A stretch of DNA of 64,000 nt from Nostoc foliaceum FACHB-393 (GTDB lineage: Bacteria > Cyanobacteriota > Cyanobacteriia > Cyanobacteriales > Nostocaceae), in NCBI RefSeq assembly GCF_014698505.1, contig NZ_JACJTD010000024.1, positions 62,001 to 126,000 on the forward strand, read 5' to 3'. Under the pieces are notes generated by a model. That model was not told the DNA's origin, did no database searches, and was given only the letters and a program-made list of their open reading frames with translations. The position numbers were made by a program, and so were the translations under genes. Positions 1 through 64,000 of the stretch are shown here, in pieces. How positions within the stretch are numbered: the first letter of the stretch is position 1; every line of letters begins with the position of its first letter.

Positions 1-492
1 CCAAAATTGATCTAATGTGCGGCGACCATTAACTTGTGCCCAGCCAGTAATACCCGGTTTCACTTCATGGCGACGCGCTTGTTGAGGGGTATAGCGGTCA
101 AGATACTTTACTAATAATGGGCGGGGCCCAACAAAACTCATATCTCCTTTCAAGACATTCCAAAGTTGAGGTAATTCATCAAGACTAGTTTCGCGTAGGA
201 ATTGACCAAAGGCTGTGAGGCGTTTTTCATCAGCAAGAAGATTGCCCTCATGATCACGTTCATTGGTCATGGTGCGGAATTTGTAAAATTTAAAAATCCG
301 AGCATTTTGACCGGGGCGAAATTGGGTAAAAATCACTGGGCTACCCAGACGAGAATGAATAGCGATCGCTACACTCATCAGTAAAGGAAAAAGAAAAATT
401 AAAGCGATCGCTGCCACAACTCTATCTAATAAAGATTTGATTACTCTGCGGTATATTTTTAAATTAATGCCCTGAAAATTATTACCATTCAT
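1..492 (-). CDS. Undecaprenyl-phosphate sugar phosphotransferase, partial (3' end beyond window)
   Basis: A short bacterial sugar transferase of the PglC/WecP type. It starts the repeat unit by moving a sugar-1-phosphate from a UDP-sugar onto undecaprenyl phosphate at the inner membrane. Read from the ATG at 492, 164 codons are visible and the frame is still open at base 1. One hydrophobic segment lies at about residues 24-44. The family motifs follow: KFRTM (71-75), the DELPQLWNVLKGDMSFVGPRP block around 105-125 with the catalytic Asp-Glu pair, and PGITGWAQV (146-154). Complete members are about 200 residues, so only the tail is missing. It is the last visible gene of the dehydrogenase-epimerase-GT4 unit, 80 bases after the GT4 stop. 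The family call is secure; the sugar is not predictable. Confidence 0.93.
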   Translation of the reverse strand, partial: MNGNNFQGINLKIYRRVIKSLLDRVVAAIALIFLFPLLMSVAIAIHSRLGSPVIFTQFRPGQNARIFKFYKFRTMTNERDHEGNLLADEKRLTAFGQFLRETSLDELPQLWNVLKGDMSFVGPRPLLVKYLDRYTPQQARRHEVKPGITGWAQVNGRRTLDQFW

Positions 493-572
493 AAACACAC
501 CCCTCAATCTTAAAGTATTTTTTCTCTCTTTTGCCTCTTGTTTGCGTCTCTAAGTGAGATTATTTTTCCACA

Positions 573-1748
573 TTACTGTTCAAGACATAGTGAATAAACG
601 CCTAAATCTTGATAGTAATTATTAAGTCGTTTAAAAACTAACTCTTCATCATATTGAACTTCGATCCGCTCACGGCTAGCCTTACCATAAGCTTGTCTCA
701 ATTCATAGTTAGATAATAGTATTTTCAAAGCCTCAGCTAACTTTCCACTATTTTTAGGTGGCACAATTAAACCAGTTTTTCCATGTACTACTGCTTCTCG
801 ACATCCTCGAATATCTGTAGTAACAACTGGTAAACCCATTGACATTGCTTCTACGATAGATCGGGGTAATCCTTCATGAGTAAATGTAGGTAGCACAAAG
901 ATATCTAACAGTCCTAAAAGTTCTGGTATATCTTGACGTTCGCCTGTCAGAGTAACATGTTGTTCAATTCCCAAAGAGTGAATTTTTTTGATCAATTCTG
1001 TGTGGAAAGGTTCAGGATCGCTACTGAGTTGAGAACCAATTATTAGAACTTGTAGATTAGGGTAGTGAGGGAGCAATTTGGCTGCGGCTTCAATCAAATA
1101 TCCACTCCCTTTTTTATGGATTATACGTCCAATGGTGCCAATAATTAAGTCCCTACTATCAGGAATACCCAATGATTTTCGTAATAGTGTTTGATGAGTG
1201 GAATTGAGGCGATCGCGTTTAAAACGATCAATGTCTACACCGTTACCCAAATAACATACTTTTTCCGATGGACAAAGACCTAATTTTTTAGCTGTGGCTA
1301 TATCTTCATAATTTTGGGTAAGGATTAGATCAGTTATAAAAGCAGCAAGTTTCTCAATAATAAAATAAAACTGGTATTGACTAGGTGAAGACTGATCATG
1401 AAATGGAAAACCGTGAGCAGTGTAGACAATTCGTTTAACACCAGCCAGTTTCGCTGCAATGCGACCTAATACAGCAGCAATTGGAGTATGTACATGAACA
1501 AGGTCATACCGATTCTTTTGAATTAATTGTGTCAGATGATAAATACTTCTCAAATTCAAAACAGGAGATATTTGACGATCAATTTGAATGGGATGCACTA
1601 TATATCCTTGTTGTTGTAATTCTTCAACCTCTGAACCTGGAGAACAAGCTATTTCAACCGATAGATTATGAGACAAAAAGTAATCAATTTGAGGTCGTAA
1701 AAGCGCCTGAGCAGTACTTCCAACTGCACAGATATGCAGTATTTTCAT
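573..1748 (-). CDS. GT4 family glycosyltransferase
   Basis: A 391-residue GT-B retaining glycosyltransferase of family 4, expected to add one sugar to the lipid-linked exopolysaccharide repeat at the cytoplasmic membrane face. The N-terminal acceptor domain has the HVHTP motif (84-88) and AHGFPFH (111-117). The donor domain has GNGVD (168-172), GRIIHKKG (207-214) and the EX7E region around HEGLPRSIVEAMSMGLPVV (281-298). Its ATG overlaps the stop of the upstream epimerase gene by one base (TAATG), which indicates translational coupling. The order dehydrogenase, epimerase, GT4, initiating transferase suggests it may use or follow the uronic-acid sugar, but that is inference. Confidence 0.93.
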   Translation of the reverse strand: MKILHICAVGSTAQALLRPQIDYFLSHNLSVEIACSPGSEVEELQQQGYIVHPIQIDRQISPVLNLRSIYHLTQLIQKNRYDLVHVHTPIAAVLGRIAAKLAGVKRIVYTAHGFPFHDQSSPSQYQFYFIIEKLAAFITDLILTQNYEDIATAKKLGLCPSEKVCYLGNGVDIDRFKRDRLNSTHQTLLRKSLGIPDSRDLIIGTIGRIIHKKGSGYLIEAAAKLLPHYPNLQVLIIGSQLSSDPEPFHTELIKKIHSLGIEQHVTLTGERQDIPELLGLLDIFVLPTFTHEGLPRSIVEAMSMGLPVVTTDIRGCREAVVHGKTGLIVPPKNSGKLAEALKILLSNYELRQAYGKASRERIEVQYDEELVFKRLNNYYQDLGVYSLCLEQ

Positions 1749-2809
1749 TATTTACTACTCCCCGCCCTCAGCCAAGAATTTTGAGTTGATCGAGTACTCG
1801 TGTTCTGATAATAAGAACAATACCAAGCTACAAAACGTTCAATTCCTACCTCAATAGGCGTGCTAGGTTTAAAGCCTATATCCTTGACTAGATCATCAAT
1901 ATCCGCATAGGTAACGGGGACATCACCAGGTTGTAAAGGGAGCAAATTTTTTTGTGCTTTTATTCCCAAACAGTCTTCTAGCACTTCTATAAAGCGCATT
2001 AATTCAACTGGTTGATTGTTACCTATGTTGTAAATTTTATAAGCAGCCTTACTTGTACCTGGGTCGGGTGCATTTCCCGACCAGACGATATTTGGCTCAG
2101 GGATTTTATCCATCACTCGGATAATACCCTCTACAATGTCGTCAATATATGTAAAATCTCGGCACATCTTACCGTAATTAAACACATCAATCGGTTGCTT
2201 TGCCAAAATTGCTTTAGTAAACAAAAACAGCGCCATATCTGGACGACCCCACGGCCCATAGACAGTAAAGAAGCGGAGTCCAGTTGTTGGTAGACCGTAT
2301 AAATGGCTATAACTATGAGCCATTAACTCGTTAGCTTTTTTCGTAGCAGCATATAAGCTAACTGGATGGTCTACGTTGTCATGAATAGAAAAGGGTGTTT
2401 TAGTATTAGCACCGTAGACAGAACTAGAAGAGGCAAATACCAAGTGCTGAACGCCTGAATGGCGACAACCTTCAAGGATATTAATAAAGCCCACTAAGTT
2501 ACTGTCTATATACGCATGAGGGTTCTTGATGGAGTATCGGACACCAGCTTGTGCTGCTAAATTGACCACCACATCAAAGCGTTGTTCAGCAAAAAGTTGG
2601 CTTATAGCTGTTGAGTCTGCCAAATCCAGTCTATAAAAACTAAAACTTGGGTTTTCCTCTAGTTGAGCTAAACGGTCTTTTTTAAGGAGGACATCGTAGT
2701 AATCATTTAAGTTGTCTAGACCAACAACTTCATCACCTCTGGTTAATAGGCGTTGGCTAAGGTGAAAACCAATAAAACCAGCAGCACCAGTGACTAAAAC
2801 CTTGACCAT
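1748..2809 (-). CDS. UDP-glucuronate 4-epimerase-like NAD-dependent epimerase
   Basis: A 353-residue extended SDR that interconverts the C4 epimers of a UDP-uronic acid (UDP-GlcA/GalA, or the N-acetyl forms). The Rossmann motif GAAGFIG occupies residues 8-14. The catalytic triad is visible as the Ser cluster at 127-130, Tyr153 and Lys157 (YAATK). The sequence [16 protein letters not shown] around 181-195 is characteristic of the LspL/GAE group. The gene lies 10 bases after the nucleotide-sugar dehydrogenase and overlaps the next GT4 by one base, so dehydrogenation followed by epimerisation is the natural reading. Whether the substrate is N-acetylated cannot be decided from sequence alone. Confidence 0.9.
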
Positions 2810-2819
2810 AATATTTTCC

Positions 2820-4100
2820 CTATAAGCTCCAGTAATGAATATGGGGTGGTAGTGTAGCTTGGCTAAAAATGGACTTGATATCCATTAGCACTCCACCTGG
2901 GCGCAAACAGTTGAAAAGTTGTTTGCAAGGCATATCTAAGTAAGCCTGATGACTGACTGCAAATATTACCCCGTCTAAATCAGATAGGTTATGCCAATCT
3001 ACTAAATGAATGCCATATTCCTGGTATGCTTCATCAGGATCTACCAGAGGGTCGTGTAAGAGTGGTTCAATACCAAATTGCTGTAACTCTGCCACCATAT
3101 CCGGTATGCGACTATTGCGGATGTCGGGTACGTTTTCCTTAAAGGTGAGACCGAGAATTCCTACCCGCGCTTCTTTAATCGATAGGTTAGCTTCAACTAA
3201 GAGTTTGATAAAACGCTGACCAAGATAAGTACCCATACTGTCGTTAATCCGACGACCAGCTAGGATGACCTCGGGATGGTATCCCAGTTCTTCTGCTTTG
3301 GTAGTTAGATAGTAGGGATCAACCCCAATGCAGTGACCACCAACAAGCCCTGGTGTGAATGGCAAAAAGTTCCATTTGGTATTTGCAGCTGCTAAAACGT
3401 CGTGGGTACGAATACCAATGCGATCGCATATTAGCGCCAGTTCGTTCATCAAAGCAATATTCAAGTCTCGCTGAGTGTTCTCAATTACTTTGGCAGCCTC
3501 AGCTACTTTAATTGAGGAGGTGCGATAGACACCCGCATCAATAATGGTCGTGTAGACACTTGCGACTCGTTCCAGAGTTTCGGCATCTTCCCCAGCTACC
3601 ACTTTGACAATCTTTTCTAGTGTATGAGCCTTGTCACCCGGATTAATCCGTTCTGGAGAGTAGCCCAGTTTGAAATCAACACCCAGCTTTAAGCCTGATA
3701 CCTTGGCCAAAGTCGCTCCGCAGATATCCTCTGTTACCCCTGGATACACAGTGGATTCGTATACCACGATCGCTCCAGGTTGTAGCACTTTAGCAACGAG
3801 TTCAGAGGCTTTAATCAGCAAAGTTAGGTCAGGGTTATGGTTGCGGTCAACTGGAGTTGGTACAGCAATCACAAAAAAGTTTGTATCTACTAGATCATAA
3901 AGGTCGGAAGTAATGATTAGGCTAGAGTTTTTTAACTCATCGGTGGAGACTTGACCTGTGCGATCGCGGCCTTGATTTAAACTTTTAACTTTTTCTAAAT
4001 TGATATCAAATCCAATAGTATTGGGAAATTTTTTAGCAAATGCCAGGGCAACGGGTAGACCAACGTAGCCAAGACCAATAACTGCAATGCGGTTGCTCAT
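2820..4100 (-). CDS. Nucleotide sugar dehydrogenase (UDP-HexNAc/UDP-Glc 6-dehydrogenase, TviB/WbpA-like)
   Basis: A 426-residue UDP-sugar 6-dehydrogenase that oxidises C6 of a nucleotide sugar to the uronic acid in two NAD-dependent steps. The N-terminal Rossmann motif GLGYVGLP is at 9-16. [10 protein letters not shown] at 147-156 and [15 protein letters not shown] at about 251-265 include the catalytic Cys257. These motifs resemble the TviB/WbpA/WecC group (UDP-N-acetylhexosamine oxidation) more than plain UDP-glucose dehydrogenase. It is the first gene of the second exopolysaccharide unit, with about 960 repeat-rich bases upstream and the partner epimerase 10 bases downstream. Substrate is uncertain; class is secure. 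Confidence 0.92.
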
Positions 4101-4462
4101 GTCTTAACAGGAATATATTCAAAATATCCGAACTTTGACAATTGCCATTTTGAGAAGTGGCAATTTTTTGATAATTAAGATTAAGTCTCGTTTTTTAATT
4201 TTGGAATTTGAGGAAAGTTAATACAGCAATTATCGATAATATCTCACTTTTACAAATATGCTGGGCTATTATAAATCACGCTTAATTTTGCATACAAACG
4301 TAGTCAGACTAAGCAGACTCTAGGAATTCGAAACCAACGGAAGTGGGTTTTGTCTGTATAGCTGCGAATTCCATTTGCCAGGGCAGGCGTGTTTTTATAA
4401 AAGTGAGATGCTTCCGCAATCCTCTTCTTCTACGTCAATTTTGTAGTACTTTTTTATTTGAG
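4101..4462. other. Non-coding leader region upstream of the dehydrogenase gene
   Basis: AT-rich, with no convincing gene on either strand. It is the expected place for the promoter and 5' untranslated region of the second exopolysaccharide unit. A short inverted pair built on GAATTCG and CGAATTC lies around 4325-4372. No factor-binding site could be named. Confidence 0.4.
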
Positions 4463-4521
4463 TAACGCCAATTTGGCGAAGCTTCTACAAATAAAAAGAC
4501 ATAACCGCATCTATTTAATTG
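4463..4521. repeat. 59-bp element shared with 19518-19576
   Basis: By direct base comparison, 49 of 59 bases match the sequence at 19518-19576 in the same orientation, including an unbroken 18-base core AAAAAGACATAACCGCAT. Both copies lie about 360-430 bases upstream of the first gene of an exopolysaccharide unit. The element begins with a small palindrome, CGCCAATTTGGCG. It could be a shared regulatory leader or two copies of a dispersed repeat. Confidence 0.6.
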
Positions 4522-4538
4522 CCTGCCTGTATTTATTC

Positions 4539-4718
4539 TTACTTTGATGCTTTGTTTGGCAAGCGGGCAGTTTGAAATACGTAAGCATCATCTTTCAAAT
4601 CTTGCTCTGCTAATTTATGCCCAATTTCTTGATCATTTATACTGAATTCATCAACTTTGAGCACTTGGTTGACAGAAAAATTATTACCGGAGTGAATGCC
4701 TTGCTGTTGAAAGTTCAT
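4539..4718 (-). CDS. Possible small protein of 59 residues, unrecognised
   Basis: An open frame from the ATG at 4718 gives a 59-residue polar peptide beginning MNFQQQGIHSG and ending RLPNKASK, with no signal peptide or membrane segment. The frame can be extended upstream to 4766, but that part lies within the 163-bp inverted-repeat element, so the inner ATG is preferred. Amino acid composition is protein-like, with many acidic and Gln/Asn residues. I do not recognise the family. It lies between two repeats and could be the remnant of a larger gene cut by the element. Confidence 0.35.
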   Translation of the reverse strand: MNFQQQGIHSGNNFSVNQVLKVDEFSINDQEIGHKLAEQDLKDDAYVFQTARLPNKASK

Positions 4719-4727
4719 CCTGTCTAA

Positions 4728-4890
4728 GAGGTTGTTTGAAAAGTGGTTGGCTGTGATGTTAGGCACTAACTGATCCCCCCTAGCCCCCCTTTTTAAGGGG
4801 GGGAACCGGAATCAAAATCCACCTTAAAAGGTGGATTTAGGGGGATCTAGAACGTTTTGTTACCGAGAAGAAAACTTTTCAAACATCCTC
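4728..4890. mobile_element. 163-bp MITE-like element with 17-bp terminal inverted repeats
   Basis: The ends GAGGTTGTTTGAAAAGT (4728-4744) and ACTTTTCAAACATCCTC (4874-4890) are inverted repeats with one mismatch. The interior carries two further palindromes: a C-tract/G-tract stem built on CCCCCCTTTTTAAGGGGGG (about 4785-4803) and CCACCTTAAAAGGTGG (about 4829-4844). No coding capacity is present. A half copy of the left end is found at 57098-57166. This fits a non-autonomous miniature element. Confidence 0.7.
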
Positions 4891-5057
4891 TAACTGACTA
4901 ATAGATTTGTTTGGTTATTAAATCTAGGATTCCCTATCGTTTAAATAATGTAACATTCATCTTTCCCAAACCAAAAACTCTAGTTTTTAGCTTGTGTGAC
5001 CAACATATCATCCTTTTTAATTGAGTTCTAAAAAGGGGACAAGTAATTGCAAATTTT

Positions 5058-6728
5058 TCAAGATGCTGATTCAGAAGAGAGCCTCTCTATTTCCTCACCC
5101 AACTGTCGGCGGACTGATTCCAGCAGATTTGTATCCCGCGTCCAGTTCTTCCAGTCAAGACCGACACTCCGAGCTAATCGAAGCCCCCACTCGTGGCGAT
5201 GTCCACGACGGTCTACGCCTACGCCATTTTTGAGAATTTCGAGATATTCGTAATCTTCCACCCCTTCTCTGAGCCACTTAAGTCTCATGGAAGGGACAAC
5301 TCCTGTCAAACCTACCTGTTTACCAGGATAAAACAACATCCCTTCACCAGGATAATAGTCTTTCTCGTGGGAATAAGTTTGAATATCCTTCCACGGATTT
5401 TTTGTCCATAGGTCAACTCGCCAGTATAAAATCCCTGTCAGTCCCAGGCTTTGGCTAATGAAGCCTGGGTGAATTCTGTAGTTGATTGGTTCAAAGTCTA
5501 TTTGCCATTTAGGAGAGTAACCATCCTGTACCAAAGCGTTGTAAGACCAAACTTTGTCTCCTTTTTGCAGAACCTCAGATATGCGTTTTGGAGCCTCATC
5601 ATAAGATTCTGGCAATACTACCCAGATATCAACAGCGGAACGTCCAGTTCCAGAACCATCATCATAAAGCGCGGGTGTGGGAGTCATGGCTAAGGCAGTT
5701 GCTATTCCAGCTTGGTGGAAATTTCGCGCCCATTCCTTTACTGGTTTAATTAGATTTGGACAGTTATCAATTTCATCAGCATATCTAGTGTAGAGAAATA
5801 GACTAGATTCATGTTTAGCAGCAGTAGTTTTAATCTTTTTAAGAGAAGGGGCTGGAGACATTTTGCAAGTACTAACGTTAGCCCCGCTCCAGAAAGGAAG
5901 ACTCCGAGAACGGAGTCCCCAACGTTTCATTAACTCAGGTTCATCTGCTGGATCAAAATGCGCGTCAGGCATTAACTTATGTTTAAGAAGCTCAACCATG
6001 TCGCTTTTATCTCGATGTTCATAGAATGTAAATTCAGAATTGAGCGATGGTTTTATCGGTAACTCAAAATTCCAAACTTTCAGGTTGATTTTGCCTGCGA
6101 TCGCTCCTTGGTCACTGCTAACAGTAAAAGTCCCGTGATATTGACCGGCTTGAGCGTCGCGGGGTACAAAGATGTCTACCCAAATAGGTTGGTTATTCCT
6201 AGCTTTGAGGTTGAATGGAACTGCATCCAATTCAGCACCTTTAATATCTGCTTGGTTTTCAGGATTAATAAACGGAATTAGTCCATCGGCATACCATCCA
6301 GTACCTAAAGGTGGATTGCTACTGCCCTTCTTGTTAGGGCTGGAATGAGTAACATGAACGTAATGTTCTCGGTAGAGTGTAATGTTCTTATTCGGAATTA
6401 CCTGATTGTTTGGGCCAGACAAATCAGAGACTGAAACGTTGACGTTTGTCAATCCAGTATTGGGTGCCCGGATTCCGATTTGAAATGGTTCATATTCCCC
6501 ACGAGCGGCATACAAATCAATGCTAGTTTTATTTTTTGGTAGGTCTTCTCGTTTTATCCTTTCTAAATTTGAAGTTACCCATACAAAGGGATGATCAGCG
6601 AAGGATGAGTTGTTAGCTAATAGGTCGATGCTTGAACAAGCAAATAAAGTAAATACTGTTCCTAGCATCCAAATGATAAGTTTGAATTTGTTAAACAGCC
6701 TTGTCTTTCTTTTAAAAATATGTGACAT
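5058..6728 (-). CDS. DUF4091 (glycoside hydrolase-like) envelope protein
   Basis: A 556-residue exported protein. A basic start and hydrophobic stretch (about 16-30) end at Cys31 in the context TLFAC, which resembles a lipobox but with Phe at -2, so either a lipoprotein or a plain Sec substrate is possible. A beta-rich N-terminal domain (about 45-225) is followed by a barrel-like region and the characteristic DUF4091 C-terminus: GLTGILYWRVDLWT, then GEGMLFYPG and SMRLKWLREGVEDYEYLE. Members of this family are putative glycan-active enzymes. The gene is the last of the long exopolysaccharide unit, 236 bases after the amidotransferase gene. A role in trimming or binding the polysaccharide is inference. 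Confidence 0.82.
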   Translation of the reverse strand: MSHIFKRKTRLFNKFKLIIWMLGTVFTLFACSSIDLLANNSSFADHPFVWVTSNLERIKREDLPKNKTSIDLYAARGEYEPFQIGIRAPNTGLTNVNVSVSDLSGPNNQVIPNKNITLYREHYVHVTHSSPNKKGSSNPPLGTGWYADGLIPFINPENQADIKGAELDAVPFNLKARNNQPIWVDIFVPRDAQAGQYHGTFTVSSDQGAIAGKINLKVWNFELPIKPSLNSEFTFYEHRDKSDMVELLKHKLMPDAHFDPADEPELMKRWGLRSRSLPFWSGANVSTCKMSPAPSLKKIKTTAAKHESSLFLYTRYADEIDNCPNLIKPVKEWARNFHQAGIATALAMTPTPALYDDGSGTGRSAVDIWVVLPESYDEAPKRISEVLQKGDKVWSYNALVQDGYSPKWQIDFEPINYRIHPGFISQSLGLTGILYWRVDLWTKNPWKDIQTYSHEKDYYPGEGMLFYPGKQVGLTGVVPSMRLKWLREGVEDYEYLEILKNGVGVDRRGHRHEWGLRLARSVGLDWKNWTRDTNLLESVRRQLGEEIERLSSESAS

Positions 6729-6964
6729 TTCAAGTTATCCTCATTTATTAAAATATGAATCTGCCTTTTTTACGAACCGCAAAGAGCGCAAAGGGCACAA
6801 AGTGTAAAAAGCTAATATTTCATAAATGATTGAGTATTGCTATAGTAGTGATGGCTAAAGTTGTCACTACAAACCTTTAATTATTTACGCCGCTCTACTT
6901 CTGTGGCTAAGTTTTTAGTTGGGGTCTAAATACCCTGATGTAACTGTTTTGAATTTTGAATTTT

Positions 6965-8914
6965 TTAATGGTTTTCTTCTAACCAAGCCTGAAACATCAA
7001 CACATCCCACAAATCATTTTGCCAGTCTCGCTCAGATGAAAGATGTTCTGCCCATTTTTGGCGAATTGGTTGTGGGTTCAAAAATCCTTCTTGCTGTAGC
7101 CGACGTTCATCTAGGAGGGCTTCTGCCCAGTCTCGCAAAGGAACACGCAACCAACTATCAATTGGCATCCCAAACCCCATTTTGGGGCGCTCAATCAGGT
7201 TTTTAGGTACATACTTATCCAGAATTTGACGCAATAGCCACTTACCCTGACCATTACGGATTTTCATGGACAGTGGTATGCGCCAAGCTAATTCCACTAC
7301 GCGGTGATCTAAAAATGGTATCCGACTTTCTAAGCTCACACCCATGCTGGCTCGATCAACTTTGACTAGGATATCGTCTGGGAGATAATTCACTGTGTCG
7401 TGGTACATCATCTGTGGGATGAAGTCGGTTAACTGCGTTAATTGTTGGCGATCGCAGTTGTTCATCAAAGGCTTTAAACTATTTACTACTAATGCTTCTC
7501 GCTCTTTCCAATGAGAAATCATGCCTGTGTACAAAGCTTTGGCATCAGAAACCGCCAAGATTTCTGCAATCCAGTGCAATTTATCCCCAGGAGTAGGTTG
7601 CTTGAGTTTAGCTGGTAGTAAGCTATGAAAGTTAACCAAACCACGATTCCAAGTTTGAGGCGATAAGCTAGACAGGGTGCGTGCAGCAGTCTGGCGCAAG
7701 GTTAGAGGTATCCAGCCAATCTTTTGCCAAGTGCTGTCACCCCAAAAATAGCGTTTGTATCCCGCAAAAAGTTCATCGCCGCCATCCCCGGAAAGGCTGA
7801 CTGTTACATGCTGTTTAGCAAGCTGGGATATTAAGAAAGTCGGAATCTGGGAATCGTCGGCGAAGGGTTCATCATAAAGTGTCGGTAGTTTAGGAATGAC
7901 AGCAAGTGCATCTTTTGGGGTTACATAAAGTTCTGTATGGTCTGTGCCTAAGTGCTGTGCCACTGCTTTGGCATAATGTGCTTCATTGTAGCTATCTTCA
8001 TCAAAACCAATGGTAAATGTTTTCACCGGTTGGCTACTTTGAGCTTGCATTAGGGCTACTACTGTGGAGGAATCAATCCCTCCCGAAAGAAAAGCTCCTA
8101 GTGGCACATCTGCAACCATCCGTAGTCCGACAGCATCTTGTAATAATGCTTCCATCTGTGCAACAGCTTCCATTTCCGACCCGGTGAAGGGTTCATTAAC
8201 ACCCAACTCTGCGGCTTTTATCGCAGACCAGTAGGGAACAGGATTAGGATCAGTATCCACGCCATTCCAAGTGAGGACTGTTCCCGGTGGTAACTTATAG
8301 ATGCCTTCGTAGATCGAATAGGGTGCAGGTACGTAGTTATTTCGGAGAAACACTGCTAAGGCATCACGGTTGATTTTTGCCTGGAAAGCGGGATGGACTT
8401 TCAGGGCTTTTAACTCGGAGCCGAATAGAAAAGTTTGACCCATCCAACCATAATAGAGAGGTTTTTCACCCAAGCGATCGCGCCCTAAATGCAAAATTCG
8501 CTCTTGACGATCCCACAAGGCAAACGCAAACATCCCATTGCAGCGCCCAATTGCTCTATGTAATCCCCACTCACTAAAGCTAGCCAGCATCACCTCAGTA
8601 TCAGAACGTCCCCGAAATTGATGGCCTAGTGATTCAAGTTGACGCTTTAACTCTAAAAAGTTATAAATCTCGCCATTAAAAACAATTACATACCGACTAT
8701 TCGCAGAGATCATCGGCTGATGTCCTTCTGGCGAAAGGTCTACAATCGCCAGTCGTCGATGCCCCAAGGCAATCCCTACCTCTGCATCGACCCAACTCCC
8801 GCCATTATCTGGCCCTCGATGTAACAGTGTGTCTGACATCTGCTGAACCACATAAGACAGTTCCTCAGAGTTGACTCGTCTAGAGATATTCCAAAAACCA
8901 GCAATGCCACACAT
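6965..8914 (-). CDS. asnB: AsnB-type glutamine-dependent amidotransferase
   Basis: A 649-residue class-II glutamine amidotransferase fused to an ATP-pyrophosphatase domain, as in asparagine synthetase B. Cys2 is the glutaminase nucleophile (MCGIAGFW). RLAIVDLSPEGHQPM (54-68) and the NGEIYN loop (80-85) complete the glutaminase site. The PP-loop SGGIDSS is at 277-283, followed by the synthetase domain to the C-terminus. It lies 14 bases after a GT4 gene inside the exopolysaccharide cluster. AsnB homologues in such loci (for example WbpS in Pseudomonas O-antigen loci) amidate sugar uronic acids, so the true substrate here may be a uronate rather than aspartate. Confidence 0.93.
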   Translation of the reverse strand: MCGIAGFWNISRRVNSEELSYVVQQMSDTLLHRGPDNGGSWVDAEVGIALGHRRLAIVDLSPEGHQPMISANSRYVIVFNGEIYNFLELKRQLESLGHQFRGRSDTEVMLASFSEWGLHRAIGRCNGMFAFALWDRQERILHLGRDRLGEKPLYYGWMGQTFLFGSELKALKVHPAFQAKINRDALAVFLRNNYVPAPYSIYEGIYKLPPGTVLTWNGVDTDPNPVPYWSAIKAAELGVNEPFTGSEMEAVAQMEALLQDAVGLRMVADVPLGAFLSGGIDSSTVVALMQAQSSQPVKTFTIGFDEDSYNEAHYAKAVAQHLGTDHTELYVTPKDALAVIPKLPTLYDEPFADDSQIPTFLISQLAKQHVTVSLSGDGGDELFAGYKRYFWGDSTWQKIGWIPLTLRQTAARTLSSLSPQTWNRGLVNFHSLLPAKLKQPTPGDKLHWIAEILAVSDAKALYTGMISHWKEREALVVNSLKPLMNNCDRQQLTQLTDFIPQMMYHDTVNYLPDDILVKVDRASMGVSLESRIPFLDHRVVELAWRIPLSMKIRNGQGKWLLRQILDKYVPKNLIERPKMGFGMPIDSWLRVPLRDWAEALLDERRLQQEGFLNPQPIRQKWAEHLSSERDWQNDLWDVLMFQAWLEENH

Positions 8915-8928
8915 TTAATGTTAGCCTT

Positions 8929-10068
8929 TCAATTTAGTTTTTTTGCAAGCACGTTGTCGTATAGCGCCTCATATTGAGCCACAACTGAGTCTAAAGAAAA
9001 GCATTCGATCACCCTTGCCCGTGCTGCTTTTCCTAAAGCTTCTCTGCCCTCCTTACCTATATTTATCAATGCTTTCCAAGCATCCGCTAATGCCTCTGGA
9101 TCTTTTGGAGGGACAACTTTTCCTGTATCACTAACAATCCAAGCTGAGTCTCCCACATCTGTTACTACACAAGGAACACCACAAGACATAGCTTCGCCAA
9201 TTACATTAGAAAAAGCTTCTCCAGAGGAAGAGGAAGAGGCAATATCGAAAGCAGCAGTTAGACGGGGCACATCATGACGTTCACCAAGTAGATGTATCTG
9301 TTTAATAAGCCCTAATTCATGGATTAGCTCAGATAAAATATGATTTTGCCAATCTACTTGATTGCCAGCAAGAACAAATTGGACATTGGGATACTTCTTA
9401 AGTAGTAATGCAGCAGCCTGAAGAAAATTAAAATGGTCTTTTATCGGATGATAACGACCAATCATACCAATCAGTAAAGCATTTTCAGGGGTATTTAATT
9501 CTGAACGAACACTGAGGCGAGCCTTAGCTGATGGTGTGAATTTATCTGTTTCAAACCCATTGGGGATTACGCAAGTTTTATCGATACAATAACCGCTTTT
9601 TTCATGTTGATTAGCACTGTTTTGAGAGTTATAAATAATTTTTTCAGGGAAATTAGAACATCTTCCACACAGTTTAATTACAGTAGTTGTTCCCGGCTTC
9701 TCTAAGTCTAAAGAATAAAGGGAATGACGCACATTCCATAAAACGAACACTTGTTTGAATATAAAAAGTCTGGCAAACTGTGCAGCTAAGTTTCCATGAT
9801 ACATCCAACCTTGAATTAAGTCAGGTTTGAGTTGACGTACTATGTTAATTATTCGCCAAATGTTAGCTATTGTAGGCTTTCCTTGTTTCATCCCAATGGT
9901 GTAAATAGGAATACCTAAAGTCGCAATGCGATCGCCCCATGTACCACGATCCATCAAAGAAATAACAACTGGACTAAAACGCTTTCGATCTATTCTGGAA
10001 AGAAGTTTATAAAGCATGACTTCAGCCCCGCCCGTGGAAAGTCCTGTAATGATATAAATTATTTTCAT
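8929..10068 (-). CDS. GT4 family glycosyltransferase
   Basis: A 379-residue GT-B glycosyltransferase. The N-terminal glycine loop STGGAEVML is at 11-19, GMIGRYHPIKD opens the donor domain (about 201-211), and the EX7E pair is Glu284/Glu292 (EAFSNVIGE). The ATG overlaps the end of the upstream O-antigen ligase gene by four bases (ATGA). The motif block from GEAMSCGV through VGDSAWIV is the same as in the GT4 at 11266-12414, so the two probably arose by duplication. The sugar and linkage are not predictable. Confidence 0.93.
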   Translation of the reverse strand: MKIIYIITGLSTGGAEVMLYKLLSRIDRKRFSPVVISLMDRGTWGDRIATLGIPIYTIGMKQGKPTIANIWRIINIVRQLKPDLIQGWMYHGNLAAQFARLFIFKQVFVLWNVRHSLYSLDLEKPGTTTVIKLCGRCSNFPEKIIYNSQNSANQHEKSGYCIDKTCVIPNGFETDKFTPSAKARLSVRSELNTPENALLIGMIGRYHPIKDHFNFLQAAALLLKKYPNVQFVLAGNQVDWQNHILSELIHELGLIKQIHLLGERHDVPRLTAAFDIASSSSSGEAFSNVIGEAMSCGVPCVVTDVGDSAWIVSDTGKVVPPKDPEALADAWKALINIGKEGREALGKAARARVIECFSLDSVVAQYEALYDNVLAKKLN

Positions 10069-11297
10069 AATGGATTTTCTACTTTAAACCTTTGCTCTAA
10101 CTGACTCGCCGCAGTCATAGCAGCCATTAATGAGAACATTATTAAAATGTAACGTTCCTCTAAAATATTATGGCTAAATAGTCCCCAGAGAAGAATAAAA
10201 GCAGCAAAAGCCAAGCCAATATATTTAGTTTCCCCATGTGCGTGTTGTGTAACTGCATATACTAAAACAGGTAGAATAAAAGCGCCTAAAATTCCATGAT
10301 CGGTCATATAGTATAAATAAATATTGTGTGTAGATATTCCCATATTCCACGTTAAAGTTGAGCCAATTCCATTACCGAGAAATGGATGTTTGGTAAACAT
10401 CTGCCAAGCTAACTGAGCCACTTCTAAACGAGAATCAGCAGAGTCTTCAGAATCAGAAGCTGAAATGTTTTGAAACCATGAAATTCTTTCCAGAGAATTT
10501 TTATTCAAGCTCAAGTTTTGTAATAGTTCTTCTGACCACTGTGAGCCTAAGCTAATAAATATCGTTCCTATTCCCAACACCCAATAAAGTAATTTATTCG
10601 GATGCAATATACGGGTTATGGTAAAAATAATAACTGTAACTAACCAGCCAAGAATAGCTCCTCTAGAAAATGTCAACAACACTCCAATACCAATGATAGA
10701 TACGAAAGGTAAACGATATATTGGGTGCAATAGACTCACGCTAAAAATCATGCCAAGTACTAACGCTGCACCATCATTGTTAGGATTTAAATAAAATCCA
10801 GCAGACCGGCCACCAGTACCTAATGAATTAAATGCAATTGGGTTAAAAAATTCGTAACCGTTATTGAATACAGCCATTAAGACTGCGATAAAAATTGCCC
10901 ATCTAGTCCAGATGTGAATATCGTTATTGCTGGAAAAAATTAGGGTCATGATTATAATAAATATTACTGACAAAATCCGCTTTCTTAATTCTTCAACAAC
11001 AATTTCACCAGGTATCGATAATAATACGAACCATAATAAAGAGATAAATATAAAGCCAAGGCACCAAGTAATTACAGCGTGTGGAATGTATTTGGTTTTT
11101 GTAAAAATCAATGGAGTGGAGGCTAGAGCAAATAACATGACCCAAAATAAAGGAGGTTGAGAGAAGCTTCCTGATGTATATAAATAGGAACTAATTTCTG
11201 TAAAAAAAGTGAAAACAGCACCTACCGCGAGGGCACATTGATAATAAAATAGTAAATCGTATTTTTTATTTAGGGATGGATTCATGAGATATATCAA
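10065..11297 (-). CDS. O-antigen ligase/polymerase family membrane protein (Wzy-like)
   Basis: A 410-residue integral membrane protein with about ten to twelve hydrophobic helices and a large periplasmic loop (around residues 250-310). The Wzy_C signature region includes GNGIGST and STHNIYLYYMTDHGILGAF (about 305-340). It probably polymerises the flipped repeat units on the periplasmic face. The gene overlaps the upstream GT4 by 32 bases from the first ATG, or by 20 bases if the ATG at 11285 (MNPSLNKKYD) is used, and overlaps the following GT4 by four bases. Polymerase versus ligase cannot be separated by sequence; the cluster context favours polymerase. Confidence 0.87.
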   Translation of the reverse strand: MIYLMNPSLNKKYDLLFYYQCALAVGAVFTFFTEISSYLYTSGSFSQPPLFWVMLFALASTPLIFTKTKYIPHAVITWCLGFIFISLLWFVLLSIPGEIVVEELRKRILSVIFIIIMTLIFSSNNDIHIWTRWAIFIAVLMAVFNNGYEFFNPIAFNSLGTGGRSAGFYLNPNNDGAALVLGMIFSVSLLHPIYRLPFVSIIGIGVLLTFSRGAILGWLVTVIIFTITRILHPNKLLYWVLGIGTIFISLGSQWSEELLQNLSLNKNSLERISWFQNISASDSEDSADSRLEVAQLAWQMFTKHPFLGNGIGSTLTWNMGISTHNIYLYYMTDHGILGAFILPVLVYAVTQHAHGETKYIGLAFAAFILLWGLFSHNILEERYILIMFSLMAAMTAASQLEQRFKVENPL

Positions 11298-12414
11298 GTA
11301 AAGCAGCTTCGGTTTTAAGGACTAATTTAGCTACTGAGAAATTGTCAATAATTCGCTGTCGAATTTGAGTGCGATCGCACTCATTATTACCAAGCTTTTC
11401 TATCAAATTTTTCATAGCAGTTTTCAGTGCTTCTGGATTTTTAGGAGGTACTACTACATCCATATCACCAACAATCCAAGCAGAATCACCTACATCCGTG
11501 ACTACACAAGGTACACCGCAGGACATCGCCTCTCCAATTACATTTGGGAATCCTTCTGTATAAGATGAAGAAACAACAATATCTAGAGCGTTGTAGATTG
11601 CAGATATATCTGCACGTGCTTTGATCCAGATAACTTGATTAGAGATGCTTAATTCATCAGCCATCTGACGTAGTTCTCGTACATAGTTTTCCGAGCCACT
11701 ACCCACACAGACAAAACGCACATCCTGTCTATCTTTAAAGAGTAATGCTGCTGCTCTAAGAAATGTGGGATGGTCTTTCCTTATATCTAGTCGCCCCACC
11801 AAACCAAGCAAAATAGTGTCTTCAGGAATTCCCCACGATTTTCGTACTTTTATTCTAGCTCCTTGATCGGGTTTAAATAGTTCGATATCAATACCATTGT
11901 GAATTACCATCATTTTGTTAGAAGGAAATCCATGAGTCAGATAATATTCTCGACCAGCATAGGAATTGACAATAATCAGATCAGCAAAGCGGGCTAAAAG
12001 GCGCTCTAATTGAAAAAGCAAACGCCCTAACCAATTGTAAGAATTAGAATCTACATTAGATGAGCGTATTCCCCAAACCATGCGGGTTGAAGGAAAAAAT
12101 GGCTTTAAGAAGATAGTGAATAAATTCGGTATCCCAATATATCCATGCAACACATCAGGATGTATACGTTGAAGATGCTGAACAAGATGTAAAAAGAAGC
12201 CAAATAAATGCCAACGTCCTTGTTTATCTAAACAGATAATTGGGATATTACTATCTTTTAAGTCTTTATCTAAAGATAATAATCCACTAGAGTAAAAGCA
12301 TAAAATGGTTATATCAAAGCATTCTTTATCAAGAGCTTTTACCAGCGTCACTAATTGCCTTTCTGCTCCTCCATAGTTAAGGTCACGAATAAGGAATACA
12401 ATTTTCTTTTTCAT
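11266..12414 (-). CDS. GT4 family glycosyltransferase
   Basis: A 382-residue GT-B enzyme. LNYGGAERQL is at about 13-22, GLVGRLDIRKDH marks the donor domain, and the EX7E motif lies in TEGFPNVIGEAMSCGVP. Much of its C-terminal half matches the GT4 at 8929-10068, including a continuous shared stretch of more than 20 residues after GEAMSC. The two genes flank the O-antigen polymerase, suggesting duplication within the locus. It overlaps the start of the polymerase gene, so the two are translationally linked. Confidence 0.93.
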   Translation of the reverse strand: MKKKIVFLIRDLNYGGAERQLVTLVKALDKECFDITILCFYSSGLLSLDKDLKDSNIPIICLDKQGRWHLFGFFLHLVQHLQRIHPDVLHGYIGIPNLFTIFLKPFFPSTRMVWGIRSSNVDSNSYNWLGRLLFQLERLLARFADLIIVNSYAGREYYLTHGFPSNKMMVIHNGIDIELFKPDQGARIKVRKSWGIPEDTILLGLVGRLDIRKDHPTFLRAAALLFKDRQDVRFVCVGSGSENYVRELRQMADELSISNQVIWIKARADISAIYNALDIVVSSSYTEGFPNVIGEAMSCGVPCVVTDVGDSAWIVGDMDVVVPPKNPEALKTAMKNLIEKLGNNECDRTQIRQRIIDNFSVAKLVLKTEAALLDISHESIPK

Positions 12415-12471
12415 ATATTTGAAAATAAAAATTTGCTATTAATTTTCAGGATTTCTCTTTAATAATTTTCT

Positions 12472-12590
12472 GGCTTTTGACGCTATCTGGAAAACCTCTC
12501 TCCTAAAAGGAGAGAGACTTTGAATTTTCCCACTTCCTGCGTCGGGAAGAGGGCTAGGGGGTTAGGTTTTTTGTGGGCTTTTTCACATGA
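12472..12590. repeat. Dispersed palindromic repeat, copy A (overlaps GT4 3' end)
   Basis: The sequence shares its layout and long identical runs with 19665-19798: a CTATCTGGAAAACCTCTCTC start, an AGGAGAGAGACTTTGAATTTT core, a GGGAAG-GGTTAG segment and a TTTTTCACATGA end. It contains the stop codon and the last codons of the GT4 gene that ends at 12554. Confidence 0.65.
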
Positions 12591-13720
12591 CATAAATTGT
12601 TGTTATTAATAATCTGAGCTAACAATTGTTCCCACATCCCCATTATTTTCTCTATGCTGAATCGTTCGATTATTTCTGGCGCACGAACAGCTAAAGACTT
12701 CCGTTCTTTTTCGTCAGACATTAATCGTTCCATTGCTGCGGCTAATGCTGACACATCTTCATTTAGAACTAAAATGCCATCTATGCCATCACGAATAATC
12801 TCTCGTGGCCCACTAGGACAATCTGTAGAGATGACTGGTAACCCACATACCATTGCTTCGCAAAGCGCATTAGGGAAACCCTCAAATCGGGAAGACATAA
12901 TAAAAATCTCCGCTTGCTGCAAAAAACCATAATTATTTTTCACCATTCCAGGAAAATGAACGCGATCGCTCAATCCAAGTTGGTTACGCAAAGCTTCCAA
13001 CTCTGGACGTAGTATGCCATCTCCTAAAATAGTCAATGTCCATTCTGGATAACGTTCCTTCAGTTGTGCAAAGGCTTGCAGCAACAGATCAAAGCCTTTC
13101 TCTGGGACAAAGCGTCCCATAGCAATCAGCGATCGCTCTCTTAAAACCTTGTCCGATAACTGTTTTTCTATAGGTGGTAATACAACCATATTAGGGATAA
13201 TACAGCTATTACTTTGCAGCTTTAATGGAAAATAATCTCTTGCTCTTTTAGTTTGAAAAACAATCCGATCTGCAAATGGATAAGTTTGTTGTCGTAGTTG
13301 TTTCCAATTTCCACCTAAAGAACTTTTGCTCGGATTACTGCGTTCAGACACCACCACTGGTATATTCAAGTATCGTGTTGCGAGTAAAGTGATCACATTA
13401 GTTTTAGATGTGAAGCTAATCACAGCATCTGGGGCGCTGTTGATAATTGCATTTCGTAATGTTCTGATGCGATTCAAATTATTATAAATACCGATAATCG
13501 CATTGGAAGATTTGCTAGCAATGCCTAACGGAGTGTAAAAAACGCGATTGTCTAAATCAAATTGGGATATTTTATTATCATCAAATGTCAATATAGTAAT
13601 TTGCCATTCCTTGGCTGCCCAGTAATTTGCCATGATTGACATGACACGTTCTGCACCACCATAAGTAAGTGAATAAATAATCAGTGTTATCCTCATTTTT
13701 TTAAAGTAAATATTTAACAA
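12554..13720 (-). CDS. GT4 family glycosyltransferase with repeat-derived C-terminus
   Basis: A GT-B enzyme of up to 388 residues. Motifs are SLTYGGAERVM near the N-terminus, AMGRFVPEKGFD in the donor domain and EGFPNALCEAMVCGLPVIS with the EX7E glutamates. The overall pattern resembles GT4 enzymes that transfer N-acetylhexosamine residues. Two starts are possible: TTG at 13720, preceded by AAAAGGAA, or the in-frame ATG at 13696, which has no clear ribosome site; the TTG is kept. The final dozen residues (CHVKKPTKNLTP) and the stop come from a dispersed repeat (12472-12590). The gene follows the flippase by 12 bases. Confidence 0.9.
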   Translation of the reverse strand: MLNIYFKKMRITLIIYSLTYGGAERVMSIMANYWAAKEWQITILTFDDNKISQFDLDNRVFYTPLGIASKSSNAIIGIYNNLNRIRTLRNAIINSAPDAVISFTSKTNVITLLATRYLNIPVVVSERSNPSKSSLGGNWKQLRQQTYPFADRIVFQTKRARDYFPLKLQSNSCIIPNMVVLPPIEKQLSDKVLRERSLIAMGRFVPEKGFDLLLQAFAQLKERYPEWTLTILGDGILRPELEALRNQLGLSDRVHFPGMVKNNYGFLQQAEIFIMSSRFEGFPNALCEAMVCGLPVISTDCPSGPREIIRDGIDGILVLNEDVSALAAAMERLMSDEKERKSLAVRAPEIIERFSIEKIMGMWEQLLAQIINNNNLCHVKKPTKNLTP

Positions 13721-13732
13721 GTAATATTCCTT

Positions 13733-15100
13733 TTAATTTTCAGAAGCACTTATTAGTTTTCTGCTGACATAATACGTTAAAAAGCAGAATGAAAAAACAT
13801 AAACACAAGTAGTAGATAAAGCAATACCTATAACACCAAACCATTCCATAAAAACATAATTTAGAAAAATATTGATAGTTAAGTTACAAGCAGAACCCCA
13901 CATCAATATATGATTTAATTGCATTGCCGAAATTAACCTCACAGCCAAAATACCCGCTACATAAAAAGGTATTTGTAAGGCAAAGGAATTTTGGATCTGA
14001 GCTACTAAATAAGTATCATTAGCTGTAAATGAACCTCTTTGAAAGAGGATCTGAACTATAGGCTCGGAAAATATAAACAAGAATCCTGCCAGTAGAGTAG
14101 TTGTAACAAAAATGATTTGCATATATTGTTTAAGTGTGCGACGTGTACCTATCCAATCCTTGGAAGCTACCATTTTGGAAAAATAGGGAATTACAGCAGT
14201 ACTTAATGCTGTGGTAGCTAAAGATATCGGGAAGGCAATGAGCTTGTTACCATAACTCAGTGCTGCTACGCTACCAGGTGACAGCATTGCTGCCATAGAT
14301 TGATCTACTAGATTTGTACTACACATCAAAAAACCGCCCGCAATCATTGGTAAATACTGGCTAACAACCTGACGCAGGTGAGGATCAAACCCATACCATT
14401 TTGGAAGCCATGAAATGCCTTGTCGGTGCAGTGCTGCTCCTAAAAGAGTTATTTCTACTGCTGCACCGCAGACTAGCCCTGCGGCTAAAGCGAAAATACC
14501 CCAAGATTTAAGCATCAAGAGCAATAGGACACTAATAGTTGGAGTGATAATTGGTGATAAAGCTGCTAGGGCAAAACGCTCTCCTGCATTCAATACGGCA
14601 CCCCAAATGATAATAATCCCACTTAAGAGAACAAAAGGTGCGATCGCATAGAGCAAACGAAAAGTCATATCTAACTTTTCGGGACTGAACCCAGCAGCAA
14701 TGTGTGGTAAATACAGTGGTGCGCTAGCTACCATTAGTATCGTCGTGATTGCTAGCAGTCCCAAGCCGCTGATTGTGGCTCCACAGAAAAGCCTTTGAGC
14801 CGCCTTTATACCTTCCTGTTCTCGTACCTGCATATAAGTAGGTATAAGAGCAGTATTAAAAGAACCAGCGATTACATTGGTGATAAAAGAAGGAACTAAC
14901 AAAGCAATTAAAAATGCATCTAAATCGTCCCCAGTACCAAACCTCTGAGCAACTACCAATTCTTTACCTACAGCCGCCACTTTAACCAATGCTGTCAATA
15001 AACCAACTATCATCGCTGCACCAAAAATTTGGCGATTGATAGAGCCGCTTGTCAGTTGCTTCCAGTAATCAACTAAGCTTTGCAAACGCCACATTTTCAT
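13733..15100 (-). CDS. MurJ/MviN-family lipid-linked oligosaccharide flippase
   Basis: A 455-residue MOP-superfamily membrane protein with about 12-14 helices. The N-terminal region with GKELVVAQRFGTGDDLDAF (about 46-64) and SFNTALIPTY (about 82-91) is typical of the MviN/MurJ family. The essential housekeeping MurJ is usually somewhat longer, and the location among glycosyltransferases suggests this copy flips the exopolysaccharide repeat unit in place of Wzx. It is 32 bases downstream of the FemAB-like gene. The family is clear; the transported substrate is inferred from context. Confidence 0.88.
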   Translation of the reverse strand: MKMWRLQSLVDYWKQLTSGSINRQIFGAAMIVGLLTALVKVAAVGKELVVAQRFGTGDDLDAFLIALLVPSFITNVIAGSFNTALIPTYMQVREQEGIKAAQRLFCGATISGLGLLAITTILMVASAPLYLPHIAAGFSPEKLDMTFRLLYAIAPFVLLSGIIIIWGAVLNAGERFALAALSPIITPTISVLLLLMLKSWGIFALAAGLVCGAAVEITLLGAALHRQGISWLPKWYGFDPHLRQVVSQYLPMIAGGFLMCSTNLVDQSMAAMLSPGSVAALSYGNKLIAFPISLATTALSTAVIPYFSKMVASKDWIGTRRTLKQYMQIIFVTTTLLAGFLFIFSEPIVQILFQRGSFTANDTYLVAQIQNSFALQIPFYVAGILAVRLISAMQLNHILMWGSACNLTINIFLNYVFMEWFGVIGIALSTTCVYVFSFCFLTYYVSRKLISASEN

Positions 15101-15132
15101 ACCGCAGTTGAAACGATTTAGAATTATTCAAT

Positions 15133-15951
15133 CTAAAATTTAAAATTCGATAAACGTGGTAACGGTAATTGAGATAAACTCATATAAATTTTCAGTAGAT
15201 GTAAATATAGTTTGCCCTTGATTGTGATGCCATTAATACAGTTAAAGTTCTTGACAATTTCTCCACCAAATTTTTCTTTAAACTGATTAATACCGAGTTT
15301 TTCCTGATCTGTATTTCCGGTATACCAGCCTCCAAAATCATAAATCGAAATTCCTAAATTTTTAAATCTTAATATATCCTGCCAGTGATGGTAACGATTT
15401 GCCCGCCCTAAAATCGATTGATAGGAAGTATCGTTACTATTTTTAAGTGATGCAGAATGCAAAAGACGAACTCTATTGTTACTACGATAATAAACATGCC
15501 AAACTAAAGATTCACCATTTTTTAGCTTGACATGTGAAATCTCAATTACCCCAGCATCTATACGATTTTTTAGCTGGGTTCGATTAATCTTGTTTAAACC
15601 TTTTTGGGTGGCGAATAAATCATAAAAATCTGAGAATTGATTGAAAGTATTTGAGTCAATATTCTCCCAGGTTTCATAAATAACTTCGTCTTTTTGCTCT
15701 GCTCTTCTAATTTTATACCTATCATTGCTACTGATACTTTCCCAGAGTTGATCATGACTTTTGGTTAAGTCAATTAACCTTGTGTAAAATTCATCAGACT
15801 GGCCACCTTTAATGGGGTGTATCCATTGCCTATAATGAAGTACATCCACATTACCTAATTCTTGCGGAGCTTCATCAAACCAGACTTCTCCTACTGAAAA
15901 GATAAATTTCTTTGTGACAATCAACATGTTTTTTCTCACTTTGCGTTTCAA
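15133..15951 (-). CDS. FemAB/GNAT-like acyl- or aminoacyltransferase
   Basis: A 272-residue protein with the pattern of the FemAB-like GNAT superfamily: LWESISSNDRYKIRRAEQ (about 69-86), then VWHVYYRSNNRVRLLHSAS, then YDFGGWYTGNTDQEKLGINQFKEKFGG near residues 205-231. Relatives transfer amino acids or acyl groups onto cell-wall or glycan acceptors. An inner ATG at 15927 (MLIVTKKF) is an alternative start that removes the very basic first eight residues. The gene lies between the propeller protein and the flippase, so it may decorate the lipid-linked repeat with an acyl or aminoacyl group before export. The exact reaction is unknown. Confidence 0.7.
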   Translation of the reverse strand: MKRKVRKNMLIVTKKFIFSVGEVWFDEAPQELGNVDVLHYRQWIHPIKGGQSDEFYTRLIDLTKSHDQLWESISSNDRYKIRRAEQKDEVIYETWENIDSNTFNQFSDFYDLFATQKGLNKINRTQLKNRIDAGVIEISHVKLKNGESLVWHVYYRSNNRVRLLHSASLKNSNDTSYQSILGRANRYHHWQDILRFKNLGISIYDFGGWYTGNTDQEKLGINQFKEKFGGEIVKNFNCINGITIKGKLYLHLLKIYMSLSQLPLPRLSNFKF

Positions 15952-15973
15952 ATTAAACTCATTAATGCAATAA

Positions 15974-17008
15974 CTATAAATTCATAATTTTGAAACAGGA
16001 AGTTAATCCTTTTCGCAAAAATGCTCGGATTGAATATGGGTCAATCACAAATCGATAATGCTTCCCGTCCACACATGCTATCCATTTATTTTCGTCAATT
16101 TCGTGAGGATCAATATGGTGCATACCGATTTGATTCCAACCTAACCCACTTGCTTTGAGAACTGGATTCTCTTTAACTTGTTTTTCTTGATAATTTGTTA
16201 TTGTCAGATCAGTTATTTCAAGAGCTAGAACTTTATTCCCATAAATTCGCTCACAATCCTGGGTATATCTAATAATTTTGTCATCAGTTACTACAACTCT
16301 ACCGGCTGGTCTTGCTATATTTTTATTCCCCTCTATAACAGGACTTTTAGGATGCTCAATCCAGGAATCCGTCAAGTTTTTAGAATAATAAAGACGGAGA
16401 GTATCTCTAGCTTCTGATGTTGCGGTCAATAGCCACCACAGATTATTGTATTGAAAAATACTAGGGTCTACAAAATCACTTTGATCGAGTAAGGTTTTTA
16501 TAAATGTCCATTTTGTAGGAAAACTAGTTGCTTTATATAAACGAATAGAACCAGCTTCAGAAGTTTCTGGAATCATATAATATTCGTTTTGGAATTTGAA
16601 TACGTATGGATAAGACAAATGGAACGGCTCATCAAGTACAATTTGTTGGTAATTCCATTTATATGCATCATTGCTAGTTGCTAATCCTATTACTCCTTTA
16701 TTCTGAAGACTATTCAGTACTTCAAAGAACATATACCAAATACCGTCCTCACAGACCATAAATGGATCAGCAACAAAGTTGGCTGGAACATCTGTGATAT
16801 CTTTAGCAGTCAAAACTGGATTACTAATTTTTTCTGGAGAAACAAAATCAAAAAGAGATTCGCCTAGATAAATTCCAATTGACCATTCACTTCTTCTTTT
16901 AACAAAAGTCTTGGCTATATTTTTCATTCCAGTCAAATATCTATCTTTAAGCCTAAATACTCTATTGGATACCTGTGAATTACTGTTGAGCTTATAGGTT
17001 TTGTACAT
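15974..17008 (-). CDS. Five-bladed beta-propeller, GH43-like / GINT1-N-like protein
   Basis: A 344-residue protein whose repeated motifs ADPFMVCEDGIWYMFFE (about 92-108), SYPYVFKFQNEYYMIPE (about 141-157) and DPSIFQYNNLWWLLT (about 190-204) match the five-bladed propeller of GH43/GH68-like proteins. It fits best the N-terminal domain type of glucosamine inositolphosphorylceramide transferase 1. There is no signal peptide, so it probably acts in the cytoplasm. The first methionine gives a long basic lead; a second is at residue 28. The gene follows the PglF-like gene by 65 bases. A role in binding or transferring a sugar in the pathway is inference. Confidence 0.65.
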   Translation of the reverse strand: MYKTYKLNSNSQVSNRVFRLKDRYLTGMKNIAKTFVKRRSEWSIGIYLGESLFDFVSPEKISNPVLTAKDITDVPANFVADPFMVCEDGIWYMFFEVLNSLQNKGVIGLATSNDAYKWNYQQIVLDEPFHLSYPYVFKFQNEYYMIPETSEAGSIRLYKATSFPTKWTFIKTLLDQSDFVDPSIFQYNNLWWLLTATSEARDTLRLYYSKNLTDSWIEHPKSPVIEGNKNIARPAGRVVVTDDKIIRYTQDCERIYGNKVLALEITDLTITNYQEKQVKENPVLKASGLGWNQIGMHHIDPHEIDENKWIACVDGKHYRFVIDPYSIRAFLRKGLTSCFKIMNL

Positions 17009-17073
17009 ATTTATTCTGCCGAGTCAAGTAGATTTTATTGATATTTACGACCAACAGTCTTAAGTTATTCTCC

Positions 17074-19092
17074 TTACGGTTTCATCTGTGCCAATATTCT
17101 GACAGAAGTATTATTGGAAATAGTTGCTGCTGTATAACTTTCTAAGTGTTTGGGTTTATATCCTGGTACTAGTTGTTGAAGGAGAAACAGGATAAAATTC
17201 GTATCGTTTTTAGCTGCTGCTTGACATAAAGTTTCTACAGTAATAGACAGATTTTCTGGAATCATCCTACTAGCATTTTGGGCTACTAATAGTTTTTCGT
17301 GTTGAGTTGGTTCATATTCTTCTCCTGGAAGAAATAATTCCTCAAATAACTTTTCACCTGGGCGTAGACCAGTAAATACAATTTCAATATCTTGGTTTAT
17401 TTCGTATCCTGAAAGGCGAATTAATTCTTTGGCTAAGTCAACAATTTTCACAGGTTTACCCATGTTCAACATTAAGACTTCACCACCACGACCAAGTACA
17501 GTAGCCTGCAAAACGAGTTGAACTGCCTCTGGAATAGTCATGAAATAACGACAAATATCTGGATGAGTAACGGTTACTGGCCCGCCTGCTGCAATTTGTT
17601 TTTTAAAGGTTGGAACTACACTACCTCTACTGCCTAAAACATTACCAAAACGCACAGTTACATAAGGCTTACCGCTTTCTTTTGCGGCTTGTAGTACCAA
17701 CATTTCGGCGACTCTTTTACTAGCACCCATAACATTGGTAGGATTAACTGCCTTATCTGTAGAAATCATCACGAAATGTTTCACATTATATTGCAGTGAC
17801 AGTTCTAGTAAATTTTTTGTCCCCATTACATTGTTGGTGATTGCTTCTACTGGATTTAATTCCATTAGTGGGACGTGCTTATGAGCCGCAGCGTGGAAAA
17901 TTACATCAGGTTTGAATAGCTCGAATGCATGTTCTAATCGAGACTTAAAGCGGATATCAGCAATGAAGGTAGAAAGACGAGGAGTGTTTCTTGGTAATTT
18001 GCCCTCATTTTCGAGAACTTGAACAAGTTGTTCTAGTTCTTGTTGGATATTGAACACAGAATTTTCTCCATGTCCCATAAGGATCATTTCAGCAGGATTG
18101 CATTTAAAAATTTGACGGCAAAGTTCGCTACCAATTGATCCACCTGAGCCTGTGATTAGTACTGTTTTACCTTTAAGGAATTGAGCAACTTGCTCAATAT
18201 CAATTTGTACAGGTTCTCGTCTGAGTAAATCTTCAATACGTACATCCCGAATGCTGTCAACTCGGACACGACCATTGAGGATTTCATGTATGCCTGGTAA
18301 AGTGCTAGTTTGAGTTCCAGTTGCTTTGCAAATATTTAGGATTTCCCGAATGACTCCACCTGTAACTGTAGGCATAGCAATGATAACTTTATGGATTTTG
18401 AGAGATTTTAAAACATCAGGAATTTGATAGCGATCGCCTACTACAGGAATCCCGCGGATGTATGCACGGAATTTGCGCGGATCGTCGTCAATAAAAGCAA
18501 CAGGATGAAACCCCAGTTGAGGATTTCTTTGCATTTCTTGCACAAGAGAAATGCCAGCATTACCAGCACCAACTATCAACACGCGGTCTTGTGGCTTAAA
18601 TACTGCACGTTGCTGACTGATTCTTTCTACAATCCGAATACTAAAACGTACTCCACCAATAAAAATACACGAAAGTAATCCGTCGATTAATGGTAATGAT
18701 TGTGGCAGTGTATTCAATGTTAAGTATGGTATAAATCGCATCACTTCAAAGAATACTGCTTGAATTACTACCGCAATACCCATTAGCATCGTTATATATA
18801 AAAGCTCCTCAATACTTGCATAGCGCCAGTAAAGTCTATAAAAACCAAAATTCCACAATACAGTTAGTTTGATTGCTAAAAAAAGTATTGTTGCAATTCC
18901 TAATTCCGCTTTATACTCTTGGATGTGAAAGTCACCATTTAAACATAGATTTAGAGCTATAAAAGCGGTAAATGAAAAAACAATAGTATCAAAAATAAAC
19001 AAGTGCTTATTTTTTAAATTTAGCAATTTGATCAATAAGCTGCTAATTAATTTTTGAGGTAGCCAGTGAGAAACAAATAATAAGCAATCCAT
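17074..19092 (-). CDS. Membrane-bound nucleoside-diphosphate-sugar 4,6-dehydratase (PglF/WbpM/CapD family)
   Basis: A 672-residue protein. Four or five membrane helices lie within residues 30-150. A first Rossmann-like domain carries VLIVGAGNAGISL (171-183). The catalytic SDR domain carries VLITGSGGSIGSEL (311-324). The catalytic residues read Ser444 (STDKAVNP), Met455 and Lys459 (VMGASKR): the SMK triad of the WbpM group replaces the usual SYK. These enzymes convert UDP-GlcNAc to the 4-keto-6-deoxy sugar that leads to bacillosamine, QuiNAc or FucNAc. It is the first gene of the long exopolysaccharide unit and has about 960 bases of gene-poor DNA upstream. Confidence 0.92.
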   Translation of the reverse strand: MDCLLFVSHWLPQKLISSLLIKLLNLKNKHLFIFDTIVFSFTAFIALNLCLNGDFHIQEYKAELGIATILFLAIKLTVLWNFGFYRLYWRYASIEELLYITMLMGIAVVIQAVFFEVMRFIPYLTLNTLPQSLPLIDGLLSCIFIGGVRFSIRIVERISQQRAVFKPQDRVLIVGAGNAGISLVQEMQRNPQLGFHPVAFIDDDPRKFRAYIRGIPVVGDRYQIPDVLKSLKIHKVIIAMPTVTGGVIREILNICKATGTQTSTLPGIHEILNGRVRVDSIRDVRIEDLLRREPVQIDIEQVAQFLKGKTVLITGSGGSIGSELCRQIFKCNPAEMILMGHGENSVFNIQQELEQLVQVLENEGKLPRNTPRLSTFIADIRFKSRLEHAFELFKPDVIFHAAAHKHVPLMELNPVEAITNNVMGTKNLLELSLQYNVKHFVMISTDKAVNPTNVMGASKRVAEMLVLQAAKESGKPYVTVRFGNVLGSRGSVVPTFKKQIAAGGPVTVTHPDICRYFMTIPEAVQLVLQATVLGRGGEVLMLNMGKPVKIVDLAKELIRLSGYEINQDIEIVFTGLRPGEKLFEELFLPGEEYEPTQHEKLLVAQNASRMIPENLSITVETLCQAAAKNDTNFILFLLQQLVPGYKPKHLESYTAATISNNTSVRILAQMKP

Positions 19093-19242
19093 GTATGTAA
19101 AAGCCTCTAGGATAATCTATCTTTAGTAGAAATATTCCAAGTTTATTAAGACAAGAAAATCTAGTCAAATGAGCAAAGATAAAGAATGTTTGCAATGTGA
19201 AACTACCCTAGAAGAATAATCCATCCTTTTAGGAGATTTAAA

Positions 19243-19377
19243 ATGACAGCAAGTGTTGAAACTGATAGTGGAGCTTTAATGCCTATATATCAATATATTT
19301 CTGTTATAACTAGAATTGCATCTCTTTATTTAGAATTGCTTAATTACATACCTTCCTTAGGAGATATCAGGATTTAA
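19243..19377 (+). CDS. Possible small protein of 44 residues, unrecognised
   Basis: An ATG at 19243 is preceded by AGGAG at 19231-19235, seven bases upstream. It opens a 44-residue frame beginning MTASVETDSGALMPIYQYIS and ending NYIPSLGDIRI, with a mildly hydrophobic middle. It is transcribed away from the exopolysaccharide cluster. I do not recognise the family. The good ribosome site and even composition favour a real gene; the short length keeps confidence low. Confidence 0.4.
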   Translation: MTASVETDSGALMPIYQYISVITRIASLYLELLNYIPSLGDIRI

Positions 19378-19517
19378 ACAAATCCTATTTATTTATAAAT
19401 AAGATTGTTGACCACAAAGCAAAATTTGCCGCCCCTAAAGTATTTGGTATTTACAAAACTGTTGAAGAGGATTTTTACTAGGCTTATTAACTTTGTAGCA
19501 GTTTCTTATCATTTGCG

Positions 19518-19576
19518 TCATGCCAAATTGGCGTAGCTTGTGCATATAAAAAGACATAACCGCATATGCTTAATTG
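19518..19576. repeat. 59-bp element shared with 4463-4521
   Basis: Matches 4463-4521 at 49 of 59 positions in the same orientation, including an 18-base identical core. It lies 426 bases upstream of the PglF-like start, comparable to the 363 bases between the other copy and the dehydrogenase start. Confidence 0.6.
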
Positions 19577-19664
19577 TATTTTAGTAGTTATTATTACTTC
19601 TTAAATCAGGAAACCTGCTCAACTCATCGGTTTATTGGTACGTGTCGATGGAATAGATCAATGT

Positions 19665-19798
19665 GACTTTTCACTGTATCTGGAAAACCTCTCTCTAAAT
19701 CTCTCTCCTTTTAGGAGAGAGACTTTGAATTTTACCCCTTCCCGACACGGGAAGGGGGTTAGATTTTCGTGAGCTTTTCCACATGATGTGAAAAGCCA
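19665..19798. repeat. Dispersed palindromic repeat, copy B
   Basis: The ends GACTTTTCAC and GTGAAAAGC are inverted. Inside are a CTCTCTCC-TTTT-AGGAGAGAG stem and a CCCCTTCCCGACACGGGAAGGGG stem. It is related to 12472-12590. No coding capacity. Confidence 0.65.
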
Positions 19799-20051
19799 GA
19801 TTTATCAATATAGTTTAGTTAGCGTCAAAAACCATAAACTGGGTAGGTTGGTTTCTACCTTGCTTGTCTAGTAGAGATACGAAGTGAAACCAACAAATCT
19901 CCGAAAATGTTGGGTTACCTTGCGGGAAGCCGCTTGGTCTCTACATTCCTTAACCCAAGCCTATTGGTTTATGGATGCAACATACTTTGGGGGCGCACAG
20001 ATGTTCGCCCCCACAAGTTGATTATTTAGAAGTCTTTATTTAAGTTCCCAA

Positions 20052-20570
20052 CTAAACTTTTGCTTCCAAAGACTTGAGTAACTCGGTATTCACACCCGAT
20101 TCACGAGTCAGGGCAATTTTGCCAGTGCGCGCGATTTCTCTCAAACCAAATTTTTGCAACACCTGCACGATCGCTACCATTTTACCTGGATCTCCCACAA
20201 CTTCTAAGGTGAGAGAATCTTCCGCCACGTCCACGACTCGCGCCCGGAAAATCTGAGATAGTTCGATCACTTCTGAGCGATTGCTGGTACTAGCATTCAC
20301 CTTCAAAAGCATCAATTCCCGCTCTACGCAAGGAGTTTCGGTAATATCCTGTACCTTTAGGACATTGACTAACTTGTATAGCTGTTTGGTAAGTTGCTCG
20401 ATAACGCGATCGTCACCAGGTACAATCATCGTAATTCGGGAAACTCCTCCCTGTTCAGCAGGGCCAACAGCAAGGCTTTCAATATTAAAACCACGACGAG
20501 CAAATAAACCAGAAATGCGGGAAAGAACACCCGCCTCATCTTCTACGAGAACTGAAAGGGTATGTTTCAT
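20052..20570 (-). CDS. ilvN: Acetolactate synthase small (regulatory) subunit
   Basis: The 172-residue regulatory subunit of acetohydroxyacid synthase, which binds the catalytic subunit and confers valine feedback inhibition in branched-chain amino acid synthesis. The N-terminal ACT domain reads [21 protein letters not shown] with [11 protein letters not shown] following. A second C-terminal ACT-like half includes [23 protein letters not shown]. The ATG at 20570 (MKHTLSV) is chosen over an upstream TTG that would add three residues. It stands alone, as in other cyanobacteria, away from the large-subunit gene. Confidence 0.96.
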
Positions 20571-20913
20571 CTTCGCCAACAGAGGCTAGAACAGGATTTG
20601 AGTAAGGCAGACACTAGTACTGCTTTGCAGAATTCACTCATTCAAAATTCAAAATTCCTTGAGTTTTAAACTCTTGACATTTTGTCAAATGTATGTTTCC
20701 TTCTGTTGTGGCGTACTACTGCACTAATTGTAAGTGCGACCTTTTATTGTAAACTCAATAGCTGCACTCATCGCACTCTCAAGATAAATTGAGCAGAAAT
20801 CATACTGCAAGGAGGAATTTTATTGAATGCATCTCTTTTCATTGGCAGATGCGGCATTTTTGTAAAGCTTTTATACTCAGATTTAATGAACCTCTAATAG
20901 GAGAAAAATTTTT
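20571..20913. other. Intergenic region between divergent ilvN and the BON protein gene
   Basis: About 340 bases between divergent genes, holding both promoters. A short direct repeat TTCAAAATTCAAAATTC lies near 20641-20657. No RNA gene or named operator was recognised. Confidence 0.4.
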
Positions 20914-21282
20914 ATGAGTTGGTTAAAAAGACTATTTGGAATGGAAAAACCTCAAAATGCAGAAGTAAATCCTACTCCGCAGTCAATAGCGCAAGCTCCT
21001 AGTGCTAACGTTGCGCCTACTGCTACTCAATCGATACCCCCAGAACGTGTGGGATTAAGCGGCGAATATGATCAAAGTGGATTGGCAAAGCGGGTAGCGT
21101 TGGCATTTGATCAAGATCCCCAACTCGATGATGTTAATACCCTTTGGGTTGCTCAAACGGGTAGCACTGTAGTATTAAAAGGTAAAGTTCCCAGTCAAGA
21201 AATTCTCAACAAGATGATTTCTGTAGCCCGTTCTGTGCATGGCACTACAAATGTTGACACTAACCAAGCCACGATTGGCTAG
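20914..21282 (+). CDS. BON-domain protein
   Basis: A 122-residue protein. A short amphipathic N-terminus (MSWLKRLFGM) is followed by a Pro/Ala/Thr-rich linker (about 15-45) and a BON-like domain (about 55-122) with SGLAKRVALAFDQDPQLDDV and GSTVVLKGKVPSQEILNKMI. BON domains bind phospholipids or envelope proteins. No cleavable signal peptide is present. A clear ribosome site, AGGAGAAAAA, lies upstream of the ATG. It is a single gene between ilvN and a convergent hydrolase gene. Function beyond the domain is unknown. Confidence 0.75.
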   Translation: MSWLKRLFGMEKPQNAEVNPTPQSIAQAPSANVAPTATQSIPPERVGLSGEYDQSGLAKRVALAFDQDPQLDDVNTLWVAQTGSTVVLKGKVPSQEILNKMISVARSVHGTTNVDTNQATIG

Positions 21283-21351
21283 GTGTTAAGGAATTAAAAA
21301 TTCAATAGTGGCGATCGCACTGCTTACCCCATCGCTTCCATTGCATAATAT

Positions 21352-22305
21352 TTAGGGAGTAACCAATGGTTGGCGATGCCTGCGGCGGGCTTCGCCTACG
21401 CTAACCCACCTTTCAATCCTATCTAAAATAGCTTGGTTGACTTGTTCAGGACATTCATCATGGGGACAATGCCCTACATCCTCCAAATTCAGTACTTCCA
21501 ACTTTTCGTTGTACTGGGCGAATTGGCTAGCCAGGGCTGGGGGAACAAACCGATCCTTTTGTCCCCAAATTAACAACATGGGAATTGTTAAGGTTGGCAA
21601 CACTGTCTTGACACTAGGACTAAAGTTAATTCCGATCGCAGCTTTGAACAAAGCACTAAAAGCTCTGGCGGAGCCTCTATCTTGGGGAGGCCCTGCTAAA
21701 ATTTCTATGAGTTCATCGGTAATCGCCTCTGGGTTAGCGTAGGCAAGACTAGCCCAGCGACGCAACACCCCAGGACGGCGCACGAAGTTAAATACAGGTT
21801 TCAGAATCAACGGCGAAGCGACAATATTTTTAATTGCTCTAACAACTGGTTGCAGCACAGGAGGAATTGCTTCTTGCTCTAGTGAAGGGTCTGGTAAACT
21901 CATCATCACCATACCCAGCACCATATCGGGGTGAGTGGCGGCGGCGGCCATCGAAATCAGTGAACCGTTGGAATTACCTATTAATATTGCTGGTTCACGG
22001 ATAAATGTTTTCCAAAAATCGTAAACCTGCTCAACCCAGAGTTCGATACTGTAATTAGCTGCGGCTTTTTCGGAAGCGCCAAAACCCAGCATATCGATGG
22101 CATAAACTGTGTGATGCTCACCCAACACTTCTAAATTATGTCGCCAATGACCAATGGAAGCGCCAAAGCCATGTAGCAATATCAGGGGTGTTGTTTTCTG
22201 GTGATTTTGGCTAGGGCGAATGTAAGTGTAGCGGGTTTGCCAGCCGCGCCAAACCCAATCCCTTTGATTACCAACCCGTTCTTGCCAGTGTAGGGCAGTG
22301 GTCAC
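21352..22305 (-). CDS. Alpha/beta fold hydrolase with repeat-derived tail
   Basis: A 317-residue alpha/beta hydrolase. The oxyanion motif HGFGASIGHWRHN is at about 45-57, the nucleophile elbow GNSNGS contains the catalytic Ser, the acid is in GQKDRFVPP and the histidine is in DVGHCPHDECPE. Proteins of this type are common in cyanobacteria and plant plastids, but the substrate is unknown. The last residues (SVGEARRRHRQPLVTP) are encoded by the dispersed repeat at 21372-21401, so the original C-terminus was probably replaced or extended by the insertion. It is convergent with the BON gene. Confidence 0.88.
   Translation of the reverse strand: MTTALHWQERVGNQRDWVWRGWQTRYTYIRPSQNHQKTTPLILLHGFGASIGHWRHNLEVLGEHHTVYAIDMLGFGASEKAAANYSIELWVEQVYDFWKTFIREPAILIGNSNGSLISMAAAATHPDMVLGMVMMSLPDPSLEQEAIPPVLQPVVRAIKNIVASPLILKPVFNFVRRPGVLRRWASLAYANPEAITDELIEILAGPPQDRGSARAFSALFKAAIGINFSPSVKTVLPTLTIPMLLIWGQKDRFVPPALASQFAQYNEKLEVLNLEDVGHCPHDECPEQVNQAILDRIERWVSVGEARRRHRQPLVTP
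21372..21401. repeat. Dispersed Nostoc-type palindromic repeat inside a gene end
   Basis: A GC-rich imperfect palindrome (GGCGATGCCTGCGGCGGGCT then TCGCCTACGC) of the kind scattered through Nostoc intergenic DNA. Here it lies inside the reading frame of the hydrolase and encodes its tail. Confidence 0.6.
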
Positions 22306-22476
22306 ACTTACCTCCGATTTATCAGCGTGAAATTCTATTATAAAAAAAATGCCTGAAAACCCCGTTACTTCAGTACCGAACGACTGGAAGTCGTGGCTAG
22401 ATAAACAAAGCCTGCCTCTGTAAGTTACTAAACCCTTGGTTTTCCGTAGTCTGCGTAGACAGAAAGTAGCGTTGAT

Positions 22477-25400
22477 CTAGTTAAGCAGTATCTTTAGCCA
22501 GCTTTTAGCAATACCTATAAAATTTGCGGATTGATGACGGGTGTCTCTTCCTACCAAGTTTTCCCACAGATCATGCAAGGCAGTTATCGAAGCTTCAAGC
22601 AACTCAGGTTGATGATACAGTGAACTAGTATCTAAAGACGTCCTCACACTTCGACTAATCTCCAAGAATTGGTAAAGCTCAGGGCGAAGAACTTTGAACC
22701 GGGAAGAGGGAAGCCAAGCTAGTTTATCAGCAATAGCAGCAATATCACCTGGGGTTTTACAACTGTTCAAAGCCGACATAGCGATACTATTCAATGTTTG
22801 AGCAGCAAATTCTTTTAGGTTAGTTGAGGTGATGAGGTATTCAATGGCTAGGCGACTGGCAGCAGGATAGTGACGACAGACCTCTAAAATTAAATCCAGA
22901 GTTCGGTGGAGCCGGAGTTTTTCTAACTGATTATTAGTAAATACTGTAGTCATAATTGCAGACCCGAAGAGTACAAGCGCGGAAGGAACTAGCGGTAACC
23001 ACCAACCATAGAAGAAAGCTAAGTAACAACTACCGATGAGGCTAGATACTAGAAGAATAAAACTAAAGACAGACCAACCAAGAAAACGAGATCGCCAAAA
23101 GAAAATACTTCCGAAACCTGACCAAACAAAAATCCACAAGTTTTCTACTGGATCTGACCAGACGTTGAGTAAAGGTCGTCCTTGGAGAGCAGATGAGATT
23201 AACTCACTGATAAAATAAGCTTGCAATTGAATACCAGGTACAGGCTTTGCCGTACCTATTAGATTGCTGGAGTAGGGAATGAATACAAAATCCTGGAGAC
23301 TGGGTGCGGTGGAACCAATGAGTATAACCCGATCTTTGATTAAGTTTTCTTTGACTTTACCAGCCAGTACATCTCTCATCGATACTTGGCGAAAACTACA
23401 CAATTCTCCAGATAAACTTTGACATTTGGGTTTGGGAAAATTGGTCAAAATTTGGTAGCCTCTAGAATCAGCTCCCACATAAGCACCATCATTAGCTTCA
23501 AATTGAGAAAACACTGCCTTACCCAATTGCAAATACTCAGGATTGCTTTTTGCTTTGGTAGGAGTAATTCCCTTTGACTTTAAATACAATAAAGCCAACT
23601 TCAGGGCAAAACTTTCGTGTACCTGACTTTTAACGTGCCAGTACAACAAGCTGCGACGCACTTTACCATCAAGATCATACAGCACGTTGTTAAAGCCCAC
23701 TTGATCCTGATTCAGTTCCGGTGGAGGCGAAACATTAATGTTTTTATTTTTGTCATTTGCCAGTAGTTCAATACCAATCAAGTTGGGCATTGACTTATAA
23801 GCATTACGCAGTTCTTGATTACCAGGCTCTACTGGCAAATTTCTGTAGATATCTAAGCCAATAGCACGGGGTTTGTGGACGTTTAATTTTTGCAACAACT
23901 GAGCAATTTTTGTATCTGGAATTGGCCACGAACCAACTTCGTCTAAATAGGCTTCATCAATCACTACGATAGTAATACGCTCTTCTGATGGTTCATTTGG
24001 ACGTAAGCGAAAAAATTGATCCAAGGCTCCCAATTCTAAGAACTGTAATAACCCAACAGATCGTAGAATTACAACCCAGCTTGTAAAGCTCATGGCTGCA
24101 ATAAATGCTTCCCATCCAGGCAAAATTGATCGAGGCGATGGTTCTTGCTTTGCTATTTCTTGAGCTTCAGCCAGTATCTGGTTAGCCTGTTCAACAAGAC
24201 TTAGCTTTTCTTCACTGAGTTTTCTTTGCTCTCTTTCTTTTGCCAGTTCTGCTATCAACTCTTTTAACTTCGGTTCCTGTTGCTGGCGAATAAACAAAGC
24301 TATGTAGTCATGCACCAGTTGATAACGGTCAAAAGGATTCTCTGGTAACAAAACCACCAAACCAGATTTGACAAAAATCTCCAACACCAAATCTAATTTA
24401 TTGCTATTTGTGGTTGCATCTGCGACTAATGCTTGCAAATCTCGTTCCAACTCAGCGCGAGTCTTGAGTGGGCGAGTTCCTTTTTTATCAGTGAGCAAAT
24501 ACAGTAATAATTCCGCCACCTGCTGATTTTCAACACCGCAATCATTAACAACTTCATCCAAATAGCGCTTAACCAGTTCTTCTTTAGTGCCACGCTGCTG
24601 ATATTCTGCCAGAGTTGTAATATTCTCCGTTTGCAGTTGCGCCCCCACTACCTGCAACTCAATGGGACGCACTTCACCTAATTCCCCGGCTAAATCTTGC
24701 ACTAGTTGTTCAACTAAAGCAGGTTGTAAGTGAAAATTAGCTTTCTCTGTTAAACGCTGGATAATTAACTTCGCATCATTAGGCGAGAAGTTCCCCAACT
24801 TGTAAAGCACATTATTACTGAGAATGTCATTGCCAATAATCTTCAGGCTAGGCAAATCATTGCACTCTAGCAAGTAATGGATATAATCTACCCGCAGCGA
24901 TAAGATAACCTTCAGCGATAGAACATTCAAACATTCTCCCAGAAACTCAAAGAATTGCTTCCTTTGGGCTGGTTCGGTGTAAACAAAGAAAAATTCTTCA
25001 AATTGATCAAAAATTAGCACTGTGCGGAGGTTGTGCTGTTCGTTTTCGCGGAGTTGGGAGAGGAGGGAGTGGGGAGTGGGGAGAGACGCGATTAATCGCG
25101 TCTGTACAAAGTGGGGATTTTGAGTATTTGAGGTCGAAGTTCCGAGTTCAGAGGTCGGAGTTCCGAGTTCCGAGGTCGGAGTTCCGAGTTCCGAGGTCGA
25201 AGTTCCGAGTTCCGAGGTCGGAGTTCCGAGTTCCGAGGTCGAAGTTCCAAGTTCAGAGGTCGGAGTTCCGAGTTCCGAGGCTGAAGTTCCGAGTTCCGAG
25301 GCTGAAGTTCCGAGTTCAAAGGTCGAAGTTCCGAGTTCAAAGGTCGAACGTTGAGGTTTTGAACTCAAAACTTGAAATTCTAACTCTCCCTTGTCCCCTT

Positions 25401-27156
25401 GTCCCCTTGTCCCATTGTCTCCCTCATCCCCCTCATCTCCCTCATCTCCCAAAAGCCGCCCCAATTCTTCCACCCAGTTGGTGTAAACGCGCATTACCAC
25501 CGGCAAATAATCTTGAGTACCGATTGCTTTATTCTTTAAAGCTGGTACAAGTCCCGCATTCACCAGGGAACTTTTGCCAACACCTGATTCTCCACAAATT
25601 ACTATCAACTTTTTGTCCGGGCGACCCATGCGTTCAATTAAGCGTTCTACATCTAATTGACGACCAGATGCGGCAATTTCTGGGGCGATGCTATCTTTAT
25701 TGTCAATCCTTAAAGTTACAAGACCTTGTGCCCCTAACTCTTTTGTCGCTTGCAACCTACCAGCACCGATAAACGCCCGCAAACCAAATTGCTGCTCAAC
25801 GGAACGCTGCTGCTGCTTCATTTCATAAGCTTGGAGATATGCTTTTTGCTGAAAGTAAAACTTTTGCAAATAACTAAGAATCTTCAGATAAAGTCTTAAA
25901 TCTGTCAGTGGATTGCCGATATCTTTTGCAGCTTCTAAGTTACGAATTGCCTCTTGGTACTCACCTAAATGATCTTGAGAACGAGCCAAAATAAACCGAT
26001 AGAGACTCAAATCATTGGAGACAACAACCTTTTGTGCTGGTAGGATTGCAACGCTGGACGCTCCTACATTCAAGGCTTGCTGTGCAAATTTATTTGCTTG
26101 TAACCAGCGTTCTTCAGCTAAAGCTACCTCAGCTAAAAAACCATAATCTTTTGCTAATTCTATGGGTTTATTATTAGCTTTATGTATTTCTAATGCTTGT
26201 CCAGCCAGATTTTTTAAATGTTGCCACTCTTGTAAATCACGCAGTACAACCCCAAATTTGAATATGGAATCAGCAATTAAATCTGGACGTTCAGCCTGAC
26301 TCAAAAAGCTAATATATTCAAGAATATAATGCCGGGTAGCTTGCCAATCTGGATGAGTAATATCTTCATGTTGAAGAGCTTTGAGATAATAGCAAAAAGC
26401 AGTATCACCGAGGGTTTTACCCCATCGTTCTATATTGTTAAGCTGCTGCCAAAGCGCCAAAGCTAGTTGATAATGTTCCAGCGCCAGATTGATTTTATTA
26501 TTAACCTGTGTTGCCAAACCCAACAATGATGCTAAATTAGCTTTTACCTCTTGAGAAACCTGTGCATCATCTAGTAATTCTCTCTGGGCTGCTGTTAATT
26601 CTGCTTCTAAGACGAAATAAGCATCTAGATTCAGGGTTAGAGTATTGCTAAAATATTGCTTGGCCAGTTGTTGGAGTAAAGTTATTAAATCATCTTTAGC
26701 GATCGCAAAATTCTTCGTAATCGCCCAACTCTCTAAATCAGGAGCCACCTGTATCAGTTGCTTGTAGATTTCATCATCTATCCACAACACCAAAGGAAAA
26801 GCAAAATTCTTGCGAAATTCCTCCCGCACCTGATTAGCAGAAGTTAACATCACTGCCAAATTCTGCACTGTCTCCAAACCCACAACCATCACACAAGCTG
26901 GTACGTCCTCCCCAAATTCCTCCCGAATCGCAGTATAAAGAGTCCTGCGAGATTCCTGCACCACCAACAGCCGGATTTCGACTTGACAAATTTCACATAA
27001 TCTTGCTATTAGGCGATCACGCAAGCTGGCATAATTACACCGTGCCAAAATCAGCTTAAACTGCCCCACACTCCCCTCAATCCCCCAAGCCAATTGTTGC
27101 AGCGAGCGAGCGTTGTTTACAAGGTTATCTTTAAGTGGGTGCGGTGAATCGGTCAT
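22477..27156 (-). CDS. TPR / STAND NTPase / CHASE2 multidomain signalling protein
   Basis: A 1559-residue protein. The N-terminal region (about 1-180) resembles the effector-like head of cyanobacterial TPR-NTPases and is followed by TPR-like helices (about 190-470). A novel-STAND NTPase has Walker A GESGVGKSS (about 521-529) and Walker B VLIFDQFEEFFF (about 713-724) and runs to about 960, followed by a coiled-coil stretch. A membrane segment near 1015-1030 leads into a CHASE2 sensor domain (about 1030-1320), closed by three membrane helices (about 1335-1425) and a helical C-terminus. Between Walker A and B, residues 570-700 are mostly repeat-derived. A sensor that drives STAND oligomerisation is the likely role; the output is unknown. 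Confidence 0.88.
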   Translation of the reverse strand: MTDSPHPLKDNLVNNARSLQQLAWGIEGSVGQFKLILARCNYASLRDRLIARLCEICQVEIRLLVVQESRRTLYTAIREEFGEDVPACVMVVGLETVQNLAVMLTSANQVREEFRKNFAFPLVLWIDDEIYKQLIQVAPDLESWAITKNFAIAKDDLITLLQQLAKQYFSNTLTLNLDAYFVLEAELTAAQRELLDDAQVSQEVKANLASLLGLATQVNNKINLALEHYQLALALWQQLNNIERWGKTLGDTAFCYYLKALQHEDITHPDWQATRHYILEYISFLSQAERPDLIADSIFKFGVVLRDLQEWQHLKNLAGQALEIHKANNKPIELAKDYGFLAEVALAEERWLQANKFAQQALNVGASSVAILPAQKVVVSNDLSLYRFILARSQDHLGEYQEAIRNLEAAKDIGNPLTDLRLYLKILSYLQKFYFQQKAYLQAYEMKQQQRSVEQQFGLRAFIGAGRLQATKELGAQGLVTLRIDNKDSIAPEIAASGRQLDVERLIERMGRPDKKLIVICGESGVGKSSLVNAGLVPALKNKAIGTQDYLPVVMRVYTNWVEELGRLLGDEGDEGDEGDNGTRGQGDKGELEFQVLSSKPQRSTFELGTSTFELGTSASELGTSASELGTPTSELGTSTSELGTPTSELGTSTSELGTPTSELGTPTSELGTSTSNTQNPHFVQTRLIASLPTPHSLLSQLRENEQHNLRTVLIFDQFEEFFFVYTEPAQRKQFFEFLGECLNVLSLKVILSLRVDYIHYLLECNDLPSLKIIGNDILSNNVLYKLGNFSPNDAKLIIQRLTEKANFHLQPALVEQLVQDLAGELGEVRPIELQVVGAQLQTENITTLAEYQQRGTKEELVKRYLDEVVNDCGVENQQVAELLLYLLTDKKGTRPLKTRAELERDLQALVADATTNSNKLDLVLEIFVKSGLVVLLPENPFDRYQLVHDYIALFIRQQQEPKLKELIAELAKEREQRKLSEEKLSLVEQANQILAEAQEIAKQEPSPRSILPGWEAFIAAMSFTSWVVILRSVGLLQFLELGALDQFFRLRPNEPSEERITIVVIDEAYLDEVGSWPIPDTKIAQLLQKLNVHKPRAIGLDIYRNLPVEPGNQELRNAYKSMPNLIGIELLANDKNKNINVSPPPELNQDQVGFNNVLYDLDGKVRRSLLYWHVKSQVHESFALKLALLYLKSKGITPTKAKSNPEYLQLGKAVFSQFEANDGAYVGADSRGYQILTNFPKPKCQSLSGELCSFRQVSMRDVLAGKVKENLIKDRVILIGSTAPSLQDFVFIPYSSNLIGTAKPVPGIQLQAYFISELISSALQGRPLLNVWSDPVENLWIFVWSGFGSIFFWRSRFLGWSVFSFILLVSSLIGSCYLAFFYGWWLPLVPSALVLFGSAIMTTVFTNNQLEKLRLHRTLDLILEVCRHYPAASRLAIEYLITSTNLKEFAAQTLNSIAMSALNSCKTPGDIAAIADKLAWLPSSRFKVLRPELYQFLEISRSVRTSLDTSSLYHQPELLEASITALHDLWENLVGRDTRHQSANFIGIAKSWLKILLN
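25081..25105. repeat. Palindromic repeat (GACGCGATTAATCGCGTC) inside the STAND gene
   Basis: The perfect palindrome GACGCGATTAATCGCGTC followed by TGTACAA is a widespread Nostoc intergenic repeat. Here it is read as codons for FVQTRLIASL, just upstream (in protein terms) of Walker B. Confidence 0.7.
25130..25350. repeat. 21-bp tandem repeat (minisatellite), ten full units plus a partial
   Basis: Ten consecutive 21-base units of the form GAGGTCGRAGTTCCGAGTTCM run from 25130 to 25339, then a degraded eleventh. Each encodes seven residues (pattern S/P-T/A-S-E-L-G-T) on the minus strand. Variation between units is confined to a few positions, which suggests recent expansion. Confidence 0.95.
25385..25451. 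repeat. Low-complexity CCCTTGTCC / CCCTCATCT repeat inside the STAND gene
   Basis: Short tandem units (CCCCTTGTC three times, CCCTCATCT or near copies four times) encode a GDEGDEGDEGDNG-type linker. A related GGACAAGGA array occurs outside genes at 28440-28521. Confidence 0.8.
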
Positions 27157-27714
27157 AGATAGGTTAATGTGACATACTCGTACAATGACTAATGACTAGG
27201 GACTCATGACTAAATCGGCGGGCGGCTATCTCCTTTCCACCCTTTGAAGAAATGGGATCACCGCCGATTTTTTTGAGTTTTGCCCGTAGTGTTGGGCTAA
27301 GTAAATTGATCGGCGGTTTTTGACTAGCAATACTACTAGACTTACTGTATGTAAGGTAATATGTTACATTACTTTTGCTAGATGTCCTGCATATGTGATT
27401 TTGGTATTCTAGGGATATGATGTTGCTCGATGCGATCACCTACGGTGGGCGGTTACGCCATCGCAAAAAGTACTGCTAAATAATTGTAATAATATTTAAC
27501 ATGAGTCTAGGTTGTGTAATTTAGATTAACTATTGCAGAGAAATTCTCAGAGAGTTAGTAGAATGACAAATACAAGGAGGCAACTATTTTATGGATTAGT
27601 TACTCTAGAACTGTAGACTATGTTTTCAGTCCTGAGTTATTTCCGTATTTTGCCTCTGAGGCATACCAATCAAGACCACACCAAATCATTCATTAAGAGC
27701 TCCCACAAATCATA
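27157..27714. other. Intergenic region between divergent STAND gene and infC
   Basis: About 560 bases. It contains direct repeats of the type ACTAATGACT near 27186-27215, paired GCCGAT/ATCGGC stretches around 27215-27320, and the palindromic repeat at 27432-27464. The infC promoter should lie in the last 200 bases. No RNA structure was recognised with confidence. Confidence 0.4.
27432..27464. repeat. Dispersed palindromic repeat, second copy at 54663-54694
   Basis: GCGATCACCTACGG...CCATCGC; the reverse complement matches 54663-54694 with a few differences. It is a typical short Nostoc palindrome. Confidence 0.6.
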
Positions 27715-28248
27715 ATGCCTGTGATTGAGAAGAAAAGAACTCGCGATCTGCCCCAAATTAACGAACGAATTCGCTTCCCGAAAATTCGGGTAATTGACAC
27801 TGACGGTGCCCAACTGGGAATTATGCCCCCACAGGAAGCACTACAACTAGCAGAAGAGAAAGAGTTAGATTTGGTGCTAATCAGTGACAAAGCTGACCCG
27901 CCAGTTTGTCGGATTATGGACTACGGGAAATATAAGTTTGAGCAGGAGAAAAAGGCGCGGGAAGCCCGGAAAAAGCAGCACACAGCTGATGTCAAAGAAG
28001 TTAAAATGCGCTACAAAATAGAAGAACACGACTACAACGTGCGTGTTAAGCAAGCAGAGCGCTTTTTGAAAGATGGTGATAAAGTCAAAGCAACTGTGAT
28101 GTTCCGGGGTCGAGAAATTCAACACAGCGACCTAGCAGAAGATTTGCTAAAGCGAATGGCAACGGATTTGGAGCCATTTGGTGAGCTTCAACAAGCGCCT
28201 AAAAAAGAAGGGCGAAACATGATGATGCTCATCTCCCCCAAAAAATAA
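27715..28248 (+). CDS. infC: Translation initiation factor IF-3
   Basis: A 177-residue IF-3, which binds the 30S subunit, blocks premature subunit joining and checks the start codon. The N-domain opens with [22 protein letters not shown]. The linker is [15 protein letters not shown], and the C-domain contains [18 protein letters not shown] and [12 protein letters not shown]. The start is ATG, unlike the AUU of enterobacteria, so the classic autoregulation through start-codon discrimination is not expected. Genes rpmI and rplT do not follow. A rho-independent terminator lies 32 bases after the stop, so it appears to be a single-gene unit. Confidence 0.98.
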
Positions 28249-28280
28249 TCTTCTAACTGTATTAATAGACCAAGTTTGAA

Positions 28281-28311
28281 AATCCCCTCGCTTTTAGCGA
28301 GGGGATTTTTT
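28281..28311 (+). terminator. Rho-independent terminator after infC
   Basis: The stem AATCCCCTCGC / GCGAGGGGATT closes a four-base loop (TTTA) and is followed by a run of six T. It lies 32 bases after the infC stop. Confidence 0.92.
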
Positions 28312-28598
28312 GATGTTTAGTTAGGATGCAACATGCGCCCAAAGCCCTGAGGTTGTTTAAATTTATCTAAAATCGATAGTCCTGAAGGTTGAGTGGGAAA
28401 CATAATACTCAGTTGCTCAGGACTTTTGCTATTTCCAGGAGACGAGGGATGAGGGAGACAAGGAGGACAAGGAGACGAGGGAGACAAGGAGGACAAGGAG
28501 GACAAGGAGGACAAGGAAGTATTTTCTTCCCCTGCTCTCCCTGCTCCCTGCCCCCCCGCTCCCAATTACGCGGTGACACTACCAGAAACTAAAACTGC
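28312..28598. repeat. Intergenic low-complexity array (GGACAAGGA units at 28440-28521)
   Basis: The interval between infC and the next gene is dominated by tandem GGAGACAAGGAGGACAAGG-type units followed by a pyrimidine-rich CTGCTCCCTGCCCCC tract. Open frames through it are compositional artefacts. Confidence 0.8.
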
Positions 28599-31500
28599 AT
28601 GGAACTGAAAAATCACTGGTTGGCTGCAAATAAAGGTGCTCTAACACGACTACTACAGTGGGTGAATCTCCGGCCAGAAGAGAGCGAACGAACTCAGTTA
28701 ATGTTTGTTTTTTACACTACTGTATCTGTAGGATTACGGTGGGCAGAGGACAGTACGGTGGCACTGTTTTTGGATGAATACGGGACAAACCTACTGCCGT
28801 GGATGTATATTGCCAGTGCCATTATGAGTGCAGGACTGGTTTTTTTATACTCTTGGCTACAAAAGATTTTTCCCTTACGCAGAGTGATTGTGGCGATCGC
28901 ACCTTGCATGTTGATGCCATTGGTTTTATTAGTTTTCTTGCGTTGGGGATCGCATTTTTCCTACCTGGCAGTCATTTCAGTATTTCTGCTACGGCTATGG
29001 GTCGATGCCCTTTATGTGGTCAATGACCTCAACACCTCCATCGTCGCTAACCAACTATTTAACATTCGGGAGATTAAGCGCACTTACCCACTGGTGAGTA
29101 GTGGACTTTTGGTAGCGGATGTGATCAGTGGCTTTAGTTTGCCTTGGCTAGTGCAATACGCCTCGCTAAATAAGATCATCCTCATCGCTTGTATAGTGAT
29201 TTTATTAGGGTCGGGAATTCTATTCTATTTAACTCATCACTATCGAGCAGCGTTTCCTGAAACCCCACAAAGACTAATTCCTGAAGAACAAGCTTCACGA
29301 CAGCGTTTCATTAAAAGTCCGCTGAAGCGCTATGTTTGGCAATTGTTTGCCTTTGTGGGTTTGTTGCAAGTCATTGGGTTGTTAATAGATTTTCAGTATC
29401 TGCGCGAACTCCAATCCAATTTGGGCGACCGAGAACTCGCTAGCTTCTTAGGTCTTTTTGGTGGAATGTTGGGACTGTGTGAGTTGTTGTTGCAGTGGTT
29501 TATTTCCAGCCGACTCATCGAACGGATGGGGGTATTTTTCACAGCTACACTTTTACCAATCACCGTAGGCTTTTTATTACCAGGTGTGCTGGTATTCTTC
29601 CATTTAATTCCCGCCATCCAATCGCAAAGCTTTTTCTGGGGTCTGATAATTGTCAAATTTTTCGATGAACTGCTGCGCTACACCTTTGTCATGAGTAGTG
29701 GCCCCATCTTGTACCAACCGATTCCAGAAGCAATTCGTAGCCGGATGCAGACTTTATCAGGCGGAACCGCCGAAGCGATCGCTACAGGTTTGACAGGAGC
29801 GTTAATTTTTGCAACTCTATTGTTTTGTGGGCGGTTTGTACCTGTACCACTGCAAAAGTGGGTGTTAGTAGCAGAAACAATGCTGATAGCTGGCACCTGT
29901 TTAAAAGTAGTTTGGGAATTGCGATCGCGCTATGTTGAACTGTTAGTCTTAAGTGTGGCACGAGGTCACCTGAGTGCAACCAATGTAGGCTTAAAATTCT
30001 TCAAGCAAGGAGTAGTCAAAGCTTTAGCAGAAAAAGGCAGCGAGGCTGATAAACGTTCTTGTATTGAACTTTTAGCCCAAATTGACTCTCAAGGAGCGGC
30101 AGAAGTTTTAGCACCTCTACTAGTCAAGTTAACCCCAGATTTGCAGCGCCAAAGTTTGGAAGTAATGCTGATAGGAGGTGTAAATCCTGCTTATCTACCC
30201 GCCATCCGTCCTTTGTTAGAAGAATCCCAAGAAACTAACCCCGAAGTTTTTGCCTTGGCGCTGCGCTACGCTTGGCTGGCTGAACCAAATCCCAACTTAA
30301 GCCTGCTAGAAGGATACCTGAACCCCCGGCAAAACTCACTCATCCGTGCTACCGCCGCCGCTTTAGTCTTACGCCAAGGAACGCCTATGCAAAAAGTAGC
30401 AGCTACCCAAACTATGCGCCGGATGCTAACTCATAAGCAAGAACGGGAACGGGTAAATGGAGTCAGAGCACTCAGAGAAGCAGTTTATTTGCAGGCGTTG
30501 CGGATTCACATCCCGAATTTATTACAAGATGAGTCTTTACGGGTGCGCTGTGCCGTATTGGAAATGATTGCAGCAACCCATTTAGAAGAGTACTATTCCG
30601 CACTGATTGCAGCACTTTATTACAAATCAACCCGCAGTACAGCAATGTCAGCCCTAGTAAAATTGGAGAATGAAGCTGTAGAAATGCTATTGCGGTTGGC
30701 TACCAATACTTACAAACCAGAAGTAGTGCGGATGTACGCGTGGCGTACCATTGCTCAAATTGGCACCCAGGAAGCATTGGAGACTTTATGGGAAAACCTA
30801 GAAACATCTTGGGGTACTACTAGGGATCATATTCTTCGCAGCTTACTAAAAATACATAAACAACCAGGAATTACAGGTTTAGTGGATCGATTTTATGAAA
30901 GTCGGGTAGAAAATTTAATTGGGCAGGAATTAAAATTTTTAGGCGAGATTTATGCCGCATATATTGACTTCAAAACACTAGACGAGAAAGAAAATTATCA
31001 ATCTAGTGAGAGAATTGTGATCGTCTCTGAGTTATTGCAACGTGCCCTTTTAGAATTAGAATTGGATGTCAAAGAGCGGCTGCTACTGCTATTGAAACTG
31101 CTTTACTCACCAGAAAAGATGCAGGCAGCAGCATTTAATCTGCGATCGCTCTCAGTGGTAAACTTAGCGCGGGGGTTAGAAATCTTAGAGCATACCGTAA
31201 CTTTGTCTTCAAAGTCTTTATTGCTGAATATTTTAGATAACCGATCGCAGCCAGAAAAATTGCAACATCTTGTAGAAGCCAAGATCGTAGAGTATGAGAA
31301 TATGGTAGTTAGCGATCGCCTCCACAGATTGCTGATGTTGGGTAACTTCCTTTCTGACTGGTGTTTAGCTTGCTGTTTTCATTTTGCTCAAGTGACTCGC
31401 ATCCGGCTGACAAGTTCCGAGATTTTAGTGAGTTTGCGTCATCCAACAGGCTTTGTTAGGGAAGCTGCGATCGCATACTTACATATGGTTTCACATCGCG

Positions 31501-31604
31501 TTCTCCTGCAAATCCTCCCCCAATTGCAAAAAGATCCACATCCTTTGGTCGCCGCTCAAGTTAAAGAGTTGCTCGAAAAATATCAGTTTAAAAATTACAG
31601 TTGA
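28599..31604 (+). CDS. MFS/nucleotide-transporter-like membrane protein with C-terminal HEAT repeats
   Basis: A 1001-residue protein. Residues about 30-440 hold around 12 membrane helices in an arrangement like MFS and Npt-type transporters (QLMFVFYTTVSVGLRWAEDS; TYPLVSSGLLVADVISG; SGGTAEAIATGLTGALIF). Residues about 450-990 are soluble helical HEAT-like repeats (for example LLQDESLRVRCAVLEMIAAT and SLRHPTGFVREAAIAYLHMV). The combination is found in cyanobacteria, but no transport substrate is known. The gene is followed, 189 bases on, by a TrkA-type RCK gene in the same direction, so a regulatory link is possible. Confidence 0.8.
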   Translation: MELKNHWLAANKGALTRLLQWVNLRPEESERTQLMFVFYTTVSVGLRWAEDSTVALFLDEYGTNLLPWMYIASAIMSAGLVFLYSWLQKIFPLRRVIVAIAPCMLMPLVLLVFLRWGSHFSYLAVISVFLLRLWVDALYVVNDLNTSIVANQLFNIREIKRTYPLVSSGLLVADVISGFSLPWLVQYASLNKIILIACIVILLGSGILFYLTHHYRAAFPETPQRLIPEEQASRQRFIKSPLKRYVWQLFAFVGLLQVIGLLIDFQYLRELQSNLGDRELASFLGLFGGMLGLCELLLQWFISSRLIERMGVFFTATLLPITVGFLLPGVLVFFHLIPAIQSQSFFWGLIIVKFFDELLRYTFVMSSGPILYQPIPEAIRSRMQTLSGGTAEAIATGLTGALIFATLLFCGRFVPVPLQKWVLVAETMLIAGTCLKVVWELRSRYVELLVLSVARGHLSATNVGLKFFKQGVVKALAEKGSEADKRSCIELLAQIDSQGAAEVLAPLLVKLTPDLQRQSLEVMLIGGVNPAYLPAIRPLLEESQETNPEVFALALRYAWLAEPNPNLSLLEGYLNPRQNSLIRATAAALVLRQGTPMQKVAATQTMRRMLTHKQERERVNGVRALREAVYLQALRIHIPNLLQDESLRVRCAVLEMIAATHLEEYYSALIAALYYKSTRSTAMSALVKLENEAVEMLLRLATNTYKPEVVRMYAWRTIAQIGTQEALETLWENLETSWGTTRDHILRSLLKIHKQPGITGLVDRFYESRVENLIGQELKFLGEIYAAYIDFKTLDEKENYQSSERIVIVSELLQRALLELELDVKERLLLLLKLLYSPEKMQAAAFNLRSLSVVNLARGLEILEHTVTLSSKSLLLNILDNRSQPEKLQHLVEAKIVEYENMVVSDRLHRLLMLGNFLSDWCLACCFHFAQVTRIRLTSSEILVSLRHPTGFVREAAIAYLHMVSHRVLLQILPQLQKDPHPLVAAQVKELLEKYQFKNYS

Positions 31605-31793
31605 AAATACCTCCGCTCAAATAATTTTGTTTATTTCTATTGTTGCTAAGACATTTAAAATTAAAAAACATCCAATTGCTGTAGAAGCAGGGCAAGCCGA
31701 GGGAGCAGAATTCATAACAAATGCTCAATCACTAATGACTATTTTGTTAACCTATAAAGTGAAGTAAAAATTCAAAGAATATTAGGAAGATCC
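31605..31793. other. Short spacer containing a Nostoc filler repeat
   Basis: Bases around 31690-31740 (GGGCAAGCCGAGGGAGCAGAA then ATAACAAATGCTCAATCACTAATGAC) resemble the filler at about 50240-50290. No gene. Confidence 0.4.
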
Positions 31794-32471
31794 ATGTACG
31801 TACTCATAGGTGGAGCCGGTTTAGTGGGCTTAAGTTTAGCGCAGAAACTAGTAGAACTAGGACATACTGTTGCCGTAATTGACATTGACCCTACCGCTTG
31901 CCGCTACGCCCGTGAACAAGTGGGAGCAATGGCTTTTGAAGGTAGTGCTGTGAGTACAGAAGTATTGTTAGAAGCTGGAATTCGCAAAGCCGGCTCCTTG
32001 GCAGCTGTTCTCAGAAGTGATGCCTTAAACTTGGCAATGGTAACTCTTGCTAAACACTACGGTGTCCCCCATATTTTGAGCCGGATGCGCCACCCCGATT
32101 TTGCCGAACCGCTACGTATAGCTGGAGCTAACCACATTATCAGTACTGTTGAATTATCAGTTTCCACAATGGTGAATGCCATTGAGTATCCGCAAGTAGA
32201 ATCAATGATGCATTTTGAGCAGGGACAGATTGAGGTTCTGAAACTTTCCATCCCCAACAATTGCTATGTTGCTGGTCGTAGCGTTGCCGAAATTGCTCAG
32301 GATTCTCGATTTCCTAGTGGTTCGCTAATTATTGGCTATCAACCCCATCCCCACGAAGATTTGATGATTCCTAACGGCAGTACAATACTTGAACCTCATT
32401 CAACTGTGCTAATTGTGACTAAACCAGGATGTTTACATCAAGTCATTGATTTTATTGAACAAAGATGTTGA
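31794..32471 (+). CDS. TrkA-type RCK (NAD-binding plus TrkA-C) protein
   Basis: A 225-residue soluble regulator of K+ transport. The RCK_N Rossmann domain (1-135) opens with YVLIGGAGLVGLSLAQKLVELGH and has DIDP at the end of strand two for the nucleotide ribose. The RCK_C domain (about 140-225) contains VLKLSIPNNCYVAGRSVAEIAQD. TrkA proteins gate TrkG/H or channel partners in response to nucleotides. No channel or Trk membrane subunit lies next to it; the nearest membrane protein is the MFS-like/HEAT gene upstream. Family call secure, partner unknown. Confidence 0.93.
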   Translation: MYVLIGGAGLVGLSLAQKLVELGHTVAVIDIDPTACRYAREQVGAMAFEGSAVSTEVLLEAGIRKAGSLAAVLRSDALNLAMVTLAKHYGVPHILSRMRHPDFAEPLRIAGANHIISTVELSVSTMVNAIEYPQVESMMHFEQGQIEVLKLSIPNNCYVAGRSVAEIAQDSRFPSGSLIIGYQPHPHEDLMIPNGSTILEPHSTVLIVTKPGCLHQVIDFIEQRC

Positions 32472-32546
32472 GCGCAGTTCCTATCTAAACACTTTATTAA
32501 GTGTGGTTAGTTACACATATATAAACAATTTGCGTAAATAGTTTTG

Positions 32547-33092
32547 ATGAAGCAGTATCCACATCTTTATTTAGCGATCGCTGTTATTTTCCTTGCATCT
32601 TGTAAATCAACAAATATTCCACCCAAGTCACAACCCGATGCAATTCAAGCAACCCCATCTCAAAAAATAGTAACACTGGATCAGAATTTTAAGATAGCAA
32701 GCAGTCAAACTGTTTATGTTCCTGTCTATTCACATATTTATCATCACAATCGCCAGGAAATTTTCGAGTTAGCAGTTACGCTCAGTATTCGGAATACAGA
32801 CTTAACCAATCCTATTATTATTACTTCTGTGCGCTACCATAACTCCGATGGGAAATTAGTTAAACAGTATTTGGAACGTCCTATTCAACTTGATGCACTA
32901 GCTTCTACAGCTTTTTTTGTAAATAGAAATGACACCAGCGGAGGTTTAGGAGCAAACTTTATTGTAGAGTGGGTATCCCAAACAGAAATATCCGAACCTA
33001 TAGTGGAGGCAGTCATGATTGGTACTGACTTTCAACAGGGAATTTCTTTCATCAGTCCTGGTAGGGTAATTAAAAAAATTCGTAATCCGTAA
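32547..33092 (+). CDS. DUF3124 lipoprotein
   Basis: A 181-residue protein with a lipoprotein signal peptide (MKQYPHLYLAIAVIFLASC, lipobox LASC) and a DUF3124 domain (about 45-180) with YVPVYSHIYHHNRQEIFELA and ITSVRYHNSDGKLVKQYLE. The ATG at 32547 is preferred to the TTG one codon earlier. The domain function is unknown. The gene ends exactly where a heptanucleotide repeat begins, and it is convergent with the CPA1 antiporter gene. Confidence 0.85.
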   Translation: MKQYPHLYLAIAVIFLASCKSTNIPPKSQPDAIQATPSQKIVTLDQNFKIASSQTVYVPVYSHIYHHNRQEIFELAVTLSIRNTDLTNPIIITSVRYHNSDGKLVKQYLERPIQLDALASTAFFVNRNDTSGGLGANFIVEWVSQTEISEPIVEAVMIGTDFQQGISFISPGRVIKKIRNP

Positions 33093-33123
33093 TTACGAAT
33101 TACGAATTACGAATTACGAATTA
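33091..33123. repeat. 7-bp tandem repeat (AATTACG x 4.7) between convergent genes
   Basis: Four full AATTACG units and a partial fill nearly all of the 33 bases between the DUF3124 stop and the antiporter stop. They can pair with each other as AATTCGTAATT/AATTACGAATT, so they may also work as a weak bidirectional hairpin. Confidence 0.85.
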
Positions 33124-33125
33124 TT

Positions 33126-34679
33126 TTAATCATCTTCTAACTTCAGCAATTGTTCATCAAGAGTTTGTATCCGCCCGCGCACAATTTCTTCTGAGAGAAT
33201 TCGCTTCCGCATTGCCTCATTGAGCGCTCCTTTTTCTGCCAGCAGTAAACGGCGGCGAATGGCATCAAGTTTAGTGCTGTTGCCACTTTTGCCTTCCAAC
33301 TCATCAGGACGACGATTATAAAGTTCCCGGAGTGTCTTTTCTGCACCGGCAATTCGTACCTGATAAGCTGAACGCATCTCTTCATAAACAGCTTTTGGTA
33401 ACACCCCTGATTTCAACAAGCTATCTAATTCATCTTGCGCTGCCTTACCCGTCATCAACTGGGCTTGCAATTCTTCAACCTGTTGTTGAGCTTCTGAAAA
33501 TTTAGATAATTTTAAGCGTTTTACCACCCAAGGCAAACTTAAACCTTGTCCAACTAACGACACCAGCACACTACCAAAAACTAAAGCGATGAGGATATCT
33601 CGCCCCGGTAATGTGGTGGGTAAACTCAACGCCAGAGCCATTGAGAGCGAACCTTTGATGTTACCTAAAAAGAGTAGATGTTGCCAGCGCAATGGAATTG
33701 GACGGTCAATCAAACGAATCCCTGCTAGTAGAGGATAGACTGTAAGAACTCGCCCGATTTGATAAGCCAAAACTGCAAATAGAATTGCAGGTAAAGTTCT
33801 CCAAAGCGTTACTAGGTCTATTTCTACACCAATTAGCAGAAAAATAAAGGTGTTGACGGTAAAACTGGCATATTCCCAGAAACTCAACAAGGTGATGCGA
33901 CTAGAAGCAGAAGTATTGCGAGAAAGGCCTAAATTCCCGAAAATTAGTCCCGCTACAACTACGGCTACAGCACCCGATACACCGAGAAATTGCCCAACCT
34001 GAAAAGTTCCTAATGCAACTGCGACTGTCAGTAAAAGACTGCCAAGAGCATCATCTAAACGAGCGAATATGGGTATACTCAAGTAGCCCAAGACTAAGCC
34101 TACAACGCACCCTCCTAGAGAGATAAATAGCAGTTGTTGGATTCCCTCTATAAATGTGAGTGAGCCTGTTGAATATACTTGCAAAATCAGGTTGAAGGAA
34201 ACTAGGGCGGCAGCATCGTTAAATAGGGTTTCTCCTTCAACGATGGTGGAAAGCCGAGAGGGTACTGGTATTTCCTTAAAAACGGCAATCATGGAAACAG
34301 TATCAGTGTTTGCCAGAATTACTCCTACAAATAAGGCAGGTATCCAACTCAGCCCCAGCCCAAATTTCAACAGGGCGGCAATAATAGCTCCAGAAAGCAC
34401 AGCCCCTGGCCCAGCCAGCAGGGCAATTGGTTTAAAGGTGCTGCGTAGGCGGCTGACATCTGTATTAATACCAGCTTCAAAGATAAGAATTGGCAGGAAA
34501 AGATTCAAAACAAGGGTTGGATTTAAACCAATCGGCCGAGACAATAACTCAGTGATTGGCAAACCTGCTAATACTAAACCTGTAACATAAGGGATTCGTA
34601 ACCGCCGGGATAGTAGAGCTACACCTGTAGCAAGGAGTAAGAGAATAATTGAAACTTTGACTAATTGAGTTACATCCAC
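33126..34679 (-). CDS. CPA1-family Na+(K+)/H+ antiporter
   Basis: A 517-residue antiporter with about 12-13 membrane helices and a charged cytoplasmic C-terminal tail (about 400-517) rich in coiled-coil character. Conserved motifs are LFLPILIFEAGINTD, EGETLFNDAAALVSF (helix 6) and GNIKGSLSMALALSLP. In helix 5 the usual A-T-D-P reads NTDTVS, that is, Thr in place of the conserved Pro. The start is a GTG (34679). The paralogue at 35864 keeps the canonical motif. It lies 51 bases after the DUF389 gene and is probably co-transcribed with it. Confidence 0.92.
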   Translation of the reverse strand: MDVTQLVKVSIILLLLATGVALLSRRLRIPYVTGLVLAGLPITELLSRPIGLNPTLVLNLFLPILIFEAGINTDVSRLRSTFKPIALLAGPGAVLSGAIIAALLKFGLGLSWIPALFVGVILANTDTVSMIAVFKEIPVPSRLSTIVEGETLFNDAAALVSFNLILQVYSTGSLTFIEGIQQLLFISLGGCVVGLVLGYLSIPIFARLDDALGSLLLTVAVALGTFQVGQFLGVSGAVAVVVAGLIFGNLGLSRNTSASSRITLLSFWEYASFTVNTFIFLLIGVEIDLVTLWRTLPAILFAVLAYQIGRVLTVYPLLAGIRLIDRPIPLRWQHLLFLGNIKGSLSMALALSLPTTLPGRDILIALVFGSVLVSLVGQGLSLPWVVKRLKLSKFSEAQQQVEELQAQLMTGKAAQDELDSLLKSGVLPKAVYEEMRSAYQVRIAGAEKTLRELYNRRPDELEGKSGNSTKLDAIRRRLLLAEKGALNEAMRKRILSEEIVRGRIQTLDEQLLKLEDD

Positions 34680-34730
34680 TATTACGTTCTTAAAAGTTAT
34701 CTTGACTTTACTGATGCTACATTAGCAACT

Positions 34731-35732
34731 TCAAGGTGTGGGTTCGGAACGTCGGATTTCTTCCACTTGACCAACTTCAAAAATTAGAGTGAATGGTTGC
34801 CCCATCTCTCGCTCAATAAATTCTTCTAATAACTCTACTTGGCGAGGTGTGACAGGCTCTCTTGCTCGGACACTCAAACGGACTTCTGGGGGATTTGTCA
34901 ACCAGTTGGTATTACTGTTAAGCAACTGCAATCGTCCAAAGGTGACAGTTCGATTCAATAATGCCCGTCGTAAGCTGGTTTCTAGTTGCGCTTGTCTTAC
35001 AAGTCGGGCAAAGCTGACTCCCAAGGGAATTAACAGGATAGCTGTCAAAGCCATAGTCCAAATTAGGGGTTGACGCGCCCGCGCCATTGAGGTGTAACCC
35101 GCTATTAAGAATGTCACCATACAAGAGAGGGCAATACCTAACAAGTTGGTGAGATAAAGTAGGGTTGCTCCGAAACTGAGTGACCAGTTTCCTTGCGCCA
35201 AGCCTAAGCCAATCACACAGATGGGGGGCATAAGAGCAACAGCGATCGCAGTTCCTGCTAAACTAGCAGAGATTTTCGTCTCAACTTTTGCGTAGCCACT
35301 GATACCACCAGCCGCTACCGCAATCCCCAAATCTAACAATGTTGGTCTCGAACGAGCCAGAATCTCGCTACCATATCTCGGTAATCCCACCAGCCAACCT
35401 AGAGTAAAGGCGATCGCTACCGCTAATATAGTGCCTAGTGCTACAGCAATTACGCCCTTGCGAAACAAAGTAATATCTGCCTGTAAAGCACCAAAAGCTA
35501 AACCGCGAATCGGCAACATCAGAGGGGCAATGATCATCGCGCCAATAATCACGGCCGCACTGTTGGACAATAAACCTAAAGTAGCGATCGCACAGGAGCT
35601 AACAATCAAAATTATGTAAGCTGAGTCTAGGGTTGATTCTGCCAGCAAGTCTGTTTGTAGCTGTTGGAGTTGTTCCGGTTGCGAACCCTGGCGGCGGAAA
35701 TTTTTAAATCGGTCTCGAATGTTATTACCCAA
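34731..35732 (-). CDS. DUF389 family membrane protein (TIGR00341-like)
   Basis: A 333-residue protein with seven or eight membrane helices. The core DUF389 motif SNSAAVIIGAMIIAPLMLPI is followed by GYAKVETKISASLAGTAIAVALMPP. A C-terminal soluble tail (about 240-333) contains an alpha/beta segment. A TTG start at 35732 is chosen because a perfect AGGAGG stands six bases upstream; a more upstream TTG (35765) has no comparable site. The family's transport or sensing role is undefined. It lies between two CPA1 antiporters, upstream of one and divergent from the other, which hints at a cation or pH-related job. Confidence 0.85.
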   Translation of the reverse strand: MGNNIRDRFKNFRRQGSQPEQLQQLQTDLLAESTLDSAYIILIVSSCAIATLGLLSNSAAVIIGAMIIAPLMLPIRGLAFGALQADITLFRKGVIAVALGTILAVAIAFTLGWLVGLPRYGSEILARSRPTLLDLGIAVAAGGISGYAKVETKISASLAGTAIAVALMPPICVIGLGLAQGNWSLSFGATLLYLTNLLGIALSCMVTFLIAGYTSMARARQPLIWTMALTAILLIPLGVSFARLVRQAQLETSLRRALLNRTVTFGRLQLLNSNTNWLTNPPEVRLSVRAREPVTPRQVELLEEFIEREMGQPFTLIFEVGQVEEIRRSEPTP

Positions 35733-35738
35733 GACCTT

Positions 35739-35744
35739 CCTCCT
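35739..35744 (-). promoter_or_regulatory. Shine-Dalgarno AGGAGG that sets the DUF389 TTG start
   Basis: Perfect AGGAGG, six bases before the TTG at 35732. This is one of the strongest ribosome sites in the window. Confidence 0.8.
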
Positions 35745-35863
35745 AAATACTCGGTTAACTGTCAAATCTTCATTCTTTGCTAATTTAAAGTCTTACATTG
35801 ATCTGGTGTCATCTGAAAATAATCAGATGCGGATAAAGGCAAAATTATACCAGGAATTTTCTT

Positions 35864-37429
35864 ATGGTGCTTGAATCAGCGATCGCTGAAGAAGTCATTA
35901 CAAACAATCTCAAGCAGTTTTTGCTAGTACTTTCGGTGTCTCTAGGTGTAGCGACACTACCGCAGATATTTAGCTGGTTTCGCCATATACCTTACACCTT
36001 GCTACTGGTGATTGTCGGGTTAGGTTTGGCGTTAGTCGATGTCCGTTTAGTAACCCTTTCCCCGGAATTAATTTTGTTCATTTTTTTACCACCGCTGCTA
36101 TTTGAAGCCGCATGGAATTTGAAATGGTCAGAACTGAAGCGGGATTTAGTGCCAATTTGCTTGTATGCAGTGTTCGGGGTGGTAATAGCGATCGCAGGGG
36201 TAGCGATCGCTCTCAATCAACTCGTTGGTATTTCCCTAACTACAGCTTTACTCATTGCAGCCAGCCTATCTGCCACTGACCCTGTTTCTGTCACCGCTTT
36301 GTTTCGTGAACTGGGTGTAGATAGTCGTCTTGTCACCTTAATGGAAGGCGAAAGCTTGTTCAATGATGGCATGGCTGTAGTTGCCTTTGGCTTTTTGGTG
36401 GCGTTATCTTTGGGAACTGTAGAATTGGAATTCCAGCCAATTTTATTGCAGTTATTTACAGTTGTTGGCGTCGGTGTAGCGGTGGGAGCTTTTATCGGAT
36501 TTGGTATTTCCTACCTCACCCAGCGCTTCGATTTGCCCTTGGTGGAACAATCCTTAACTCTAGTTTCCGCTTATGGTACTTACCTGATCATTGAAGATTT
36601 AGGCGGTTCTGGGGTAATTGGAGTTGTGACCACAGGTTTGATTTTAGGCAACTTTGGCTCTCGTATCGGTATGAATCCCCGCACCCGGATTATTGTTTCC
36701 GAATTTTGGGAATTTCTGGCGTTCTTTGTCAACTCCATTGTCTTCTTGCTAATTGGCGACCAAATACGCTTTGCTAGTTTAGGCGAAAACCTGCAAATCA
36801 TAATGGTGACAGTGGCAGCAATGATTGTGATGCGGGCAGTTGGTATTTATATTCTCAGCAAATTGAGTACTAGCATCACCAAATCGGACATTTCTTTACC
36901 AGAACAAACTATCCTATGGTGGGGTGGGTTACGCGGTTCCGTCTCCATTGCCCTGGCATTGAGTGTATCGACGATACTTCCAGAGCGAGAAAAAATCATT
37001 GCTACGGTATTTGGAGTAGTTTTATTTACTCTACTTGTTCAGGGATTGACCATCAAACCTTTGCTGGAAAAACTCAATTTGCTAGGTGATGCACCCTTGC
37101 GTGAGCAATATTTAGAATTCGTTGCCCGTCATGTAGCTTTAGAACGCGTTCTAGAACATCTCCAGGCAGACCAACGCCCCGGTATTGACCCAGAATTTCG
37201 CCGTTATCAAGAGACACTAATCAAAGGCGAACTTGCAGATTTACGGATAGAAATTGACAAATTACAGGGTGAATATCCCAATCTTCAGAGTTTTACAACT
37301 GAACAGTTCCGAGGAGAACTGTTGGCAATTGAGGCAGATACTTATGCAGAATTTGTCAGGTCTGGTCGGTTAAATAAAGAATTAGCATCTATGCTTGAGG
37401 ATGTTTTGCAGAATAATCAATCTCATTGA
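35864..37429 (+). CDS. CPA1-family Na+/H+ antiporter
   Basis: A 521-residue antiporter with about 12-13 helices. Canonical motifs are present: FLPPLLFEAAWN, SATDPVSVTALFRELG (helix 5 TDP), EGESLFNDGMAVVAF (helix 6) and GGLRGSVSIALALS. A charged C-terminal tail covers about 405-521. It moves Na+ or K+ out in exchange for H+. The gene is divergent from the DUF389-antiporter pair; the intervening ~130 bases must hold both promoters. It differs from the 33126 paralogue throughout, so the pair is an old duplication or independent acquisition. Confidence 0.94.
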   Translation: MVLESAIAEEVITNNLKQFLLVLSVSLGVATLPQIFSWFRHIPYTLLLVIVGLGLALVDVRLVTLSPELILFIFLPPLLFEAAWNLKWSELKRDLVPICLYAVFGVVIAIAGVAIALNQLVGISLTTALLIAASLSATDPVSVTALFRELGVDSRLVTLMEGESLFNDGMAVVAFGFLVALSLGTVELEFQPILLQLFTVVGVGVAVGAFIGFGISYLTQRFDLPLVEQSLTLVSAYGTYLIIEDLGGSGVIGVVTTGLILGNFGSRIGMNPRTRIIVSEFWEFLAFFVNSIVFLLIGDQIRFASLGENLQIIMVTVAAMIVMRAVGIYILSKLSTSITKSDISLPEQTILWWGGLRGSVSIALALSVSTILPEREKIIATVFGVVLFTLLVQGLTIKPLLEKLNLLGDAPLREQYLEFVARHVALERVLEHLQADQRPGIDPEFRRYQETLIKGELADLRIEIDKLQGEYPNLQSFTTEQFRGELLAIEADTYAEFVRSGRLNKELASMLEDVLQNNQSH

Positions 37430-37908
37430 AGAAGAATTCAGAAGCCAGAATTCAGCAATCTTAAGCGTGGAGTCTTGAAGGACTATATCTTATAGTAATA
37501 GGACTTACGCACGAGTTACGGAATCATGTAGACGCAAAGCGGCTTGCCGCAGGCTACCGCAGAGGGCACGGATAAATGAGAGTTTGATATCATGTCCGCT
37601 TAATTAGTTATTATTCAGGGCATCTATGCAAAAATCTTAAAACTCTCTTTCCCCCTGCTCCCTGCCCCCAGCGAGAAATGCGGTCTTAATGATAAGTCTT
37701 TTACCGGACATGATATGAGAGATATTTTGCGTAAGTCCTAACCAATTGTCTGCAAACTTGCACTTAATGATTGCTCCTTCTCCCTTCTCTACGAGACGCT
37801 GCGCAATGGCGTACTTGGCGGTTCGTTTAATAAATATTAAGTGCATCTTCGTAGCAAAATGGTATTAACCAAACCGCATTTATACTATTTTCCCAATTCC
37901 ACAAAAAA
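37430..37908. other. Gene-free interval filled mainly by a nested MITE-like element
   Basis: The interval contains the inverted-repeat element at 37499-37740 and, at about 37786-37822, another Nostoc-type palindrome (GAGACGCTGCGCAATGGCGT). No gene is supported. Confidence 0.5.
37499..37740. mobile_element. 242-bp MITE-like element with 13-bp inverted ends and a nested inner element
   Basis: The outer ends TAGGACTTACGCA (37499-37511) and TGCGTAAGTCCTA (37728-37740) are perfect inverted repeats. Within, GATATCATGTCCG (37586-37598) and CGGACATGATAT (37705-37716) form a second inverted pair. No transposase frame is present. The arrangement fits one miniature element inserted into another. Confidence 0.75.
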
Positions 37909-37947
37909 AGCCGGGTTTTTTAAGTTTGATAGCGAAAAAACCCGGCT
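37909..37947 (-). terminator. Strong terminator at the end of the lipoxygenase operon (bidirectional)
   Basis: A 13-bp perfect stem, AGCCGGGTTTTTT / AAAAAACCCGGCT, with a 13-base loop. On the minus strand it is followed by a run of seven T. It begins 17 bases after the stop of the gene ending at 37964. Confidence 0.9.
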
Positions 37948-37963
37948 TTCTGTTATATCCTTA

Positions 37964-39022
37964 CTAGAACCCGATAACTCCCGGAATCTCAAGGACAAAA
38001 TCTGCCCCATATACAGATGCAGGAGTCTGGAATCCTACCTTAACTTCGCCTTTAATTACCCGTTTGATAACTGCTACAGCCGCCAATGCCGTAAAATCGT
38101 ATGCTTCCGGCCCCAAGAGCTTTGCAGTTACTTGTTGACCAGTTTCATCTTCAGCAATACCAATTACTCTAACTTGACCTTTGGCTCGTTCTGCCGCCGT
38201 TGGCCCAGTGGGTAGAGTTTTAATTAGACTTGCTAAAGCACTTTGGAATAAAGACGAGTTAAATAACCATCCCAAATACTGGCTCGACTCCATCAGGAAG
38301 CGCACAGGATTAGGAAATACGGTATAAACCTCAATATTGGGAATACCCGTAGTCTGAAACGCAGTAATAATATCAGCACGCCAAGGGTTTGTTACTGCTG
38401 TTACCGGCCCATAACCAAAATCAATTTTACGCTTTTTCCATGCTGGTCTAGATGGGATGAGCTTACCTGCTTCTCGAATTACCCCCATGTGATGTAAAGT
38501 TGGCAGTACAGTATTTGCCGTTCCTTGAGATACACCCCCTACTGTTTCATAGACTAAAATCAGTCGTGTTGCCATCGCTAACTTATCTTTGAGATAAGCA
38601 GCTACACAATCAGTAGGGACAACCCCAAATCCCACACCAGGGAGAAGCATTATCCCTGCACTTTTAGCCTTAGTATCTCGTGCTTGTAGCACCTGAAATT
38701 CAGGTACTTCGCCAGCTATGTCTAAATAATGAGTTTTAGTTTGGAGACAGGCATCGACAAGTGGCTTTGAGGTTTTGGAGAAAGGCCCAGAGCAGTTGAT
38801 GACAGCGATTATATCCTCAAGAGAGCGAGCGATCGCCTGCGGATCATCTAAGCCAAAAACCCGAAAGTCCAAACTTAATTCATTGGCTACTGCTGCCAGT
38901 AAACTTTGATTACGTCCAGCCAAAATTAATTCCAGTCCGTTATTTTTAGCTGATGTAGCAATCAGTTTTCCAGCATAGCCAGTTGCACCATACAATAACA
39001 CCCTTGATGTCATTATTATCAC
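37964..39022 (-). CDS. Saccharopine dehydrogenase-like NAD(P)-binding reductase (trans-acting enoyl reductase type)
   Basis: A 352-residue protein with an N-terminal Rossmann fold (VLLYGATGYAGKLIA, about residues 7-21), the INCSGPFSKTSKPLVDACL region and HYLDIAGEVPEFQVL, all typical of the saccharopine dehydrogenase/trans-acting enoyl reductase family. Members reduce C=C or C=N bonds or act with lipid and polyketide enzymes. A second ATG at 39013 (MTSRVLL) is an equally good start. It is the last gene of the lipoxygenase operon, three bases after the ABM gene, and is closed by a strong terminator. A reductase step on an oxidised lipid is a fair inference. Confidence 0.85.
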   Translation of the reverse strand: MIIMTSRVLLYGATGYAGKLIATSAKNNGLELILAGRNQSLLAAVANELSLDFRVFGLDDPQAIARSLEDIIAVINCSGPFSKTSKPLVDACLQTKTHYLDIAGEVPEFQVLQARDTKAKSAGIMLLPGVGFGVVPTDCVAAYLKDKLAMATRLILVYETVGGVSQGTANTVLPTLHHMGVIREAGKLIPSRPAWKKRKIDFGYGPVTAVTNPWRADIITAFQTTGIPNIEVYTVFPNPVRFLMESSQYLGWLFNSSLFQSALASLIKTLPTGPTAAERAKGQVRVIGIAEDETGQQVTAKLLGPEAYDFTALAAVAVIKRVIKGEVKVGFQTPASVYGADFVLEIPGVIGF

Positions 39023-39025
39023 CAG

Positions 39026-39334
39026 CTAGGAATTGTTCACAATCTGCTGCCATAACCTGACATCAGGTGGTTCAACCAAAAATTGTCCTGACTTTTCCCC
39101 CAAAGCTTTAATATACGGCTGCTCTAGGTGTTGAGCTAAAATTTCCTGGCTAACCCAGTTTTCATGCAACAGAAACAAAGATGGATCTTCAACAGATTGA
39201 TGTAAATCGTAATTAATACAACCTTCTTCTGTAAGGGTAAGAGCTATTACGGGTTGGAATTCCTGCTTGAATTTATCCTCTAAACCCGGCTTCACTTTTA
39301 GTCGAGCGGTGACGGTTACTTGCTGATTTGACAT
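39026..39334 (-). CDS. Antibiotic biosynthesis monooxygenase (ABM) family protein
   Basis: A 102-residue ferredoxin-like alpha/beta barrel of the ABM family. VTVTARLKVKPGLEDKFKQEF (about 5-25) and EEGCINYDLHQSVEDPSLFLLHENW (about 36-60) match the conserved strands. Members oxidise quinols or aromatic substrates without cofactors or stabilise reactive intermediates. The gene lies 47 bases after the lipoxygenase-like gene and three bases before the saccharopine-dehydrogenase-like gene, so all three are almost certainly translated from one message. Confidence 0.9.
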   Translation of the reverse strand: MSNQQVTVTARLKVKPGLEDKFKQEFQPVIALTLTEEGCINYDLHQSVEDPSLFLLHENWVSQEILAQHLEQPYIKALGEKSGQFLVEPPDVRLWQQIVNNS

Positions 39335-39349
39335 TGTTATTCCTCTTTT

Positions 39350-39387
39350 CTGGAAAACTAACTTAAGTCTGGAAAACTAACTTAAGT
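39350..39387. repeat. 19-bp tandem duplication at the 3' end of the lipoxygenase-like gene
   Basis: CTGGAAAACTAACTTAAGT occurs twice in direct succession (39350-39368 and 39369-39387). The second copy contains the last codon (Thr) and the stop of the lipoxygenase-like gene. Confidence 0.9.
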
Positions 39388-41034
39388 ATTGATGCTGTTA
39401 ATAATTTGCGAAGGCTTAAGGTAGTTATAAGGTATGGGACGAGTTTGATTTCTGATGTCTATCTGCCGTTCTATTTCATGCAAATTATGTTGGAATTGCA
39501 CCACAATTTCCTGCGCCAATGGATCAGCAAACTCCTCATCATAAAAACCTAATTTGTCATAATGAAACGATGTTAAAATCTCAGTCCACATCACCTGATC
39601 GGCAGCTTGTTTAAAGGGAGGAAGTATCTTCAAGATAGTTTCCAAGTCCACACCCTTAGTTTCTGGAATTGGGTGGTAGGCTGCATAGGGCATATTGGGT
39701 ACGAAAGCCATATATTCGTACTGAGAAAAATTCAAAGCAGAGTGTAGAGGAGCGCAAGTGAAGACTACTACACTAATGATTTCAATTAGTTGTTCTAGAG
39801 TCTCAATCTTGGCTGGCATTCCTTTGACCCTACCACCATCTTGGGCAACTAATTCCCTAGCCCAATTTTGCAATTCATAGTCATCACTGAGATCCTGTGA
39901 ATTTTTGTAATAGAGTTGCAAGTATTCAGCCACAAACTTTTCGACGGCATTCCAGATTAATATGCCATCGTCCCGGAAAGGAAAGTGCGGTAAAATTGCT
40001 GGGTCATCTGTTTGACGACTTTTTATTAACCGAGGAAAGGTAAACTTTTCTACACTCCATTCTTCATAAGCCTTCGCCACAAATCCAACAGATTCTGCCA
40101 ATGAACCTGCCATAAACTCATCAACCGGCCCACCAGGCTGTAAAAACTGAGTGCGTCCCAAATCGTTATCAAATAGCATGAAACGGAAATGGGGTTTTAA
40201 CAGTAAAGCGATGGGATGATTTTCTGCTAGTTGCCGCGCAGTGACAATCGCGAACGGAGCCATAACTGCATGGGTATAAGCGAAATGACTACCCAATTCT
40301 TGATGGTTGCCATCAGCAATTTGGACGCAGGTTTTTGCCAAAAACCAATCTAAATGGGGGTCATCTGGTGTATAAATCAGGCTATTTGTGCCAGAGTCAT
40401 GATTAATCTGGATAGCAACAGGCACTAGAGAACAGCCATTATGACTATCATTACTTTGCCAGTAAAATAGAGCCTGCGGTTTGGGAAGGTACTTTTTAAT
40501 ATTATTGTAGACACCACCTTGAATATCAGAGAGCAAAGGGTAATCTAAGAAATACAGCTTACCTTCCTTGAGTGCCTTTTCTAAAGTAAATTCTGTACCT
40601 GCAACCTTCTGAAAATGGTAATCAGTTACAGCAAAATTATCAGGCAATACATCAATTCTTCGGATAGCTAATGGGTTTGCTCCAGAGAGTCGTTGTTCAG
40701 CAAAACACGAGTCTGTTTTGTAATTCTTTATGACATCGGGTTTTGATAGTAGTGGCAAAAGGTCTTCATATTCTTCCAATTCATCCAGCGGATCTAGGAA
40801 GTTTCTGGTTTTGGCAGCCAACATATTTGGTACCAAAGTTGCCATACTTGCCAAGCGTTTAGCAGTATATTCCGCTGAAAATATTTCCTTGTGAGGCACT
40901 TTATCGATTACTGGAATAGGAGCCAGATAATCATAATTAAAATTGTACTCTTCTCGATTTTTATCGAGCGAACTTGTTCGATAACTACTATTTGGATCGT
41001 TCTGCGGTAAGTAGGGTTTCATAATTATCTCCAA
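39382..41034 (-). CDS. Lipoxygenase-family protein with altered iron-ligand residues
   Basis: A 550-residue single-domain lipoxygenase homologue without the N-terminal PLAT domain. The central block runs WFLAKTCVQIADGNHQELGSH then FAYTHAVMAPF (about 230-261) and HPIALLLKPHFR (273-284); HSALNFSQYEY is at 431-441. Lipoxygenases bind iron with three His, one Asn/His and the C-terminal Ile carboxylate. Here His250, His431 and Asn435 are kept, but the first ligand position aligns with Gln245 (His stands one residue earlier) and the C-terminus is Thr550 instead of Ile. The enzyme may be inactive, use another geometry or have a new role. It is fifth of seven genes in an operon with diheme cytochromes, an Old Yellow Enzyme and reductases. 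Confidence 0.9.
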   Translation of the reverse strand: MEIIMKPYLPQNDPNSSYRTSSLDKNREEYNFNYDYLAPIPVIDKVPHKEIFSAEYTAKRLASMATLVPNMLAAKTRNFLDPLDELEEYEDLLPLLSKPDVIKNYKTDSCFAEQRLSGANPLAIRRIDVLPDNFAVTDYHFQKVAGTEFTLEKALKEGKLYFLDYPLLSDIQGGVYNNIKKYLPKPQALFYWQSNDSHNGCSLVPVAIQINHDSGTNSLIYTPDDPHLDWFLAKTCVQIADGNHQELGSHFAYTHAVMAPFAIVTARQLAENHPIALLLKPHFRFMLFDNDLGRTQFLQPGGPVDEFMAGSLAESVGFVAKAYEEWSVEKFTFPRLIKSRQTDDPAILPHFPFRDDGILIWNAVEKFVAEYLQLYYKNSQDLSDDYELQNWARELVAQDGGRVKGMPAKIETLEQLIEIISVVVFTCAPLHSALNFSQYEYMAFVPNMPYAAYHPIPETKGVDLETILKILPPFKQAADQVMWTEILTSFHYDKLGFYDEEFADPLAQEIVVQFQHNLHEIERQIDIRNQTRPIPYNYLKPSQIINSINT

Positions 41035-41117
41035 TTCAGGTATTTATGATTTGGTAGTAAATCATTAACATCAGAACGTTGCTAAATCATTTTCTTATGA
41101 TTTATTCCCCAGTTTAA

Positions 41118-42551
41118 TTACAGGGTTTTAAGATATTCAATCAAAGCTTTTTTATCTTCACCAGATAAATCAGTTCCATAAACATGCCCTTGATTGGAAT
41201 TAGCAGTTACGGTTGTATCGTATTTAAAACCTACAGCCTTGGCCTCATCTCCCTCAGTAATAAAGCCAACTTTTTTTGGATCGTAGACATCATATCCTCG
41301 ATAAAAAACCTGAGGACGATTTTCTGGTTTTTCTAACAAATCTTGTAGAGATGGGACTGAACCATTATGTAAATATGGCGCTCTTAACCACAAACCATCT
41401 AGGGAAACAGATACATACCCATTAGTTTTGCGTAAGTTTTTAAAGTCCCAAGGGTAGCCATCACCAAAATGATTGTAAGTATCTGCTCCTTCCTGTGTCC
41501 ACATATCTAACCGATGGCGGTCAGTTCCCACTTCTTCCACAGGGATGACAGTACCTGTTCTTTCTCCACCAAAAGCGTGACAAGATGCACAAGTATTAGC
41601 AAAAATTTGGCTTCCTTTTGTAGCCACTTGCTCATCAATAGCAAATGGATATTTGGGAGGTGGTAGTTCTTGAATAAAATCTTCTACCCGCTGTAAATCA
41701 GCTACAGGAAGTGATTTTTTGGTAGCACCGTCACCAATTGCTCCAGTTTGAACAGTTTCTGTTAGTGAAGTTTCTAAACCATCCCAATGGAGAGCAAACC
41801 CTTTGTGCATCTTTTGATTCCAAAGAGGCATCATATCAGAGTTGCCGATAGTGTTATCTTTGGGCAACTTTAAAGTATTGAATTTAACCGGGTTAAAAGG
41901 GTCAATTCGACCAGGGCCCCAGTTAGGACGGGAATCTGTCCAACTATAGTCTTCTTTTTGTTGCAGCAGCGCTTTCTTAGTTTGAGGAATTAGCACATAG
42001 CGATAAAGTAAATTTTCTAACCAAGAAAGCCGATAGTTATATTTGATTTCATCAAGGATATAATCTGCCGTAAATCTGGAATCACCAGCACTTGCACTCA
42101 AAAATCGTAAATAGCCTTGTGAATCAAACTTATTAGCAGGGGCTGCGGCGACAATTGTGGGTTTATCTTTCTCTGTTTTTCTATAGGTGGCGGTATGGCA
42201 AACAGCACAAGTTATACCGACACGAGGGAAGCCGATGGTTTTTTTTGTAAAGCCAACTGGCATTTCTTTACCCTCTTCCCATGTGATTCCCAAGGAAGTA
42301 TAACCACCTGGTCCTGGTAACTTATCAGGGAATATTCGTGGTAGTACCATCCAAATCCAATAGGGAACACCTTGTGCTTCTTCTGTGCCAATAGAACCAT
42401 ATTTAAAGTGTTCTTCAGGGGATTCATAATAAGTGGGAACCTCTCGAAAAAGGTTATACCATCCCACATACCCTACTACACCAACTAAAAGGATCACAAC
42501 TAAAACAATGCTTGTGATTACCCTACCTATTTTATCTTTGAGTATTGTCAT
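41118..42551 (-). CDS. Membrane-anchored diheme c-type cytochrome (peroxidase/RoxA-like)
   Basis: A 477-residue protein with an N-terminal membrane anchor (about 12-32) and two haem c sites: CAVCH (C115-H119) and CASCH (about 324-328). The C-terminal part has APYLHNGSVPSLQDLLE and YRGYDVYDPKKVGF, typical of the diheme cytochrome c peroxidase superfamily, which includes MauG, RoxA rubber oxygenase and the OdsA-type fatty acid dioxygenases. The ATG at 42551 is preferred to an upstream GTG (42608) because AAGGAG lies 12 bases before it. It faces the periplasm or thylakoid lumen and is the fourth gene of the operon. It is a paralogue of the protein at 43063. Confidence 0.88.
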   Translation of the reverse strand: MTILKDKIGRVITSIVLVVILLVGVVGYVGWYNLFREVPTYYESPEEHFKYGSIGTEEAQGVPYWIWMVLPRIFPDKLPGPGGYTSLGITWEEGKEMPVGFTKKTIGFPRVGITCAVCHTATYRKTEKDKPTIVAAAPANKFDSQGYLRFLSASAGDSRFTADYILDEIKYNYRLSWLENLLYRYVLIPQTKKALLQQKEDYSWTDSRPNWGPGRIDPFNPVKFNTLKLPKDNTIGNSDMMPLWNQKMHKGFALHWDGLETSLTETVQTGAIGDGATKKSLPVADLQRVEDFIQELPPPKYPFAIDEQVATKGSQIFANTCASCHAFGGERTGTVIPVEEVGTDRHRLDMWTQEGADTYNHFGDGYPWDFKNLRKTNGYVSVSLDGLWLRAPYLHNGSVPSLQDLLEKPENRPQVFYRGYDVYDPKKVGFITEGDEAKAVGFKYDTTVTANSNQGHVYGTDLSGEDKKALIEYLKTL

Positions 42552-42626
42552 GGCACTCTCTTGCTCCTTTGCAGAAGAATCTATTTGTAGTGCAGGCAAT
42601 ATACCCACACTAGGCTAGAGATAAAA

Positions 42627-43052
42627 TTAGGAAAATTGCTTTACTGGAGTTGTAGCAATGGCGTTTTGATTACGCATTGCTAGTGTCAGAAAAATTAATT
42701 CGGCTAATCCAAAAAACAGGTCTACAAAGGCAATGGATAAAAAGCCTTTATCTTGACCAAATAAAAATACTGCACAAATAAAAAACGTTGATCCAAAAGC
42801 TCTTGAAGGAAATATTGATATCCATGCTGTTGCCTGATATCGATATGGATCAATTGCTCCAGGGATATAAAATGCACTAATAATAAATAACAGCATTCCC
42901 GCAGCACGCACCCAGATAATTGGCACAGGTATCTGCATGTGGAGGAACGTCAGCATTAGCTCTGGAAAGAAGCAAGAGGGAATGACAAAAAACATATTAA
43001 CAATAATACCGAGCCAAGTAATGCGACTAAACCATTTCGCGTAAGTATTCAT
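42627..43052 (-). CDS. Small four-helix membrane protein
   Basis: A 141-residue integral membrane protein with four hydrophobic segments (about 12-35, 45-65, 80-100 and 105-127) and a short polar tail. I do not recognise a named family. It sits between two diheme cytochrome paralogues, 10 bases after one and 75 bases before the other, so it is very likely part of their complex or anchors them. A role in quinone or electron exchange is only a guess. Confidence 0.82.
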   Translation of the reverse strand: MNTYAKWFSRITWLGIIVNMFFVIPSCFFPELMLTFLHMQIPVPIIWVRAAGMLLFIISAFYIPGAIDPYRYQATAWISIFPSRAFGSTFFICAVFLFGQDKGFLSIAFVDLFFGLAELIFLTLAMRNQNAIATTPVKQFS

Positions 43053-43062
43053 TTTTCTCCTT

Positions 43063-44538
43063 TTAAAGCTTCTTCATATACTCAACTAGTGCATCTTTAT
43101 CTTCTGTGGGAAGATCAGTGCCGTATAAGTGGCCACTGTTACTATTTCCAGCCTTTGTTGTATCGAACTTAAAGTATTTTTTACCGTTTTCTCCACCTAC
43201 ATCAGACACAAAGCCAACTTTTTCTCTATCGATCACGTCATAGCCACGATAGAATTCTTTAGGTCTATTTTCTGGTGTTTCTAGCAAATCCCGTAAGGTG
43301 GGGACTGAGCCATTGTGCAGATAAGGGCCACGTAACCAAACACCATCAAGAGGCATATTTGCATAACCATTCGTCTTGCGGAAATTTGTAAATCGCCACG
43401 GATAGCCTGTATACAGCGTATTTTGGTTAGACATCGTTTCGTAGGTATATGAATCGAGACGATGGGGGTCTGTCCCAATTTCTTGAATTGGTACAACTTT
43501 GCCTGTATGAGCGCCACCAAAAGCATGACAACTAGCGCAATTACTTTCAAAAAGCTGTTCTCCCTTCGCTGCTATAGTTTCGTTAACTTCGTAGGGATAT
43601 TTTGGTGGTGGTAGTTCCCAAAGCCAATCGGCAACTCGCTGAATCCGAGGTAAATCAATTGTTGTGGGTGTGACTCCGGTGCCTAAAGCTGCACTCTTAT
43701 TACGTTCATCAACGGAAGTATTATTACCATCCCAATGTAATTGCAATCCCTCGCGCGGTTTTTGGTTCCAAACTGAGGGGAAATCAGAAGTACCAATAAG
43801 TTCATCCTGACGCAATTTATCCATTGGGAAATGGAATTGAATTGCTTTATAAGGATTAAAAGTATCTACTCTTCCTGGCCCCCAATCTGGTTGTTCTTCA
43901 ACAAACTTAAGCCGAGATGCCTGATTAATTAGCGCATCTCTAGTTTGAGGAATTGCAATGAAGCGATAAAGTAATTTTTCAACGGGATTTAGACCACCAC
44001 TAATTTTTTCTATTTCTGGCAACATCCGATTAGCAGTAAAGCGTTCATCCACACCAACTGCTGATAAGAATTTGATATATCCCTGCAAATTAAGCACATT
44101 AGCAGGCATCGTGGTGATGACTTGATGTTCGCTATTGGGGGTATCTCGTAGCGTCCCTGTATGACATACAGCACAATTCAACCCAACTCGATCAATAAAG
44201 ACTCTCCGTTGCGAAAAACCTATAGGTAAATCTTTGTCAGGTTCTTTGATAAATCCCAGAGAAGTATAACCTTTTCCAGGTAATTTATCTGGAAATAACT
44301 CTGGTAAAACTTTCCAAACCCAGTAAGGGATGCCATTGATGGGTTCGCTGCCGATTGAACCATATTTAAAGTGGTTTTCAATGTCAGCATAATCTACTGG
44401 GGAGTTAGATAAAACAGGCCACAATAAAAAGACTGCTACTGCTACAACGCCCACAATCACAACCCAAATCCGCTTGAAGATACTCTTTATTCCCTTGAGT
44501 GGGATAGAAAGTAGGGTAGGGTTAGTTTGTTCAGTCAT
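43063..44538 (-). CDS. Membrane-anchored diheme c-type cytochrome (peroxidase/RoxA-like)
   Basis: A 491-residue protein with an N-terminal membrane anchor (about 23-42) and haem c sites CAVCH (C122-H126) and CASCH (C334-H338). It shares GSIGSEPINGIPYWVWKVLP, FPDKLPGKGYTSLG, CASCHAFGG and YLHNGSVPTLRDLLE with the paralogue at 41118. The second haem region and the following tyrosine/tryptophan-rich segments match the diheme peroxidase superfamily. The two gene copies with a small membrane protein between them form a repeated module. Likely a periplasmic oxidase or oxygenase; the substrate is unknown. Confidence 0.88.
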   Translation of the reverse strand: MTEQTNPTLLSIPLKGIKSIFKRIWVVIVGVVAVAVFLLWPVLSNSPVDYADIENHFKYGSIGSEPINGIPYWVWKVLPELFPDKLPGKGYTSLGFIKEPDKDLPIGFSQRRVFIDRVGLNCAVCHTGTLRDTPNSEHQVITTMPANVLNLQGYIKFLSAVGVDERFTANRMLPEIEKISGGLNPVEKLLYRFIAIPQTRDALINQASRLKFVEEQPDWGPGRVDTFNPYKAIQFHFPMDKLRQDELIGTSDFPSVWNQKPREGLQLHWDGNNTSVDERNKSAALGTGVTPTTIDLPRIQRVADWLWELPPPKYPYEVNETIAAKGEQLFESNCASCHAFGGAHTGKVVPIQEIGTDPHRLDSYTYETMSNQNTLYTGYPWRFTNFRKTNGYANMPLDGVWLRGPYLHNGSVPTLRDLLETPENRPKEFYRGYDVIDREKVGFVSDVGGENGKKYFKFDTTKAGNSNSGHLYGTDLPTEDKDALVEYMKKL

Positions 44539-44604
44539 AAAACACTCCCTATATTGCCGAAATTATCTGTAAGCGAAATTGTCAATCTGATACCCATCGC
44601 TTTT

Positions 44605-45999
44605 TTACTTAGATGAATTTGCAAACTGAGTTGGATGAAAGACTGACATTACTTCTTCCATCATTTCTTCATAGCTATTGAAACGATCCTGCTCGTAACA
44701 ACCTAAGGGGTTTTCAATTACATTTAACAGACATTTATTACAATAAGTACACGGTTTATCTGCAAGGTCTTTACCTTCTTTAAAGGATTTAACTAAGTCA
44801 TTGTTAGCAATGAGGGTACGAGCCATTGTAACGCCATCGCAATATTTATCATTAATTGCTTGACGAATATAAGAAGCCTGCTGTAAACCACCTGTGCATA
44901 ATACGGGAATATTAACGTGCTTTTTAATTTCTCTGGAATCTAGCAAGTTTCTGCCTTGGTTCTCTGCCAGTAACTGCTTGATTTTCGGGTCTTTTATATC
45001 ATCACCACTAAATGCCTGGGGAGGCAATTGCTTTTTCACGCGGTTCCATAAACAATTGAAAAGTGGGTGTAAAAATGATTTGCGAAATAAAATGTAGTTG
45101 CGTGTGGTTTCAACGCCACTCGACAACATAGCGTCATAAGTTTTAGAAATAATATCAAAATTAAAATCACCAATGGGATTGAGTGGATGAGGAAATAAGC
45201 TACCAGTTGATACATGCACCCCATCAGCCCCAGCTTCTTCTGCCCATTTACAAACTTGGATAGAATCTTCTATGGTATTACCTGGCTTTTCCCAAAAGGT
45301 GACGGCGTTGTTATAGTCAACGGCACTAATTTTAAATTGCAAATGAAAGTCGTTGCCTACTTCTTTACGGATTGCTTTAATTACATCTAGCAAAAACCGC
45401 GCTCGATTCTCTAACGAACCACCGTATTCATCTTGACGGTCGTTGATTCCAGAACTGAGAAATTGGTTAAAAAGATATCCATTTGCACTGTGCAATTCTA
45501 CTCCATCTAAACCTGCTTCACGGGCACGTCTAGCACCATCGGCAAAGTATTGAATTGTTTCTTTAATTTCTGCTAGTGTCATTGCTTGACACAAAAAGCC
45601 GTGGAATGGCTCAGTTTGGCTGGTAGAACTTAACGCTTTTTTTCCTAAGTTTTCTATACCGCCAATGTCTTGCTGTCGCCCAGAATGACTTAATTGCAAG
45701 ATAAATTTACAGTCATATTCATGGACTTTTTCGCCTACTTTTCGCCAGAAAGGAATGCGCTCATCACAGTCAATGGTCGCGTAATTAGGCATAATTCGTC
45801 CCCGGATAGTGACTGGGACAAAGGAACTAATAATAGCCCCTACACCACCACGAGCAAACTTTTCTTCCCAGTTGATTCGGGCTTGGGTACCTGAACCATC
45901 ATAGTTATCCCATCTTCCAGAAATACTAGAGCGAAAAATCCGATTTTTGACTGTGAGGTTACGGAATTTCAATGGCTCGAAAATAATATCACTTTCCAT
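44605..45999 (-). CDS. NADH:flavin oxidoreductase / Old Yellow Enzyme family, with C-terminal Cys cluster
   Basis: A 464-residue FMN-binding TIM barrel. The N-terminus FEPLKFRNLTVKNRIFRSS, QLSHSGRQQ, the catalytic region GVELHSANGYLFNQFLS and NDRQDEYGGSLENRARF are hallmarks of the family. Near the C-terminus, CTYCNKCLLNVIENPLGC resembles the 4Fe-4S ligands of 2,4-dienoyl-CoA reductase, but the flavodoxin-like C-terminal domain of that enzyme is absent. Members reduce activated C=C bonds, for example in oxylipins. It is the first gene of the seven-gene operon, with a 661-base divergent regulatory region upstream. Confidence 0.93.
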   Translation of the reverse strand: MESDIIFEPLKFRNLTVKNRIFRSSISGRWDNYDGSGTQARINWEEKFARGGVGAIISSFVPVTIRGRIMPNYATIDCDERIPFWRKVGEKVHEYDCKFILQLSHSGRQQDIGGIENLGKKALSSTSQTEPFHGFLCQAMTLAEIKETIQYFADGARRAREAGLDGVELHSANGYLFNQFLSSGINDRQDEYGGSLENRARFLLDVIKAIRKEVGNDFHLQFKISAVDYNNAVTFWEKPGNTIEDSIQVCKWAEEAGADGVHVSTGSLFPHPLNPIGDFNFDIISKTYDAMLSSGVETTRNYILFRKSFLHPLFNCLWNRVKKQLPPQAFSGDDIKDPKIKQLLAENQGRNLLDSREIKKHVNIPVLCTGGLQQASYIRQAINDKYCDGVTMARTLIANNDLVKSFKEGKDLADKPCTYCNKCLLNVIENPLGCYEQDRFNSYEEMMEEVMSVFHPTQFANSSK

Positions 46000-46660
46000 G
46001 TGTTCCTCTGTTTTTATTTTGTTGTATCGCCAATAAAATTAATTAGGTATGAGAATTTTCCTAGCACTAATAACCTCTCCAGAAGACTGCTATTTCCAAT
46101 GTCTCTAGGATGGTAATTGTTTATGTCTACAAATCCACAGTGCAGGTTTTCGGATGCGAACGCCAAATATTAAGTTTTTGTTACTTAGATTTGGCTACCA
46201 AATTTCAGCATGGAAGTTTATCCTTATTGGTTTTTACAGTTATATAAAGTCTTTTGCCGTTTGTAAACCTACAGCATTAACCAACAAAATCTTAAAAAAA
46301 GTGAAAATTTTCGCCTTTTATTTCTCTTGAAAGGTTAAGGCAATCTTAAAATTAGCTTCTAACAATTTGTTACAAACTCAACCCACTATGCAGGGAATCG
46401 TTATAACCATAGCAAATTGGTTATTCAACACCATTGTTAGTTTACAATTTTTTAAATTTTTGATTTATAAATGTATAAAAGTTTATTGATGACGTTTTGC
46501 AAATTTGTGTAGTAACTTCATATATAACGAGCCTCAGTCAGGTACATTTTAAATCATCAAAAGTATCCCAATGCTAAATCCGGAAAATGGGAAATCAATG
46601 ATGGAGCATTAGTGTACCTCTGTAAACTGAGGTGCAGTGAAAAAGGTTTAAGAGAGTTTT
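46000..46660. promoter_or_regulatory. Divergent promoter region between the two oxylipin-like gene sets
   Basis: 661 AT-rich bases between the Old Yellow Enzyme gene (minus) and the third cytochrome gene (plus). No gene is supported on either strand. A divergent arrangement of this size is a natural place for a shared regulator to bind, but I could not identify an operator or assign promoter boxes with confidence. Confidence 0.45.
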
Positions 46661-48670
46661 ATGAAAAAGACAAGTCTAATTTTTAAGGGCTGTCTGCTCC
46701 TGCTATTCGTGACTATGTTTATAGTCTGCGGCTTTTATGGAACGCCTACAGCTCTAGCCGACGAGTATAGCGAAACACCTGCGCCACTAAGTAATAGTTA
46801 TCCTAATACGGGTGTATCTGAATACCCTGATAACTGTGAAGGTATCGGTTATCTCCCAGAATACAGAACGGAGAATTTGACAGATGCCGAGAAACGGGGT
46901 CGTTGCACCTGGTACTTATGGACTGGCGGTAACGCCAAGTACTATCGTGATTTAGCGAAGCGAACACATGGTGGTGTTGACTTACTAAAGCTAATTGACT
47001 CGCGTGTGCATGACGAGCGATTCCAACGCTATGGCGCAATTAACGATCCTGGATGTGAAAAAGCAACAACACCAGATGAATACGGTTTGTGGCTAGATAA
47101 GTGTAAAGACCCACTTTCAACCGGCGTTATTGGGTTGCGTAAGTTCCAAAACCCCAACTTCGACTCGGCAAAATGGAACCCTGTTGAATATGCCAAAACT
47201 TCACAAGTTGAGCCTCCCTACGTGATTGGGCAGTCTTGCGCCATCTGTCATGTAGCATTAGATCCTCTCAACCCACCGAAAGACAAGGAACATCCGAAAT
47301 GGGAAAACCTCGTAGCAGCATTGGGTAATCAGTACATCAAAGAAAACAAATTATTTGCATCCAGCGTTAGGGACAATAGTTTTGTTAAGCAAGTACTTGA
47401 CTCTCAGAGACCGGGTACCTCTGATACTTCTCGGATTGGTAACGATCACATCAATAATCCGAATGCGATCAATGCCATTTTTAATTTAGGCGATCGCCCC
47501 ACATATCCAGAGGTAATGAACGATGGTTCAACTCAGGATGTTAATCATATTCTCAAAGATGGCGCGGACTCTACAGGAGTGGCAAATGCCTCACTACGCG
47601 TCTACGTCAACATTGGGATGTGTGGCGATTACTGGACAACTCTCCATGAGCCTTTATTAGGCAGAACTCCCCAAAAACCTTTTGATATCGAAAAGGCGCG
47701 GAAGGAGTGCGAAGGGTGGAGACAAACAGAAGCACGCATGGCTGATGCGGAAGCATTCTTAAAAACCATCAAGCCGATGCACCTAAAAGATGCACCAGGT
47801 GGTGAAGAGTTCTTGACTAAAGATGAGGAAGTTCTCAAACGTGGCAAACTGGTTTTTGCTAGCACTTGTGCTGGTTGCCATTCCAGCAAAAAGCCATCGG
47901 CTGCGATCGCTGTTGACCCCGAACAGGCTCAGAAATGGTATGAAGAGTCTGTACTCAGTAGTAATTTTTTAGACCACAACTTCTTGTCTGATGACCAGCG
48001 TTATCCAGTGACACTAATTGGCACTAATGCGGCGCGATCGCTGGGAACAAATGCCACTAAGGGGCATATTTGGGATCAGTTCTCGTCGAAGACCTACAAA
48101 GAACTGCCATCACCAGGAACATTGACTCTGTACAACCCTTTCGATGAGAAAAAACCCATCGAATTTAAGATACCAGACGGCGGTTTGGGATATTACCGCA
48201 CACCTTCGCTAGTTAGTATTTGGGCAACAGCACCACTTCTGCACAACAATACACTAGGACTTTACAATGAAGATCCTTCAGTAAAAGGGCGTGTAGAAGC
48301 CTATACGGATGCTATGGAAAAGCTGTTGTGGCCTGAAAAGCGTGAAGGAATTATCAGCAGAACAACTAAAGATACCAAATTAGAGCTTCCCCCAGGAGAT
48401 CCGAATCCTAGATTTAGGATTCCTATTCCTAAAGGTACACCTGTGAATTTGCTAGCAAGTATCAATATTAGAGAGGCGATTACATCTCTTAATATCAGCA
48501 ACCTTTTTCAGGACTTGAAACCCAAGGATGGAATTAAGGGTAAGTTGGCACGCGTGCTTTTAAGAGCTAACAAATCTCCTGACTTCGTTGAAGATGAGGG
48601 TCATTATTTTGGCTCCAATCTACCAGATCAAGACAAGAAAGCCCTAATTGAGTTCGTGAAAACTTTCTAA
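46661..48670 (+). CDS. Secreted diheme c-type cytochrome, large form
   Basis: A 669-residue protein with a Sec signal peptide (hydrophobic 9-27, cleavage after TALA at about 33) and two haem c sites: CAICH (C193-H197) and CAGCH (C403-H407). LGYYRTPSLVSIWATAPLLHNNTLG (about 509-533) places it in the same broad diheme peroxidase/oxygenase superfamily as the two proteins across the divergent region, but with an extra N-terminal part. Its length is near that of rubber oxygenase RoxA and the diheme fatty acid dioxygenases of Pseudomonas. It is followed 95 bases later by a lipase-like gene. Confidence 0.9.
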   Translation: MKKTSLIFKGCLLLLFVTMFIVCGFYGTPTALADEYSETPAPLSNSYPNTGVSEYPDNCEGIGYLPEYRTENLTDAEKRGRCTWYLWTGGNAKYYRDLAKRTHGGVDLLKLIDSRVHDERFQRYGAINDPGCEKATTPDEYGLWLDKCKDPLSTGVIGLRKFQNPNFDSAKWNPVEYAKTSQVEPPYVIGQSCAICHVALDPLNPPKDKEHPKWENLVAALGNQYIKENKLFASSVRDNSFVKQVLDSQRPGTSDTSRIGNDHINNPNAINAIFNLGDRPTYPEVMNDGSTQDVNHILKDGADSTGVANASLRVYVNIGMCGDYWTTLHEPLLGRTPQKPFDIEKARKECEGWRQTEARMADAEAFLKTIKPMHLKDAPGGEEFLTKDEEVLKRGKLVFASTCAGCHSSKKPSAAIAVDPEQAQKWYEESVLSSNFLDHNFLSDDQRYPVTLIGTNAARSLGTNATKGHIWDQFSSKTYKELPSPGTLTLYNPFDEKKPIEFKIPDGGLGYYRTPSLVSIWATAPLLHNNTLGLYNEDPSVKGRVEAYTDAMEKLLWPEKREGIISRTTKDTKLELPPGDPNPRFRIPIPKGTPVNLLASINIREAITSLNISNLFQDLKPKDGIKGKLARVLLRANKSPDFVEDEGHYFGSNLPDQDKKALIEFVKTF

Positions 48671-48753
48671 GACAAGTTGTCTAGATGTTCTGCATTGCAA
48701 GTACTCGTTCCCAGATTAAACTTGGGAACGAGCAAAAATATTTATTAAATAGC

Positions 48754-48758
48754 GAGGA
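48754..48758 (+). promoter_or_regulatory. Ribosome site GAGGA that sets the lipase start
   Basis: GAGGA seven bases before the ATG at 48766; the longer in-frame start at 48685 lacks such a site. Confidence 0.6.
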
Positions 48759-48765
48759 TATATTT

Positions 48766-50238
48766 ATGCAGTATTTACCAATCATCTTCGTTCGTGGATA
48801 TGCAGGTACACAAAAAGACGTTGAACAAACGGTCAATGATCCATTTTATGGATTCAATAGTGGTTCAACCCATATTCGAGTAGATGAGAAAGAAAATCCC
48901 CAGAAGTTTTTTTTCGAGAGTCCATTGCTGCGGCTAATGACCGATCATGGTTATCAACCAATTGTTGACAATCAGAATATAAGCAATCAAATTAAGAGAT
49001 TGTCTAATCAACTTCATAAAACTATTTGGATCTATCGATTTTATGATATAACTACACGCAGTTTTGGTTCTAAGACTGAAGTCAGACAGGAAATGGAGGA
49101 AATAGCCAAGGGTTTAAGAGACCTAATCCAAACTGTCAAAAAAACTACAGGTGCAGGCAAAGTCTATCTTGTCGCCCATTCGATGGGAGGCCTTGTTTGT
49201 CGCAGCTTGATTCAAAAGATTTATCCAGAACAACGCGAACAAGCTGTCAATCACATTGATAAATTATTTACCTACGCCACACCTCATGGTGGCATTTATT
49301 TTGAGGTCGGGAGTGGTTTACTTGAAGAATTGAGGGACAGGTTTCAATTAAATAATTCTGATGACTTTGGTCCCCAGAGGATGTATCAGTATTTAACACC
49401 TTATATCAAGTCAACAGCTAAGTTACCCAATGACTTTAAGCTAGAAAAACTACAAAGCCTAGAAAATGCATTTTCGCCAAACCGCGTTTTTTCTCTGATT
49501 GGCACTAATGCACATGATTATGAAGAAGCTTTTGGTCTTTCACGCACGACTGTGGGGGTGAAAAGTGATGGTCTAGTTCAGATTGATAAAGCTTACATCA
49601 CCGGATCTCATCGTGCCTATATTCATCGCTCTCATGGTGGGCGTTATGGCATATTGAACTCGGAAGAAGGTTATCAAAACCTGCAACGCTTTCTGTTTGG
49701 TGATATCCAGGTGAAACTGTCTCTAAGCAATGTCCAGTTGAAAGACCTGGACAAGAATTTTTATCAACTGGAAACTAGGGTTGCTTTGCGTGGTCTTCCT
49801 ATCCCTATATATGAGCAAGCGATCGCTCATTATTGCCCAATCACACAAGAGTTAACAAGAAAAGATAAACCCATTCCCTTGTTTACAGCCTTTTTAATCC
49901 CAAAAAACTCAGCCAGTGATGATAACGTCTGTAGATATGCCCTGCGTTTAGCACTGCATTCCTTCACAAAACAAGAGACGAATTGGTTGCGTGACAGTCA
50001 TCTCGACCAAGTACCCCTGTGGTCTGACTATCTAATTACTGATGTTGCCGCAACAGATGGCACATATGACGCTAAATACAGTTGGAATTCCGATGAGAAA
50101 GAGCCAGTAACAAACTTAAATCCCACTTCAGAATCCAGTTCAAGTATATATGTTGCATATGTTCCCCTACCTGACCGTGGGCAAAAAGTTTTAGGAACAA
50201 ACGCGGCAGTTCGCTTGGAAATTTCTCGATGGCAATAA
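48766..50238 (+). CDS. Alpha/beta hydrolase, lipase-like
   Basis: A 490-residue protein. The opening strand LPIIFVRGYAGTQ resembles the oxyanion-loop region of lipases and PGAP1/LipA-like esterases. The nucleophile elbow AHSMGG puts the catalytic Ser at residue 139. TYATPHGGIYFEVG follows, and an acid/His pair probably lies in the GVKSDGLVQIDKAYI and YIHRSHGGRYGI region. The C-terminal third (about 330-490) is beta-rich and unrecognised. No signal peptide is visible. The ATG at 48766 is chosen for its ribosome site. Position between a diheme cytochrome and an SDR suggests it supplies free fatty acids; that is inference. Confidence 0.83.
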   Translation: MQYLPIIFVRGYAGTQKDVEQTVNDPFYGFNSGSTHIRVDEKENPQKFFFESPLLRLMTDHGYQPIVDNQNISNQIKRLSNQLHKTIWIYRFYDITTRSFGSKTEVRQEMEEIAKGLRDLIQTVKKTTGAGKVYLVAHSMGGLVCRSLIQKIYPEQREQAVNHIDKLFTYATPHGGIYFEVGSGLLEELRDRFQLNNSDDFGPQRMYQYLTPYIKSTAKLPNDFKLEKLQSLENAFSPNRVFSLIGTNAHDYEEAFGLSRTTVGVKSDGLVQIDKAYITGSHRAYIHRSHGGRYGILNSEEGYQNLQRFLFGDIQVKLSLSNVQLKDLDKNFYQLETRVALRGLPIPIYEQAIAHYCPITQELTRKDKPIPLFTAFLIPKNSASDDNVCRYALRLALHSFTKQETNWLRDSHLDQVPLWSDYLITDVAATDGTYDAKYSWNSDEKEPVTNLNPTSESSSSIYVAYVPLPDRGQKVLGTNAAVRLEISRWQ

Positions 50239-50329
50239 AGGAGGCAGGGGGAGAAGAATTAATAACCAATGCCCAATGCCCAATAACTAATGATTCTTTT
50301 TTTTTCAAGCAGTTAAGAGAGGAAAATTT

Positions 50330-51121
50330 ATGCAGAGTAATCGCAGACAAACGGCTCTTATTACTGGTGCATCTGGCGGCATCGGTTATGAATTTGTTAA
50401 GTTATTTGCTCAGGATGGTTACAACCTTGTGTTGGTAGCTAGAAGCGTGGAAAAGCTGAATAAAATTGCCGATGAATTTAAAAATAAATTTGGCATTGGT
50501 GTCAAAGTTATTTCCAAGGATTTATCTAACCCAGCAGCCCCAGAAGAAATTTTTAATGAGTTAGAACAAGCATCTATAAAAGTTGATGTGCTGGTGAACA
50601 ATGCGGGGTTTGCTACCTACGGATTATTTAATGAAATTGACCTGAATGCTGAACTGCAATTGTTACAGGTTAATATTTTATGTCTCACACATTTGACCAA
50701 GTTATTCCTCAAGGGTATGGTTAAACGGGGGTCTGGAAAAATATTAAATGTGGCCTCCACTGCTGCTTTTCAACCAGGGCCGCTGATGGCAGTATACTAC
50801 GCTAGTAAAGCCTATGTCTTATCATTCACAGAAGCGATCGCTAATGAATTAGAAGATACAGGTGTCTCTGTGACGGCGCTTTGTCCAGGGCCTACAGAAT
50901 CTGGTTTTCAAGAAAGAGCCGCGATGGAAGACTCAAAGCTGGTAAGCGGTCGAAAAATTATGACTGCGGAAACAGTAGCCCAGATCGGCTATCGTGGTCT
51001 ATTGGAAAACAAAACTGTTGTCGTTCCTGGAATTAAAAATAAGCTTCTCGCTGAATCTGTAAGATTTACTCCCAGAAAGCTAGTAACTAAACTAGTCAGA
51101 AACATGCAAGAAAGCAAATAA
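50330..51121 (+). CDS. SDR-family oxidoreductase
   Basis: A 263-residue classical short-chain dehydrogenase. TGASGGIG (12-19) binds the cofactor, NNAG is at 90-93, and the catalytic residues are Ser143, Tyr156 and Lys160. ALCPGPTESGF follows. The set resembles the DltE/YqjQ-type SDRs that act on hydroxy or keto lipids. The ribosome site AGAGAGGAAAA precedes the ATG. It is the third gene of the plus-strand set and could interconvert hydroxy and keto fatty acids made by its neighbours. Substrate not established. Confidence 0.92.
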   Translation: MQSNRRQTALITGASGGIGYEFVKLFAQDGYNLVLVARSVEKLNKIADEFKNKFGIGVKVISKDLSNPAAPEEIFNELEQASIKVDVLVNNAGFATYGLFNEIDLNAELQLLQVNILCLTHLTKLFLKGMVKRGSGKILNVASTAAFQPGPLMAVYYASKAYVLSFTEAIANELEDTGVSVTALCPGPTESGFQERAAMEDSKLVSGRKIMTAETVAQIGYRGLLENKTVVVPGIKNKLLAESVRFTPRKLVTKLVRNMQESK

Positions 51122-51222
51122 GTTGTAACTCTAGGGCAGGTGCCAAGAAAGAAGAGGCAGGGAGGGAGAGACGCAGAGATGCGGTAAAATAATTCTTCGT
51201 ATCCCATCTTCCTGTTCATTAA

Positions 51223-51954
51223 TTAATCCCCTTGCGGATGTTCATTCCACAAGGTTGTAAGTTCCCGTAAACTCTGATGATTGCCATTGCCCAAAATCAG
51301 ATGATCTAATACCGGAATGCCTAAAAGCTGCGCCCCTGCTAACAACTGACGCGTCAATTCTATATCTTCCTGGCTGGGTTCAAGGTTCCCAGAAGGATGG
51401 TTGTGGGCAACTATTACCCGCGTTGCACCTTGACGAATAACTTCTCGAAAAATATCACGGGGAGAAGCTAAGGTTTCGGTTGCTGTGCCAATGGTAATCA
51501 CTTGCGTACCCAATAAGCGATTTTTAACATCTAACAGCACCACTGCAAAACGTTCTTGTGTCTGCCACATCAAATCTTGACTGAGGGTAGCAGCAGCAGC
51601 AAGTGGGCTATCGATTAATGTGCCGTCATTGGGACGAGATTGAAAGGCGCGTTTACCCAATTCAATTGCTGCTAAGATACTTGTCGCCTTCGCCGGGCCA
51701 ACACCAGGAATTTGCATCAATTCGGCAGGGCTAACTTCTCGCAGAACTGCCAAAGGATCACGTTGGTGTTTGCCTAATTCGCTCAAGATATATTGTCCCA
51801 AACCCACAGCAGAGAGTTTCCCTGGGCCTTGACCGGTGCCTAGTAGAATTGCAATTAACTCCGCTGTGGCTAAAATTTTGGCACCATGCGTCATTAATCG
51901 CTCACGCGGACGCTCATTTGTAGGTAAGTCGGCAATTCTGAGGCAATAGGTCAT
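51223..51954 (-). CDS. radC: RadC family (JAB/MPN domain) DNA repair-associated protein
   Basis: A 243-residue protein. The N-terminal helix-hairpin-helix region includes [20 protein letters not shown] (about 76-95). The C-terminal JAB/MPN metallo-domain (about 120-240) has the metal signature [16 protein letters not shown]. Despite the name, a role in recombination repair is not proven for the family. It is transcribed towards the SDR gene and shows normal composition. The family call is certain; the function is less so. Confidence 0.95.
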
Positions 51955-52425
51955 AAACTAAGAAAATCGTCACCACAGATCAAACTATCCTTAGTTATCC
52001 CTTGTTTGCTACCCAAATCATCTTTATTTGAGAAAATCTTTAATTTTGGTAAGTTTTCTCTATTTCTGCCCATCTTGTTCCCAAAGGATTAAAGGTTAAT
52101 AGTTAGACCTAAGTTCTTCTGTTGGGCACAAAGTATCGTAAAATTAAGGGTTTTACCTCAATTTAATTTTGGTGTTGGACTTTGCTATTGCTGTAGGCAT
52201 CGCCTCTACTAAAAGGTTTACATCTCAAGCATCGTGTGAGTCAACGTTTAACTAACCTAGTAGTTGAAAGTTACTTGCTCCTAATCTCGCTTTCTGTAGT
52301 AGACTAAATTACAACACAAAAAAGTTCAAATTTTATCTTTCTTAAAACTACAAAGACTTGTGAAGACACATAAATAAGAATACGTTTATCGACCAGTTAA
52401 CTGTTAATAGTTATAAGAGGATGGG
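51955..52425. other. Intergenic region upstream of the EACC1-caspase pair
   Basis: About 470 AT-rich bases between divergent genes. No gene, palindrome or RNA structure stood out. The promoter of the EACC1-caspase operon must lie here. Confidence 0.4.
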
Positions 52426-52809
52426 GTGGACATGACAAACAAATCGGACATCAGACTGATAATTAACTTTAACGATCCAGACCTGACTTCAGAAGAACGA
52501 GATAAGCAGGTTCAGAGGCTACTGTCAGAACTAAAACAAATGGATGAAGTTGAAGCAGTTGATTGTGTCCTCGATCCAGATCCACCCAAAGGCAACAAAG
52601 CATTGGGTGGATTTCTTGTTGGGCTACTGGCAGCAGAGGTGAACGCAAAGAACGCCAAGCGGTTGTTTGGATTCTTGGGCGATCGTCTTTCTGGAAAACA
52701 AATTGAACTTGAGGTAGAAGCCAACGGTAAGAAACTGAAAGTCAAAGCGCATAGTAATGAAGAACTACAGGCAGCGATAAAATTAGCCCAAGATTTTTTA
52801 GCATCATAA
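52426..52809 (+). CDS. EACC1-like small protein (effector-associated)
   Basis: A 127-residue protein with an N-terminal alpha/beta region (LIINFNDPDLTSEERDKQVQRL then EAVDCVLDPDPP), a Gly-rich hydrophobic helix GNKALGGFLVGLLAAEVN (about 56-73) and a C-terminal strand-strand-helix KQIELEVEANGKKLKVKAHS. This fits the effector-associated constant component EACC1 described in bacterial conflict systems. Either the GTG at 52426 (AAGAGG five bases upstream) or the ATG at 52432 may be used. It is 12 bases ahead of the caspase-like gene, which supports a two-gene system. Confidence 0.68.
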   Translation: MDMTNKSDIRLIINFNDPDLTSEERDKQVQRLLSELKQMDEVEAVDCVLDPDPPKGNKALGGFLVGLLAAEVNAKNAKRLFGFLGDRLSGKQIELEVEANGKKLKVKAHSNEELQAAIKLAQDFLAS

Positions 52810-52821
52810 AAGGAGGCGAAT

Positions 52822-54462
52822 ATGGCAAAGATTGCATTGCTGATTGGAGTTAGTGATTACGAACCAGCACTGAATCCGCTACCTGCGGCGATTAAGGATG
52901 TAGATAGTATGCATCGGGTTTTACAATCTGCCGAAATGGGCGGATTTGACGAGGTAAAAATCTTAAAAAACCCTGATCCTCAAACGATGCAATATGAGAT
53001 TGAAACTTTGTTCGCAGGTCGTAGCAAAGATGATCTTTTACTGCTGTTCTTTTCAGGACATGGTATCAAGGATGATAGTAATAATTTGTACTTTGCTACT
53101 CCTATTACCCGCAAAACTGTAAAGGGAGAACTGATACGCTCAACAGCAGTACCTAGTCGCTTTGTTCATGATGTGATGAATAATAGCCGTGCCAAACGTC
53201 AAGCACTTATTTTGGACTGTTGCTTTAGTGGAGCTTTTGACCCATCCTTACAAACAAAAGATGACGGTTCGGTTGATCTACAAGGACAGTTGGGAGCAGA
53301 AGGGCGAGTTGTTTTAACTTCTTCTAGCTCAACTCAATATTCCTTTGCACAAGAGAATTCAGAACTATCGCTTTATACGCGCTACTTAGTTGAGGGGATC
53401 GAAACAGGCGCAGGTGATCGTGACGAAGATGGCAAAGTCTCGATACGCGAACTGCATGAATACGCTACTGGCAAAGTGCAGGAAACCGCACCTAACATGA
53501 CACCGAAACTAATCACTCTCAAAGATATGGGCTTTGAGATTGTCTTGGCAAAAGCAAAAATCGCTGATCATGAGCTAAGGTATCGTAGGCTAGTTGAGAA
53601 GTATGCTAGTCGTGGTGCAATTTCTGCGATCGGACGTAGAGTTCTAGATACACATCGGGATCAATTAGGCTTATCGGCAGAAATTGTTAAGGAGATAGAA
53701 AAGGAAGTCTTACGTCCTTATCAGCTACGTCTCGAAAACTTGCAGAAGTATAAACAGGCATTTTCCACTGAGATTCAAAATGAATACCCGCTCAGTACCC
53801 ACGCCCGAAGTGAATTAGATGATTGGCGAGAGATTCTGGGATTGAGAAAAGAGGATGTAGCATCAATTGAAGAAGAGTTTGCTAAAGTAGAACCACCTAA
53901 TGCAAGGCAGGAAAGAGTTGTTCCAGAAAAAGATAATTCAACTGAAATGATATCTCCAGAAGTTCTGCCTCAATATCGTACAGAGTCTGTTATGCAACCT
54001 AAAGATGGGGTAACTACTCAGCCTGTACAACCTAAAATAACTTCTTTAGACGAGTCTCGTTATCAACAAGAAAGTTCTAATTCAGACGCTAATCTAACTT
54101 CCTCACTAAAAGCGCGTATTAGCAGAGCTAATTTTAAAGTATGGCAGTGGGGATGTGGTTTCCTTTTTATTGCCACACTTTTTAACTACTTTGCTTCCCT
54201 TCGTAATGCTATTAATTATGCCAATTTTTCAGGTACACTGTTAAATTGGACATTGGTATTTTTTACTACATTATTTCTGGCTGCTTTTCGACCTATTCCC
54301 TGGACTTGGGCTGTTGCAGGTGTTGTAATTCCATATTCTGTATTCTTGTTGCATTATTGGTATAATAGCTTTATTGGGATGCTTATTATTGTTACTTTTA
54401 CTAATAGTCTGATCGTGGGATTCATCTCATTTTTAAGATTTCAGCAGATAACCAAAAATTGA
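52822..54462 (+). CDS. Caspase-like peptidase with C-terminal membrane domain
   Basis: A 546-residue protein. The caspase fold (1-240) has KIALLIGVSDYEPALNPLPA, catalytic His80 (FFSGHGI) and Cys134 (DCCFSGAF), followed by the SSSSTQYSFAQENSELSLYT strand and an acidic RDEDGKVS loop. A helical domain (about 248-370) with RYRRLVEKYASRGAISAIG resembles helices seen beside cyanobacterial effectors. A polar linker leads to four membrane helices (about 430-540). The ribosome site AGGAGG is close to the ATG. Together with EACC1 this looks like a death or conflict module; cleavage targets are unknown. Confidence 0.9.
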   Translation: MAKIALLIGVSDYEPALNPLPAAIKDVDSMHRVLQSAEMGGFDEVKILKNPDPQTMQYEIETLFAGRSKDDLLLLFFSGHGIKDDSNNLYFATPITRKTVKGELIRSTAVPSRFVHDVMNNSRAKRQALILDCCFSGAFDPSLQTKDDGSVDLQGQLGAEGRVVLTSSSSTQYSFAQENSELSLYTRYLVEGIETGAGDRDEDGKVSIRELHEYATGKVQETAPNMTPKLITLKDMGFEIVLAKAKIADHELRYRRLVEKYASRGAISAIGRRVLDTHRDQLGLSAEIVKEIEKEVLRPYQLRLENLQKYKQAFSTEIQNEYPLSTHARSELDDWREILGLRKEDVASIEEEFAKVEPPNARQERVVPEKDNSTEMISPEVLPQYRTESVMQPKDGVTTQPVQPKITSLDESRYQQESSNSDANLTSSLKARISRANFKVWQWGCGFLFIATLFNYFASLRNAINYANFSGTLLNWTLVFFTTLFLAAFRPIPWTWAVAGVVIPYSVFLLHYWYNSFIGMLIIVTFTNSLIVGFISFLRFQQITKN

Positions 54463-54574
54463 CTGTTCATCACACTTTGGGCTACACTTTTTTAAAGCAA
54501 TCACAAAGAATTTTTGCCATTTAATTCATTAGAGTTGATTACATAGAGATACTAAGATTTTTAACTCCAATTTG

Positions 54575-54617
54575 TTTTGATTAGTGGGTTATCTAATAGC
54601 TAATCCACTAATCAAAA
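54575..54617. terminator. 13-bp perfect inverted repeat between convergent genes
   Basis: TTTTGATTAGTGG (54575-54587) and CCACTAATCAAAA (54605-54617) pair perfectly with a 17-base loop, between the convergent caspase-like and kinase genes. A/T-flanked on both sides, it could end transcription in both directions, though the loop is long. Confidence 0.45.
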
Positions 54618-54662
54618 TAGCCAGCATTTTTTAATACAGACTATTCGACTTAATTAAAAGTA

Positions 54663-54694
54663 GCGATGGCGTTACGCCCACCGTAGAAGATCGC
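54663..54694. repeat. Dispersed palindromic repeat, opposite copy of 27432-27464
   Basis: GCGATGGCGTTACGCCCACC followed by GTAGAAGATCGC is nearly the reverse complement of the copy upstream of infC. Confidence 0.6.
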
Positions 54695-54723
54695 CCCAAC
54701 TCAAATCCCCGAAATTTTGCTAA

Positions 54724-55665
54724 TTACTGATAAATTTGCGTTGCTTTCAGCATGTGGTAGGTAATAATCAACTGAGTTAGGGCCAGAGGATAACTCTGGA
54801 GTGTTTCCCCAGTTGTACCAGCAATTTTACCCAGTTCGGGATTACTTTCGCGATCGCAAATACTTCGTAAATGGGGCATATCAGAACAAATAATATGCTC
54901 TAGCTTATTTACCTGTTCTAAGGTTGCATGACCATCAACTTCTAAGACATCTACAGGTTTACTCATATCCCTGTCTAGCCCCAAGCGGATTGCTGAGTCA
55001 GAATTACCATAGCCAGAGTTGACAATCTGAGTAAAATCTGGGTGGGGAATTGTCGGACGTAGCACCAGACGGACATTTAAATGTCCATTGGTTTCATCAG
55101 CTTCCTCAGTGGGTGGGTAAAAACTAATAACTATATCAGACCATTGCCGCTGCGGACGGATGAATTGTGCTGAGTCTGGTTCGCGTTTTTCTAATTCGGC
55201 TAGCACCTGTTCGGCAGTGTAGCCCCGCTTTTGCGTGTCTCGCTTGACTTTCCACTTGGCGCGGATTGTCTCCGGGGGTGCAAGGTAAACTTTAACATCG
55301 TAAGAGTCACGGGCGGCACGAGTAGAATAACCGAGTAATCCCTCAATGATTACGAATTTATTGGGCTTGATATACTGCGGTGGCTCGAATGTGCCGGTTT
55401 TATGGCTGTAAACTGGCTTAAGAATTGGTTGTCCTGTGCGTAGCAGCGACAGATGTTGCTGCATAATATCTAAATGATTGCAATCGGGGTGAAGGGCAGT
55501 GATGCCAATCTCTGCACGTTGTTGGCGATCGTAACGGTGATAATCATCTGTGCAAATGAGCGTAACATTTTCTGGGCCGAGTACCTGAGCGATTCCTCGC
55601 GTTAGTGTTGTTTTCCCAGCAGCGCTGTCGCCTACAATACCAAGAATTATTGGACGGCTCATCAT
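54724..55665 (-). CDS. Phosphoribulokinase-like kinase lacking a regulatory cysteine
   Basis: A 313-residue P-loop kinase of the phosphoribulokinase/uridine kinase family. The P-loop is GDSAAGKTT (12-20), LICTDDYHRYDRQQR (36-50) carries the substrate aspartates, and VIIEGLLGYST (about 107-117) follows. Plant and cyanobacterial PRK use two N-terminal cysteines (GDSGCGKST and VICLDDYH) for thioredoxin control. Here the first is Ala16 while Cys38 remains, so that disulfide cannot form. The C-terminal part also differs from the Calvin-cycle enzyme. It may be a second, unregulated PRK or a kinase with another substrate. Confidence 0.83.
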   Translation of the reverse strand: MMSRPIILGIVGDSAAGKTTLTRGIAQVLGPENVTLICTDDYHRYDRQQRAEIGITALHPDCNHLDIMQQHLSLLRTGQPILKPVYSHKTGTFEPPQYIKPNKFVIIEGLLGYSTRAARDSYDVKVYLAPPETIRAKWKVKRDTQKRGYTAEQVLAELEKREPDSAQFIRPQRQWSDIVISFYPPTEEADETNGHLNVRLVLRPTIPHPDFTQIVNSGYGNSDSAIRLGLDRDMSKPVDVLEVDGHATLEQVNKLEHIICSDMPHLRSICDRESNPELGKIAGTTGETLQSYPLALTQLIITYHMLKATQIYQ

Positions 55666-55882
55666 ACCTCCCAGAATAAAAGCAAGTTTAGTAAGTAATA
55701 AAACTTCCCTACAATAGTTTTTATTCTAGAAGGGTTTAGGCAAGTAACTCAAGCAAAGGCTTGGTATGCAATATCTCTACATATAAAATGTCTGGGCGCT
55801 GGTTTATTGCATAATAATTACAAACTACATTGCTTTGATAGTCATCTGTACGCATAATGATGGATGCAAAAGTTGGATGCTA

Positions 55883-56317
55883 TTAAATATCGCCTGCCAA
55901 ATTTATCCTCAGCCGCAGATACTCAATTTTGATACAGGCATCCATCACCACGTTAAGTCCTGCATCTACAGCTATTTGTGCTGATGGTTGATGCCAAATG
56001 CCTAATTGCGCCCAGACAGTTTTAGCGTTGGTGGAAATTGATTGATCTACAATTTCTAGCAAGTATTCAGAACGGCGAAACACGTTAACAATATCCACGG
56101 GTTCTGGTAATTCGTGGAGTGCAGCATAACTGGGTTGACCGTCAATTTCTTTAACTAGGGGGTTGACCGCATAGACTGTATACCCGCTCTGCCGCAAGAA
56201 TTGGGCGATTTGATAACTGGTGCGTTGGCATTTATCAGAGTGACCGACAACAGCGATGGTTTTGGCTTGGGTCAACACCTCACGCAGGGCGTTATCATCT
56301 TCTTTGAGGTTTGCCAT
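55883..56317 (-). CDS. CoA-binding domain protein (YccU-like)
   Basis: A 144-residue single-domain Rossmann protein of the CoA-binding family. TIAVVGHSDKCQRTSYQIAQFL (about 19-40) is the nucleotide loop, YTVYAVNPLVKEIDGQPSYA follows, and VWAQLGIWHQPSA and VVMDACIKIEY close the domain. The biochemical role is not established in this family. It lies alone, divergent from the O-methyltransferase gene with 66 bases between them. Confidence 0.92.
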   Translation of the reverse strand: MANLKEDDNALREVLTQAKTIAVVGHSDKCQRTSYQIAQFLRQSGYTVYAVNPLVKEIDGQPSYAALHELPEPVDIVNVFRRSEYLLEIVDQSISTNAKTVWAQLGIWHQPSAQIAVDAGLNVVMDACIKIEYLRLRINLAGDI

Positions 56318-56383
56318 GATTTAAATATTCTCAGCGATCGCTTTGCTTAATAATACCGACCCAATGCCTTAATCCCCAATCTT

Positions 56384-57046
56384 ATGACAACTCAAACACT
56401 AGGACTCGAACAAAACCTCTATGACTATTTACTGTCAGTCTCTCTGCGAGAACCAGATATTTTAACCCAACTGAGACAGGAAACAGCCCAGTATCCAATA
56501 GGGAGAATGCAGATTGCTCCTGAACAGGGTCAATTTCTGGCGTTACTGGTGCAGTTGTTGGGAGCTAAGAAAACTTTGGAAATTGGGGTATTTACAGGTT
56601 ATAGTTCCCTGGTGGTGGCATTGGCGTTACCTACGGACGGTAAAGTGGTAGCCTGTGATGTGAGTGAAGAATTTACAACGATCGCTCGGCGCTATTGGCA
56701 ACAAGCAGGAGTGGCGGATAAAATTCAACTGCACATTGCCCCCGCTTTGGAGACTTTGGATCGGTTACTCTCCACAGGAGAGGCGGAAACCTTTGATTTT
56801 GCTTTCATCGATGCAGATAAGAGCAACTATGATGGTTATTATGAGCGATCACTGCAATTAGTGCGTCCCGGAGGACTGATTGCGATCGATAATGTCCTCT
56901 GGTCAGGCAGGGTTGCCGATCCCCAAGTACAAGATAATAGAACTAAAAAAATTCGTGCCTTTAATCAAAAGCTGCATCAAGACCAGCGAGTTAGTCTTAG
57001 TTTAGTAGCGATCGCAGATGGCTTGACTCTGGCACTCAAGAAGTAA
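56384..57046 (+). CDS. Class I SAM-dependent O-methyltransferase (CCoAOMT-like)
   Basis: A 220-residue methyltransferase. KTLEIGVFTGYSSLVVALALP (about 65-85) is the SAM motif, VACDVSEEFTTIARRYWQQAG follows, and FDFAFIDADKSNYDGYYERSL (about 139-159) provides the metal-binding aspartates of the caffeoyl-CoA O-methyltransferase family. Cyanobacterial homologues methylate catechol-type hydroxyls on varied substrates. The gene is single and divergent from the CoA-binding gene. Confidence 0.94.
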   Translation: MTTQTLGLEQNLYDYLLSVSLREPDILTQLRQETAQYPIGRMQIAPEQGQFLALLVQLLGAKKTLEIGVFTGYSSLVVALALPTDGKVVACDVSEEFTTIARRYWQQAGVADKIQLHIAPALETLDRLLSTGEAETFDFAFIDADKSNYDGYYERSLQLVRPGGLIAIDNVLWSGRVADPQVQDNRTKKIRAFNQKLHQDQRVSLSLVAIADGLTLALKK

Positions 57047-57097
57047 TATCTTTAAATCCCCATTCATCCATTTATTACGAACGCAGAAGCGGCATTA

Positions 57098-57166
57098 GAG
57101 GTTGTTTTAAAAGTGTTTAGCTGTGATTTTAGGCACTTAATTGATCACCCCTAACCTCCTTTTTTA
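57098..57166. mobile_element. Half copy of the 163-bp MITE-like element
   Basis: The bases match the left end of 4728-4890 (GAGGTTGTTTTAAAAGT, CTGTGATTTTAGGCACT, TGATCACCCCTAACCTCC) with scattered differences, then stop. The other end is missing. Confidence 0.65.
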
Positions 57167-57293
57167 CGCAATTCTAATAAATAGTATTCCAGCTTATCGA
57201 TTAATACTTGTTCTAAATCACTTAATTATTCTCCAGATATTTTATGCAGAGACACGATTTTAATCGCATCTCTACAATTTCTTTGCATAACTT

Positions 57294-58040
57294 TTATTCA
57301 GCGTTCACAAATTCCAAATACCCATTGCTAAGTTCTTTCACCGCCAATTCATAAAATTGCTTACCATGTTCAGGCGTTGCTAAAGCCGGATTTGATCCCA
57401 TGCGTCCATCTGGATAACGCACTCGAAAGTCAGCTGCGCTATAAATTCTATGTCCGCTTGCAACTTCTGGTGAAAGGGGTGCTTGCTTAATCGCCTGTGG
57501 ATAAACGTACTGGGTGAGGGCTACTTCACTTGGCGTTGCATGAGAACCTTCTTGATCCCCATATAATTCTTTAGCTAGTTTATATACAGAACCGCACATA
57601 AACCAGTTTGCCACTTGACATTGCACCTGTTGAGCATTAGGAATCTGCAAATCTTCTAAATGCGCGTAAGTTTCTGAAAAAGCAGCTTTCAGGGTGGCGA
57701 TATTACCGCCGTGTCCGTTAATAAAGTAGAACTTGCTAAAACCAGCTTTGGCTAAACAAGTTACATAATCTCGTACTACTTGAATTAAAGTGCTGGGACG
57801 CAGACTGATAGTGCCAGGAAAGGAGGTATGATGCAGTGCCATCCCCACATTGATTGTAGGGCCAACGATCGCTTGGGTTGCATCACCTACACCAGCTGCG
57901 ATCGCTTCTGCACAAATGGCATCAGTGCCAATTAACCCCGTTGGCCCATGTTGTTCTGTGGAACCAATAGGGAAAATAATCCCCTTTGATTGCTGTAAAT
58001 AAGTTTCGACTTCTTGCCAAGTACTTAAATGCAGTAACAT
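57294..58040 (-). CDS. Creatininase family protein
   Basis: A 248-residue metal-dependent amidohydrolase of the creatininase superfamily. IIFPIGSTEQHGPTGLIGTDA (about 20-40) has the metal-binding Glu and His, INGHGGNIATLKAAF (about 109-123) and EGSHATPSEVALTQY (about 166-180) supply further ligands. Relatives act on creatinine, formamidopyrimidines (ArfB) or mycofactocin peptides; the substrate here is unknown. It is a single gene with no functional neighbours. Confidence 0.94.
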   Translation of the reverse strand: MLLHLSTWQEVETYLQQSKGIIFPIGSTEQHGPTGLIGTDAICAEAIAAGVGDATQAIVGPTINVGMALHHTSFPGTISLRPSTLIQVVRDYVTCLAKAGFSKFYFINGHGGNIATLKAAFSETYAHLEDLQIPNAQQVQCQVANWFMCGSVYKLAKELYGDQEGSHATPSEVALTQYVYPQAIKQAPLSPEVASGHRIYSAADFRVRYPDGRMGSNPALATPEHGKQFYELAVKELSNGYLEFVNAE

Positions 58041-58425
58041 TTTTGATGAATTTCCTCAATAAAATTGCGGTGGGACGAAACCTTTTTCTGCTAAACTCCC
58101 ACTAACACGATTATGAACTCTCTGGATTTTCTGTGGTGGCGATCGCACAAGATCCCCAACTTCTTTGAGAAGCTGGGGATCTATGTCCACTGTTAAAGTT
58201 GGAGTAAATCAAACTATCTATTTCTATAAATACTGGTTAGGGGATGGAGTCGCAACGAGTTTCGATAGATATGGATATAAGCAATTTACCAATTCTGCTA
58301 CTTTATCCTGTGACACTTGCTGCGAACCCCCCTATAGTAGAAATCCAAATCAAGTTATGAGATGTTGTGAGATGTTGGCTTTCTGAATAATCAACTAGAC
58401 AAAGGGGATCACTCTTATCTATTGA
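58041..58425. other. Gene-free interval with a hairpin repeat
   Basis: About 385 bases between the creatininase and cupin genes, both on the minus strand, with no supported gene. The hairpin at 58150-58182 is the only structure that stands out; the creatininase promoter should be near its 58040 end. Confidence 0.4.
58150..58182. repeat. Dispersed hairpin repeat
   Basis: AGATCCCCAACTTC and GAAGCTGGGGATCT pair with one mismatch around a five-base loop. It is a typical Nostoc palindrome, here upstream of the creatininase gene, and not followed by a T-run. Confidence 0.65.
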
Positions 58426-58698
58426 CTAATCAAAGTAATAATGTTTTTTCACTTCCCTTCTAATTTCCCATGTGCAAGACATACCAGCGGGAAAAATAAC
58501 CAAATCGCCTTTACCCATTTGCACTGGTTGTCCACCATGTGGAGTAACAACTACATCACCTTCCAAAAAGTAGCAAGTTTCTTGAGAATCATAAGTCCAA
58601 GGGAATTTTGAGACTTCTTTTTTCCAAATTTCCCATTTATAGACACCCAATTCGTTGAGATGTTCCTGACTGGGTTGATGCTCAATTTTGATTTCCAT
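58426..58698 (-). CDS. Cupin domain protein
   Basis: A 90-residue single cupin barrel of the short Cupin_3 type. It includes WTYDSQETCYFLEGDVVVTPHG (about 34-55) and MGKGDLVIFPAGMSCTWEIR. The usual first-motif histidines are partly replaced, so metal binding is uncertain. The gene follows the Mo-dependent-nitrogenase-like gene by 22 bases in the same direction, so the two are probably co-transcribed. Confidence 0.9.
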   Translation of the reverse strand: MEIKIEHQPSQEHLNELGVYKWEIWKKEVSKFPWTYDSQETCYFLEGDVVVTPHGGQPVQMGKGDLVIFPAGMSCTWEIRREVKKHYYFD

Positions 58699-58720
58699 AT
58701 TGTGTTTTTTCTAGTTATAT

Positions 58721-59080
58721 TCAGCAGTAGGATTGGATATCCTCTCCACACTGATCTACTAGATAACATAAAGCGCGAAAACGTAAGTACACAAGTTCGT
58801 TATAAAGCGGATTGAGTTTGCACATTGGCGGAATGTGGCCTATCTTTCGACCAAAAAGCATGATATCACGCTCAAATGGACACTGGGCGGGGATCAGTTT
58901 AGCAATAAATTTGGCTAATTTCTGATTCTGAATCTCAATTTTGTCCACCCATTGACGTAATGGTTGCAGCAAATCTAATTTAGGTCGAGTAAATTGCCTT
59001 TTACTACCTTTTTGATTCTTTTCTTCTAAAGGGTTAATAAAAGCAGGCAGAAAAATACGTTGATTAATTGTTTTAAGCAT
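58721..59080 (-). CDS. Mo-dependent nitrogenase C-terminal-like protein
   Basis: A 119-residue protein of the small cyanobacterial family annotated as Mo-dependent nitrogenase C-terminal. PLRQWVDKIEIQNQKLAKFIAKLIPAQCPFERDI (about 44-77) and IGHIPPMCKLNPLYNELVYLRFRALCYL match the family. These are free-standing proteins, not a piece of NifDK, and their function is not known. The ATG at 59080 is preferred; a TTG four codons upstream is possible. It is the first gene of a likely two-gene unit with the cupin. Confidence 0.83.
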   Translation of the reverse strand: MLKTINQRIFLPAFINPLEEKNQKGSKRQFTRPKLDLLQPLRQWVDKIEIQNQKLAKFIAKLIPAQCPFERDIMLFGRKIGHIPPMCKLNPLYNELVYLRFRALCYLVDQCGEDIQSYC

Positions 59081-59092
59081 AGTTTTAGGCAA

Positions 59093-59719
59093 GGTTTTCC
59101 TTGTGTAGATGAACTATTTGCCGATTGATAATATTAGCATGTAATTTGTTTGGTCAATTTGCATTGTGCTTGTCAATTAGGAAGGAAAATAAGCACAACG
59201 CAAGAAATTTACATGCATCTTTGGGGGGAAATGGTTTAACTAATTGTTATTTAAGCCCACCAAATCGGGAAGAACTGTCCCGTTAAATACAAAATAACAA
59301 AGAAAATATAAAAATGGCATTTCTTTAACTTATGGATTGCTAATCCTGGAGATAGCAATTTTATATATTAAATATAAATGCTTGGTTCTGAAACTGCCTA
59401 GTATCTAGAGATGGACTTGGGGGGAGAAAAAAACTGTTTAGTTCTGACTCCATATAGACTTCGCTAGGATTAGACTCTAATATCTAGCGATTTTAGGCTA
59501 TTAAATATCTAGTAATCTGTCCGGTATGATACACTAGCTAACCTAGATATTATCTAATAAGTAGCAAGAAATCCTTTGATAAGTCCAAGCTAATATACTT
59601 ATGACTTATAGTATTTACAAGAATAATTGCAATAAATGCATCGGCTGTAGGGGCCTATAGCACTACGCCCCTACGAAAATATATCATGTATTTTGTGAAA
59701 TGGTATAATTATGAAAATT
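59093..59719. other. Long gene-free interval
   Basis: About 625 AT-rich bases with no supported gene. A Nostoc palindrome, GTAGGGGC / GCCCCTAC, lies at 59647-59674 near the 3' end of the kinase gene. The promoter of the Mo-dependent-nitrogenase-like gene should lie near 59100-59200. Confidence 0.45.
59647..59674. repeat. Dispersed palindromic repeat (GTAGGGGC / GCCCCTAC)
   Basis: An 8-bp perfect stem with a 12-base loop, the common Nostoc GTAGGGGCG-type palindrome. It lies 45 bases beyond the kinase stop and might help end transcription, though no T-run follows. Confidence 0.6.
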
Positions 59720-61183
59720 TTATTTCTTAAAATATCTCAAGCCGTAACGATCTTGATATTTGCTGATATATTCTACATTCTGTTGCTCTAATTTTGACAA
59801 CAATTTAGGTGGAAATGCTTTTGGTGAATATATAGGGCGATACCAAGGTTGCTTATTAAAGTAATCTTGTAATTCAGGAGTATCAAAACGGCGACCATGA
59901 CTAGCAAAAATCGAATTTCGCATAATATCTAGTTCAAAACCATCTTTACCATCCAAATCTGTATCAGTTATAAGTCTTTGGGAAAGCCAGAAATAAGTGT
60001 TGATAGCCGCGGTAGCATCTGGCGATATTGATGTAGTTGAGGAAGGTATAGATTGAGTCGGAACAGATGGGCTATTTAGTGTCAATGTAGGAGTTTCTAT
60101 CACGGGGCTTGTGACAGTTGACGGCGTTTCTGAAGGTAACACCGTTTTGTCTGCTATAGATTGAGTAGGTTTTGTAAATACCTGACTAATAATCACAGAT
60201 GCACCGATTAGCCCACCTGCAATCAAACTGCCGACAAGGATATTATTTTGACTATTACCTTGAGGGCTAGGCTGTGGTTTGACAGGTACTGTCTGAGGTG
60301 GGGGTGCAGAGACTACAGTTGGTTGAGTCAAGAGGGGTTGCGTTGGTGGAATTGGATTTGCTATGCTCTGTAAGGTGTCCAGCATGGCTCTGGCTGTGGG
60401 GTAGCGATCGCGCGGATGATAAGCGATCGCTTTATCGATCACTCCTGCCATAATTGGGCTAACATGACCAGCATACTGTCGCCACACAATTTCACCCGTC
60501 TGGGAATCCGTTTCTAGTTGTTGTGCTTGTCTACCAGTTAGCAAATAAATTACCGTCATTCCTAGACTGTATAAATCACTCGAATAAACTGGTCTACCTG
60601 CGGCTTGTTCACTCGGCATATAGCCAGGTGTACCAATTACAATCGAACTAGTAGGATTGCCTTGAGAATTTACTACTGTTCCCATCGATTCCCGTATAGC
60701 GCCAAAATCAATCAGCACTGGTTTACCGTCTCGATGACGCACAATAATGTTATCCGGTTTAATATCACGGTGAACGATATGCTTAGAGTGAACGTAATCC
60801 AGGACAGGTAATAAATTCATGAATAATTCCTGGACAGCGCCTTCACTAAATAGCCCCTGCGTTTGCACTTTTCCAGTTAGGGTATCGCCTTCAACCCACT
60901 CCTGAACTAAGTAAAATTGCCCGCCTGAGGAAAAGTAGGCATACAATGCTGGAATTTGGTCATTTGCGCCACCAAGTTCTTCTAGAATAGCTGCTTCGCG
61001 TTGAAACCTCTCTTGCACTAACTGGTAAATTTGGGGATTGTTGTGAATTGGTCTTAGCTGTTTAACCACACAACGGCGCTTTGAAGGCATGTAAGTATCT
61101 TCTGCTAGATAGGTTTCACCAAACCCACCAGCGCCTAGTGTGCGGATAACTTGATAGCGATCGTTTAGCAGCTGTATTGTCAT
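59720..61183 (-). CDS. Ser/Thr protein kinase (Hanks type) with C-terminal YARHG domain
   Basis: A 487-residue membrane kinase. The glycine loop GAGGFG is at 17-22, the catalytic Lys at 41, HRDIKPDN with Asp140 at 138-145, DFG at 159-161 and GTPGYMPSEQ at 184-193. A Pro-rich linker precedes one membrane helix (about 316-338). The external part ends in a YARHG domain (about 410-487), where the signature reads FASHGRRF. The kinase therefore probably senses something outside the membrane. No partner substrate lies nearby. The downstream GIY-YIG gene is upstream in the same direction and separate. Confidence 0.95.
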   Translation of the reverse strand: MTIQLLNDRYQVIRTLGAGGFGETYLAEDTYMPSKRRCVVKQLRPIHNNPQIYQLVQERFQREAAILEELGGANDQIPALYAYFSSGGQFYLVQEWVEGDTLTGKVQTQGLFSEGAVQELFMNLLPVLDYVHSKHIVHRDIKPDNIIVRHRDGKPVLIDFGAIRESMGTVVNSQGNPTSSIVIGTPGYMPSEQAAGRPVYSSDLYSLGMTVIYLLTGRQAQQLETDSQTGEIVWRQYAGHVSPIMAGVIDKAIAYHPRDRYPTARAMLDTLQSIANPIPPTQPLLTQPTVVSAPPPQTVPVKPQPSPQGNSQNNILVGSLIAGGLIGASVIISQVFTKPTQSIADKTVLPSETPSTVTSPVIETPTLTLNSPSVPTQSIPSSTTSISPDATAAINTYFWLSQRLITDTDLDGKDGFELDIMRNSIFASHGRRFDTPELQDYFNKQPWYRPIYSPKAFPPKLLSKLEQQNVEYISKYQDRYGLRYFKK

Positions 61184-61231
61184 GGGAGATTACAAGGGAT
61201 ATGCATAAGATAGTTTTCCCCAAAACTGCCT

Positions 61232-61780
61232 TTATTTCAAATCTAGTAAACCTTCTTCTTTCAATTTAGGATTGAAGCGAATTTGCATTTGCAAACCACG
61301 CACTTCTAACAATTGCGTTGAAATTTCTGCTTCTACTCTCCGTGCCACATTTTTGATAATTTTTATTTGTGCTAATTCATCATTAGCTGGATTTTGATAT
61401 TTTGCTTGTTCTTCAGGTGTCATTACAACTTTGACATCAATGGGATGAGTCCATTTTTCCTTTTGATCCCCATTTCCCCAGGGGACACTGCCATTTTCAG
61501 CAATCCAAGCATTTTCAGTATTTTCTAAAATTGTGCGACTAGGGCGTTCAATAGTTTGAACTTTTACCCAATAGCATTGCTGTGGCTGACGGACTAAATG
61601 CTGTTTGAGGCTGAGGTAAACATCACGGGAGTATCCTACAAATTGCAGCACTTTTTCTTGGTCAAAGATAGCATATACCCCGATTTTACCTTGAAATTGT
61701 TCGGGTAATTGACCGCGATCGTCAATGTAAGGAATGTATTCTAGGGTTGCCAAAGAAGCAAGATTCGTTTCAAGAGCCAT
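61232..61780 (-). CDS. GIY-YIG nuclease-like domain protein
   Basis: A 182-residue protein. The N-terminal half contains the GIY-YIG pattern: GVYAIFDQ then LQFVGYSRDVYLSLKQHL (about 33-63), with VG replacing YIG and no clear upstream Arg/Glu pair beyond that. TENAWIAENGSVPWGN follows. The C-terminal half is charged and includes VARRVEAEISTQLLEVRG. Many cyanobacterial proteins of this shape exist; nuclease activity is not assured. It lies 48 bases before the kinase gene in the same direction. Confidence 0.83.
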   Translation of the reverse strand: MALETNLASLATLEYIPYIDDRGQLPEQFQGKIGVYAIFDQEKVLQFVGYSRDVYLSLKQHLVRQPQQCYWVKVQTIERPSRTILENTENAWIAENGSVPWGNGDQKEKWTHPIDVKVVMTPEEQAKYQNPANDELAQIKIIKNVARRVEAEISTQLLEVRGLQMQIRFNPKLKEEGLLDLK

Positions 61781-61852
61781 ACATCAAATATCAAACTTAC
61801 TATTTGCCTTCAGAATTGAGAATTGTTAATTAGGTAAAATTATCTTGTAAGA

Positions 61853-62182
61853 TTAACTATTACCCAGTTTTTGGTAAATTGCACAAAGGCGACTGGGTTT
61901 AAAAATCTTAGCACTAAACATGAAGTTGGGTGGTACGTTGATAATGGCATACTCATCAGATTCATGATACTTTTCAAATTCTGTTGGCATTCCTTTAGTG
62001 GTAGTTAAGCTGTAAGGAACTGGTTGGAAAAGTAATTCTGTAAATCTAACTTGCTTACACTGCAATTGTTGACGAATTTGGCTTAAGAAAGCCTCGCTGG
62101 TCAATAAATTGAATAGAGTTTCTTGAGCTTGTGCTTCAAGAGTGAAATTGCCATCAAAGTTCTGGACGATTTTAAGGGACAT
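61853..62182 (-). CDS. Hypothetical protein of 109 residues
   Basis: An ATG-started frame with protein-like composition, mostly polar with short hydrophobic stretches, no signal peptide and no membrane helix. Segments such as EAQAQETLFNLLTSEAFLSQI suggest a helical N-terminal half and RFTELLFQPVPYSL a strand. I do not recognise the family. It lies 72 bases before the GIY-YIG gene in the same direction, so they may be co-transcribed. Confidence 0.65.
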   Translation of the reverse strand: MSLKIVQNFDGNFTLEAQAQETLFNLLTSEAFLSQIRQQLQCKQVRFTELLFQPVPYSLTTTKGMPTEFEKYHESDEYAIINVPPNFMFSAKIFKPSRLCAIYQKLGNS

Positions 62183-62616
62183 TTTCCGTATAGGTAGCTA
62201 TTAACGACTAAGTAATGGTAAAGGATGGCAACAATGCAAAAGTGCTAGACAACGAAGCCTACCTTTTTGTGCAGATGAGCTTTGTGAAAAATCCCACTTT
62301 AAGATCAGCCTATTGGATTGTGTGACTTCTGTCAGCCACAGGAAGAAGCTAGCATGATTAAGAATCGTGAAGTTTAGCAGATTTTCAGGGATAGGTGATT
62401 TTTCCTTAACGTTGTGCTGACATTCAGATACTGTATTAAAACGATACCTAGGAAGGGCTACGCCGCACTTGCCACTCTCCCTAAAAACGATGTTCACCCA
62501 ACAAAAATGAGTGGATAATCGTGATATAAACCACAACTATCCACTCAAAGTTTAGTAAATCGGGTTTGCTAGAAAAACCCAAGTAGATTATTGAAACTTG
62601 GCAAACTTCAAACCAA
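62183..62616. other. Gene-free interval
   Basis: About 430 bases between same-strand genes. A long open frame in part of it is judged non-coding. An inverted repeat at 62509-62546 is the only structure that stands out. Confidence 0.4.
62509..62546 (-). terminator. Possible terminator after the 64-residue acidic protein
   Basis: GAGTGGATA (62509-62517) and TATCCACTC (62538-62546) form a 9-bp stem with a 20-base loop; on the minus strand it is followed by ATTTTTGTT. It is 70 bases beyond the stop. Confidence 0.4.
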
Positions 62617-62811
62617 TTAACGTGACTCAGTTCCCTGATTGGGACTACCTGCTACAGAATCATTTTCTGGTGCTTCTGGTGTAGCAGTGGATTTAGCATC
62701 GCTCTTTTCATCATCGCCAGTTTTGCGCTTACTTTCGTCAACAGGGGTTTCGTAATTACCAGAAGCACCGGGTGTACCTTCTTGGCTACCAGCTTTTTGT
62801 GGTTCAGACAT
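62617..62811 (-). CDS. Small acidic, low-complexity hypothetical protein
   Basis: A 64-residue hydrophilic protein, MSEPQKAGSQEGTPGASGNY..., rich in Gly, Ser, Glu, Asp and Lys, with no hydrophobic core. It is predicted to be disordered. An AGGA sequence lies upstream of the ATG. Similar short disordered proteins occur in Nostoc and are sometimes linked to desiccation or stress, but that link is not shown here. I do not recognise a family. Confidence 0.62.
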   Translation of the reverse strand: MSEPQKAGSQEGTPGASGNYETPVDESKRKTGDDEKSDAKSTATPEAPENDSVAGSPNQGTESR

Positions 62812-63079
62812 TATTACATTCCTAATAATCTTATTGTTGGTATTATCTTAAGAAGATTAACAGTGTAAATACATCTATCCAGATATAGTTATTGCTGATT
62901 TCTACCTCTATCAAAAGTATTGTTTAGTACTACTCATGTATACTGATAAAAATCCAGAAATGTAGAGCTTTTTAATGTTACAACGCTTTCTATGGTTAAG
63001 GGAGGTTTATTTCCGCCGATCTGTACTAGGTGAATAATATGATGTGATGATTGTGATACCAACTATCAAAGTGTCATTA

Positions 63080-63571
63080 ATGAACCAGAGCAATCTATCG
63101 TTACTATCTGGATGTATCCTTCGCAAGGCAACTTCTGCGGATAAGTGGTCGATTCGATTGCTGGTGTTTTCAGCGAAACTTGACCCAACCCAATTAAATT
63201 GGCAGCAATTTTGGGTAATTGAATGCGATTGCAATCTGGTAGCTTGTGGACAGCTACGTAATTTCTCAGGGGCGCAAGAACTTGGTAGTTTAGTCGTTGC
63301 GTCAACTTGGAGAGGTCGCGGTTTGGGTACTTTGCTAACGCAGCATTTGATTAATACAGCAACGCAACCACTTTATCTTGAATGTTTAGGTGAACGATTG
63401 GCGCAGTTTTACAGTCGCTTTGGTTTTGTGCCAATATCTTTTGAAGACTTGCCACAGTTTCCCAAGACAAGCGGCTTATCTACGCTCAAGAGTAAATTTA
63501 GATTCTCGCAATTAGCTAAAAAACTGCTGAGAGTTCCTGTGGTATTCATGGAACATCGAGGTAATTCGTAA
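63080..63571 (+). CDS. GNAT family N-acetyltransferase
   Basis: A 163-residue acetyltransferase from the ATG at 63080; an upstream GTG at 63044 would add 12 residues. ILRKATSADKWSIRLLVF opens the fold. GSLVVASTWRGRGLGTLLTQHLI has the acetyl-CoA pyrophosphate-binding motif R-G-x-G-L/T. YSRFGFVPIS closes the domain. The substrate is unknown. It stands alone between the acidic protein gene and the convergent methyltransferase gene. Confidence 0.88.
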   Translation: MNQSNLSLLSGCILRKATSADKWSIRLLVFSAKLDPTQLNWQQFWVIECDCNLVACGQLRNFSGAQELGSLVVASTWRGRGLGTLLTQHLINTATQPLYLECLGERLAQFYSRFGFVPISFEDLPQFPKTSGLSTLKSKFRFSQLAKKLLRVPVVFMEHRGNS

Positions 63572-63606
63572 TGACGCTCGCGGACTCGCTACCGCTACGC
63601 TAACGT
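63572..63606. repeat. Dispersed Nostoc-type repeat at the GNAT 3' end
   Basis: GACGCTCGCGGACTCGCTAC followed by CGCTACGCTAACG is a member of the short GC-rich palindromic families in this genome, directly after the GNAT stop. Confidence 0.5.
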
Positions 63607-63675
63607 AATTAATATTTGCAAAAAAGGCTTGATACAAGCTGTTTCCAACCCTTTCCTATTCCCTATTCCCCATTT

Positions 63676-64000
63676 TCAAATCGGAGGTTTAGCAAAAATT
63701 GTTAGTAAGACAGGCCCTAGTAAATAGTGGTGATTCAAACACAATAGCCCAGCAGAGGAGCCAAGAAGTTGACGTTGATTAGGGCTGTAGAGTCTAATTC
63801 CACGCGGAGAGATTGGCAATAATTGAGGTTCTGTCTCTTTTTTAGAGGTAATGTCAACTAAATAGAAGCGTCCACCAGGAGAAAGTACCCGTGCTATCTC
63901 ACTAACCACCTGTTTAGGCTCCAAATAGTGCAAGAAGCTGATAGTGCTGAAAACAGCATCAAATTGACCATCAGCAAATGGAAGAGACTCAGCTTTCCCC
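63676..64000 (-). CDS. Class I SAM-dependent methyltransferase, partial (5' end beyond window)
   Basis: The C-terminal 107 codons of a methyltransferase of the Methyltransf_11 type. Reading in frame from the window edge gives SLPFADGQFDAVFSTISFLH (motif after the SAM site) and then SEIARVLSPGGRFYLVDI, the classic closing motif. The SAM-binding GxGxG and the start codon are outside the window. The substrate cannot be predicted. Confidence 0.88.
   Translation of the reverse strand, partial: GKAESLPFADGQFDAVFSTISFLHYLEPKQVVSEIARVLSPGGRFYLVDITSKKETEPQLLPISPRGIRLYSPNQRQLLGSSAGLLCLNHHYLLGPVLLTIFAKPPI

Follow-up and report, generated by a model that had tools for sequence, protein, structure and literature searches.

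A Nostoc gene island suggestive of a modular lipid-oxidation pathway with an exchangeable oxygenase slot

The window, a stretch of 64,000 nucleotides from Nostoc foliaceum FACHB-393, contains an island of ten genes transcribed from both strands (Table 1). On balance, we interpret this locus as the Nostoc form of a modular, oxylipin-type lipid-oxidation pathway with a swappable oxygenase slot, for which we infer substrate, product and role. One set of genes, a constant arm, keeps its order between Nostoc and rhizobial plasmids; another, a variable arm, differs between genomes at one Nostoc locus. We would assign OYE, CYT1, CYT2, TM4 and CYT3 to the constant arm; the variable arm would carry the first oxidizing enzyme.

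Table 1. Genes and intergenic region of the island, numbered by position in the window
Feature	Description	Length	Coordinates	Strand	Basis or remark
SDHL	saccharopine-dehydrogenase-like NADP-binding oxidoreductase	352 aa	37964..39022	-	last gene, LOX cassette
ABM	small antibiotic-biosynthesis-monooxygenase-fold protein	102 aa	39026..39334	-	PF03992
LOX	single-domain lipoxygenase	550 aa	39382..41034	-	PF00305
CYT1	membrane-anchored RoxA-like di-heme cytochrome	496 aa	41118..42608	-	CxxCH at 134 and 340
TM4	protein with four predicted TM segments	141 aa	42627..43052	-	no Pfam match
CYT2	membrane-anchored RoxA-like di-heme cytochrome	491 aa	43063..44538	-	CxxCH at 122 and 334
OYE	Old Yellow Enzyme family flavoenzyme	464 aa	44605..45999	-	PF00724
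OYE/CYT3	divergent intergenic region	661 bases	46000..46660	.	coordinates
CYT3	exported di-heme cytochrome	669 aa	46661..48670	+	two CxxCH, signal-like N-terminus
LIP	alpha/beta-hydrolase, lipase-like	517 aa	48685..50238	+	peripheral member; weak alpha/beta-hydrolase matches
SDR	short-chain dehydrogenase	263 aa	50330..51121	+	peripheral member; adh_short E 5e-49

Results

Organization of the locus

The genes proposed in the initial annotation, with their order, strands and gaps, were all recovered in the list of open reading frames of the window (10/10). The gaps along the minus strand, from SDHL through ABM, LOX, CYT1, TM4 and CYT2 to OYE, measure 3, 47, 83, 18, 10 and 66 bases. The divergent intergenic region is presumed to be a control region common to the genes of both strands; promoter-like patterns within it showed no excess over shuffled sequence. 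The single terminator that had been proposed was not found, there being no minus-strand candidate between position 37400 and the end of SDHL, and the terminator scan overall was at the level of the shuffles (10 found, compared to a mean of 11.4). Hydropathy analysis gave one N-terminal membrane segment each for CYT1 and CYT2, a signal-like N-terminus for CYT3 and four segments for TM4. Neither a signal nor an N-terminal membrane segment was seen by hydropathy in LOX, OYE, ABM, SDHL, LIP and SDR. For LOX, the absence of an export signal does not fit the earlier proposal that oxygenation takes place in the periplasm or lumen.

The OYE protein matches Oxidored_FMN (216 bits, E 1e-63). Its active-site pair H170/N173 is invariant between the window and the four rhizobial OYE proteins. 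A C-terminal motif, CxxCxxCx10C, is Fe-S-like, an FAD domain is lacking, and the split profile match indicates an apparent insertion around residues 275-350. ABM (67 bits, E 2e-18) has a dN/dS of 0.07-0.15 in three comparisons. SDHL matches Sacchrp_dh_NADP (PF03435; 41.5 bits, cut-off 25.1; E 2e-10), and matches to it at E<=1e-30 occur in four of 292 cyanobacterial genomes, two of the four being this island. The lipase and the SDR, initially counted as island members, are best regarded as peripheral: among 23 island genomes LIP falls below threshold in two and is a partial copy in another, and both genes are present without the island in one genome (G339).

Conservation and allelic variation

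Fifty-three Nostoc genomes were surveyed, with CYT1 counted at >=79% identity. CYT1, CYT3 and OYE co-occur in the same 23 genomes. A CYT1 match is wholly absent from 28, where OYE and CYT3 are also missing at the thresholds used; in one genome additional to the 23 (G337), OYE and CYT2 are both truncated and lie close to the end of a contig. The dN/dS values of the eight core genes, from comparison of the window with L043 or L033, are 0.05-0.15. This purifying selection, together with the shared presence of CYT1, CYT3 and OYE, argues that the island is not a chance assembly.

The core extends beyond cyanobacteria. Each of the four rhizobial plasmids that were read carries OYE-CYT2-TM4-CYT1 and a CYT3 relative in the same order, with no LOX; the non-cyanobacterial survey drew on a collection of plasmids in which legume symbionts are over-represented. 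Identities to the window proteins are 53-54% for OYE, 48-51% for CYT2, 40-42% for TM4 and 47-49% for CYT1. The rhizobial counterpart of TM4, a protein without a Pfam match, occupies the same slot between CYT2 and CYT1. The CYT3 relative immediately follows CYT1 within the operon; it is 924-929 aa in length and is 28-29% identical over about 850 columns (E 1e-95 to 3e-92). Failure of the neighboring genes to be conserved together in other genomes had been named at the outset as grounds for abandoning the proposal; the co-occurrence in Nostoc and the rhizobial core show that they are so conserved.

At the Nostoc locus itself, the arrangement differs between genomes. CYT1 and the island LOX are adjacent by coordinates in 13 of the 53 genomes, and LOX at >=92% identity is found in exactly the 13 in which CYT1 is >=94% identical. 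In 10 further genomes a diverged CYT1 and a TM4 homologue replace TM4-CYT1-LOX-ABM-SDHL. A cholesterol-oxidase-like GMC gene is present in seven of these ten; at two loci (L108 and L111) the core has no LOX and no GMC beside it, and another (L112) is interrupted by the end of its contig. The exchange has a sharp border. When the window is compared with five loci carrying the alternative cassette, dS is 0.2-0.5 for SDR, LIP, CYT3, OYE and CYT2, and it jumps at the cassette border to 1.1-1.2 for CYT1 and to saturation for TM4. The neighbors of related di-heme genes also favor a lipid pathway: they encode patatin, An_peroxidase and cholesterol-oxidase-like GMC proteins, and in one Nostoc genome (G318) an alpha-dioxygenase (4hhr, E 2e-121) lies beside a related di-heme gene.

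The di-heme cytochromes

CYT1, CYT2 and CYT3 have two CxxCH motifs each. CYT1 and CYT2 match RoxA-like_Cyt-c (PF21419), and CYT3 scores under the gathering threshold. The di-heme subfamily NF040606, which we take to cover PA2077 and PA2078, has a cut-off of 150 bits, exceeded by CYT1 (185) and CYT2 (189) and missed by CYT3 (44). The residue at the RoxA F301 position is His in both CYT1 (His274) and CYT2, and not the Gln that a published homology model gives for PA2077 and PA2078. The description of the cytochromes as of the OdsA type fits CYT1 and CYT2 only at the level of the subfamily, and does not extend to the Gln residue or to CYT3.

A profile of ten CYT1/CYT2-type proteins matched RoxA (4b2n, E 3.4e-24), the only full-family solved relative found. 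Against the RoxA model itself, CYT1 (61 bits) and CYT2 (49 bits) remain far below the cut-off of 1000. W302 of RoxA, located between the hemes, is kept in both proteins, and the F317 position is Ile or Leu. Because both distal Phe residues are lost, the chemistry of RoxA is not transferable to CYT1 and CYT2. In the tree these two form separate clades, each spanning both phyla, with support of 100/99 and 95/96. Profile comparison aligned CYT3 with them over 35 columns around a heme motif, as befits a distant relative only. The AF2 model of CYT1 had a pLDDT of 38.

The lipoxygenase

LOX matches Lipoxygenase (PF00305) over the catalytic domain (207 bits, cut-off 23.6; E 7e-61); its listed start is TTG, with an ATG at residue 5. 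The closest solved structures are the CspLOX2 entries 5med-5meg (E 2e-131 to 2e-130). The iron side-chain ligands H, H, H and N, aligned with CspLOX2 257, 262, 449 and 453, are kept in 12/12 island copies. The assignment to the lipoxygenase family is thereby upheld, but the enzyme is not an ordinary member, its active-site clamp being rebuilt: of the six clamp positions described in the literature, only one has the CspLOX2 residue. The rebuilt clamp is present in 12/12 island copies and in none of 39 other cyanobacterial LOX proteins aligned, where the position of Asp-296 is occupied by Ile (25) or Asn (14). The C-terminal Ile, which in lipoxygenases provides the last iron ligand, is the final residue in 37 of those 39 but is replaced by Thr in the window protein and in 11 relatives; the terminal Thr carboxylate could still serve as an iron ligand.

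With Asp at the Ile/Asn position, an ordinary fatty acid may not be a substrate of LOX. The clamp residues lead us to predict that LOX attacks close to C9, in R configuration, or else that it takes a different, more polar substrate. The C9-side prediction follows from the opening of that side by G300 and D296 and the crowding of the C13 side by F258 and W502.

Discussion

A pathway consistent with this gene set would begin with the release of an acyl chain by a hydrolase. In the LOX allele, cytosolic LOX would then form a hydroperoxide at the membrane face. At the outer face, the anchored di-heme proteins, with TM4 as a putative membrane partner, would convert this hydroperoxide or introduce another oxygen, as isomerase, peroxidase or dioxygenase; both CYT1 and CYT2 have the conserved inter-heme Trp and a presumed bis-His-type C-terminal heme. 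An allylic alcohol may be oxidized to the enone by SDR, SDHL or the GMC enzyme, and the enone would be reduced by OYE. Such a route would yield an oxo or hydroxy lipid, which probably serves in signaling or defense. As LOX, OYE, ABM, SDHL and SDR appear cytosolic and the cytochromes face outward, either an intermediate crosses the membrane or the two halves use different pools. Against the modular reading stand the cores of L108 and L111, which adjoin neither LOX nor GMC, the free-standing LOX relatives, the distance of CYT3 and the fact that all activities are predicted from sequence.

We consider it unlikely that the module serves as a defense against lipid peroxides, in which the di-heme proteins would reduce hydroperoxides in the manner of cytochrome c peroxidase, OYE with SDHL/SDR would clear enals and enones, and LOX would be an accessory, the outcome being protection and not a product. 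The NCBI name of the di-heme subfamily ("di-heme-cytochrome C peroxidase"), a detoxifying role proposed for PA2078 in P. aeruginosa (PMC4496055) and the His at the F301 position, which could act as an acid-base group absent from RoxA, are in keeping with it. Yet a module that contains LOX, GMC oxidase or An_peroxidase should produce peroxides by means of these enzymes, not remove them, and the lack of CYT1, OYE and CYT3 in 28 of 53 Nostoc genomes is unlike housekeeping detoxification.

Similarly unlikely is cleavage or oxygenation by the module of an isoprenoid, a sterol/hopanoid-like compound or another hydrophobic molecule, with LOX re-purposed. The patatin lipases and the alpha-dioxygenase beside related di-heme genes point instead to acyl chains. 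The kinship of CYT1 and CYT2 with a rubber oxygenase, RoxA, would favor such a substrate, but the distal Phe pair is absent; the cholesterol-oxidase-like GMC of the alternative cassette would do so too, but it scores 258 bits, far under the cholesterol oxidase cut-off of 850. The changes at clamp positions 258, 296, 304 and 502 to F, D, F and W also agree with it. That LOX-ABM-SDHL merely adjoins an unrelated cytochrome/OYE operon, with no joint pathway in the LOX allele, would suit the LOX-free cores of other Nostoc genomes and the location of the nearest LOX relatives elsewhere in their genomes, away from island neighbors, but is improbable given the exact match of LOX to one CYT1 type, the variation of TM4, CYT1, LOX, ABM and SDHL between alleles as one block, the purifying selection on all block genes and the rebuilt pocket, seen among the LOX proteins aligned in island copies only.

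The modular lipid-oxidation pathway may be extended, as a tentative suggestion that we hold with considerable doubt, to a mobile pathway common to Nostoc and root-nodule bacteria, with a constant electron-transfer/reduction arm (the three di-heme cytochromes, OYE and the small membrane protein) connected to varied oxygenases or oxidases, namely lipoxygenase, alpha-dioxygenase or GMC oxidase. Jointly with this, strains would make from one locus different oxygenated lipids used in plant contact, and the island LOX would have evolved to accept a new substrate, such as a lipid that the cytochromes have already oxygenated and pass on to it.

Apart from individual enzymes and the Pseudomonas operon of two genes, little is known, as far as we are aware, of oxylipin pathways in bacteria. 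We found no account of this module in a literature search that covered few subscription journals, and it looks like a hitherto undescribed, exchangeable lipid-oxidation pathway. As the module, conserved across two phyla, occurs at one Nostoc locus in natural alleles of LOX type, of GMC type and with neither, and is missing from other genomes, its chemistry should be readable by comparison of strains.

Several known systems resemble parts of the island. Fe-S-motif members of the OYE family (BaiCD, mycofactocin OYE2, 2,4-dienoyl-CoA reductase) share with the island OYE the FMN barrel, the catalytic His/Asn and a C-terminal Cys cluster, presumably with an Fe-S role. The island OYE differs in having no FAD/NAD(P)H domain and a spacing of C-x2-C-x2-C-x10-C, and scores far under the curated cut-offs. 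The oleate-diol synthase operon PA2078-PA2077 (FadCcp) of P. aeruginosa comprises two genes, whose di-heme products are described as periplasmic (PMC4496055). Like the island, it has two adjacent RoxA-like di-heme genes, and the inter-heme Trp is kept in the island as in PA2077. A published homology model (PMC4496055) places Gln at the RoxA F301 position of PA2077 and PA2078, whereas CYT1 and CYT2 have His; the island further includes OYE, TM4, CYT3 and a cassette with LOX or an oxidase. RoxA (4b2n; PMC6797691) belongs to the same di-heme fold family, and its C-terminal heme region and W302 align with CYT1 and CYT2, in contrast to its Phe 301 and 317.

Among lipoxygenases, NpLOX1 and NpLOX2 of Nostoc punctiforme PCC 73102 have 630 and 547 aa (PMC10177866), and are reported as linoleate 13-LOX in a review (PMC10487465). 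They come from the same genus; NpLOX2 would, by its length, match either the island LOX or the sister group with Asn-296, and the 13-LOX activity differs from the C9, not C13, attack predicted by the clamp rule for the island LOX. Cyanothece CspLOX2 (5MED), a linoleate 11R-lipoxygenase (PMC5437038), is the closest solved LOX, likewise a single catalytic domain with the same iron side-chain ligands. Its near-identical genomic copy (L060) ends in Ile and has none of the island neighbor genes at its locus; the island LOX ends in Thr. The clamp is LIALLL in CspLOX2 and FDGFWL in the island LOX. With its naturally rebuilt oxygen-steering clamp, the island set allows the published CspLOX2 rules to be tested directly.

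Island genes and their conservation in Nostoc

All ten genes of the island lie where the initial annotation had placed them and belong to the families it named, as ORF and profile checks confirmed. The host genome is 8.87 Mb in size. Each of the three di-heme cytochromes (CYT1–CYT3) carries two CxxCH motifs. According to hydropathy, CYT1 and CYT2 have one N-terminal membrane segment each, the N-terminus of CYT3 is signal-like, and TM4 has four membrane segments. Neither a signal nor an N-terminal membrane segment was seen by the same analysis in the lipoxygenase (LOX), the Old Yellow Enzyme (OYE), ABM, the saccharopine-dehydrogenase-like protein (SDHL), SDR or the lipase-like hydrolase (LIP); LOX and SDHL each have one weak internal segment. 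The proposal that LOX oxygenates its substrate in the periplasm is thereby weakened. A long joined frame had hinted at a single fused CYT2-TM4-CYT1 protein, which was rejected, as the three genes end in separate stop codons in all 11 copies checked. The scan for promoters and terminators returned patterns at no more than the shuffle level, and AlphaFold confidence was too low for fold comparison (pLDDT 38 for CYT1, 54 for TM4). A caspase-like protein is encoded near the island, its opening residues resembling peptidase C14 by eye.

In a survey of 53 Nostoc genomes, CYT1 was found at no less than 79% identity in 23, and CYT3 was present in the same 23. OYE occurs in these and in G337, where truncated OYE and CYT2 lie near a contig end. 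The sole CYT1 relative of G318 (33% identity) belongs to a different operon, and the other 28 genomes gave no CYT1 match. LOX, at no less than 92% identity, was found in 13 of the 53, exactly those with CYT1 at least 94% identical, and adjoins CYT1 by coordinates; this count includes pieces in G297 and G338, the smallest G297 pieces scoring lower. The closest LOX in named records (95–96% identity) are those of Nostoc mirabile, Nostoc sp. CHAB 5836 and N. favosum. For eight core gene pairs, compared between the window and locus L043 or L033, dN/dS was 0.05–0.15. The window genes flanking the island beyond SDHL recur in six of nine relatives with enough sequence, the exceptions being L034, L037 and L043. 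At L033 (same coordinates as contig C280 of G302) the island is on a different contig from SDR and a LIP remnant, and in G339 a RadC-like gene, and no island, lies next to LIP and SDR. Because of this pattern, the core is CYT3-OYE-CYT2-TM4-CYT1-LOX-ABM-SDHL, with LIP and SDR as neighbors; their earlier reading as fixed parts loses ground.

A natural variant was noted in G338, where CYT1 is split into two frames and the other island genes are open. G321 has a second OYE (63–66% identical), and the surrounding 19 kb that were read contain no gene with a CxxCH motif. Likewise, no CxxCH-bearing gene was found in the stretches read around the SDHL relatives of G005 (49% identity) and G053 (39%).

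Positions of individual features and operons
Feature	Source	Locus	Positions
Caspase-like protein	N. foliaceum FACHB-393	window	52822-54462
Split CYT1	Nostoc G338	L113	7301-8781
Second OYE	Nostoc G321	L126	8764-10197
P450-like gene		L044	4974-6338
Peroxidase/di-heme operon	Nostoc G318	L114	4625-11345
Peroxidase/di-heme operon	R. phaseoli	L098	7000-13516
GMC oxidoreductase, 1562 aa	Mesorhizobium	L099	11357-16045
GMC-like protein, 1537 aa	Rhizobium sp. CCGE532	L117	14326-18939

Natural alleles at one Nostoc locus

Ten genomes with CYT1 at 79–82% identity were read around the locus. They keep SDR, LIP, CYT3, OYE and CYT2 at about 82–96% protein identity (at L105 SDR is split and OYE shortened), and CYT2 is followed directly by CYT1 and then by a TM4 homologue of 37–40% identity. 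In seven of the ten loci this homologue is a 426-aa protein with a further domain, followed by a GMC oxidoreductase, which at L105 is split into two frames. At L108 and L111 a short TM4 alone remains, with no GMC after it, and at L112 the short TM4 precedes a frame of 118 aa, judged by eye to be similar to the further domain, at which point the contig ends. When the window is compared with five of these loci, synonymous divergence is 0.2–0.5 in SDR, LIP, CYT3, OYE and CYT2, and 1.1–1.2 in CYT1, rising abruptly where CYT2 meets CYT1. Such a jump would be expected if a cassette had been exchanged at a fixed site. Cholesterol oxidases are the closest match of the L106 GMC enzyme (1b4v, E 1.5e-40), which scores 258 bits against NF058674, far under the cut-off of 850.

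The extra domain of the fusion genes (L103, L104, L106, L107, L109 and L110) measures about 290 aa and belongs to no known family; this C-terminal part gave no meaningful match in the PDB. Its only plasmid homologue at threshold (30% identity) is carried by Mesorhizobium pOM4, where a CYT3-like gene and a GMC-patatin fusion lie nearby. Its resemblance to catalases is confined to motifs (blastp E values of 0.013 and 0.34; hhalign probability of 1.5%), and a catalase-related identity is at most tentative.

The lipoxygenase active site

The closest solved relative of the island LOX is CspLOX2. We aligned the six clamp positions tabulated in PMC5437038 (CspLOX2 numbering) across 12 island copies and 39 other cyanobacterial LOX, a part of those found; further LOX of the Nostoc survey were left out, and L085, which repeats the window's own sequence in truncated form, was excluded from LOX counts. 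The island clamp is F258, D296, G300, F304, W502 and L506 in the 12 copies, which keep the iron side-chain ligands. The 39 others all have Leu at 258; at 296, 25 of them have Ile and 14 have Asn, and Trp is absent from position 502. G300 and F304 (4/39) are also seen outside the island copies. The island LOX ends in Thr, as does one of the 39, whereas 37 of them end in Ile. In a tree of 32 LOX, the island group (four copies, 100/100) stands on a long stem beside the Asn-296 group and apart from the Ile-296 enzymes. These Asn-296 sisters have Thr, Ile or Ser at 502.

In CspLOX2, the published mutants (PMC5437038) gave 9R products for Ala300Gly, 9S for Ile296Ala, and 13-products for smaller residues at 502 and 506. 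On account of these mutants, the island LOX is predicted to attack on the C9 side and the Asn-296 sisters at C13. NpLOX2 of N. punctiforme PCC 73102 has 547 aa (PMC10177866) and may be orthologous to either the island or the Asn-296 group; both NpLOX enzymes are linoleate 13-LOX according to a review (PMC10487465). Neither island cytochromes nor OYE were found at the 20 loci read for the Asn-296 enzymes, the nearest relatives of the island LOX (L120–L125 compared only among themselves). In three of the 20, a weakly P450-like gene (16.5 bits, below cut-off) is directly upstream of LOX; it is possibly a hydroperoxide-processing partner.

The module beyond Nostoc

In 292 genomes drawn over the cyanobacterial phylum, the di-heme subfamily model NF040606 gave 24 matches at E≤0.001 and exceeded its cut-off in five. 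G105 has a lone CYT1-like gene (61% identity to CYT1) and G211 a lone CYT2-like gene (51% identity to CYT2). CYT1 matched 65 plasmid records, TM4 19 (16 Rhizobium, 2 Sinorhizobium, 1 Qingshengfaniella) and CYT3 21 (18 Rhizobium, 2 Sinorhizobium, 1 Mesorhizobium). The four rhizobial records read, all with the full set (H2, H3, H6 and H11), share the order OYE - CYT2 - TM4 - CYT1 - long CYT3 relative - GMC, after which come a patatin-annotated gene (H3, H11), hypothetical-annotated genes (H6) or an unrelated regulator (H2). Nostoc and rhizobial CYT1 group together (100/99), as do the CYT2 (95/96), with a long-branch warning for some rows. Since each groups across both lineages, the CYT1/CYT2 pair would either predate their split or have travelled as a pair.

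In Qingshengfaniella, a divergent An_peroxidase is followed by FAD oxidase - TM4 - CYT - hydrolase. A second cross-phylum operon, shared by Nostoc G318 and R. phaseoli at 30–50% identity, differs in gene order between the two; it encodes a protein that combines an An_peroxidase domain with a catalase-like match at its N-terminus, along with a small membrane protein, a RoxA-like di-heme cytochrome and an unknown protein. The G318 peroxidase is an alpha-dioxygenase by its best solved match (4hhr, E 2e-121). Di-heme genes accompany patatin among transposases in S. fredii, and catalase-family and peroxidase-family genes in Paracoccus yeei. Two large proteins are encoded directly after CYT3-like genes: a GMC oxidoreductase in Mesorhizobium, whose C-terminus matches patatin weakly and falls slightly short of the cut-off, and a similar GMC-like protein in Rhizobium sp. 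CCGE532.

Proposed function and relation to known enzymes

The initial proposal of an oxylipin-type gene island survives as a hypothesis with partial support: recurrence of the module across phyla and exchange of the cassette strengthen it, and its claims on LOX location, on LIP and SDR as fixed parts and on the OdsA assignment are weakened. Established are the module and the difference between the alleles; the chemistry is inferred from the enzyme classes. The weakest points of the pathway are the substrate and the link between cytosolic and outward-facing steps. Because a small multi-TM protein recurs beside the di-heme gene, as TM4 and as a five-segment protein (hydropathy) in the R. phaseoli operon, it is suggested to be a membrane partner at the di-heme step.

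The OdsA-type assignment of the cytochromes is less secure than first thought. A profile of ten CYT1/CYT2-type sequences matches RoxA (4b2n, E 3.4e-24). With RoxA residue roles taken from PMC4496055 and PMC6797691, RoxA W302 aligns with W275 of CYT1, F301 with H274, and the C-terminal-heme histidine with H475; F317 is Ile in CYT1 and Leu in CYT2. CYT3 scores 44 bits against NF040606 (cut-off 150), with 35 columns aligned in profile comparison, and is only a distant relative of the CYT1/CYT2-type cytochromes. In OYE, H170/N173 and C417, C420, C423 and C434 are kept in the five sequences aligned, and the four cysteines would hold an Fe-S centre, a feature of some OYE-family enzymes.
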